Source of the DNA: a virus
DNA: 28,098 bases
Virus record (IMG/VR): IMGVR_UViG_3300042691_014204
Coordinates: 1 to 28,098 of that record
Reading direction: 5' to 3' (one strand)
Part shown: in pieces, positions 1-28,098 of the stretch
How the letters are laid out: each line of letters begins with the position of its first letter
How positions within the stretch are numbered: position 1 is the stretch's first letter
Position numbers and translations under genes: made by a program
Notes under the pieces: generated by a model
What the model saw: the letters and a program-made list of their open reading frames with translations, nothing else
What the model was told of the DNA's origin: nothing
Databases searched by the model: none

Positions 1-319
1 GCTTGCGGATTCGCTCCGCGAAGGTGCGGCGATCATACGGAAGGTAGTCGTTATCCCGCGACCATGTGGCAAAGGTCTTGATGGCGCGAAGGTAGTTGGA
101 CTTGGTTGTCGGCCCCCATGTTTTAGGCATAGACTTCAGCACTTCCTCGGGAGTGATCGAGTCGAGTGGCGTTTCACCGAAGCACTTGATGAAAACCTGT
201 ATGTGCTTCTGCACTGTGCGAACGTGGTGGTATGACATGCCCTCAAAGCGGTGGCTTTTGAGGTAGGATTGTCCCGCTACTGTGGCGGACTTTGGTTTTG
301 TTGACTTAGTTTTGTTCAT
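1..319 (-). CDS. Tyrosine recombinase (integrase), N-terminal part, cut by left edge
   Basis: The minus strand is open from an ATG at 317-319 to base 1 without a stop, giving 106 residues of a longer protein. After a basic Lys/Thr-rich start, residues about 30-95 look like the SAM-like core-binding domain of phage integrases: helices around HVRTVQKHIQVFIKCFG, then PLDSITPEEVLKSMP, then SNYLRAIKTFATWSRDN. The catalytic domain with its Arg/His/Tyr residues would lie beyond the left edge and cannot be checked. The gene is divergent from the terminase gene, with only 35 bases between the two chosen starts. In this family the enzyme catalyses site-specific integration and excision, so the element is probably temperate or integrative. 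A XerC/D-like resolvase remains possible. Confidence 0.72.
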   Translation of the reverse strand, partial: MNKTKSTKPKSATVAGQSYLKSHRFEGMSYHHVRTVQKHIQVFIKCFGETPLDSITPEEVLKSMPKTWGPTTKSNYLRAIKTFATWSRDNDYLPYDRRTFAERIRK

Positions 320-354
320 GTTGTATTGTGGGCATGTCGTATAAAACAACAATT
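320..354. promoter_or_regulatory. Divergent intergenic region, possible promoter
   Basis: These 35 bases separate the divergent integrase and terminase starts and must hold at least one start signal unless transcription comes from farther away. A TATAAA hexamer lies at 340-345, ten bases before the chosen terminase ATG, but no -35 element sits at normal spacing (TTGTAT at 321-326 gives a spacer of only 13). If TATAAA is a -10 box, the terminase mRNA would be almost leaderless. This is a weak call. Confidence 0.25.
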
Positions 355-2130
355 ATGGCCTCAGTCAAGAAAAAAAATTACGCTGCTCCAATCCCCACAG
401 AACGAGAGAAGTATGGACTAATCTGGGGCCCCGAGGTAAGCGATCTCGACATCGAATTGTTGTGTTATCGAGAAGGAGCGCCCTCTTCTCCGGGAAAGCC
501 GCACCACTTTCGCCAAGCCGTTGACCTCCTTTGGAACCAACCCGCTTCAAGCAAGAACTTCGTCTGGCATCCATGGGCTGAGGAGATGCTCGAAGCCGCC
601 TGTGTGAATAAGTACCTGTCCGTTGGCGGTTGCGCTAGTTCAGGCAAGACAGACTTCTTTGCTGTGTGGGGACTTATTGAGTGGCTGTGTGCGCCTCATG
701 CAACGCAGGTTCTCTATACATCCACGAGCCTCAAAGACTCCCGCAAGCGTATCTGGTCCACCGTGGAAGATTACTTCCAAGCGGTTCCCGGCCTCCCCGG
801 AAAGCTGGTGTCATCGCAAGGGGTTATCCGGTTCGAGGCTGACGGGCTACAGTCCGACAAGTTCGGCCTCACCCTCGTTGCCTCTGACCGAAAGAAGGAA
901 CGTGATGCCCAGAATAAGTTCATGGGTTTCAAAGCTCCGAGACTTCGACTGGTTGCTGATGAGTTGCCTGAGTTGGCTGACAGTATTCTGACCACTGCGT
1001 TCTCTAACCTTGCTCGAAACGAAGACTTTAAGATGGTGGGTATCGGAAATCCGAACTCACACTACGACCCTCATGGTCGGTTCTCAGAGCCCTACGATGG
1101 GTGGACTTCGGTTACTGAGTTGGACTACTCGTGGAAGACCAAGTATGGACGATTCATCCGGTTCGACGCGGAACGCAGCCCGAACATCATGCTTGGGTTC
1201 GTCAAGTATCCATTCCTTGCGAAGCAGGAAGACTTGAATGAAGCAGGCAGATTAGGTGAGAAGTCGGTAGCCTACTACCGAATGGTCAAGGGATTCTGGT
1301 GCCCTATTGGAGCTGATGACAGCATCTACTCTGACGCCGAGATCGAGCGTGGTGGTGGCACGTCTACGCCGATTTGGGCTTCTGAGTCGAACAAGGTTCG
1401 GGCCGCTGCTCTTGACGTAGCCTTCACCGCTGGTGGTGACCGATGTGTATTGCGATTCGGTACAGTTGGTAAGACCGTCAATGGCGTCCGCCATGTTCAC
1501 TTCGATGAGGTTCTCCTGATCTCAGAAGACGTCACCAACAAGATTGACCCCCGCACCCACCAGATCTGTCGTCAGGTTCGGGACGAGTGCGTCAAGAGGA
1601 ATGTACCTATTCGGAACTTCGCCCTCGATGCGACGGCTGGCGGTGCTCCATTCGCTGACGTGCTCGCCGTTATCTGGGGGCCCGACTTCCTTCGCGTCAA
1701 CTTTAGCGGACGTGCTTCCGATCTACCTATCTCATCCTCCGACAAGGCACCCTCGTATGAGCGGTACCATGACCGAGTATCTGAGCTTTGGTTTGCTGGT
1801 AAGGAGTTGCTCCGCACCAAACAAGTCAGCGGGTTGGACGATTCGACGATCCGGGAAATGGTGTCCCGCAGATACAACACCGTCAAAGGGGCTGGCAAGT
1901 TACTTCTCCGTGCCGAGAGCAAGGTTGACATGAAGGATCGCGTTGGGTTCAGCCCTGACTTAGCTGACGCCGCATTCATTCTCATTGACCTTTGTCGTGC
2001 TCGTCTCGGGTTCTCATCTTCAGAGCGAGCCAAACGCCCCACCACTGCCTCCGGCGGTAAGCAAGTGTCGTCATTAAAGAAAGCTCTAAAGAGTCTTGAC
2101 GTTGCTGGTCGAGCTCGCAGGTTCTTCTAA
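355..2130 (+). CDS. Terminase large subunit (packaging ATPase/nuclease)
   Basis: A two-domain packaging motor of 591 residues from this start. The ATPase domain shows a Walker A P-loop, GCASSGKT, at residues 92-99, and a Walker B strand LRLVADE ending in D202-E203. The C-terminal RNase H-like nuclease domain has the expected spaced acids: D354 in AALDVAF, D425 in FALDAT and D538 in DLADAAF. The length is normal for phage TerL. The protein would dock on the portal and cut and translocate DNA. The frame is also open to a GTG at 328 and an ATG at 334. I prefer ATG 355 because its context (AATTATGGC) is identical to the starts at 11274 and 18063. No small terminase is recognisable in this window; it may lie off the left edge. 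Confidence 0.9.
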   Translation: MASVKKKNYAAPIPTEREKYGLIWGPEVSDLDIELLCYREGAPSSPGKPHHFRQAVDLLWNQPASSKNFVWHPWAEEMLEAACVNKYLSVGGCASSGKTDFFAVWGLIEWLCAPHATQVLYTSTSLKDSRKRIWSTVEDYFQAVPGLPGKLVSSQGVIRFEADGLQSDKFGLTLVASDRKKERDAQNKFMGFKAPRLRLVADELPELADSILTTAFSNLARNEDFKMVGIGNPNSHYDPHGRFSEPYDGWTSVTELDYSWKTKYGRFIRFDAERSPNIMLGFVKYPFLAKQEDLNEAGRLGEKSVAYYRMVKGFWCPIGADDSIYSDAEIERGGGTSTPIWASESNKVRAAALDVAFTAGGDRCVLRFGTVGKTVNGVRHVHFDEVLLISEDVTNKIDPRTHQICRQVRDECVKRNVPIRNFALDATAGGAPFADVLAVIWGPDFLRVNFSGRASDLPISSSDKAPSYERYHDRVSELWFAGKELLRTKQVSGLDDSTIREMVSRRYNTVKGAGKLLLRAESKVDMKDRVGFSPDLADAAFILIDLCRARLGFSSSERAKRPTTASGGKQVSSLKKALKSLDVAGRARRFF

Positions 2131-2131
2131 T

Positions 2132-3199
2132 ATGAAAATAGTGGCTCCTGCCAAACGGCTTCACGAAGCCTTTTACGCAATGGGCATTCTCGCCCACATC
2201 CCCGGACATCCGCACCATGTCTACTTCCCCCGTAGTGAACCTGCTGCGCGTGACTACTTCGTGGAGATAGAGGCGATCGCCTCCAGAATGCCATGGATTC
2301 GCAGCGTTAATCGCGGACTGCCCCCGTTAATGCAGTATGGGTTAGACCTCCGCCCCTACCACCACAAGCAGGACGGTCGGTCAATGCTTGCAAAGATGAG
2401 CTACTACTGCGGGTTGTATTCCTTCAAGCCGTGGTTCGAGCGGATGGAAGCCACCAGCGAGCATGTCGTAATTGCCCGCACGCTGGTGCAGCAGAATCAA
2501 CTCTTCCCGTGGGGAGGACTACTGACTGCTCTTCACAGGCATCCCATATTCTTTATGGGCACCGTTGAGGAGTACGAAGCTTTCCAACCCAACATCCCTG
2601 CAGGAGTATCCGTCGAGCATAGAGTCCCTGACTGGGGTGGGTCAGGCCTTGACGTCTGCTTGAGTGCGATGCTCTACATCGGCAACCACTCTCCAGCGTT
2701 GGCCGTTATTGAAGGAGCCCACATCCCAGCGATCACTGAAGTCAGCCTCAGCGATCCTGACAACATCTACATCCGCCCAGGATCTAGCCCTTGCTTCACC
2801 AATCAAGCCACCTTTCCTGACGGGGTTCCGGGTTTCTCCGGCAGCATCGCGTCCTCGATCAAGGATCTGCTTGTCGCCTCATACGCTGACTGGCTGCCAC
2901 CACCGAAAGGCTGGCGCGTTGACCGTCAAGAGAAGGCTCCGCGTTACTTCGACAACCTTGACGACGCTGCGTTTTACCTTTGCAAGTACACCGAGGGGTT
3001 GACGCTGAAGCATCGAGGGCATGCTCGTCGGCTTGTGCTGGAAGAAAACCTTCGGCACTATCCCGAGTGGGCTGATGAAGCGACGGCGCATCGATTGTTT
3101 AGAAAACCAACACTTGCGCTCCGAGCGGCTGCCCGTAAAATAAAACTTCGGAAGTTTCTCCCCCACATCAACAGCTACCTGTCAGACTCATGCGATTGA
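2132..3199 (+). CDS. Glycosyltransferase-like protein (GT-B fold, GT9/heptosyltransferase-like)
   Basis: A protein of 355 residues whose ATG lies one base after the terminase stop. The second half resembles the donor-binding domain of GT-B enzymes of the ADP-heptose transferase type: a strand ending in IFFMGT (139-144), then IGNHSPALAVIEGAHIPAI (183-201), which matches the family pattern of a GN-S segment followed by a helix and a Pro-containing turn. The N-terminal segment AHIPGHPHHVYF could be the first Rossmann strand and loop. Basic, Arg/Lys-rich helices close the protein (about 305-345). The next gene overlaps by 10 bases and also looks like a glycosyltransferase. Substrate unknown; glycosylation of a virion protein or of the host surface is inference. 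I assign the fold from pattern memory only, and an uncharacterised structural protein is the alternative. Confidence 0.42.
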   Translation: MKIVAPAKRLHEAFYAMGILAHIPGHPHHVYFPRSEPAARDYFVEIEAIASRMPWIRSVNRGLPPLMQYGLDLRPYHHKQDGRSMLAKMSYYCGLYSFKPWFERMEATSEHVVIARTLVQQNQLFPWGGLLTALHRHPIFFMGTVEEYEAFQPNIPAGVSVEHRVPDWGGSGLDVCLSAMLYIGNHSPALAVIEGAHIPAITEVSLSDPDNIYIRPGSSPCFTNQATFPDGVPGFSGSIASSIKDLLVASYADWLPPPKGWRVDRQEKAPRYFDNLDDAAFYLCKYTEGLTLKHRGHARRLVLEENLRHYPEWADEATAHRLFRKPTLALRAAARKIKLRKFLPHINSYLSDSCD

Positions 3200-3924
3200 T
3201 CATACCCATCACACCGGAAACAGTGCCTCACTTACCAGCAATGCTCGATACGTTGAGTGCCTCCGATCCGGGAGCAGGGCATCAGCTTTACATCCTAGGC
3301 ACTTCCGACTGCCTACCTGCCGCAGAAAAGTTTGCGACCACTGCTCGTCAGAAGACGAAGTTTGGGGGCGTCATGGTGTCAACCATGAATGTGTCTCAGC
3401 GGTCAGAACCCTACAGCCTCCTGTGGGCCACCTACTTCCGCAACTCGGGTCCTGATGCCGTGTGGCTTGACCCAGAAGCGGTCGTCGTCGGTAAGGCCGG
3501 ATGGTTGACGCGCATCGAAGACAGCGCTCGCTTTTCTACTTCCTTGTTTCTAGGCCCCCAGTTGCCTAGCGTTACTGGCGTCTATCGAAATGGAGTCTCC
3601 AAAAAGCTGCGTACTTGGGAATGTCCCTGCACCAAAGGATTAACTACCCCCGCCGGTTTGGCAGGTTTCTCTAACTTGACGAGCGTCTACCGGGCGTCTC
3701 ACTTAATCTATGCCTCCGACAGCCTTGAGGGAGTCCCCCCGCTCGTCGAGGTCGTCGTCCCGAAAACATGGGGCAGACCTATTGACCGGTTGCCGGTTGT
3801 CAAGGTTGTCACCCCCGAAGTCACCAATGAACCCACCCCCGAAGTCGTCAAGGTTGACACAGAGGTAAAAGCCGAGGTAAATACTCCCCAGCCGCCTCGT
3901 GTTGTTCGTCGGCCTAAACCGTAA
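3190..3924 (+). CDS. Glycosyltransferase-like protein (GT-A-type features) with Pro/Val/Lys-rich tail
   Basis: A protein of 244 residues starting inside the end of the previous gene (10-base overlap), so probably translationally coupled. The N-terminus, RLIIPITPETVPHLPAML, resembles the first strand and helix of GT-A enzymes, with YILGTSD as a second strand. VWLDPEAVVV (91-100) sits where GT-A enzymes carry the metal-binding DxD; here it reads D94-P-E96. Residues from about 195 to the end form a low-complexity Val/Pro/Glu/Lys tail with internal DNA repeats, ending in a basic RRPKP. The tail looks like a flexible linker or anchor. The gene lies between terminase and portal genes, which is unusual for a sugar enzyme. 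Function is inferred; a degenerate or non-enzymatic relative is possible. Confidence 0.35.
   Translation: MRLIIPITPETVPHLPAMLDTLSASDPGAGHQLYILGTSDCLPAAEKFATTARQKTKFGGVMVSTMNVSQRSEPYSLLWATYFRNSGPDAVWLDPEAVVVGKAGWLTRIEDSARFSTSLFLGPQLPSVTGVYRNGVSKKLRTWECPCTKGLTTPAGLAGFSNLTSVYRASHLIYASDSLEGVPPLVEVVVPKTWGRPIDRLPVVKVVTPEVTNEPTPEVVKVDTEVKAEVNTPQPPRVVRRPKP
3799..3856 (+). repeat. Short direct repeats in the Val/Pro/Lys tail
   Basis: Two 10-base copies of GTCAAGGTTG (3799-3808 and 3847-3856) flank two 13-base copies of CACCCCCGAAGTC (3810-3822 and 3834-3846). Together they encode a VVKV/TPEV-type low-complexity tail, consistent with growth by slippage or unequal recombination. Confidence 0.6.
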
Positions 3925-3929
3925 TCGCC

Positions 3930-6203
3930 ATGCAAAAAGCCCTCCTTGAATTCCAGCAGACCGATGACGGTCTTCTCACCGCGTCTCCCGAAGGACGGGT
4001 TCCTGACCGCCGGATCGCTGATCCTAAGTCTGCCCATGCTTCTTTGCGGAAGATGATTGACGACGATGTTGATTCGAGCCGTGGCCGCGCCCAGTTCCAA
4101 GCAATGTTTGACGGGCAGCGCCCTTACCGTGACGAGGATCTGGTAGAGACCGGCCAAGGAGGGCGGTCTAACTTGAACTTTGACGAGGCTGGAGCTCTGC
4201 TTGAATACAGCATGAGCGGCTACGTTGACCTCTTCTCAAACACGGATGAGTTCCTTCGGTTCCGCTTACGCCCCAACTCGTTCCCCGCTCCACAGCGACT
4301 TGAGTATGAGTCGAAGATGAGCAAGATCTTCACGGGTATGCTCCGCAAATGGAGCAGCTTCTTCCACAAGTTCCTCTACTGCTGCCACCACTTCATCGTG
4401 GACGGCGTCTCAGTCTGCTACTACCCCGACCACCTCGACTGGCGCTGGCATGTGGCCAAGCTCGGAGATTTCTTTTTCCCGCGCCACACGCTCGCTGACC
4501 CCGGAGCTATGGAGCTAGCTGGAAGTATCCAGCGCTACAGACCTTCTCAGCTCTACGCATACATCAAGAATCCTGAGCAGGCCGCTGCGCTTGGCTGGGA
4601 CGTCAAGGCTGTCCGTGACGCTCTTATCAAGAGCGTCAACGCTGCCGGTGACCGCCGCGTCATGGATTGGGAGCAGGTTCAGGAGCGCCTCAAAAACAAC
4701 GACCTCTACTTTGACGCTGTCGGTAACGAGATCCCGATTGGGCATCTCTGGGTCAAGGAGTTTACGGGTATGTGGTCTCACTACCAGTTCCTCGACATCG
4801 GCACTCCTGACAAGTTCATCTATAAGAAGGAGGACAAGTATCCTGCCAACCGCCCACCGTTCAGTATCTTCATGTTTGGTATTGGGTCGAATGGCTACAT
4901 CCACAGCATTCGTGGCCTCGGCTACAAGATTTACCCCCACATCCAAGTCTCTAATCGCCTGCGAAATCAGGTGGTTGACTCTGCCATGTTGTCCAGCTCG
5001 GTCATGATTCAACCGGCTGACGAGCAGGCTCTCGCCGACTTGTCGCTGACTTACTACGGTCCTTATGCAATCTTGACGCCCGGCAACAAAGTCATTGAGC
5101 GCACGATCCCTAACCTTGGTAACAACGCGATGCCTGTCATCAGTGACATGTCTGCATTGTTGCAGGGCAAGTCCGGCCAGTACAGCTCGGTCGGCATGTT
5201 CGCTGACGACAAAGAGCGTACTCGTTTTGAAGTTGAAGCCTACGTTGCCAGAGCCAGCAAGCTCAGCATCACGAGCTTGAACTTATTCTACGAGCCGTTC
5301 CAGAATCTCCTGCGCGAAGTCGCACGTCGTGCGTTTAACCCTGACTACGGTCCTGATCTCCCCGGCGGCGACCTTGTTATTGAACTCCGCGATCGCTTAC
5401 TCGAAGAAGGAATTCCGGAAGAAGCCTTCGGCGTTATCGACTTCGACCGCTGCGTCGTCAACCGCGCTGTCGGTGGTGGATCTCCTGAAGCACGTCAACT
5501 CATCCTCAATGAGCTGGCAAGGGAAGCCCCGTCGTTTGACGATGTTGGCCGCCACAACCTCCTGCGAGACCGTATCGCTGCCAAGGTTGGTTATGACTTG
5601 GCCGACCGCTATGTTCCTGAAAGAGCTGACGCTCGCCCAACCATTGACGACAAGCTTGCCGTCTTGGAGAACTCTCACCTCATTGGCGGCGAAGACATCC
5701 AAGCTCAGTCTAACGAGCTGCACCTCATCCACCTGAAGCACCATGACGCCCGCTTGCGTCAATACTTTGACGGCATCGAGTCAGGTGAGACCACTATCGC
5801 AGACGCTCTGCAGCCGATGGTCATGCTTCATGCTCATGCTACCCAGCACGTTGAGTTGGGAGGTGCTGACCCAGCCATCTCAGACATGGTCTCGAACTAC
5901 CGCCAGCAACTCCAGCAATACGGAGAAATGATCTGGAATGGTCAGGAGAAGTTGAAGGCCGAAGCCCGCAAAGCCGAGAAGGAAGCCGCCAACGCAGCTC
6001 AGGAAGGTCAGCAAGCTCAGCCTGCCCAAGACCAGTCTCTTCCTCCCGAGATGGAGCGTAAGCTCATCGAGCAAAACCTCCGTCTTCAGATGAAGCAGGA
6101 GGAACATCAGCAAAAACTCCAGATGCGCCAAGCGGAGTTTGCCCAAAAACAAGCCATCAACGACGCTAAAGAAGCTGCCAAGCTTCGCCGACTTGGTGTG
6201 TAA
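3930..6203 (+). CDS. Portal protein
   Basis: A protein of 757 residues, in the size range of large podovirus-type portals, encoded downstream of the terminase and just before the scaffold and capsid genes. The dodecameric portal forms the DNA gate at one capsid vertex and binds the terminase. Visible traits are an N-terminal segment with paired acids (DDDVDSSRGRAQF, about 43-55), a mixed alpha/beta body (about 90-500) and a long Gln/Glu/Lys/Ala-rich helical tail from about 655 to the end (MKQEEHQQKLQMRQAEFAQ) that should be a coiled coil or barrel helix projecting into the capsid. The start ATG lies five bases after the previous stop and has no Shine-Dalgarno. The assignment rests on gene order, length and overall pattern. 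Confidence 0.8.
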   Translation: MQKALLEFQQTDDGLLTASPEGRVPDRRIADPKSAHASLRKMIDDDVDSSRGRAQFQAMFDGQRPYRDEDLVETGQGGRSNLNFDEAGALLEYSMSGYVDLFSNTDEFLRFRLRPNSFPAPQRLEYESKMSKIFTGMLRKWSSFFHKFLYCCHHFIVDGVSVCYYPDHLDWRWHVAKLGDFFFPRHTLADPGAMELAGSIQRYRPSQLYAYIKNPEQAAALGWDVKAVRDALIKSVNAAGDRRVMDWEQVQERLKNNDLYFDAVGNEIPIGHLWVKEFTGMWSHYQFLDIGTPDKFIYKKEDKYPANRPPFSIFMFGIGSNGYIHSIRGLGYKIYPHIQVSNRLRNQVVDSAMLSSSVMIQPADEQALADLSLTYYGPYAILTPGNKVIERTIPNLGNNAMPVISDMSALLQGKSGQYSSVGMFADDKERTRFEVEAYVARASKLSITSLNLFYEPFQNLLREVARRAFNPDYGPDLPGGDLVIELRDRLLEEGIPEEAFGVIDFDRCVVNRAVGGGSPEARQLILNELAREAPSFDDVGRHNLLRDRIAAKVGYDLADRYVPERADARPTIDDKLAVLENSHLIGGEDIQAQSNELHLIHLKHHDARLRQYFDGIESGETTIADALQPMVMLHAHATQHVELGGADPAISDMVSNYRQQLQQYGEMIWNGQEKLKAEARKAEKEAANAAQEGQQAQPAQDQSLPPEMERKLIEQNLRLQMKQEEHQQKLQMRQAEFAQKQAINDAKEAAKLRRLGV

Positions 6204-6209
6204 TTTCCC

Positions 6210-6551
6210 ATGTCAGATACCCCACCACCCATACCAACGACCCTCGCTGAGTGGTCAAAGTCTGAAACTTACCGAACCCAGCTCGGCACCGCATTACGTC
6301 AGCCTTACATGGTTGGTGTCTTTGCTGTGCTTCGACAGATGAACGCACCCAAGATGCTGCAAAGTTCTGATCTTGGGGCAGGAGCTTTGTGCCACCAGTA
6401 CCATGCTGGTTGGGAAGCGTGCCTGCGTGCGCTACGAGACCTTCCCGGATTCTCCGAGGATTCCCTCGGTAAAGTCCAGAAAGCCGCGACACTTGAACAA
6501 AGTGGAGCTTGGAAATGGGTCGGAGACTCCGACACCCCTGTAACCCGATAA
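6210..6551 (+). CDS. Small protein between portal and scaffold, function unknown
   Basis: A protein of 113 residues starting six bases after the portal stop. It opens with a short Pro-rich segment (TPPPIPTTLAEW) and continues as a helical domain with LGTALRQPYMVGVF and the segment CHQYHAGWEACLRALRDL. Small proteins of this kind, with an aromatic G-x-x-x-C-x-x-x-L helix, are often seen between portal and capsid genes of short-tailed phages, but I know of no assigned role. It has two cysteines, no signal peptide and no membrane segment. Gene order suggests a head-assembly accessory; this is inference. Confidence 0.7.
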   Translation: MSDTPPPIPTTLAEWSKSETYRTQLGTALRQPYMVGVFAVLRQMNAPKMLQSSDLGAGALCHQYHAGWEACLRALRDLPGFSEDSLGKVQKAATLEQSGAWKWVGDSDTPVTR

Positions 6552-6572
6552 ACCCAAACACCCCTGCCTAAT

Positions 6573-7715
6573 ATGTCCGACATGTCCCCCGCCACCCCGC
6601 CTACAGTACCAGCTACTTTATCAGACGAAGGAACGATCGCCGATCGCCTTGGATCGTTTGACGACCTCTTCGCCGCCCCTACAGAGTCTGGAGGAGCTAC
6701 TCCTATCGAGCCAACTCCTGATTCCAGCAACCCCGCTGACCCGACTCCTGACAGCTCGGAAAAAGATGACATGAGTTCCTTCCTCGGAAAGGAAGAGCCA
6801 GCTCCAGCCCCAGCTCCGGGAAGCGACGACGAAGATCGTGTCCCAGAGGGCATGACTGAGAAAGCAGGTAACCGGTGGAAAGAGCTGAAGAACGAGATCA
6901 AAGAGCTTCGCCGCAAAAACGAAGAAGCTACTGCTTCGCAGGTCGCTCCAGAAGAACTCCAGAAACTGAAGTCCGCAGAAGCTGAAGTCAGTGCGTTGCG
7001 CGAGAAGCTCGAAACCTACGAGCGTGAGATCATTGGCGTCAAGCTTGAGGCCACTGACGAGTACCAGAGGCAGGTTACGCTCCCGCTTGATACTGTTCGC
7101 TCGGTGGTCCAAGACCTCGCCGAAACCTATGAGCTTGATATTGAAGCCCTTAACTCTGCAGTCGTCGAAGGCAATCGCAGGGAGCGCGTCAAGAAACTTG
7201 CTCAACTGGCTGAGTCGATGCTTGAGCCTGATCGCTTGAAGCTCTACCGCTCCGCCGAAGAGTTTGATAACATCGTCGAGACCAAAGCAGCTCTCGAAGA
7301 GAACGCCGCTGAGACCCTGCAGAGATTCGAGGTTGAGCGTGCAGACGCGCAGCGCAAGCAGTCAGTGGAAGGTCTGCGGAAGCAAAAAGAAGCCGCTGAC
7401 GAAATGTGGGAGCTCATGACTAGGAAGCTGCCCTTCTTGGCTGACGAAGCCACCGCTAAAGCCATTCGCGCCGAGGCAGACACCGTTGATTTTAACTCTG
7501 CAGATCCCGGCCTCCGGGCTTATGGAGCTTATGCGGGGGCTGCACTTCCGCGATTAGCTAAAGCGCTTAGAACTAAAGAAGCTCGGATCGCCGAGTTGGA
7601 GCGTCAGATTGGTGCATTCAAGGGAGCTACTCCATCTTCGGGAGCTAGCGCTCCTTCCAGCGGAGTTAAATCAGGGTCGTTCCTTGACGCCATTGAAGCT
7701 GGACTCGGGAGATAA
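6573..7715 (+). CDS. Capsid scaffolding protein
   Basis: A protein of 380 residues directly before the capsid gene, with the usual composition of a phage scaffold. It has a disordered, acidic, Pro/Ser-rich N-terminus (1-95, with PAPAPGSDDEDR), then long charged coiled coil (NRWKELKNEIKELRRKN from about 98, continuing to about 150 and again about 205-285), and a Ser/Gly/Ala-rich C-terminal section ending in SFLDAIEAGLGR. Scaffolds guide procapsid assembly from the inside and then leave or are degraded. No protease motif is visible here and no separate head protease was found. A second Met at 6582 is an alternative start. The next gene lies 152 bases away across a structured intergenic region, the longest gap in the window. 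Confidence 0.78.
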   Translation: MSDMSPATPPTVPATLSDEGTIADRLGSFDDLFAAPTESGGATPIEPTPDSSNPADPTPDSSEKDDMSSFLGKEEPAPAPAPGSDDEDRVPEGMTEKAGNRWKELKNEIKELRRKNEEATASQVAPEELQKLKSAEAEVSALREKLETYEREIIGVKLEATDEYQRQVTLPLDTVRSVVQDLAETYELDIEALNSAVVEGNRRERVKKLAQLAESMLEPDRLKLYRSAEEFDNIVETKAALEENAAETLQRFEVERADAQRKQSVEGLRKQKEAADEMWELMTRKLPFLADEATAKAIRAEADTVDFNSADPGLRAYGAYAGAALPRLAKALRTKEARIAELERQIGAFKGATPSSGASAPSSGVKSGSFLDAIEAGLGR

Positions 7716-7723
7716 GATTTTTC

Positions 7724-7844
7724 TTGACTGACGATAGGCTCGTCATACTTTGACAGCGAGTTCGCTCGGTTACTCTGATACCGTTCATCGCTAAAGTATG
7801 TGAGCCTATCCTCCCTCGGCTCGGGGAACCCACTCGTCAGTCAA
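7724..7844 (+). promoter_or_regulatory. Nested multi-helix inverted repeat before the capsid gene (structured RNA candidate)
   Basis: Nested perfect arms line up in order: 7724-7734 with 7834-7844 (11 bp, TTGACTGACGA/TCGTCAGTCAA), 7733-7741 with 7802-7810 (9 bp, GATAGGCTC/GAGCCTATC), 7744-7751 with 7793-7800 (8 bp, CATACTTT/AAAGTATG), 7755-7759 with 7788-7792 (5 bp), and an apical 7767-7770 with 7780-7783. The first two arms share bases 7733-7734. On the 3' side a side hairpin, 7812-7815 with 7824-7827, fits between the two outer helices. Such nesting is not expected by chance. The element ends 23 bases before the capsid ATG. It could be a 5' leader structure, an RNase III-type processing site, or a separate small RNA. 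Confidence 0.75.
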
Positions 7845-7867
7845 TTTCAATCCCCCTTTCTACTTTT

Positions 7868-9214
7868 ATGCCTACCGTCGCAACTCTCTCTAACGCTCAG
7901 CTTGACGCTACCAATTCCATCCTTGTCAACGAAGCCGGTCGTATCGGCCCTGACATCTACACCAAGTCACTCAACACTTCCGCATGGATCAACCTCGCTC
8001 AGCGCGGTACGTTCCCTGACGAAATGGGTGACGTCATCAACGTCTTGACATGGGAGCGTTCGCTTCCCGGCACCGGCGGAGCACTTACCTTCTCTGACGT
8101 CGTCTCCCAGCAGTACTTCAACAACGACGGTGACCCAAACACCAACACCTCGACTACTGACGGGAGCTTAACAGGTGGGACGGTTAATGTCACCACCGGC
8201 GTGTGTCTCCCAACTCCAGCCGTCATCGGCTTTGGTCAGACAATCCGCCAGTACAACCTGAAACAGGCTGCTGTGCAGAGCCCCAAGATCTGCGTTCATG
8301 ACCTTCGCTACGCCGCGAAGCGCAAGGATCAGCTCACGGCGATGTTCAATATTCTCAAGGACAACACCAAGTGGGCTTGGGAGACCTACTACCGCTCAAC
8401 CTACTCTGATCTGGCTGAGCACAAGTTGGTTGTCAGTGGCGATCTTACCGACGTCAATGGCTCTGAATCATGGACGGTTCCTTCTGGTACAGGGCGTACT
8501 GGCACCGGCAGCAAAATGGAGAACATGAAGCACCTCTCACAGGGCATTCTTGACCGCATCTACCTCAAGCTCGTCCGCGAAGGCGCTGAGCCTTGGGGCA
8601 TGGAAAATGGTCGCCCAGTGTTCGCTGTGGTGCTCAGCCCTGAAGCTCAGGAGTTCTTGTTCCGTGGTCTTGGCGCACTCAACCTGCGCGACGACTTCCG
8701 ATACAATAACACCCGCGTTAATGAGCTGCTCGCTCCTCTCGGCGTTGAGCGCTCCTACAAGGGATGGTACTTCCTCGTGGACATGTTCCCGCGCCGTTTC
8801 AATCTGAACACAGCCTTAACTGGGTATGATGAAGTTCTTCCTTTCATCCCTGTGGAAGCTACTAACGGGCGCAAGTTTGTGCTCAATAACGCATACGAAG
8901 TGGCTGACATCGAAGAAGCCTACGTCTACGTCCGCGAGGCCGTTGAGTTCCAAGTTCCGAAGCAGCTCTCCAGCCCCGGCGGTGGCACCAGCTTCACAGC
9001 TCAGAACTACATGGGTGACTTCCGCTGGCTCAACATCCCGAATGAAATCAATAACCCTGACGGGACCATTGGTTTCTTCCGTGGCTTGCTGAGTGTGGCT
9101 GCAAAACCTGTGGCTCCTGACCTTGCAACGGTCATCCGCTTCAAACGTTGCGCTCCTAACGTCACTGGTTTAGCTTGTGGCGCTTTGACTGATGAGCTCC
9201 CGATCGCTCCGTAA
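7868..9214 (+). CDS. Major capsid protein
   Basis: A protein of 448 residues encoded right after the scaffold, the standard position and size of a major capsid protein. The sequence is mixed alpha/beta with aromatic-rich amphipathic segments (WAWETYYRSTYSD, FRYNNTRVNELL) and a Gly/Thr/Asn-rich loop at about 88-115 that could be an E-loop or surface insertion. No signal peptide or membrane segment is present. An HK97-type fold is assumed from the family, not seen. The start ATG follows a pyrimidine-rich stretch (TCCCCCTTTCTACTTTT) with no Shine-Dalgarno. High expression is expected for this gene, and its flanks hold the two strongest predicted structures in the window (7724-7844 before, 9225-9266 after). 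Confidence 0.78.
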   Translation: MPTVATLSNAQLDATNSILVNEAGRIGPDIYTKSLNTSAWINLAQRGTFPDEMGDVINVLTWERSLPGTGGALTFSDVVSQQYFNNDGDPNTNTSTTDGSLTGGTVNVTTGVCLPTPAVIGFGQTIRQYNLKQAAVQSPKICVHDLRYAAKRKDQLTAMFNILKDNTKWAWETYYRSTYSDLAEHKLVVSGDLTDVNGSESWTVPSGTGRTGTGSKMENMKHLSQGILDRIYLKLVREGAEPWGMENGRPVFAVVLSPEAQEFLFRGLGALNLRDDFRYNNTRVNELLAPLGVERSYKGWYFLVDMFPRRFNLNTALTGYDEVLPFIPVEATNGRKFVLNNAYEVADIEEAYVYVREAVEFQVPKQLSSPGGGTSFTAQNYMGDFRWLNIPNEINNPDGTIGFFRGLLSVAAKPVAPDLATVIRFKRCAPNVTGLACGALTDELPIAP

Positions 9215-9224
9215 TCCCGGTTAA

Positions 9225-9266
9225 CAGGGAAGGAGGCACCACCTGAAATGGAGGTCTCCTTCCCTG
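9225..9266 (+). terminator. Strong hairpin after the capsid gene, terminator-like without U-tract
   Basis: An 11-bp perfect inverted repeat, CAGGGAAGGAG (9225-9235) and CTCCTTCCCTG (9256-9266), begins ten bases after the capsid stop. A smaller inner pairing, ACCT (9241-9244) with AGGT (9252-9255), can form in the loop. No T-run follows, so an intrinsic terminator is doubtful; a processing or mRNA-stabilising hairpin fits as well. The 5' arm contains AAGGAGG (9230-9236), the only perfect Shine-Dalgarno match I saw placed before a potential start codon. Confidence 0.6.
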
Positions 9267-9298
9267 ATCCCCCGCAACCCTGCACCCCTCTTACGACC

Positions 9299-9571
9299 AT
9301 GCATAGCTTCCCAACTCCAGAAGGTTTTGAAATCCCCCAAGGACTAAAGGAAGGCGACACGTTCGAGGCTATGGCTGAGTTTCAGATTGATGCTGACAAC
9401 CAGCTAACCCTTGTTGGTCTTGAGGGGTGCGATTGCGAGTGTGACTGTGGATGCGAAGAAGAAGAAGAAGAAGAAGACGAAGGATCTGACGGCGAATACG
9501 GCAAAGGTAAAGGCAAGGGATTCGTCAATCAGATCGAAATCAAATTCGGATCTGCCGGTCTCGACCGATGA
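9299..9571 (+). CDS. Small capsid-adjacent protein with CxCxCxCxC and poly-Glu cluster
   Basis: A protein of 90 residues from ATG 9299. The frame is open to ATG 9248, which would add a 17-residue Pro-rich leader and place the start inside the hairpin loop, 11 bases after AAGGAGG. I prefer 9299 because its CCATG context matches neighbouring starts. Residues 1-43 are an ordinary small-domain sequence (FEIPQGLKEGDTFEAMAEF). Then come five alternating cysteines, CDCECDCGC at 44-52, followed by seven Glu and more acid, then a Gly/Lys-rich stretch and a final beta-like segment. The cluster suggests metal binding or disulfide crosslinking at the capsid surface; both are inference. I do not recognise the family. 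Confidence 0.7.
   Translation: MHSFPTPEGFEIPQGLKEGDTFEAMAEFQIDADNQLTLVGLEGCDCECDCGCEEEEEEEDEGSDGEYGKGKGKGFVNQIEIKFGSAGLDR
9455..9475 (+). repeat. (GAA)7 trinucleotide tract
   Basis: Seven GAA codons in a row encode the Glu tract after the cysteine cluster. Such a tract can change length by slippage in steps of one residue without loss of frame. Confidence 0.85.
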
Positions 9572-9978
9572 AACTGCACGTCAACCTAGATGACCTAACG
9601 ATTACCGCGTCTCCGCGTTCTCGTGCCCCCATCCGTAGCTTGTCAGTTAGACGAGGCGATAGTTTGACGATTGATGTGTCTTTCTCTACGAACGGTCGAA
9701 CAGGCTCGCTCCCGGTTGGTTCAGTCGTGAGTGTTTCCGCCTACGACGGACCCGCATCTAGGGTGGCTATAGCGACAGCTTCGACTTCTGTTGCGGTTAA
9801 TCGAGGTGCAAAGACAATTTACCGTCTATCGCCTGTCAGTTTCTCACTGGCGTCACTTAGCGGTAGGATTGAGTCCAGCCGCGTAGTTCAAATCCCATTT
9901 GAGGTTCGAGTTGTGAATGGCAGCCTCATATCTACCACGGCTCCTGTAACACTAAACGTCTCACAAACGGCTAGCTAA
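9568..9978 (+). CDS. Beta-rich virion-associated protein, function unknown
   Basis: A protein of 136 residues starting in an ATGA overlap with the previous gene. It is rich in Ser, Val and Thr with alternating hydrophobic residues (SLTIDVSFSTNG, GSVVSVSAYDG, VPFEVRV-type strands), suggesting a single beta-sandwich domain. There is no signal peptide, cysteine or membrane segment. Its place right after the capsid block fits a head decoration or auxiliary protein, or the small domain that begins some tail modules. Codon use is more mixed than in the capsid gene (more CGA and CTA), so it may be a recent arrival. I do not recognise the family. Confidence 0.68.
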   Translation: MKLHVNLDDLTITASPRSRAPIRSLSVRRGDSLTIDVSFSTNGRTGSLPVGSVVSVSAYDGPASRVAIATASTSVAVNRGAKTIYRLSPVSFSLASLSGRIESSRVVQIPFEVRVVNGSLISTTAPVTLNVSQTAS

Positions 9979-9980
9979 CC

Positions 9981-10193
9981 ATGACGCCTCCTTCTCAAGA
10001 CTATTTACACGGTGTCCCGACAGCCGTCATTGGGGGGTCGCTAAACCTCCTAGCATATTTTGTCTCCATGCAAGACATTGAAGTATGGCTTCGAGTTAGC
10101 TCGTTGATCGCAGGTAACCTTGTCGGTATCCTGACGATATGGAACCTAGCGCTCGCCATCAAAAAGAAGGTGGTTGACACGAAGGAGCCTTGA
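9981..10193 (+). CDS. Holin-like membrane protein with two predicted helices
   Basis: A protein of 70 residues with two hydrophobic helices, about 12-30 (VPTAVIGGSLNLLAYFV) and 38-60 (VSSLIAGNLVGILTIWNLAL), a short loop holding Asp and Glu, and a basic C-terminal end (KKKVVDTKEP). Size, two helices and basic tail fit class II-type holins, which open the inner membrane for the endolysin. It opens a four-gene block that ends in a muramidase, so a lysis role is likely. It starts two bases after the previous stop. Confidence 0.62.
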   Translation: MTPPSQDYLHGVPTAVIGGSLNLLAYFVSMQDIEVWLRVSSLIAGNLVGILTIWNLALAIKKKVVDTKEP

Positions 10194-10210
10194 GGTCAAG
10201 CTTTGACGCT

Positions 10211-10372
10211 ATGAAATCCAAGACCACTATCCTCGGCATTGTCACCATCATCGCAGCTATCGTCAATGCTGCGCTCAACTTCCTCAAGACCGGTACCATC
10301 GGAGACGTCGGCGAGACTATCGCCCTGATCTCTGGAGGCTACGGCCTCATCAAAGCTGCTGACAGCAAATGA
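10211..10372 (+). CDS. Second small membrane protein (holin/antiholin-like)
   Basis: A protein of 53 residues from ATG 10211. An in-frame TTG at 10190 would overlap the previous stop and add seven residues; I prefer the ATG. One strong hydrophobic helix (about 7-25, ILGIVTIIAAIVNAALNFL) follows a Lys-Ser-Lys start, and a second, weaker segment reads TIALISGGYGLIKAADSK. The ending, a Gly-rich segment followed by GLIKA-D-, is a pattern I associate with many small phage membrane proteins of the holin type. Together with the preceding gene it may form a holin/antiholin pair. Which one acts as the holin cannot be read from the sequence. Confidence 0.58.
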   Translation: MKSKTTILGIVTIIAAIVNAALNFLKTGTIGDVGETIALISGGYGLIKAADSK

Positions 10373-10677
10373 GCTCGCTCGCTGCAATCACAGCGTTCCT
10401 CACCTCTGCGGGTATCGCTCTAAAAGCGTACCCGCTATGGATTGCCTTTAGGGTCTCCGTAAACCTTGACCGACTTGACCATGAGATTCTTTCTGCTGCT
10501 GCTAATGGTAGCCCTCGTTCCAGGGTGTCACTGCTTGAAGCTCAAGCAGCGCGACTCCGTCGAATCTTCTCCCTCCTCTGCCCCGCCCCAACTTCGCCTG
10601 AAGTCGGGAGTCCCGTACGTCCCGAAGACGGACGAGGTGTGGGCAAACCAACAGGACTTCCTCGATCTCAAGGCTGA
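10369..10677 (+). CDS. Inner-membrane spanin candidate (Rz-like)
   Basis: A protein of 102 residues starting in an ATGA overlap with the previous gene. An N-terminal hydrophobic stretch (SLAAITAFLTSAGIALKAYPLWIAF, about 3-27; quoted in parts it reads as one membrane pass) is followed by a helical charged segment (VNLDRLDHEIL and SLLEAQAARLRRIFSLL) and a Pro/Gly-rich end. This is the arrangement of an i-spanin: N-terminal anchor and periplasmic coiled coil. The argument is strengthened by a lipoprotein gene embedded in another frame of its 3' half. Sequence alone does not prove it; the coiled coil is short for an Rz protein. Confidence 0.5.
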   Translation: MSSLAAITAFLTSAGIALKAYPLWIAFRVSVNLDRLDHEILSAAANGSPRSRVSLLEAQAARLRRIFSLLCPAPTSPEVGSPVRPEDGRGVGKPTGLPRSQG

Positions 10678-10708
10678 GGTTCTGAAGCTCCGCGCAACAT
10701 ATCAATGA
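10481..10708 (+). CDS. Outer-membrane spanin candidate (Rz1-like lipoprotein), overlapping gene
   Basis: A protein of 75 residues in a different frame from the gene it overlaps, running 31 bases past that gene's stop. It starts MRFFLLLLMVALVPGC, a compact lipoprotein signal peptide with a lipobox-like LVPGC, so Cys16 would be lipidated after cleavage. The mature part contains Ser/Pro-rich sequence (SSPSSAPPQLRL) and a short helix at the end, as in Rz1-type o-spanins. ATG 10466 would add five residues (MTDLT); ATG 10481 has the local CCATG context. A lipoprotein nested in a membrane-anchored gene beside an endolysin is the hallmark of Rz/Rz1 and implies a host with an outer membrane. Confidence 0.62.
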   Translation: MRFFLLLLMVALVPGCHCLKLKQRDSVESSPSSAPPQLRLKSGVPYVPKTDEVWANQQDFLDLKAEVLKLRATYQ

Positions 10709-11271
10709 ATCGCCCGCCCCACGAACTCGAAATCGGCAAACACATCCTCGATGTGGAGGCTCGACGTGACCGTAGTGGTAGGCTTGCCGTTTACAAACTC
10801 CCTTCCGGGGACGGCGGCGGCACCTTTGAAGTTGCCGGGATCAACGACAAGTATCACCCAGAAGCTTCTGCTCGGATCGCTGACCTAATTGCTCGGAAGA
10901 AATTCGTGCAGGCTGAAGAGGAGGCCACCGAACACATCCTCAAAGTCACCGACGTAGCTGGTGGGTGGGCGAGAACTCCGTCCACCGAAGCCGTGCTCCG
11001 GGACACCGCATTTAATCGAGGCACCACCGGGTGCGCCCGCATCCTTCAGATGGCCCTTGACGTAGAGGTTGACGGCAAAGTTGGGCCTATGACGCTGGCT
11101 GCTTTGCAACGTGCCGAACGTGAGCCTCGTGCTTTCCTGCTCCGGTTCCGCGAAGCTCGTCAAGCCTACGAATTGAAGGTCGCCCCGCCTGTCGGGAAGC
11201 GTGTCAAATTTTGGAAAGGCCTCGTCTCTCGCTGGGACAACACCACTAAGTTCGCAAACACCCTCGTCTAA
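10705..11271 (+). CDS. Endolysin: GH108-type muramidase with PG_binding_3-type C-terminus
   Basis: A protein of 188 residues, the normal length for phage GH108 lysozymes, starting in an ATGA overlap with the spanin gene. The family's catalytic Glu near the N-terminus corresponds to E18 in ILDVEARRD, where most members read E-G-G. A Gly-rich stretch (GDGGGTFEVAGI) matches the family's GG-T--GI turn. The C-terminal half fits the PG_binding_3 domain: FNRGTTGCARILQMAL from F103, then DGKVGPMTL from D123. No signal peptide is visible, so export should rely on the holin. The enzyme would cleave the glycan backbone of peptidoglycan at lysis. Confidence 0.82.
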   Translation: MNRPPHELEIGKHILDVEARRDRSGRLAVYKLPSGDGGGTFEVAGINDKYHPEASARIADLIARKKFVQAEEEATEHILKVTDVAGGWARTPSTEAVLRDTAFNRGTTGCARILQMALDVEVDGKVGPMTLAALQRAEREPRAFLLRFREARQAYELKVAPPVGKRVKFWKGLVSRWDNTTKFANTLV

Positions 11272-11273
11272 TT

Positions 11274-11603
11274 ATGGCTACTTGGCGCGGCAAAGAAGTT
11301 ACACTCAACTCCCCGAGGAAGATTCCGGGAGTAACTCCTGCTAACAAAAAGAAGAGCGTCTTCGTCAAGGACCCCGGCTCGGATAAGATCAAGATCGTCC
11401 ACTTCGGAGCCACCGGCTATGGGCACAATTACTCGGAAGCCGCCCGCAAGTCATACCTTGCTCGGTCGGCTGAGATCCGCGATAAGAGCGGCAACCTAAC
11501 CAAGAATGACAAGACGAGTCCCAACTATTGGGCGCGTCGTGATCTCTGGGCCGGTCCCGGCAAGGATCGTAAAACGCCACCACGGGGTAACGGGAAGTAT
11601 TGA
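11274..11603 (+). CDS. Small conserved-phage-type protein, function unknown
   Basis: A protein of 109 residues, Lys/Arg/Gly-rich and strongly basic. It starts two bases after the endolysin stop with the AATTATGGC context. The middle reads KSVFVKDPGSDKIKIVHFG, then KSYLARSAEI and SPNYWARRDLWAG. A KVFVKDP---K-K-V-FG segment followed by an R-x-F/Y-x-AR and an A-YW----W motif is a layout I recall from small proteins of cyanophages and other marine phages, where two cysteines are often present; here there are none. Function is unknown to me. Its basic charge would suit contact with nucleic acid or the acidic scaffold, which is speculation. Confidence 0.68.
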   Translation: MATWRGKEVTLNSPRKIPGVTPANKKKSVFVKDPGSDKIKIVHFGATGYGHNYSEAARKSYLARSAEIRDKSGNLTKNDKTSPNYWARRDLWAGPGKDRKTPPRGNGKY

Positions 11604-11607
11604 CGAC

Positions 11608-11622
11608 ACCGCTGACGGCGGT
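11608..11622 (+). other. Small hairpin before the tail-protein gene
   Basis: A 5-bp inverted repeat, ACCGC (11608-11612) and GCGGT (11618-11622) with loop TGACG, sits in the 33-base gap between stop 11603 and start 11637. No T-run follows. It is weak and could be chance. Confidence 0.3.
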
Positions 11623-11636
11623 TAGGTTGCGGATAT

Positions 11637-14600
11637 ATGATCCGCCCAAAGCCCGACGTTCCTGAGCGCTATCCCATTCTCTCATTCCCGACCCCCGAAG
11701 GGCAGGCCGACCTTCTCTTCTATGAGCTCCGGGATGGAGACTTGCCCAAGAACAAAGCATGGAATTATGGTGAGCCGCATCCTGACGCGGCCAAGTTTCC
11801 CAACCATGAGTTAGTCTTCGTGTCCGCCGCTGAAGGTGGAGCTGGTTGGCAGCGCTGGTATTATGCAGCCAACCGTGAGAACCAGCACCGGTACAACTGG
11901 CAGTTCACTGACACCACCGACTGGCCTCAGCTAGCGCAGACTTTCATCGTTCGCCGGTCTGACTTCTCCGTGACGTCAACGTATGAGATGCCTCCTTTAG
12001 ATGTCATCCCATACCCACTGGAGTGGCTTGCTACTGGGATCGAAGAGCGCCCCATCAATGACGAGACTCTCGCGTCAACCTTTGTCACTGTCGTTGTAAC
12101 CCGTGAGAAGATCCGGGTTCGCGCTCAAGATGGCACATACAGTGACCGCGAGATCGTTGGACGTGAGTTTGACCCTGACACCAACTCCACGACTACCTAC
12201 CGTAGGAGCAAAGTTCCAGCAGGGACAATCATTCCTGAAGGCATCCAACCCGATGGATCTGTTGTCGAGCTCCAACCCGTCAACACTCTTTGGTCGATCA
12301 AGAATACCAAGCAGGCTGCAGGGTTGGCCGGTAAAGCCGTAAATGGAAAAGCTTCACGGACGTTTCAGATCATCACTAACTGGGCTTGGCCTGCCGTGCT
12401 TGACTCTGTCAGGATCACCCCAGTAAAGTCGGACCCCGGCGACTTCTACTCAGCCATCACAGGCTATGTGACCGTTCCAATCTATGCAGCGGACGCGTAT
12501 TCTGGCCCCTGCCTTGCAACCATTATTGAAGAGTGGACGTCTAAAATCCCCGTAATTGGAGGTGATGGGGAGTGGGACAGCACAAAGTCCACCAGCCCTG
12601 CGCTCCCCCAACCAACACCCTTACTGCCGAAAAGTATCTACTTCGACAGCCCAAGTTTACGAGTTAATGTTCCTGAGTGCTTACATGGAACCTTGAATTT
12701 TTACGAGGGTAACTTCGAGCAGGTTTACCCAGCAACTACTCCCTATCGGTGGCCTGGGTCTGTTGTTGCTGAAGTAAATCTCAGCGCCAACCAAGGTGGG
12801 TGGCTGAAAAGAATAATGATTGTTAATGCCCCGTCGCTGTCAGGAGTTCTAACGGAGCTCATGCTTGAGCTAGACGCGCTGAACGCCACATCATTTAGCC
12901 TCAAGTGGAACTCCTTGGTAGACGTATACTCCCTGTTCCTCGACATATCTACCGACCCCACGTTTAAAGCAGGAACATTCTTGTCTGGGTTTGAGAATAA
13001 AGATGTCAAAGGGACCGTTGGAACGTCTTTGATTTCTGTTTCTCGCGGCGTGACATACTACTGCCGGTTAAAAATGTCGAGGGCAGTAGGAGCTACATTA
13101 GCTGCAAACGCAGCTAAACAAGCCGCCTCAGCATCAGGGCAGAATAGCACCCAAGCGCAGGCAGCCTATGTAGCCGCGTATAACGCTTTTGTAAATGACG
13201 CCGTCGCAAACAACAGGCTCCAAGGGGACCAGTCAAACACCCTCGCGGTAACGTGTCCACCACAGCCCGAGATCTCCCTCGCCACCCCCGGGGTTAACTG
13301 GCCCACCATCCCAACCAACTACACTGACCTACTTACTGGAGGCACTCTTACGTTTGACCCTACACAAACGTCGGCACCGTTGACGAAGACTGTCATCATT
13401 AGAAACCCGGGGCTGCTTCCGCTGTCTAATTTATCAGTCACTTTTTCTGCTGGCGATTTCTCTGCGACTGGGACGATACCTACCACTATTGAACCCGGCC
13501 AGTATGGAGTAGTCTCGGTTCGATTTGCCCCGACAACAGTGGGGGATAAGACAGGCACTATGGTAGTAACGTCAAATGCTATCAACAACCCTTCGTACAC
13601 TGTCAATCTAACGGGGAGCGCTGTTCAACCTGAAATTGATGTAAGGTACCCAGTAGGGCAGACGCCTCCCGCATCTAAACCGTCCGGGTCTGGAATCGCT
13701 CTGGGTTCTGTTAACACTGGCAGTTCGCAGACGTATGTGTTCTCGATACACAACTCGGGTAATGGTAACTTGACCGCTAGTATCAGTACGTCGTCAACAG
13801 AGCCATCATTGTGGCAGTTAACGGGGCAGCCCAGTTCTGCGATTCCCCCAAACACTAGCGATGAGTTCGAGGTAACTTTTTCACCCGGAACTTCCGTCGG
13901 CACTAAGACACTAAATATCTCGATTATTAGTGATGATACGACCGACGCGGAGAATCCGTACATATTGACTTTAACCGCCGAGAGTATTGCTGTTGGGTCA
14001 ATAATAGTAGCTTCCCCAGACGGTGCAGTACTCCCCGACGGTACTTATGACTTTGGATTTTCAGCCATTAACGTCTCAAAAGCAAAACTCTTTACTATAG
14101 GTAATACTGGGGTGGGGACTCTCACTGGCATAACGGCTGCGCTATATGGCGGAGGGGCTGACCAATTCATACTGGGCACCTATCCCGCAACGGTCAACTC
14201 AGGTAGCTCGGGATCGTTTAATATAACTTTTAGGCCAACTGCAAGTACGCCCACGGTAAAGAGTGCAGTCTTGGCGATAACGAGCAGCGACCCTAATCGA
14301 TCAATATTTTTCGTTAACCTTAAAGGCACTGTGGGGACGGATCACGAAATTGTGGTAGAGAGTCCCCCGAATAACAACTTAGTAGACGGCGTCAGTGTTG
14401 TTAAATTTGGATCTGTGCTGAGAGGGTCAACTCCACTCAATAATTTTGTAATCCGAAACATTGGGAACAATCGCTTAAATTTAATAGGCAGCCCTCCGGT
14501 TTCCGTAGTAGGCGGAGATTCCGCAAAGTTTATGGTCTCAGCGTTATCTCCCGCCGTAGCACACCTCGATGACGGACAGAGTACGACGTTTAGCGTCACT

Positions 14601-15866
14601 ATGGATACAACAGGCGTTGTCGGCCCTCTTGAGACAACGCTTCAAATTTTCAGTCAAGACACCGACGAGGCTACGTTTGACGTCAAGCTTACTGGGTCGT
14701 CTTATGCTAGCGGCAGTATATCAACGTATCAGCCGAGCACGCTGGTTATAGGCCAGACCTCCGCTGCAGCCAGTATTAACGCTGTCACGGCTAGCGGCCT
14801 CAGCAGTCAGACGGTTCCTTTCCGGGGTGTTCTCGGGTCTCCCCGAGTAGCCATCAATCCTAATGGACGCGTTGCTGTCGCGGATACCGCAGCTAACCGA
14901 GTGCTTATCTGGAACAGTTACGCATCCCTTGCTACTGGCGCAGCGGCTAATGTGGTTTTAGGGCAGCCCGACTTTACTACCAGCATCGCGCAGACAAGCG
15001 CCAATGCTTCCAACCTTGCTTCACCAAAAGCGGTAGCTTGGTACGGAAACGCCCTTTTGGTAGCTGACTCAGGACGCAACCGAATTCTCATTTGGGATAA
15101 CCCACCCGACGGAACTACCGCCGACGGTATCGGAGGTGTTGGCGGGGTTTGGGCAGCAAATAGAGTCCTCGGTCAAGCAGGTAGCTTTACCACCGCTACT
15201 GGAAATTTTACGGCGGGTAAGTTTAGGGGGATTGTGGACATCTGCGTATCGAGCGGGGGTAAAGTTATCGCGGCTGACCCAGAAAATTACCGGGTCCTCA
15301 TTTGGAACACGTTCCCTGCGAGTAATGCGTCCCCCAACAATGTAATAGGGCAGTCAAGTCTTATTGTAGGCACTGATCCTTTGGGGGCACGATCTTATGG
15401 TACTGGCACACAAGCAGCCCGAACAAGTTACCCTTCAGCGGTCTGCGTCCACCCTACTAGTGGAAAGCTCTTTATTGCCGACGCAGCATATCAACGGGTG
15501 CTCCAATACTCCACTATCCCGACGACCCTCGACGCGGCTCCAGAAGCGGTGTTGTTTCAGACCGACGTATTAGGCACTGACCCCGGGGGCCTTTCTCGCG
15601 GTCAGTGTAACGCTCCGTCTGGGCTATCTATAAACGCAGCAGGGCACCTCGCTGTCGCAGACAACGGCAATCGGCGTGTTTCTATATTTTACTCGGCTAC
15701 TTTAGCGGGAAGCATCCCGGATGCTGTCGTCGGTCAACCAGACTTCACCACTAACACTAGCATAACTCGCTCTGAGCTTACGCTTTCAGACGCTTATGGG
15801 GTAGTGTGGCAAGGCCAAGACCTCCTCGTCACCGATAGAAACCGAGTCGCAATTTTCAAACCATGA
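11637..15866 (+). CDS. Large tail/receptor-binding-type protein: four choice-of-anchor-D Ig-like repeats plus NHL propeller
   Basis: A protein of 1409 residues. Residues 1-410 are a unique virion-attachment-type region. About 412-550 resembles a fibronectin-III domain (FSLKWNSLVDVYSLFLDIS at 420) interrupted by an Ala/Gln-rich helical insert (about 485-525). Four Ig-like repeats of about 85-100 residues follow at 579-663, 686-786, 804-900 and 921-1022, each with a V/F-x-I-x-N-x-G core and ending in a V-x-L-T/K-G strand, the choice-of-anchor-D/ASPM-SPD-2-Hydin pattern. About 1035-1409 holds NHL-type propeller repeats (NRVLIWNSY, VVLGQPDFTT, LLVADSGRNRILIWD, NRRVSIFYS). No signal peptide is present, as expected for a virion protein. 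Host recognition is inferred. The repeats use more A/T-rich codons than the N-terminus. Confidence 0.72.
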   Translation: MIRPKPDVPERYPILSFPTPEGQADLLFYELRDGDLPKNKAWNYGEPHPDAAKFPNHELVFVSAAEGGAGWQRWYYAANRENQHRYNWQFTDTTDWPQLAQTFIVRRSDFSVTSTYEMPPLDVIPYPLEWLATGIEERPINDETLASTFVTVVVTREKIRVRAQDGTYSDREIVGREFDPDTNSTTTYRRSKVPAGTIIPEGIQPDGSVVELQPVNTLWSIKNTKQAAGLAGKAVNGKASRTFQIITNWAWPAVLDSVRITPVKSDPGDFYSAITGYVTVPIYAADAYSGPCLATIIEEWTSKIPVIGGDGEWDSTKSTSPALPQPTPLLPKSIYFDSPSLRVNVPECLHGTLNFYEGNFEQVYPATTPYRWPGSVVAEVNLSANQGGWLKRIMIVNAPSLSGVLTELMLELDALNATSFSLKWNSLVDVYSLFLDISTDPTFKAGTFLSGFENKDVKGTVGTSLISVSRGVTYYCRLKMSRAVGATLAANAAKQAASASGQNSTQAQAAYVAAYNAFVNDAVANNRLQGDQSNTLAVTCPPQPEISLATPGVNWPTIPTNYTDLLTGGTLTFDPTQTSAPLTKTVIIRNPGLLPLSNLSVTFSAGDFSATGTIPTTIEPGQYGVVSVRFAPTTVGDKTGTMVVTSNAINNPSYTVNLTGSAVQPEIDVRYPVGQTPPASKPSGSGIALGSVNTGSSQTYVFSIHNSGNGNLTASISTSSTEPSLWQLTGQPSSAIPPNTSDEFEVTFSPGTSVGTKTLNISIISDDTTDAENPYILTLTAESIAVGSIIVASPDGAVLPDGTYDFGFSAINVSKAKLFTIGNTGVGTLTGITAALYGGGADQFILGTYPATVNSGSSGSFNITFRPTASTPTVKSAVLAITSSDPNRSIFFVNLKGTVGTDHEIVVESPPNNNLVDGVSVVKFGSVLRGSTPLNNFVIRNIGNNRLNLIGSPPVSVVGGDSAKFMVSALSPAVAHLDDGQSTTFSVTMDTTGVVGPLETTLQIFSQDTDEATFDVKLTGSSYASGSISTYQPSTLVIGQTSAAASINAVTASGLSSQTVPFRGVLGSPRVAINPNGRVAVADTAANRVLIWNSYASLATGAAANVVLGQPDFTTSIAQTSANASNLASPKAVAWYGNALLVADSGRNRILIWDNPPDGTTADGIGGVGGVWAANRVLGQAGSFTTATGNFTAGKFRGIVDICVSSGGKVIAADPENYRVLIWNTFPASNASPNNVIGQSSLIVGTDPLGARSYGTGTQAARTSYPSAVCVHPTSGKLFIADAAYQRVLQYSTIPTTLDAAPEAVLFQTDVLGTDPGGLSRGQCNAPSGLSINAAGHLAVADNGNRRVSIFYSATLAGSIPDAVVGQPDFTTNTSITRSELTLSDAYGVVWQGQDLLVTDRNRVAIFKP

Positions 15867-16081
15867 CGCCCGAGCCGGAAGATCCAGAAGAGCAGGAACC
15901 CCCGCAACCCTCACTCCTTGAGATCCTCAACGGAGGTCTGGGTGGGGACATGCAGTTCCAAGCGGTCAAGTCAACCGTCGAGCAGCAGATTGACGGAGCC
16001 TTCGGCATGTTCCGCGTCCTCGGGGCCGGTGCGGTTGGTGGCTTGTCAACCTCCACCGAGCAATTCCTTTTCCTCAAATGA
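15863..16081 (+). CDS. Small acidic protein, function unknown
   Basis: A protein of 72 residues, overlapping the tail gene stop by ATGA. It opens with an acidic Pro/Glu run (PEPEDPEEQEPPQPSLLEIL), then a Gly-rich, mildly hydrophobic second half (GAFGMFRVLGAGAVGGLS) that could be an amphipathic or membrane-touching helix. No family is recognised. The overlaps at both ends indicate translation as part of the tail operon. Confidence 0.58.
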   Translation: MTPEPEDPEEQEPPQPSLLEILNGGLGGDMQFQAVKSTVEQQIDGAFGMFRVLGAGAVGGLSTSTEQFLFLK

Positions 16082-16260
16082 CCAGCGATCAACTCCTCGA
16101 CGGCGAAGCAGGGCCAGAAGCCCAGGCTAACGAGATCTTTCGTATCGTGTCGTCTATGATTGACGAGGCGGTGATGGAGGTTGGGCGTGTCTACGCCGCT
16201 GACGAGGGCACCATTGCCCATCCCGGTTTTCCTGTTGTCGTTGTACGAGATGCACCATGA
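16078..16260 (+). CDS. Small protein, function unknown
   Basis: A protein of 60 residues, joined to both neighbours by ATGA overlaps. It is mostly one helix (ANEIFRIVSSMIDEAVMEVG) followed by a short beta-like end (GFPVVVVRDAP). There is no membrane segment and no cysteine. The tight coupling with the next gene suggests that both act in the same structure, but nothing in the sequence reveals a role. Confidence 0.55.
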   Translation: MTSDQLLDGEAGPEAQANEIFRIVSSMIDEAVMEVGRVYAADEGTIAHPGFPVVVVRDAP

Positions 16261-17096
16261 GCCCTACCCAAGCCAGAGAAGTTATCGAAGCAGCCGGTGA
16301 ACGCATCGCCGACTGGAAATCACGCCTTCGGATTAACACTGGCAGAGGCGTTGAGACTTGGGACAACCAAGGCAGCCAACTGGTTTCGGTAGCTACTTCA
16401 GAAGAAGAAGTGGTTAAAGAACCAGTGGAGCTGCGAGTTTCTCTGTGGGTGTCAGAAGCCAGAGAAGTAATAGCGTATCCGAAAGACGGAAGTTCTTTAA
16501 ATGGAAGCCTCCAGATTTCCACGCAGTTTGTAGAGTATAGAAGCTTTTATGATGTGAGTGGCCTCCAGAGTGGAGAGTATATTGCTGAGGAGGCTTACAA
16601 GGACCCAGATGCGCTTGTGGTCGGTGATTTAGTTAGGCCGAAGTACGACGTGGGTACAATAAACGGAGTTCAATATTTTGATTTTTCGGTTTTCTACCGC
16701 CCCCAAACTGAGGATGACCCAACCGGCATCGGCGGAGGGGGCATCCCTAACGGTATTTCCACCCAGTACTCACCAAGGCAGACTTCAAAAGTGCGGCTCG
16801 TCCTTTCGGTTAGGTCTCACAGTTATGACTACATCAATGACCGCAATAGGCGTGGGCTTCCCATCGAGTTCAGTAGGGGCCAATCAAATGGATACTACGA
16901 CTTTATTGTCCGGCGAGAAGAACGAGACAGAAATGACTCTTCAGTATTGCGTTCTTTTAGGCAGCGCGTTGGGTTCGCGCCCATCACGTTAAACTTTGAG
17001 TCAGACAATAACGAGCCTTTTTTTAACAAGCCTTATTTCATGATGGGGTGGAATACTCCTGGGCTCATTAGCATAGTAGGATGCCGAAAGGTTTGA
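16257..17096 (+). CDS. Probable virion structural protein, beta-rich, function unknown
   Basis: A protein of 279 residues with an ATGA overlap at its start. The N-terminal 45 residues are helical (AREVIEAAGERIADWKSRL); the rest is rich in Tyr, Ser and aromatic strands (QFVEYRSFYDVSGLQSGEY, VQYFDFSVFYRPQ) with Gly-rich loops. From about 16,400 onward, codons become more A/T-rich and no TTGACG is seen until the stop, unlike the flanking genes, which hints at a replaced segment. Position in the tail block suggests a tail or fibre-associated role. I do not recognise the family. Confidence 0.62.
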   Translation: MSPTQAREVIEAAGERIADWKSRLRINTGRGVETWDNQGSQLVSVATSEEEVVKEPVELRVSLWVSEAREVIAYPKDGSSLNGSLQISTQFVEYRSFYDVSGLQSGEYIAEEAYKDPDALVVGDLVRPKYDVGTINGVQYFDFSVFYRPQTEDDPTGIGGGGIPNGISTQYSPRQTSKVRLVLSVRSHSYDYINDRNRRGLPIEFSRGQSNGYYDFIVRREERDRNDSSVLRSFRQRVGFAPITLNFESDNNEPFFNKPYFMMGWNTPGLISIVGCRKV

Positions 17097-17127
17097 CGCC
17101 CGCCCTCCAACCGTCTATTTTACCACC

Positions 17128-18060
17128 ATGTCTTCTATCCGCTTGACCGTAGCCAAAGCCCGTGACCTGCTCTACGAGCATGTGGATGCGTCCAACCCGC
17201 TGGATGAGAAGTTCCTGCGTTGCCTGAACCAAGTGGTGCAACGCTTCCTTGACAGCGGCCTATGGGCCAAGTCGGAGTTTCAGGTCGAGCTATCCGCACC
17301 TAACGGCTACATCACCCTCCCCCGTCGTGCTTCGGCGCTGCTGGGCTTCCGTGTTTCCAATCAATCCCCACGCCGGATCTTCGCGCTAGCCCATGAGTTC
17401 AATGAGGTCGGCCCCGGCCCCCATGAGTTTGACCGTACCATGTCCTCCGTCGTCGAGATGTCTGACGTTTCCGTCCACACCGACCTGACAGAGGCGACTA
17501 CTGTTTTCCTACGCGTGGCCGCCGGAGACACAGGAATCGGTGGTGAGGCAGTCCTGCGTGGCTGGGACGCCGACGGCAAGCGACTCTATTCTCCTGATGG
17601 ACGCGATGGATTGCGGGTCACCCTTGTTTCGGGGGACGGCAATAGCTTCGGATCTGTGCGTGAGATTGAAAGCTTGACGCTTCCAACCATGAGCAAATCC
17701 AGCTCCCTCCGCACCGCTGACATCGAACTCGGTGTCTATGAACCCGGTGAGGAAGACCCATCCTACCGTCGCTATAAAGTCGGGGCTATTCCCAGCAACT
17801 GCACCATCACCGCCCTTTGCAGCCGCCGCCATGTTGATCTCGTCAATGAGGATGATCTGGTAATCCCGAGCAACATAGGAGCCCTGAAGCATGGGCTCAT
17901 CGCACTTCGCTTGGAGGATCAGTCAGACCTTGACAGCTCCGTCGCCCACTTTGACCAAGCCTACGGCTTACTGAACGCTGAGCTTCGCCGCATCCGTGGC
18001 AAAGCCCGTGTCATCCCCACATTCAATTACGGCTCTCCCGGACTCCGCACCTCCTACTAA
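17128..18060 (+). CDS. Connector-like structural protein (head-tail adaptor or tail tubular type)
   Basis: A protein of 310 residues. Its first 60 residues (TVAKARDLLYEHVDASNPLD and FLRCLNQVVQRFLDSGLW) form helices of the kind seen at the N-terminus of podovirus connector proteins, which read a run of sequence positions through a helix-loop-helix before a beta domain. A conserved-looking stretch, YITLPRRASALLGFRVSN, leads into a beta-rich core, with EFNEVGPGPHEF shortly after. I recall LP-x-strand followed by EF--GPG as recurring in structural proteins of short-tailed phages. The last 60 residues are helical again (LRLEDQSDLDSSVAHFDQAY). The gene has a 31-base spacer with no Shine-Dalgarno. 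Role assigned by pattern and position only. Confidence 0.5.
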   Translation: MSSIRLTVAKARDLLYEHVDASNPLDEKFLRCLNQVVQRFLDSGLWAKSEFQVELSAPNGYITLPRRASALLGFRVSNQSPRRIFALAHEFNEVGPGPHEFDRTMSSVVEMSDVSVHTDLTEATTVFLRVAAGDTGIGGEAVLRGWDADGKRLYSPDGRDGLRVTLVSGDGNSFGSVREIESLTLPTMSKSSSLRTADIELGVYEPGEEDPSYRRYKVGAIPSNCTITALCSRRHVDLVNEDDLVIPSNIGALKHGLIALRLEDQSDLDSSVAHFDQAYGLLNAELRRIRGKARVIPTFNYGSPGLRTSY

Positions 18061-18062
18061 TT

Positions 18063-19337
18063 ATGGCTATCACCGCATCACGCACTTCTCTTGGAAGGGA
18101 CCTCGAAACCGGTCGCGAGGCCGCCGCTTCAAGAGGCCGCGCTTCCCTCATGCGAAAAGGACTTCGCCAAGCCAAGAAGGAAAAGAACTATGAGAAGGCT
18201 CTCCAGTTCAACGCTGCTCTTGCAAGTGAAGGTAAAGCCTACGGCATGACCGGAAGCGCCGATGATACAGCCTCGATCGCTCAGGGCCGCGTCAATGCCC
18301 GTGATGCCCTGTCAAATCAGATGCGCGGTCAGCTCCCAGCCATGGCTGGGCAGACCCGCGAGGGTAATATTGCCGCCGCCAAAGCGGCTGGAACCTTTGA
18401 CGCCACCCGTCAGAAGTATAATCAGGCTAACAGCGGCAAGAAGGTCATGGACGAAGCTGGCAACATCATGGATGCCCCGACTACTCCTGTGCCTAGCCCG
18501 ACGCCGACGCCAACCCCCGCTGCTAGCACAAACACGCCACCGGCCAATCCGACTCAACCAAAGCCACCCGCCAAAGTAGCTTCAGCTAAACCGTCGGGGC
18601 GCATCATGGATAACGGCGTTGATGTTTCCTCCGACATTAGGAAAGGGTTATCAGGGAGTCGCACAGGGGGGTTCTACACGGAAGGTACAGGTACTCCCGC
18701 ACCCGCCCCCACTCAACCTAAGCCAGTGACTCCTGCCGCCGAGGTAAACCCGGCACCTGCAGCACCTGATACTAGCGCGGTTAGGGAAAGCGCAGCCAAA
18801 GAGCTATTTAAGAAACCAGCGGGCGCAGAGAATAAGGCTCCTGAAAACCGCATTAGTAAACTAGTGCAAGATGTGAAGGCTGGAAGAGGTGACTCTGCCA
18901 ACACTCCGCAGCTACCTTCTTCGGCTTTTCCGCAGCTACCTCCTTTGGATATCCCAGCACCTATACCAAAAGCGGATACTGACAAACTTAGGGCTGAAGT
19001 AAATGCTGCGTTTACGCCGCCTGTACAAAAAGCAGTTCAAGGAGTAGGGAGGGTTGCAAAAGACGTAGCTAATGCAGCAGGCACAGCTATGTTAGCTGGT
19101 GCCCAAAATCTAGCTGAGGCCACAGGCCTCGCTGTCCCGCGAAAGGATAAAGAAAAGTTTAGTCAAACGGTCGCCGCACGCGCCAAAGGAGGCCCGGTCA
19201 AAGCTGGCAAGCCTTACCTCGTCGGCGAGGAAGGCCCCGAGATTGTCGTCCCAGATGAAGACGGTGAAGTTCTCCCCAACGAAAAGCTCCGTAAAAAGTC
19301 TCGTAAAGAGCTGCAAAAGATGCTCTCTAAGAGGTAA
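18063..19337 (+). CDS. Virion protein with tape-measure-type C-terminal motif
   Basis: A protein of 424 residues starting two bases after the previous stop in the AATTATGGC context. The N-terminal 120 residues are charged helices (RKGLRQAKKEKNYEKALQF). The middle (about 135-330) is a disordered Pro/Thr/Ala-rich region (SPTPTPTPAASTNTPP) with more A/T-rich codons. The C-terminus holds GGPVKAGKPYLVGEEGPE at 376-393 followed by IVVP, the signature that ends many tape-measure proteins of long-tailed phages, and then a basic helix (KKSRKELQKMLSKR). The protein is far shorter than a tape measure and no tail-tube genes are seen. It may be a short-tail internal protein that shares the motif. Confidence 0.6.
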   Translation: MAITASRTSLGRDLETGREAAASRGRASLMRKGLRQAKKEKNYEKALQFNAALASEGKAYGMTGSADDTASIAQGRVNARDALSNQMRGQLPAMAGQTREGNIAAAKAAGTFDATRQKYNQANSGKKVMDEAGNIMDAPTTPVPSPTPTPTPAASTNTPPANPTQPKPPAKVASAKPSGRIMDNGVDVSSDIRKGLSGSRTGGFYTEGTGTPAPAPTQPKPVTPAAEVNPAPAAPDTSAVRESAAKELFKKPAGAENKAPENRISKLVQDVKAGRGDSANTPQLPSSAFPQLPPLDIPAPIPKADTDKLRAEVNAAFTPPVQKAVQGVGRVAKDVANAAGTAMLAGAQNLAEATGLAVPRKDKEKFSQTVAARAKGGPVKAGKPYLVGEEGPEIVVPDEDGEVLPNEKLRKKSRKELQKMLSKR

Positions 19338-19351
19338 CCTCCCCTACTACT

Positions 19352-20362
19352 ATGGCTCTCGCTGACTGGCTCAACCCCGCAACCCCGCAACCCACCTACC
19401 TCACATCTCGTGCGGCGGGTGTCGTCGTGCCTGAGTTCTATAAGGCCGCCACAGAGGTTCGCAAGAACGCCATGGGACTAGCCAGCGATGAGCAATCACT
19501 CCGCCTCAATGATGAGAGGGCTCAACGTGAGCGAGATGCTGAGGCGCGTCGAAAGGCTGAAGAAGCTGCCGCTGCTGCAGTCATGCCTCGTCTGGCCCAG
19601 CTCGACCCAAAGGGCACGAACTATTTTGGTGAGCTAAGCAAGATCATGACCGAGCCCGGTGGGGCCAACGCCCTCGCCAACCAATCCGTTCGGTCATTCC
19701 TTGACATCGCCGGTGGTGCCCGCTCCGAATCCCTTCGTCTCGAAGAAGAGTCCCGCTTGGATCAACGCCGGATGGCTGACGAACAACGGGACATACAACG
19801 TGAGGTTGCTCGTGAAGACCGCATCTCGGCACGTTCTAATGTAGATGGCTTTGAAAATCTTGCCCAGAAGTATGCAGATGAACTAGAAGCTGATGACTTC
19901 TTGACTGCTTACACGCCCAAACTAACTAAGATCCGAGAGCTGCAAAAAACAGCCCCCGATAAGGTTGCCCCGATGTTGACCAAGTTGACTGAAGACTTGA
20001 ACCGAGACCGTAGCCAGCGACTAATTAAGAAGACCTTCCTTGGATATGGAGTAGATCCGGCTGCGATCGAGAAGATCAAGGCCAAAGACGGAGGCAAGTT
20101 CGGAGATTATGCACAGGCTGAGCTTGGGCGTCTGCGAAATCGTGTCTCCCCTGCAACGATCTTAAAAGAGAGACTTGACGGAATTGAGGCTGAGCTAAAG
20201 GCTCCGGGCCTTAGCAGGGCAGACAGACAAGTCCTTTTAGATAGGTATGACGAGTTACTCAGAAACGGAGGAACGGTGTCAACATCTGATGCGGCTGCTG
20301 ATTTTAACCGCCTAACAGGAGGCTCGAAAGCTAAGGGGCCGGAGGCAGGCAATAAGTTCTGA
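19352..20362 (+). CDS. Coiled-coil internal-virion-type protein
   Basis: A protein of 336 residues, almost wholly helical and highly charged: RLNDERAQRERDAEARRKAEEAAA (about 51-74; shown here only by its pattern of repeated Arg/Glu/Ala), RRMADEQRDIQREVAREDR (about 136-154), and further helices to about 310. The end is Gly/Lys-rich. There is no signal peptide, membrane segment or cysteine. It lies between the tape-measure-like gene and the giant gene, the place where podovirus internal (ejected) virion proteins are usually encoded. The role is inferred from composition and gene order; no enzyme motif is visible. Confidence 0.55.
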   Translation: MALADWLNPATPQPTYLTSRAAGVVVPEFYKAATEVRKNAMGLASDEQSLRLNDERAQRERDAEARRKAEEAAAAAVMPRLAQLDPKGTNYFGELSKIMTEPGGANALANQSVRSFLDIAGGARSESLRLEEESRLDQRRMADEQRDIQREVAREDRISARSNVDGFENLAQKYADELEADDFLTAYTPKLTKIRELQKTAPDKVAPMLTKLTEDLNRDRSQRLIKKTFLGYGVDPAAIEKIKAKDGGKFGDYAQAELGRLRNRVSPATILKERLDGIEAELKAPGLSRADRQVLLDRYDELLRNGGTVSTSDAAADFNRLTGGSKAKGPEAGNKF

Positions 20363-20409
20363 CCGCGCTTCCTTGACGAAGTGGCAAACTTTAGGCATGG
20401 TAGCCGAAT

Positions 20410-23400
20410 ATGGCTATCAAGACTTTCTCTGCCCTCCCAAGTTGGAATGATATTGAACAATCACCTACCTATCAGGAGTTAGACCAACCTCAACGCAAGG
20501 AGTACTTTGACCGCTGGCAGTCAACCTTCACCGAGGTCGCCACTGAAGATCCTGACAACATCACCCCTGAAGTCTGGGAAGGATTCAAAAAGTTTCGTAA
20601 ACAGAAGAGCCGCGACTTGACGGGAGCTACTGGCTTGACGGCGGCGAACGCCGAAGCCGAGGATGAAGCCGAGGATGAAACGCCGTCCCGTATTCAACTC
20701 GCTGCGCGTAAGCGTGAGCTTGAAGCAAAGTCCGGCACGTTTCTGGGAGGCACAGACCTCACACGGCTGCAAGAGGAAGAGCGCAACGAGCTAGCCAACC
20801 TTCGTAGCGTGGTCGCTGATACCGACGAAGACGACCTTGATGCCATCGAAAAGGTTGCCAACGATGACGAAGACTTCCATGTAGCTGACGGTGCTTTCTT
20901 TGCCAGCCCCAAGTTGACGCTCGACTCGCAACGCTACCGCGACACGGTCCGCAATAACAAGGCGTTGACGCCTGAGCAGAAAGTCGAAGCCCTGATGCGT
21001 GGTCGTTCGCTGCGTGAAGAAACCGGCGCTCGTCTCAAAGCAGACATTGACGCCGCCGACATGGCATTTGAAGACACTTGGTTAGGCGGCATGGATAAGT
21101 TCCGTGCGTTTGAACGAGACGTCCGCGAAGGCGACCCTGACGCCACCGATGCCGACATCATGGAGAAGTGGCAGAAGGAGAACGGCTCGTGGTATTCTAA
21201 CCTCGGCACCCAGATAAAAATCGGTGGGTTCCAAGGTGCCGCCCAAATTATCGGCGCCTACTACGGCGTCAAAGGTTTGGTCGGGATCGACACCGAGAAC
21301 TCTCAGCGCATGGCTCAAGCGGCTACTGATGTTAATGCCCAGCTCGCCGGAGCCAGCAAAGCAACCGGAGGCGCAACCCTTGCGGCTGACGCTACTGCTA
21401 TGGTGGTGACATCGCTGGCCACCCTACCTGCGGGCCCCGCTGGTCGAGGAGTTATGGCTGCTGGTCGCATTGCCGCTGGTACGGCTGGCCGCTTCGCTGC
21501 TGCTGCTACTGCTGGCCGTCTTGGTGGATCTGCGCTTGTCCGCGCTGCCACACTCAAGGCCGGTGGTGAAGCCGCCGCTAAGATTACTGCTCGTCAATTA
21601 GCTCTTGCCAAAACCGGAGGTATCGCGGCGTCCGCATTTGCCGCTGGTGTGCAGAGCGCCGGTGGAGCGTTTAATCAATACTTCGATCAGTTCCTGAAGG
21701 AGGAACTTGCTGAGATCCCAGAAGCTAACCGCACTCCTCAAATCATTGAAGAGGCCCGACGCCGCGCCCGTGATGGAGCCCGTGGAAGAGCCCTTGTTTC
21801 TGGAGCCGTCACAACGCTCATCACCGCTGGCTTCGGCGCAACGGGTGCTGAGAAACTTGCCGCCCCGCAAGCTAGCCGAGCAGCTCAAGCGGCCAAGGAA
21901 GGACTGGTTGTATTCCTCGGCAAATCTCTCAGCAAAGAAGCTCTCTCGGAAGCTGGTGAAGAAGGTCTTGACGCCCTCGCCAATGGGATCATTGACAAGG
22001 CAACGGTAAATCCCGGCAAGCCTCTCGAAGAGATCGTCGAGGAAACGCTGAAGTCTGCCCTCGCTGGCGGTATCCTTGGTGCTGGAATGTCTGCTCCGTT
22101 TGCCGTGTCTGACGCATTCAAAGCTAGGGCGGAAGCGAAGAAGAACCCAGCGGTTGCCGGGCTTGAGCAAACCGCCGCAAGACTTGACGGCCTTGCCCCT
22201 GCTTCCGCTGCAGCCGTGCGTGAGATGGCCGGTACCATGACGCAAGAACAGCTTGACGCAAAAGCTGCCGCTGACGCCGCTGCCGCTGACGCCCTGCTCA
22301 ATCCGCCGGTTGATGCAGGTCTCCAGAAGGTGGTTGACCAAGCCGCCAAAACTGGTGGCGCTCCTGCCACTAAGGCTCCGGTAAATGTCGTTCCTGCTGA
22401 GGCTGCTCCGGTAGCTAAAGGAAACGGATTTCAGGAATTGAGCGACGAAGACCTTGAAAATAATATTCGTCAAACTGCCCTTCTGGCAAACGAGAGTGCG
22501 GTTGAGGCCACCCAAGCAAACCCTACTGCTGGGTCACGAGAAGTGGCAGAGCTAGCTCAGAAGAAACTCGATATGCTGCGCGGCGAGCGTGAACGACGCA
22601 AGCAGACCGCTGCTCCTGCTCCTGCCGCGACTTCTGTCGGAGTCCCGATGATGGTAACCAAAGGCATGGAGAAGCAGCTTCTTGACAGAGGTTATACGAA
22701 ACAGCAGGTCGATGCTATGAAGCCTCAAGAGGCTCAGGATATTCTGAATCCTCCTGCAGCTCCTGCTCCTGTGGATGTTGTTGTTGAAAGCAGTCCCGCT
22801 CTTGCCCCCGCTGTCGGGGAAGCTCCGGCTCCTGCCGCTGCTGTCGAAGGGGCTCCTACTCCCGAGTTTGCTCCCACCGCTGAAGAGCAGGTATTCCAAA
22901 CTTCAAAAGGTAGCGAGTACATATTACATAGCGACGGGACTACCACCCGCAACAAGGCTGCTCGCCCTGAGCATCCGGGAGAAGAAGGCGTCCAGCCTAG
23001 AAGCTCTCGCACTATTTTTGTCTCCGAAGAAGGAATGAACGCGTTGGGCATTGTTCAGACCGAGGGAGTTAAGTTCAATATCGAACAAATGCCAGACGGA
23101 CGATGGGCTGCTCGCGCAGTGGATGGGCCTAACAAAGGGAAGTTCTACCAAACATCCATTACAGAAGCTAGCGACACTCCTTCTGCAGGGCTCATGCCTG
23201 TAGAGATTTGGAACCGAGAAGGTCGTCCTCAAGCTGTCCATTTTGGTAACAAGATTACGGGCGTGTCCCAGACTGCTGCTCCTGCTCCTGCCACTCCAGC
23301 AAGACCAGCCGCGACCACCATCAATGTCCCAGCTAAGCCAGTCTCAGTGACTAGGCCCGCAATGACTCCAGAAGTCCGCGTGACTGCTGTTCCTGCTCCC

Positions 23401-26400
23401 GTCGAAGAAGCTGCCCCTGCCCCAACAATCGACCAAGTTTGGGACGAACTGATCACAGCTAAGAGTAAGCTGGACGCAACCAATGATCCTGCTGAGTTAG
23501 TCGCTCTGAACGAGTCGATCAATAAGCTGAAGGAGACTATTAAAAACAGCGTCGAGCCTGCCCCGACACCTGCCGAAGAGACAGCTCCCGTTGAGGAACC
23601 TGCTTCAGAGGAAGAAGACACCGTCTCAATCGTATCAGACGAGGTCGCTAAAGCTGTGACCATCAACGAACAGGAAGCTAGAGACTATGTCGCTAAAAAC
23701 TATCCGGGCGTTGAAGTTGTAACAACTAGTGAGGCTACCGCTGACGGGTACCAGTGGAGAGGGCGCACGAACTTCACCCGTCAGCCTCCAAAGATTACAG
23801 TTAATCTGTCCAACATTAGGGACATGAGCCAACTAAAGAATGTTGTTCACGAAGAACTTTCTCATGTTGCTTACAACGACCCTGATATTTCTAAGAGCCT
23901 TAAAAGTCTTGTAGAGTCTACAAAGGTAAGAGAAGAGCTCGCTTCTATCTATGAAGAAGGAGAGGTCTTTGAAGAAGCCGTCGTCAAGAGGATGGCGGAT
24001 CTCGTTGACTCTTATTCAGAAAAAGGGGCATTTAATAAGCTGCTCACATCTATTAAATCCTATGTTAAAGGAAAGCTTGGAATCACCCTTAATGACAGCG
24101 ATCTCGCTTACGTCGCATACAGAGCTATTGTCAGAGCTAGTAAAGCTATTAACTCGCAAAGCGTTAGCAAAGCACCTCCTCCTCCAAGAGAGGGCGCTGA
24201 GGTTAATTTCTTTGATACTATAGACCTTGAACTGTTTGCAGCAGATGAGGCGAACATACCCGAAGCAGCGGTTAACCGGTACATCGATACTCGTTTAATT
24301 CTGCTCGCTGACAATAGACTAAACTATTCTCGAATCGATGCCTTTGACTTGTTTAAGTTTTTCCAAGATGCGAGATATGGAGATAAGCCCAGTAGAGATA
24401 AAGTTAGGCGGCATATAAAAGAGACTGCGGCTACCAATCTTTATGCGAGAAATAAAATCCGTGAGTCTGAAAAACAGAGCAAGTCAAACAGACGGAATTT
24501 TATGTTCCTATCTGGAACGTCACTACTATCGCTAGGTTACTTTGGTTTCTCTTCAACACAGACTCAGCCTCAGACTCAGCTAAAGCCTAAAGCTCCAGCA
24601 CAACCCAAGCAAGCTAAGCCAAAGCCTAAATCAGACAGTGAAAAAATAGAGGAAAACAATAGAAGGTTATTCCGAGAGTTTAAAGAGTCTCTTGTCTTTG
24701 ATAAAGAGACTAGCGACTTGATTAACAACACTTCTGAAAAGGTAGGCAAAGAGAAAAATAGCCGTCTTTCTGTGAAAGTGAGTGTCGGACCAAAAGCTTA
24801 TGATCCTGTAGAAGACTTAACTGGACTTCCAGAGGTAGTCGAAACAAACGCTCTTGATGAAAACAGAAACTCTATAAGCTTCACAAAGCGTGAGTACTCT
24901 GAAAAGGCGAACGAGATTATAAAGAAGCGAGAAAAACTAGAGGCTAATAAAGATGCCGTTGTTTCGGGCGTCTCTAAGATCATCAGGATTGCCGAAGAGC
25001 TGACCGGCTTTAAGCTTTCTAAAGATGTAAACATAGTTCTCAGAAACTTTGAATCCGACACCCTAACCTCTTTGATGAGGTCTAGGAAAGAAAAAGACCC
25101 TAAACAAATGGTGTGGTCTGCCAGCACAAATATCGAGTCGGGCGATATTAAAATGAACACAGAGGCAATCTACGACATTGTCTTTGGAGACGTTGAAAGT
25201 AAGATAAACGCGGCCTCTACACTGTTTAACGAGATCACTCATGTGATGCAGTTAAACAAAGGTAAGTCCGGCGAGCTTGGCGAACTTGGATTTACGCCTA
25301 CTCTTCCATACCCTATAGAAGTTTCATACAAAGCTTGGTTGGATGAGTTTTACGGACCTCAGACAGACAACATAGAATACGAATCTTTCGTGTTAGACTA
25401 TATGGGGACGAAAGTTCTTGAGCAGATTAACAACGTAAAGAGAACTGAGTTCTCTGACGAGTACATAACCTCGAAGGTTAAAGAAAACCGCCTTAAAATT
25501 ACCCACGGGAGAGATTTAATCCTCATCAAAAACCCGGTCAGATATTCAAAGGTGGCCCCTAAGTCAGCCAAGGCTACCCCTGAGCAAGCTGCCCTCAAAG
25601 ACAAGCTCATGGTGCTCGTCGGGCTGGCAGAGAACACTAAAAATCCAACACACATCCGCTCAGGTAGCGTAGATGCGCTTAATCTTTACCAGCAACAAGC
25701 CTCAGCACTCGGGACAAGCGTTGAAAAACTTATCGGTAGAGACATCCCTGTAGTTCCCAAGTTCACCCCACCCACACAGACCAATGAAAGCCAAACAAAA
25801 AAGTCGCCAACAAGTAGCGTTCCTCCTGTCGAAGGGCAGCCCGCTGTCGGAGAAGAAGCAGGACCGACTAAAAAGCGAGCTCCGGTCAGGACTCGTCAGA
25901 GTAAGTCCAGCGAAACCGAAGCGGTAGCTCCCCGTGAGCAAGCCATCGATCTTCTCCGCGAGGAGATGTTCAAGAATAACTTCTTGCCGACCGTGAAGGA
26001 AGTTTCGGAGAAGATCTTCCAGAGAACAGGCGTGGGGATAAGCTATCAAGATCCTACGGGGGAGCTAAAGCAAATCACTGACGGGTTGCTCCGCGATTGG
26101 AACGCTAGGTATCCTGCTGAAACGGAGAAACCTGACGGCACCTTTACGGGAGCTAAATCCGGGACTGCGATGAAGACTACCGAAGGTAGGTCTAAAGAAT
26201 ACATCCGCGACAATGGGGGCGCGGTACGCTACAAACTCGTCAACGGTAAACGGGTTGGGTTTTTCAGTAACCTCCCTCTTGAGACAGCCATGCAGCTCAA
26301 CGCTGGTCTCAAGGTGAACGTGCCTGTCGCTCTTCGCGGTAAGCTCGCTCCCGGAATCACAATCAATGAGTCGGGCGATGTGGTATCTGTATTTGAGCCC

Positions 26401-28098
26401 ACCCGAAACGTCACCGTTACGGGACTCGGAGAATGGTACGACGCGTACAAAGTTAGTCCTCAACGCCAAGCTGCTGCGGATACACAGCTCAGGGCTGGCG
26501 ATAAAGTAAAGAGGCCTATCGAGGAGCTGCGAAAGATTGTCAGAGCCAAGACGCTTAAGCTTTCACTTGAAGCTTACGGGAGAGGCAAGCTGACCCCCGA
26601 CGAAAAAGTCAAGACACAGAAAGAATTGGTGGCCGCCGCTGAAGACATTGCGGCTCTCCTGAACACCCAGAATCCCCGCATCCCTCGTGTGGGGACCGAA
26701 GCTTTCGTGGCTCTTGAAGCTCCTATCGAAATGCCGAACGAGGCTGACGTCTATAAAGCGTACGAGGCTGAGATTAGGAGAATAGAAGCGGCTATCAAAA
26801 CTCAGACGAAAAACTTTAGAGATCTAATTATAGATGAGATTAACGACGGCTACGTTTATCAAGCAGTTCTGAACCAGCTTAAAGTAGACATTCGCACAGC
26901 AATCGCAAAAAACCCGCAAGCTACTCCTAAAGCTATTGCAGCGGGGTTGAAAGCTATGGACTTCAGGGTGCGGAATGTAGCCCTTCAGTTCAAGAAACGC
27001 GCTTCCAGTCGCAAGTCTATTATTGCAGGCTCCATTGACTCGGACGAGTTAACTGACGAAATCAACAAAGTTTCGACACGCGTTAACTTCCCTGATGATG
27101 AAGCCCTTGCCAACACCCCGATAACTCCTGAAGAAGTTGAGACTCTACGGGCCGCTTTGCAGCGAATGAACGACGGGGAAGAAAACAATGCTAGCTTGGG
27201 AATCCTCCAGCGAAACCCTTTCCTAGCTCGTCAGGCTCTTGCGGCTATCAAGAAAAACGACGACATAAAATTCAAGGTCGGCAACAATGATCTTATTTTT
27301 GAGCATGGCCCTCCACTTAGCTCTGACGAATCCACAGGTCTTGCAGCGATCCTTAAAGGATTCGCTCCTGAAAAAGATACCACCTTTGTTAAGTCAATCG
27401 AGGCGCAGCCTAACATGGCTCGGTTCCTCTTAGACTACATATCTCTAGGACGCGATGTGTTGAGGAAGGTTGTCGATAGGGCAGGCAGGCGTGTCTATTC
27501 GGACACTCAACTTCAGGAGATGGGTCTCCTTGCAGTTGCCGGGAAAGTCAGCGCTGAAGACAGCACTATGGTGCCGCTAATTATTGCTCAGGCTTCTTCC
27601 AACCTCGAATCCTATGGGTCCGCTGGACCTAAAAAAGCACGAGGTCTTCTACAGACTCTACTCCTCCGTGCTCCTAGCCCTATCAAGGTTGCCAGTGCCA
27701 CCGCTCCTACCGCTGAGACTCCTGTACCAGCGCCGGTCGAAGAGGCCGTAAAAGAAGAAAAGGCTAAGCTCGTCAAGAAGGCGGCTATCGCGCCGACGGT
27801 AGCCATCAACAAGGGGTTAAGCATGAAGCCTCTAGTCCCTGCAGTGAACAACACTCCAGAGCAGAAGATGGGCTTTGTCAGTGAGTTGTCAGCGATTGGC
27901 TTGTCCTCTACGTCTGACGTCTCAGCAATCCCTGCAGCCCTGAATCGTTTGTCCGTCAAGGAGAACTCCGGTAGCCCACACTTCAAGGCCCTTGCTCGTG
28001 TGTTCGCTGATAAACCAGCTCTCTTGAACGGCATCGATGGCGTGCAAATACTGGATGACGCAAACCTCGCTGAGGATGTTTCCGTGATCAATGGAGTC
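20410..28098 (+). CDS. Giant modular virion protein (polyvalent-type), 3' end beyond window
   Basis: One frame stays open from ATG 20410 to the last base, 2563 codons without a stop. Seen in order: a charged helical N-terminus with acidic stretch (1-265); Gly/Ala-rich hydrophobic segments (271-300, 323-380, 461-480); an EAGEEGLDALANGIID to GGILGAG segment (513-571); Pro/Ala linkers (about 734-747, 780-825, 955-1008, 1051-1070, 2418-2453); a small beta domain (826-950) with HSDGTTTRNKAARPEHPG; a zincin-like domain with HEELSH at 1147-1152; a hydrophobic segment (1364-1381) and a Gln/Pro/Lys linker; a second zincin-like domain with NEITHVMQ at 1607-1614; then helical and mixed regions. Huge multi-domain proteins of this kind are known in phages as polyvalent proteins, thought to enter the host with the DNA. 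That role is inference. Confidence 0.8.
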   Translation, partial: MAIKTFSALPSWNDIEQSPTYQELDQPQRKEYFDRWQSTFTEVATEDPDNITPEVWEGFKKFRKQKSRDLTGATGLTAANAEAEDEAEDETPSRIQLAARKRELEAKSGTFLGGTDLTRLQEEERNELANLRSVVADTDEDDLDAIEKVANDDEDFHVADGAFFASPKLTLDSQRYRDTVRNNKALTPEQKVEALMRGRSLREETGARLKADIDAADMAFEDTWLGGMDKFRAFERDVREGDPDATDADIMEKWQKENGSWYSNLGTQIKIGGFQGAAQIIGAYYGVKGLVGIDTENSQRMAQAATDVNAQLAGASKATGGATLAADATAMVVTSLATLPAGPAGRGVMAAGRIAAGTAGRFAAAATAGRLGGSALVRAATLKAGGEAAAKITARQLALAKTGGIAASAFAAGVQSAGGAFNQYFDQFLKEELAEIPEANRTPQIIEEARRRARDGARGRALVSGAVTTLITAGFGATGAEKLAAPQASRAAQAAKEGLVVFLGKSLSKEALSEAGEEGLDALANGIIDKATVNPGKPLEEIVEETLKSALAGGILGAGMSAPFAVSDAFKARAEAKKNPAVAGLEQTAARLDGLAPASAAAVREMAGTMTQEQLDAKAAADAAAADALLNPPVDAGLQKVVDQAAKTGGAPATKAPVNVVPAEAAPVAKGNGFQELSDEDLENNIRQTALLANESAVEATQANPTAGSREVAELAQKKLDMLRGERERRKQTAAPAPAATSVGVPMMVTKGMEKQLLDRGYTKQQVDAMKPQEAQDILNPPAAPAPVDVVVESSPALAPAVGEAPAPAAAVEGAPTPEFAPTAEEQVFQTSKGSEYILHSDGTTTRNKAARPEHPGEEGVQPRSSRTIFVSEEGMNALGIVQTEGVKFNIEQMPDGRWAARAVDGPNKGKFYQTSITEASDTPSAGLMPVEIWNREGRPQAVHFGNKITGVSQTAAPAPATPARPAATTINVPAKPVSVTRPAMTPEVRVTAVPAPVEEAAPAPTIDQVWDELITAKSKLDATNDPAELVALNESINKLKETIKNSVEPAPTPAEETAPVEEPASEEEDTVSIVSDEVAKAVTINEQEARDYVAKNYPGVEVVTTSEATADGYQWRGRTNFTRQPPKITVNLSNIRDMSQLKNVVHEELSHVAYNDPDISKSLKSLVESTKVREELASIYEEGEVFEEAVVKRMADLVDSYSEKGAFNKLLTSIKSYVKGKLGITLNDSDLAYVAYRAIVRASKAINSQSVSKAPPPPREGAEVNFFDTIDLELFAADEANIPEAAVNRYIDTRLILLADNRLNYSRIDAFDLFKFFQDARYGDKPSRDKVRRHIKETAATNLYARNKIRESEKQSKSNRRNFMFLSGTSLLSLGYFGFSSTQTQPQTQLKPKAPAQPKQAKPKPKSDSEKIEENNRRLFREFKESLVFDKETSDLINNTSEKVGKEKNSRLSVKVSVGPKAYDPVEDLTGLPEVVETNALDENRNSISFTKREYSEKANEIIKKREKLEANKDAVVSGVSKIIRIAEELTGFKLSKDVNIVLRNFESDTLTSLMRSRKEKDPKQMVWSASTNIESGDIKMNTEAIYDIVFGDVESKINAASTLFNEITHVMQLNKGKSGELGELGFTPTLPYPIEVSYKAWLDEFYGPQTDNIEYESFVLDYMGTKVLEQINNVKRTEFSDEYITSKVKENRLKITHGRDLILIKNPVRYSKVAPKSAKATPEQAALKDKLMVLVGLAENTKNPTHIRSGSVDALNLYQQQASALGTSVEKLIGRDIPVVPKFTPPTQTNESQTKKSPTSSVPPVEGQPAVGEEAGPTKKRAPVRTRQSKSSETEAVAPREQAIDLLREEMFKNNFLPTVKEVSEKIFQRTGVGISYQDPTGELKQITDGLLRDWNARYPAETEKPDGTFTGAKSGTAMKTTEGRSKEYIRDNGGAVRYKLVNGKRVGFFSNLPLETAMQLNAGLKVNVPVALRGKLAPGITINESGDVVSVFEPTRNVTVTGLGEWYDAYKVSPQRQAAADTQLRAGDKVKRPIEELRKIVRAKTLKLSLEAYGRGKLTPDEKVKTQKELVAAAEDIAALLNTQNPRIPRVGTEAFVALEAPIEMPNEADVYKAYEAEIRRIEAAIKTQTKNFRDLIIDEINDGYVYQAVLNQLKVDIRTAIAKNPQATPKAIAAGLKAMDFRVRNVALQFKKRASSRKSIIAGSIDSDELTDEINKVSTRVNFPDDEALANTPITPEEVETLRAALQRMNDGEENNASLGILQRNPFLARQALAAIKKNDDIKFKVGNNDLIFEHGPPLSSDESTGLAAILKGFAPEKDTTFVKSIEAQPNMARFLLDYISLGRDVLRKVVDRAGRRVYSDTQLQEMGLLAVAGKVSAEDSTMVPLIIAQASSNLESYGSAGPKKARGLLQTLLLRAPSPIKVASATAPTAETPVPAPVEEAVKEEKAKLVKKAAIAPTVAINKGLSMKPLVPAVNNTPEQKMGFVSELSAIGLSSTSDVSAIPAALNRLSVKENSGSPHFKALARVFADKPALLNGIDGVQILDDANLAEDVSVINGV
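22609..22626 (+). repeat. 18-bp direct repeat, copy 1, in Pro/Ala linker
   Basis: GCTGCTCCTGCTCCTGCC occurs here and again at 23275-23292 in the same frame (AAPAPA). A near copy lies at about 22,754. The copies sit in linkers that flank a folded-looking module (about 826-950) of the giant protein. Confidence 0.8.
23275..23292 (+). repeat. 18-bp direct repeat, copy 2, in Pro/Ala linker
   Basis: This is identical to 22609-22626. Recombination between the two would delete or exchange 666 bases in frame (222 codons), removing the module between the linkers without a frameshift. Confidence 0.8.

Follow-up and report, generated by a model that had tools for sequence, protein, structure and literature searches.

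Gene context of the element

The window, that is, the whole stretch of 28,098 bases analysed here, is a contig of an uncultivated phage from IMG/VR. The features around the gap under study are as follows.

328-2130: large terminase gene (phrog_2 match)
3930-6203: portal-like gene, named from gene order alone
6573-7715, + strand: scaffold-like gene directly upstream of the gap, named from position and composition only
7716-7867: intergenic gap between the scaffold-like gene and the capsid gene
7868-9214, + strand: putative major capsid gene (448 aa)
10705-11271: endolysin gene (phrog_315)
20410-28098: giant reading frame running off the contig end

The gap is 152 nt long, as a sequence-only reading of this DNA had given it. 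The capsid assignment is putative and is based on gene order only, the gene being located after the terminase, portal-like and scaffold-like genes. Nothing in Pfam, PHROGs, PDB or the sequenced phages matches the protein, and the prediction of its structure (pLDDT 30) is unusable. No close relative of the phage lineage is found within the sequenced-phage collection searched, and a terminase search of genome contigs for the host gives no match. A related contig of 61 kb encodes an integrase, a family A DNA polymerase and a helicase/nuclease.

Structure of the element

The helices and neighboring segments of the element are listed below. Two alternative middle folds, called folds A and B, are described later.

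7724-7844, + strand: whole structured element, P1 to P1′ (z −6.5; conserved in nine relatives; alignment A6)
7724-7734, + strand: P1 5′ arm (11 bp), TTGACTGACGA, pairing with 7834-7844; all alignment cells paired, two compensatory pairs
7834-7844, + strand: P1 3′ arm, TCGTCAGTCAA, partner of 7724-7734, on the same basis as the 5′ arm
7733-7741, + strand: P2 5′ strand in fold A (9 bp); GGCTC at 7737-7741 invariant, with two possible 3′ partners
7802-7810, + strand: P2 3′ strand in fold A; GAGCC at 7802-7806 invariant, with GGCTC at 7818-7822 as an alternative partner
7744-7751, + strand: 5′ strand of the 8-bp helix in fold A, partner 7793-7800; not retained in relatives
7755-7792, + strand: P4 and apex, with AGCGA/TCGCT at 7755-7759/7788-7792 (5 bp) and CGGT/ACCG at 7767-7770/7780-7783 (4 bp)
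7812-7827, + strand: 3′ side hairpin TCCCT-CGGCTC-GGGGA, loop GGCTC conserved
7845-7867, + strand: pyrimidine-rich leader without a Shine-Dalgarno sequence before the capsid start; composition kept, sequence not

The sequence-only reading described nested arms of 11, 9, 8, 5 and 4 bp, and every one of these helices is located where it was placed. The two outer arms overlap by the two bases 7733-7734. The side hairpin on the 3′ side is also found (7812-7816/7823-7827), with 5 bp including one G-U pair.

The proposed structure stands out clearly from dinucleotide-shuffled sequence. The folding energy of 7700-7870 is −59.9 kcal/mol, versus −40.4 ± 3.8 kcal/mol in 200 dinucleotide shuffles (z −5.2), none of which is as low. 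The 130-nt segment starting at 7723 has a z of −6.5, the lowest among the 1,076 + strand segments of the window, and the z values of the element range from −5 to −6.5 across foldings. Rfam 15 gives no match in the window at the gathering threshold, in line with the earlier remark that no known family was recognised; at a lax threshold, only one irrelevant weak match appears elsewhere (E 2.5). The element at 7724-7844 is a real, conserved RNA structure that matches no catalogued family.

Other strongly folding segments exist in the window. The second-strongest on the + strand is 16329-16485, inside the gene at 16257-17096 (z about −5.4), and a − strand segment within the portal-like gene (4681-4810) has a z of −6.9. 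One-mismatch copies of TTGACTGAC number 20 on both strands of the window, compared with 6.8 expected (0/100 shuffles).

Conservation and covariation in close relatives

In nine further contigs, the capsid protein is 72-100% identical to that of the window. All nine possess the element, in one copy each with 79-100% identity, immediately before the capsid-like gene, and the same-strand position directly upstream of that gene is kept in all ten clade contigs. Between lineages, the element is 79-93% identical, versus 37-62% at four-fold degenerate sites of the capsid and portal genes. The conservation of the element is thus far above that of neutral codon sites, indicating that it is under strong selection. 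Searches with wider sequence patterns of the element found the same contigs or chance matches only, and none in bacterial genomes.

In alignment A6, neither P1 nor P4 (about 7755-7761/7787-7792) has an unpaired cell; P4 is fully paired in all lineages, and the apex is invariant. Four pairs change on both sides, two in P1 and two in P4, so the compensatory changes expected in the arms of homologous phages are present, in these two helices only. This number of pairs is reached by 15/500 shuffles and the number of such cells by 3/500, and sliding the P1 and P4 partners abolishes the signal. Since the sample comprises about five independent lineages, the support from covariation for P1 and P4 is modest: good but not overwhelming. 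The variants in the two helices include 11 G-U cells and no A-C cells, and the z value is stronger on the + strand than on the − strand in all five clade members folded. These observations indicate that the structure is RNA of the + strand. None of the eight outer pairs of P1 varies, which points to a constraint on sequence as well as on pairing, as expected if the pairs double as the −35 region described below.

The preferred pairing in the middle of the element differs among relatives. The invariant GGCTC at 7737-7741 can pair either with GAGCC at 7802-7806 (fold A) or with a later GAGCCC-type sequence (fold B, a cloverleaf). Fold A, to which the 9-bp and 8-bp helices belong, is strongly favored in the window and its nearest relative, L010, fold B is favored in L003-L006, and L007 is mixed. 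The nested arrangement of the sequence-only reading is therefore the minimum-energy fold in the window and L010, but most relatives prefer other middle pairings and do not retain the 8-bp helix. The middle helices of both folds have no compensatory support in the alignment.

A probable promoter in the 5′ arm

The start of the element coincides with a likely promoter, which the sequence-only reading overlooked.

7724-7751, + strand: probable capsid promoter, −35 box TTGACT at 7724-7729, spacer 16, −10 box TACTTT at 7746-7751

Judging from its sequence, TTGACT-N16-TACTTT is probably a promoter dedicated to the capsid gene. Under a matrix built without this site, it ranks joint third on the + strand of the window. 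Both boxes are conserved in the clade, the −10 box being TAGTTT in relatives, though the spacer is 16, as opposed to 17 in the family pattern TTGAC[TG]-N17-TANNNT. That pattern occurs just upstream of several genes and is conserved in relatives; over 252 kb, the N17 spacing gives 19 matches, compared with about 7 for a typical spacing. Transcription is predicted to start near 7758, with a leader of about 110 nt. An upstream ORF in the element was considered and rejected, since in the window an ATG is followed at once by TGA, and L003 and L004 have no ATG there.

The distances between such −10 boxes and start codons should be noted. The distance is 25 nt for the terminase gene, 8 nt for the gene at 11637, 6 nt for the gene at 17128, and 8 nt for the CATGGT form before 20410. 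The last three sites, TTGACG-N17-TAGGTT, -TATTTT and -CATGGT at 11600-11637, 17093-17128 and 20373-20410, respectively, are conserved and end 6-8 nt before the starts. In published work (PMC3160421), a −10-like box located some 10 bp ahead of a start codon is taken as an indication that the gene is leaderless. Of the 19 start codons inspected, most show no convincing Shine-Dalgarno sequence at the normal distance, the exception being the gene at 9248, with GGAAGGAGG about 11 nt upstream. Two or three other genes of the phage thus appear to have leaderless mRNAs with promoters directly against their start codons. The promoter-like site before the terminase gene (301-354, TTGACT-N17-TATTGT) is also conserved; a conserved GTCGTA-A-rich stretch after its −10 box may be an operator.

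The overlap of the 5′ arm with the likely promoter has a consequence for the fold, in that the complete structure can form only in RNA read through from upstream. In a transcript begun at about 7758 the P1 5′ arm would be missing, and the leader folds like shuffled sequence, with z values of −0.05 to +1.0 in five clade members. The covariation in P1 and P4, on the other hand, spans the predicted start, so that selection appears to act on RNA started upstream. Two layers, fold and promoter, would therefore need two transcripts.

The gap in more distant capsid relatives

With the middle part of the capsid protein as the query, a scan detected L128 (57% identical over the whole protein) and L129 (34%), and a profile search added four more contigs, L132, L133 and the near-identical pair L134/L135. 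Counting the pair as one, five distant lineages are available. Their gaps before the capsid gene are 156-248 nt long, and each contains a promoter-like site; the sites listed here were chosen by eye and are of uneven quality.

L128: TTGACG-17-TGGAAT
L129: TTGTGA-17-TATTCT, after an intrinsic terminator
L132: TTGACA-18-TAATAC
L133: TTGACG-17-TAACAG
L134/L135: TTGACA-16-TAAATA

No fold comparable to that of the element is found in these gaps. The z values are −0.25 to −1.1 in L128, L132, L135 and L129 (without its terminator) and −2.3 in L133, whereas the clade of the window gives −2.6 to −7.1 in the same comparison. A covariance model of the element has no match in distant terminase relatives, L128 or L129. 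The leader of L128 is homologous to that of the window (2/500 shuffles align as well) and has no P1; it contains a hairpin homologous to the 3′ side hairpin, with the GGCTCG-type loop TTGGCTCG. The occurrence of promoter-like sites in the distant gaps and of the fold only in the clade suggests that promoter and leader are older, and that the closed 121-nt fold appears to be an addition of the clade of the window.

Homology of the L129 leader, suggestive by eye (a GGCTCGA-loop hairpin with AGCACGC upstream), is not claimed, since the alignment is not significant (184/500 shuffles align as well). The capsid leaders of L132 and L134/L135 have a hairpin with a common loop, GCGGTAAA, on differing stems (12/500 shuffles align as well).

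A proposed two-layer capsid control region and its alternatives

The suggestion of a capsid-gene leader with a regulatory role is the best reading of the element, which is structured, covaries in two helices and lies directly before the capsid-like gene. It is probably a cis-regulatory element for shell-protein production that overlaps the promoter of the capsid gene. We give an even chance to a more specific model, in which a cis-acting capsid control region consists of two overlapping layers, an older DNA promoter and a clade-specific RNA fold. In the first layer, a sigma-70-type promoter at the start of the gap would drive a capsid mRNA with the leader of about 110 nt. In the second, complementarity between a 3′ segment and the promoter region would allow RNA read through from the terminase, portal and scaffold genes to form a single closed domain of 121 nt that takes up the whole gap. 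No + strand terminator-like site is called in the gap, in keeping with such read-through. Both transcripts would exist, the read-through RNA with the full fold and capsid mRNA without it added by the dedicated promoter; this is the simplest reconciliation of the unfolded promoter leader with the P1/P4 covariation. The closed domain would make the capsid output of the polycistronic transcript differ from that of the dedicated promoter, possibly by insulating the boundary behind the scaffold gene or having it processed, or by holding the leader in a different conformation. The spacer of 16 instead of 17 counts against the promoter layer, and L128, the closest outgroup, manages without the fold, which counts against the model as a whole. 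The idea that the fold keeps the start codon open finds no support in silico, where access to the start codon is no better than with shuffled sequence.

A possible though doubtful alternative is a pure RNA leader in which no promoter is embedded. All capsid mRNA would then come from upstream, the 121-nt fold would be a protein-binding, RNase III-like processing or stability element, and the TTGAC/TAnTTT match would be a by-product of the helix sequence. Such a leader fits the covariation across the supposed start site, the ordinary folding of the leader-only RNA and the spacer length. Against it are the high rank of the promoter site on the + strand and the fact that five distant lineages without this fold also have promoter-like sites in the corresponding gap.

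An extension of the two-layer model, which we regard as rather improbable, is that the region senses the origin of the transcript. The leader structure would depend on whether transcription started at its own promoter or read through from the scaffold gene, and would set the capsid-to-scaffold ratio, the switch being the choice between the two pairings open to the invariant GGCTC and GAGCC segments.

It is unlikely that the element acts in DNA, with the arms as protein-binding sites around the promoter (operators or DNA looping) or as folded single-strand DNA, and with incidental RNA pairing. The invariance of TTGACTGAC in both arms, where the inner P1 pairs vary, and the flanking of the promoter-like site by the arms are in keeping with such a role, but the bias to G-U over A-C in P1 and P4, the consistently stronger + strand fold and the covariation of P4 inside the element favor RNA.

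A free-standing small RNA, including one with a packaging-RNA-like role as once suggested, is very unlikely, and nothing points to a free-standing transcript. The size of about 120 nt, the junction architecture, the late-gene context and the dense conservation are what such an RNA might have. Against it, no promoter-like site is found directly upstream of P1, the position is fixed to the capsid gene, the large terminase is ordinary, and the fold is missing from L128 and other relatives of the same capsid lineage.

An intrinsic terminator, attenuator or self-cleaving ribozyme can be set aside as highly improbable: the structure is stable and lies between genes, the same gap of L129 has a true terminator, and a CTGACGA string resembles a hammerhead core, but no T-run follows the fold and no Rfam ribozyme matches. 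Hammerheads have a conserved CUGANGA and GAAA core; CTGACGA occurs in the window and L010 only, with no GAAA partner, and the core is not conserved.

Comparison with known structured RNAs

The element can be compared with several known RNAs. Comparative genomics has revealed structured cis-regulatory leaders of mRNAs such as the manA and wcaG motifs, which also occur in cyanophages (PMC2864571). As in those cases, a conserved structured RNA that is not tied to a known family precedes a phage gene and is backed by comparative evidence; those motifs, however, are widespread and precede metabolic genes, whereas the present element is found in one narrow clade, where it lies before a capsid gene and overlaps a probable promoter. 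In phi29-like phages, the packaging motor includes pRNA, a separate RNA whose loops interlock (PMC5340915). The element resembles it in its size of about 120 nt, its helix junction and its occurrence in a tailed phage, but is tied to the capsid gene in a phage with an ordinary phrog_2 terminase. Moreover, the apex loop (TACTCTGAT, or ATCTCCAAA in relatives) and the side-hairpin loop GGCTC are not complementary as read from the alignment, and membership of the packaging RNAs is unsupported.

T7-like phages have intergenic hairpins processed by RNase III. The element shares with them a long stable helix between morphogenesis genes, but its helix is interrupted by a side hairpin or junction. GOLLD and ROOL are several hundred nucleotides long, and some occur in phages. 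Like these ornate RNAs (PMC12286853), the element is an uncharacterised, strongly structured RNA, but it is only 121 nt long and has no Rfam match.

Structured leaders on tailed-phage capsid genes are little described in the literature searched. The building of a virus particle depends centrally on the right ratio of shell protein to scaffold. If real in cells, the element would be a new, uncatalogued RNA family in which a promoter and an RNA fold occupy the same bases. The probable leaderless genes in the same genome provide a contrast against which the role of the long leader can be tested directly.

Other features of the phage

The giant reading frame encodes at least 2,563 aa in the window and about 3,900 aa in a related contig (L030:2-5968 with L029:14278-19998). 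The idea that it is a virion RNA polymerase with hairpin promoters was rejected, as it has no Pfam or PHROG match. Two related contigs carry tRNA-Met (CAT) genes, at L034:18765-18839 and L037:15018-15093.

Follow-up and report, generated by a model that had tools for sequence, protein, structure and literature searches.

The window analysed here, a whole viral record of 28,098 bases, ends inside a reading frame that occupies its last 7.7 kb, and the question raised by this locus is what kind of protein such a gene makes and what else its DNA encodes. The features discussed below are collected in Table 1. At the base composition of the window, 2563 stop-free codons have a probability of about 1e-52, which rules out a chance open frame. 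Because the record ends at position 28098, the stop lies off the contig, and the truncation of the gene is that of the contig and not a biological one. A search of IMG/VR gave three complete orthologues, of 4537 aa (L002), 4255 aa (G002, on the minus strand of L014) and 3897 aa (L010), on contigs of 56, 69 and 62 kb; they read on to a stop, in agreement with the preliminary description, which had claimed a single open frame continuing past the window. When the end of the window was mapped onto these three proteins, the full length came to 4718-4973 aa, and we thus expect a giant of about 4700-5000 aa. Its gene stands at the end of a late gene run, after small late genes, and the giants of related phages have the same placement. 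A search for the host over genome contigs found no relatives. On the 69-kb orthologue contig, an integrase gene was observed (L012:12605-13474; phrog_1, E 3.5e-23), so that the phage group may be temperate.

Table 1. Features of the giant gene and its surroundings. Positions are those of the window unless another contig is named; aa numbers are those of the giant protein.
Feature	Position	Strand	Remarks
Late gene, 310 aa	17128..18060	+	Adaptor-like by position only
Giant main-frame ORF	20410..28098	+	Starts at ATG; 2563 codons without a stop
Conserved N-terminal region, aa 1-600	20410..22209	+	Gly/Ala-rich in part; 57-62% identity to three orthologues
Ala/Pro-rich linker, aa 601-826	22210..22887	+	
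Cargo module, aa 827-957 (KGSxY...DGTTxRxKAxRPEH...VHFGNxIT)	22888..23280	+	Unnamed; common to phage giants and a MobF relaxase
Cargo region, aa 1085-1260, HEELSH at aa 1147	23662..24189	+	Possible HEXXXH-type zincin; motif only
Cargo region, aa 1440-1720, NEITH at aa 1607	24727..25569	+	Possible degenerate zincin; motif only
Linker, aa 1787-1840	25768..25929	+	Third codon positions better conserved than in all other segments compared
Conserved region, aa 1792-2418	25783..27663	+	33-38% identity to orthologues
Nested gene, +1 frame, ATG..TAG	25784..25927	+	47 aa: MKAKQKSRQQVAFLLSKGSPLSEKKQDRLKSELRSGLVRVSPAKPKR
Nested gene copy in L002	L002 13770-13913		
Nested gene copy in L010	L010 12525-12668		
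Nested gene copy in L014	L014 13228-13371	minus	
Start of further conserved region, aa 2444-2563	27739..28098	+	Cut by contig end; 48-52% identity

Looking along the protein, we found different modules parted by linkers, as had been described before: aa 1-600, 1792-2418 and 2444-2563 align to the orthologues, whereas aa ~820-1790 do not, other sequence being present there instead. The GC content is 0.39-0.46 over ~23.7-25.6 kb, compared with 0.45-0.63 (mostly above 0.50) in the remainder of the giant gene, and this low GC suggests that the cargo was acquired by exchange. As judged from alignment and composition, the middle of the giant is exchangeable, mostly low-GC cargo held between conserved ends. 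The preliminary description had left most modules unassigned. This still stands for Pfam, PHROG and NCBIfam, in which the whole window protein had no significant match, and for PDB sequences, which gave none, or weak chance-like matches, with the aa 827-957 module, the conserved regions, the zincin region and aa 1401-1787; relatives of the cargo at aa 1081-1784 were also searched for and none was found. It has to be amended for aa 827-957, a widespread though unnamed polyvalent module, and for two other regions that are zincin-like by motif. An ART-like insert suspected by eye in one orthologue (G002, aa ~2770-2980) had no Pfam support.

The module at aa 827-957, which no model in Pfam, PHROG or NCBIfam matches, was placed by tblastn in gp22 of Sinorhizobium phage PBC5, annotated as DarB-like antirestriction, and in one faecal phage contig. 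It is also present in the MobF relaxase of the conjugative plasmid pBPHYT01 (L027:4882-9342), between the relaxase and helicase domains; a second, weaker place for it is reported in this plasmid. An alignment search yielded 67 IMG/VR loci with the module, many of them long phage ORFs, the longest with at least 3353 aa; an HExxH or HExxxH motif is present in most of those above 2000 aa. When the domains of 19 carriers were listed, LPD38 was found in seven, InPase in four, LPD39 in three and LPD22 in two, with ddrB-ParB, ART-PolyVal and SLT in one carrier each. Since its carriers hold known polyvalent domains, the module belongs to the polyvalent-protein toolkit (PMC5512222). In one locus (L030:5776-6429), it forms a near stand-alone gene of 217 aa directly after a giant-type ORF of 1907 aa.

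We then considered the zincin-like domains. An HExxH domain is intact in the orthologues (aa 3049 in L002), in the second half of the protein; in the window phage, its predicted counterpart would lie in the part of the gene that is missing from the contig. Run against a small test set, this orthologue domain matched internal virion proteins of Novosibovirus PM75 (E 6e-11) and Maculvirus DE17 (E 2e-10), as well as the virion RNA polymerase of the Schitoviridae phage MIF8 (E 3e-9). N4-like virion RNA polymerases are reported to be always fused to such zincin domains, and that of N4 to be packaged unprocessed (PMC5512222). Within the window, HEELSH fits the HEXXXH zincin variant described in the same paper (PMC5512222), its region having no profile match, and the NEITH region matched neither a profile nor a PDB sequence. 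Thus, although the modules of the window protein are parted by linkers, no enzymatic domain of this part was matched by a profile, and HExxH is confirmed only in the second half of the orthologues.

The giant resembles the polyvalent proteins of phages and conjugative elements (Iyer et al. 2017, PMC5512222) in being a very long multi-module protein with a zincin hub domain, and in having modules common to both kinds of element, including carriers of LPD38, LPD39, LPD22, InPase, ddrB-ParB and ART-PolyVal; it differs from them in that the window protein matches no Pfam LPD model, contains the unnamed module and is overlapped by a second gene. The N4-type virion RNA polymerases of Schitoviridae are giant virion proteins whose HExxH domain is homologous to that of the orthologues, and the window giant would likewise be a giant virion protein; in contrast to them, neither it nor the 4537-aa orthologue has an RNA polymerase domain detected by PHROG or Pfam. 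The T7-like gp16-type internal virion (ejectosome) proteins of Novosibovirus and Maculvirus also have the homologous HExxH domain and come last after small late proteins, whereas the giant is 3-4 times longer, carries cargo modules and gave no match to SLT or any other peptidoglycan enzyme (transglycosylase). With no such profile matches, an identity as virion RNA polymerase or transglycosylase was rejected.

T7 gp16 and the N4 virion RNA polymerase are virion proteins that accompany the DNA into the cell. By analogy with these two, and also with conjugative relaxases, the giant would be assembled into the virion and would enter the cell along with the DNA, as the preliminary description proposed. 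Assembly and passage would be the task of its conserved ends and core, its exchangeable middle would carry the cargo modules, and the zincin domain of the missing half, present in the orthologues, may process the giant; a role in counter-defence is possible. We consider it unlikely that the giant is instead a non-virion protein, produced late and retained by the cell to act in, say, assembly or lysis: its location in the virion is argued from analogy, and an endolysin-like gene with a PG_binding_3 domain (window 10705-11271) belongs to the same gene run, but its modules are common to proteins that travel with DNA (conjugative relaxase, N4-type virion RNA polymerase) and to T7-like internal virion proteins, and its place behind small late genes, closing the run, is that of the giants in related phages. 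As a kind, a giant polyvalent protein, probably of the virion, is well supported for this locus. The giant modular protein of the preliminary description thus keeps its place, as it closes a late gene run and shares modules with polyvalent and conjugative-element proteins (PBC5 gp22, the MobF relaxase and carriers of LPD38, LPD39, InPase and ddrB-ParB).

The most unexpected feature of the locus, absent from the preliminary description, is a second gene nested in the +1 frame of the giant, within a linker. At aa 1787-1830, the identity at third codon positions is 0.77-0.91 in all six pairs, compared with 0.24-0.55 in every other segment compared, and the amino-acid identity of the giant frame is only 40-60% there. 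The nested ORF is present in all four phages with identical ATG, stop position and 144-nt length, and in its own frame the identity is 67-90% at positions 1 and 2 and 50-69% at position 3. When the giant was recoded synonymously, the number of invariant nested columns averaged 1.5 and never exceeded 8 in 20,000 trials (22 of 47 observed); this null uses the codon usage of the genes themselves, which rules out a codon-composition artefact behind the third-position signal. Recoding the small protein left the giant frame free of stops in 2-5% of the trials for a single phage, and none of 20,000 trials kept it open in the four phages together. The recoding tests and the substitution patterns show that both frames are constrained in the four phages, and by this measure the small frame is an overlapping gene. 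The nested copy is the sole copy in the three orthologue contigs, which were searched whole. The small protein is basic (net charge +9 to +11); no significant match was found in 50,697 phage records, PDB sequences gave none or weak chance-like ones, and no match in either set pointed to a function. The giant gene of L002 contains three copies of a 27-nt piece, ACCCCCACTACCAATGAAAGCCAAGTC (L002:12971-13783), one of them at the start of the nested gene.

Conservation of the linker could also reflect a DNA or RNA element, such as a site at which cargo recombines, a structured RNA or a regulatory site, with the small frame left untranslated. The conserved stretch indeed borders the exchangeable cargo precisely on its right, and L002 has two further copies of a 27-nt piece resembling it; however, identity is distributed over the codon positions as expected for the +1 frame (higher at 1 and 2 than at 3), the ATG, stop and length of that frame are kept in all four phages, and its stand-alone homologues elsewhere are protein-like genes. 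No covariation of RNA pairs was detected within the nested gene, which led us to reject a conserved RNA structure under it, and no Rfam family matched the window. We regard an untranslated element as very improbable and retain a protein-coding nested gene.

The alignment of the four nested copies was used to search viral sequences, and 80 of the 87 stretches found were kept. Stand-alone homologues of the small protein are present in over 70 other viral contigs: outside the orthologues the gene is separate, of ~40-67 codons, and no same-strand ORF of at least 100 aa covers it, with the exception of one contig (L165, see below). Among the stand-alone copies, the identity is 0.75, 0.83 and 0.41 at codon positions 1, 2 and 3; by this pattern they evolve as a protein, and the small frame is a member of a real protein family. 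The frame equivalent to that of the giant is open through only one of 31 stand-alone copies. In nine loci, the stand-alone gene is directly upstream of a homologue of the 310-aa late gene, and in others this homologue lies within a few kb; the product of the window gene had no PDB match. The gene that follows it in the window (18063-19337) encodes a Pro-rich protein of 424 aa, the C-terminus of which matches tail tape measure families at their ends (phrog_1538, E 2.5e-8).

The phages with a stand-alone gene are relatives, because they have in common with the orthologues a large NHL/Ig-like protein or replication genes. In the window, the protein of this type (11637-15866) is a late product of 1409 aa that combines Ig-like domains of the HYDIN/ASPM type with NHL repeats (Pfam E as low as 1e-19), which is unusual for a phage structural region. 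All four stand-alone contigs examined for them (L176, L177, L178 and L180-L181) contain giant ORFs, of 4229 aa, at least 3557 aa, at least 3322 aa and ~4415 aa, the last over two adjoining pieces. These giants are mostly of other sequence; a clear HExxH region akin to that of the orthologues is present in three of the four, and no nested copy was found in the pieces read. The exception mentioned above, L165, has a homologue of the 310-aa late gene and a giant-type ORF of 1631 aa of unrelated sequence, and its copy of the small gene is nested in the +1 frame of a Pro/Glu-rich linker of that ORF; the host frame would be open there by chance with a probability of 0.009. In a small tree the four nested copies group together and L165 stands apart, a topology that, with weak support from 33 residues, suggests two separate nesting events. 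The giant frame would have grown over a pre-existing small gene, as a linker tolerates almost any sequence.

The nested ATG has no Shine-Dalgarno sequence before it, the stand-alone copies largely lack one too, and a sequence of this type precedes only one of 18 gene starts in the window (328-20410). The phage group thus appears not to rely on it, and the host may use another way of starting translation. A programmed +1 frameshift in the C-rich linker would give another product, namely a second, truncated giant, of ~1840 aa for the window phage, with the small basic domain at its end. For such an event, the +1 frame is open upstream of the nested ATG in all four phages, over 10 to 75 codons, and the upstream sequence is C/Pro-rich with CCC runs. 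Yet all four phages retain the ATG, at a place that aligns with where the stand-alone relatives start; we saw no conserved slippery sequence, and the codons immediately before the ATG vary; we therefore hold a frameshift origin to be improbable. The small protein would instead be made from the same mRNA as the giant, from its own ATG, and it is probably a late accessory protein of the virion or of its assembly.

Altogether, the explanation that we find probable for the whole locus is that one stretch of DNA encodes both a giant polyvalent protein and an overprinted, conserved 47-aa protein. A bolder proposal, which we judge doubtful, is that, in this group of phages, a small late gene has been taken up time and again into the linker of giant virion genes, in a second frame. 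The shared DNA would then anchor cargo exchange and couple the doses of small and giant proteins, either because translation starts internally or because a +1 frameshift also terminates a short giant right behind its cargo.

Giant polyvalent proteins are known already, as are nested genes in phages; in the full text of open-licence papers, we found no description of the small family or of its nesting in a giant. The Rz1 gene of phage lambda is a small gene wholly within Rz, in the +1 frame. The arrangement described here is alike in this respect and differs in that the proteins are unrelated to those of lambda, the outer gene is giant and modular, and the inner gene has many stand-alone relatives, which make the history of the overlap visible. 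It is thus a clear case of overprinting whose birth is open to study, because the separate state of the inner gene can still be seen in related phages, and small nested genes of this kind are easily missed in annotation. As for the giant itself, the module at aa 827-957 adds an unnamed domain to the toolkit common to phage giants and conjugative relaxases, and it offers a concrete target for the question of what is delivered on entry.
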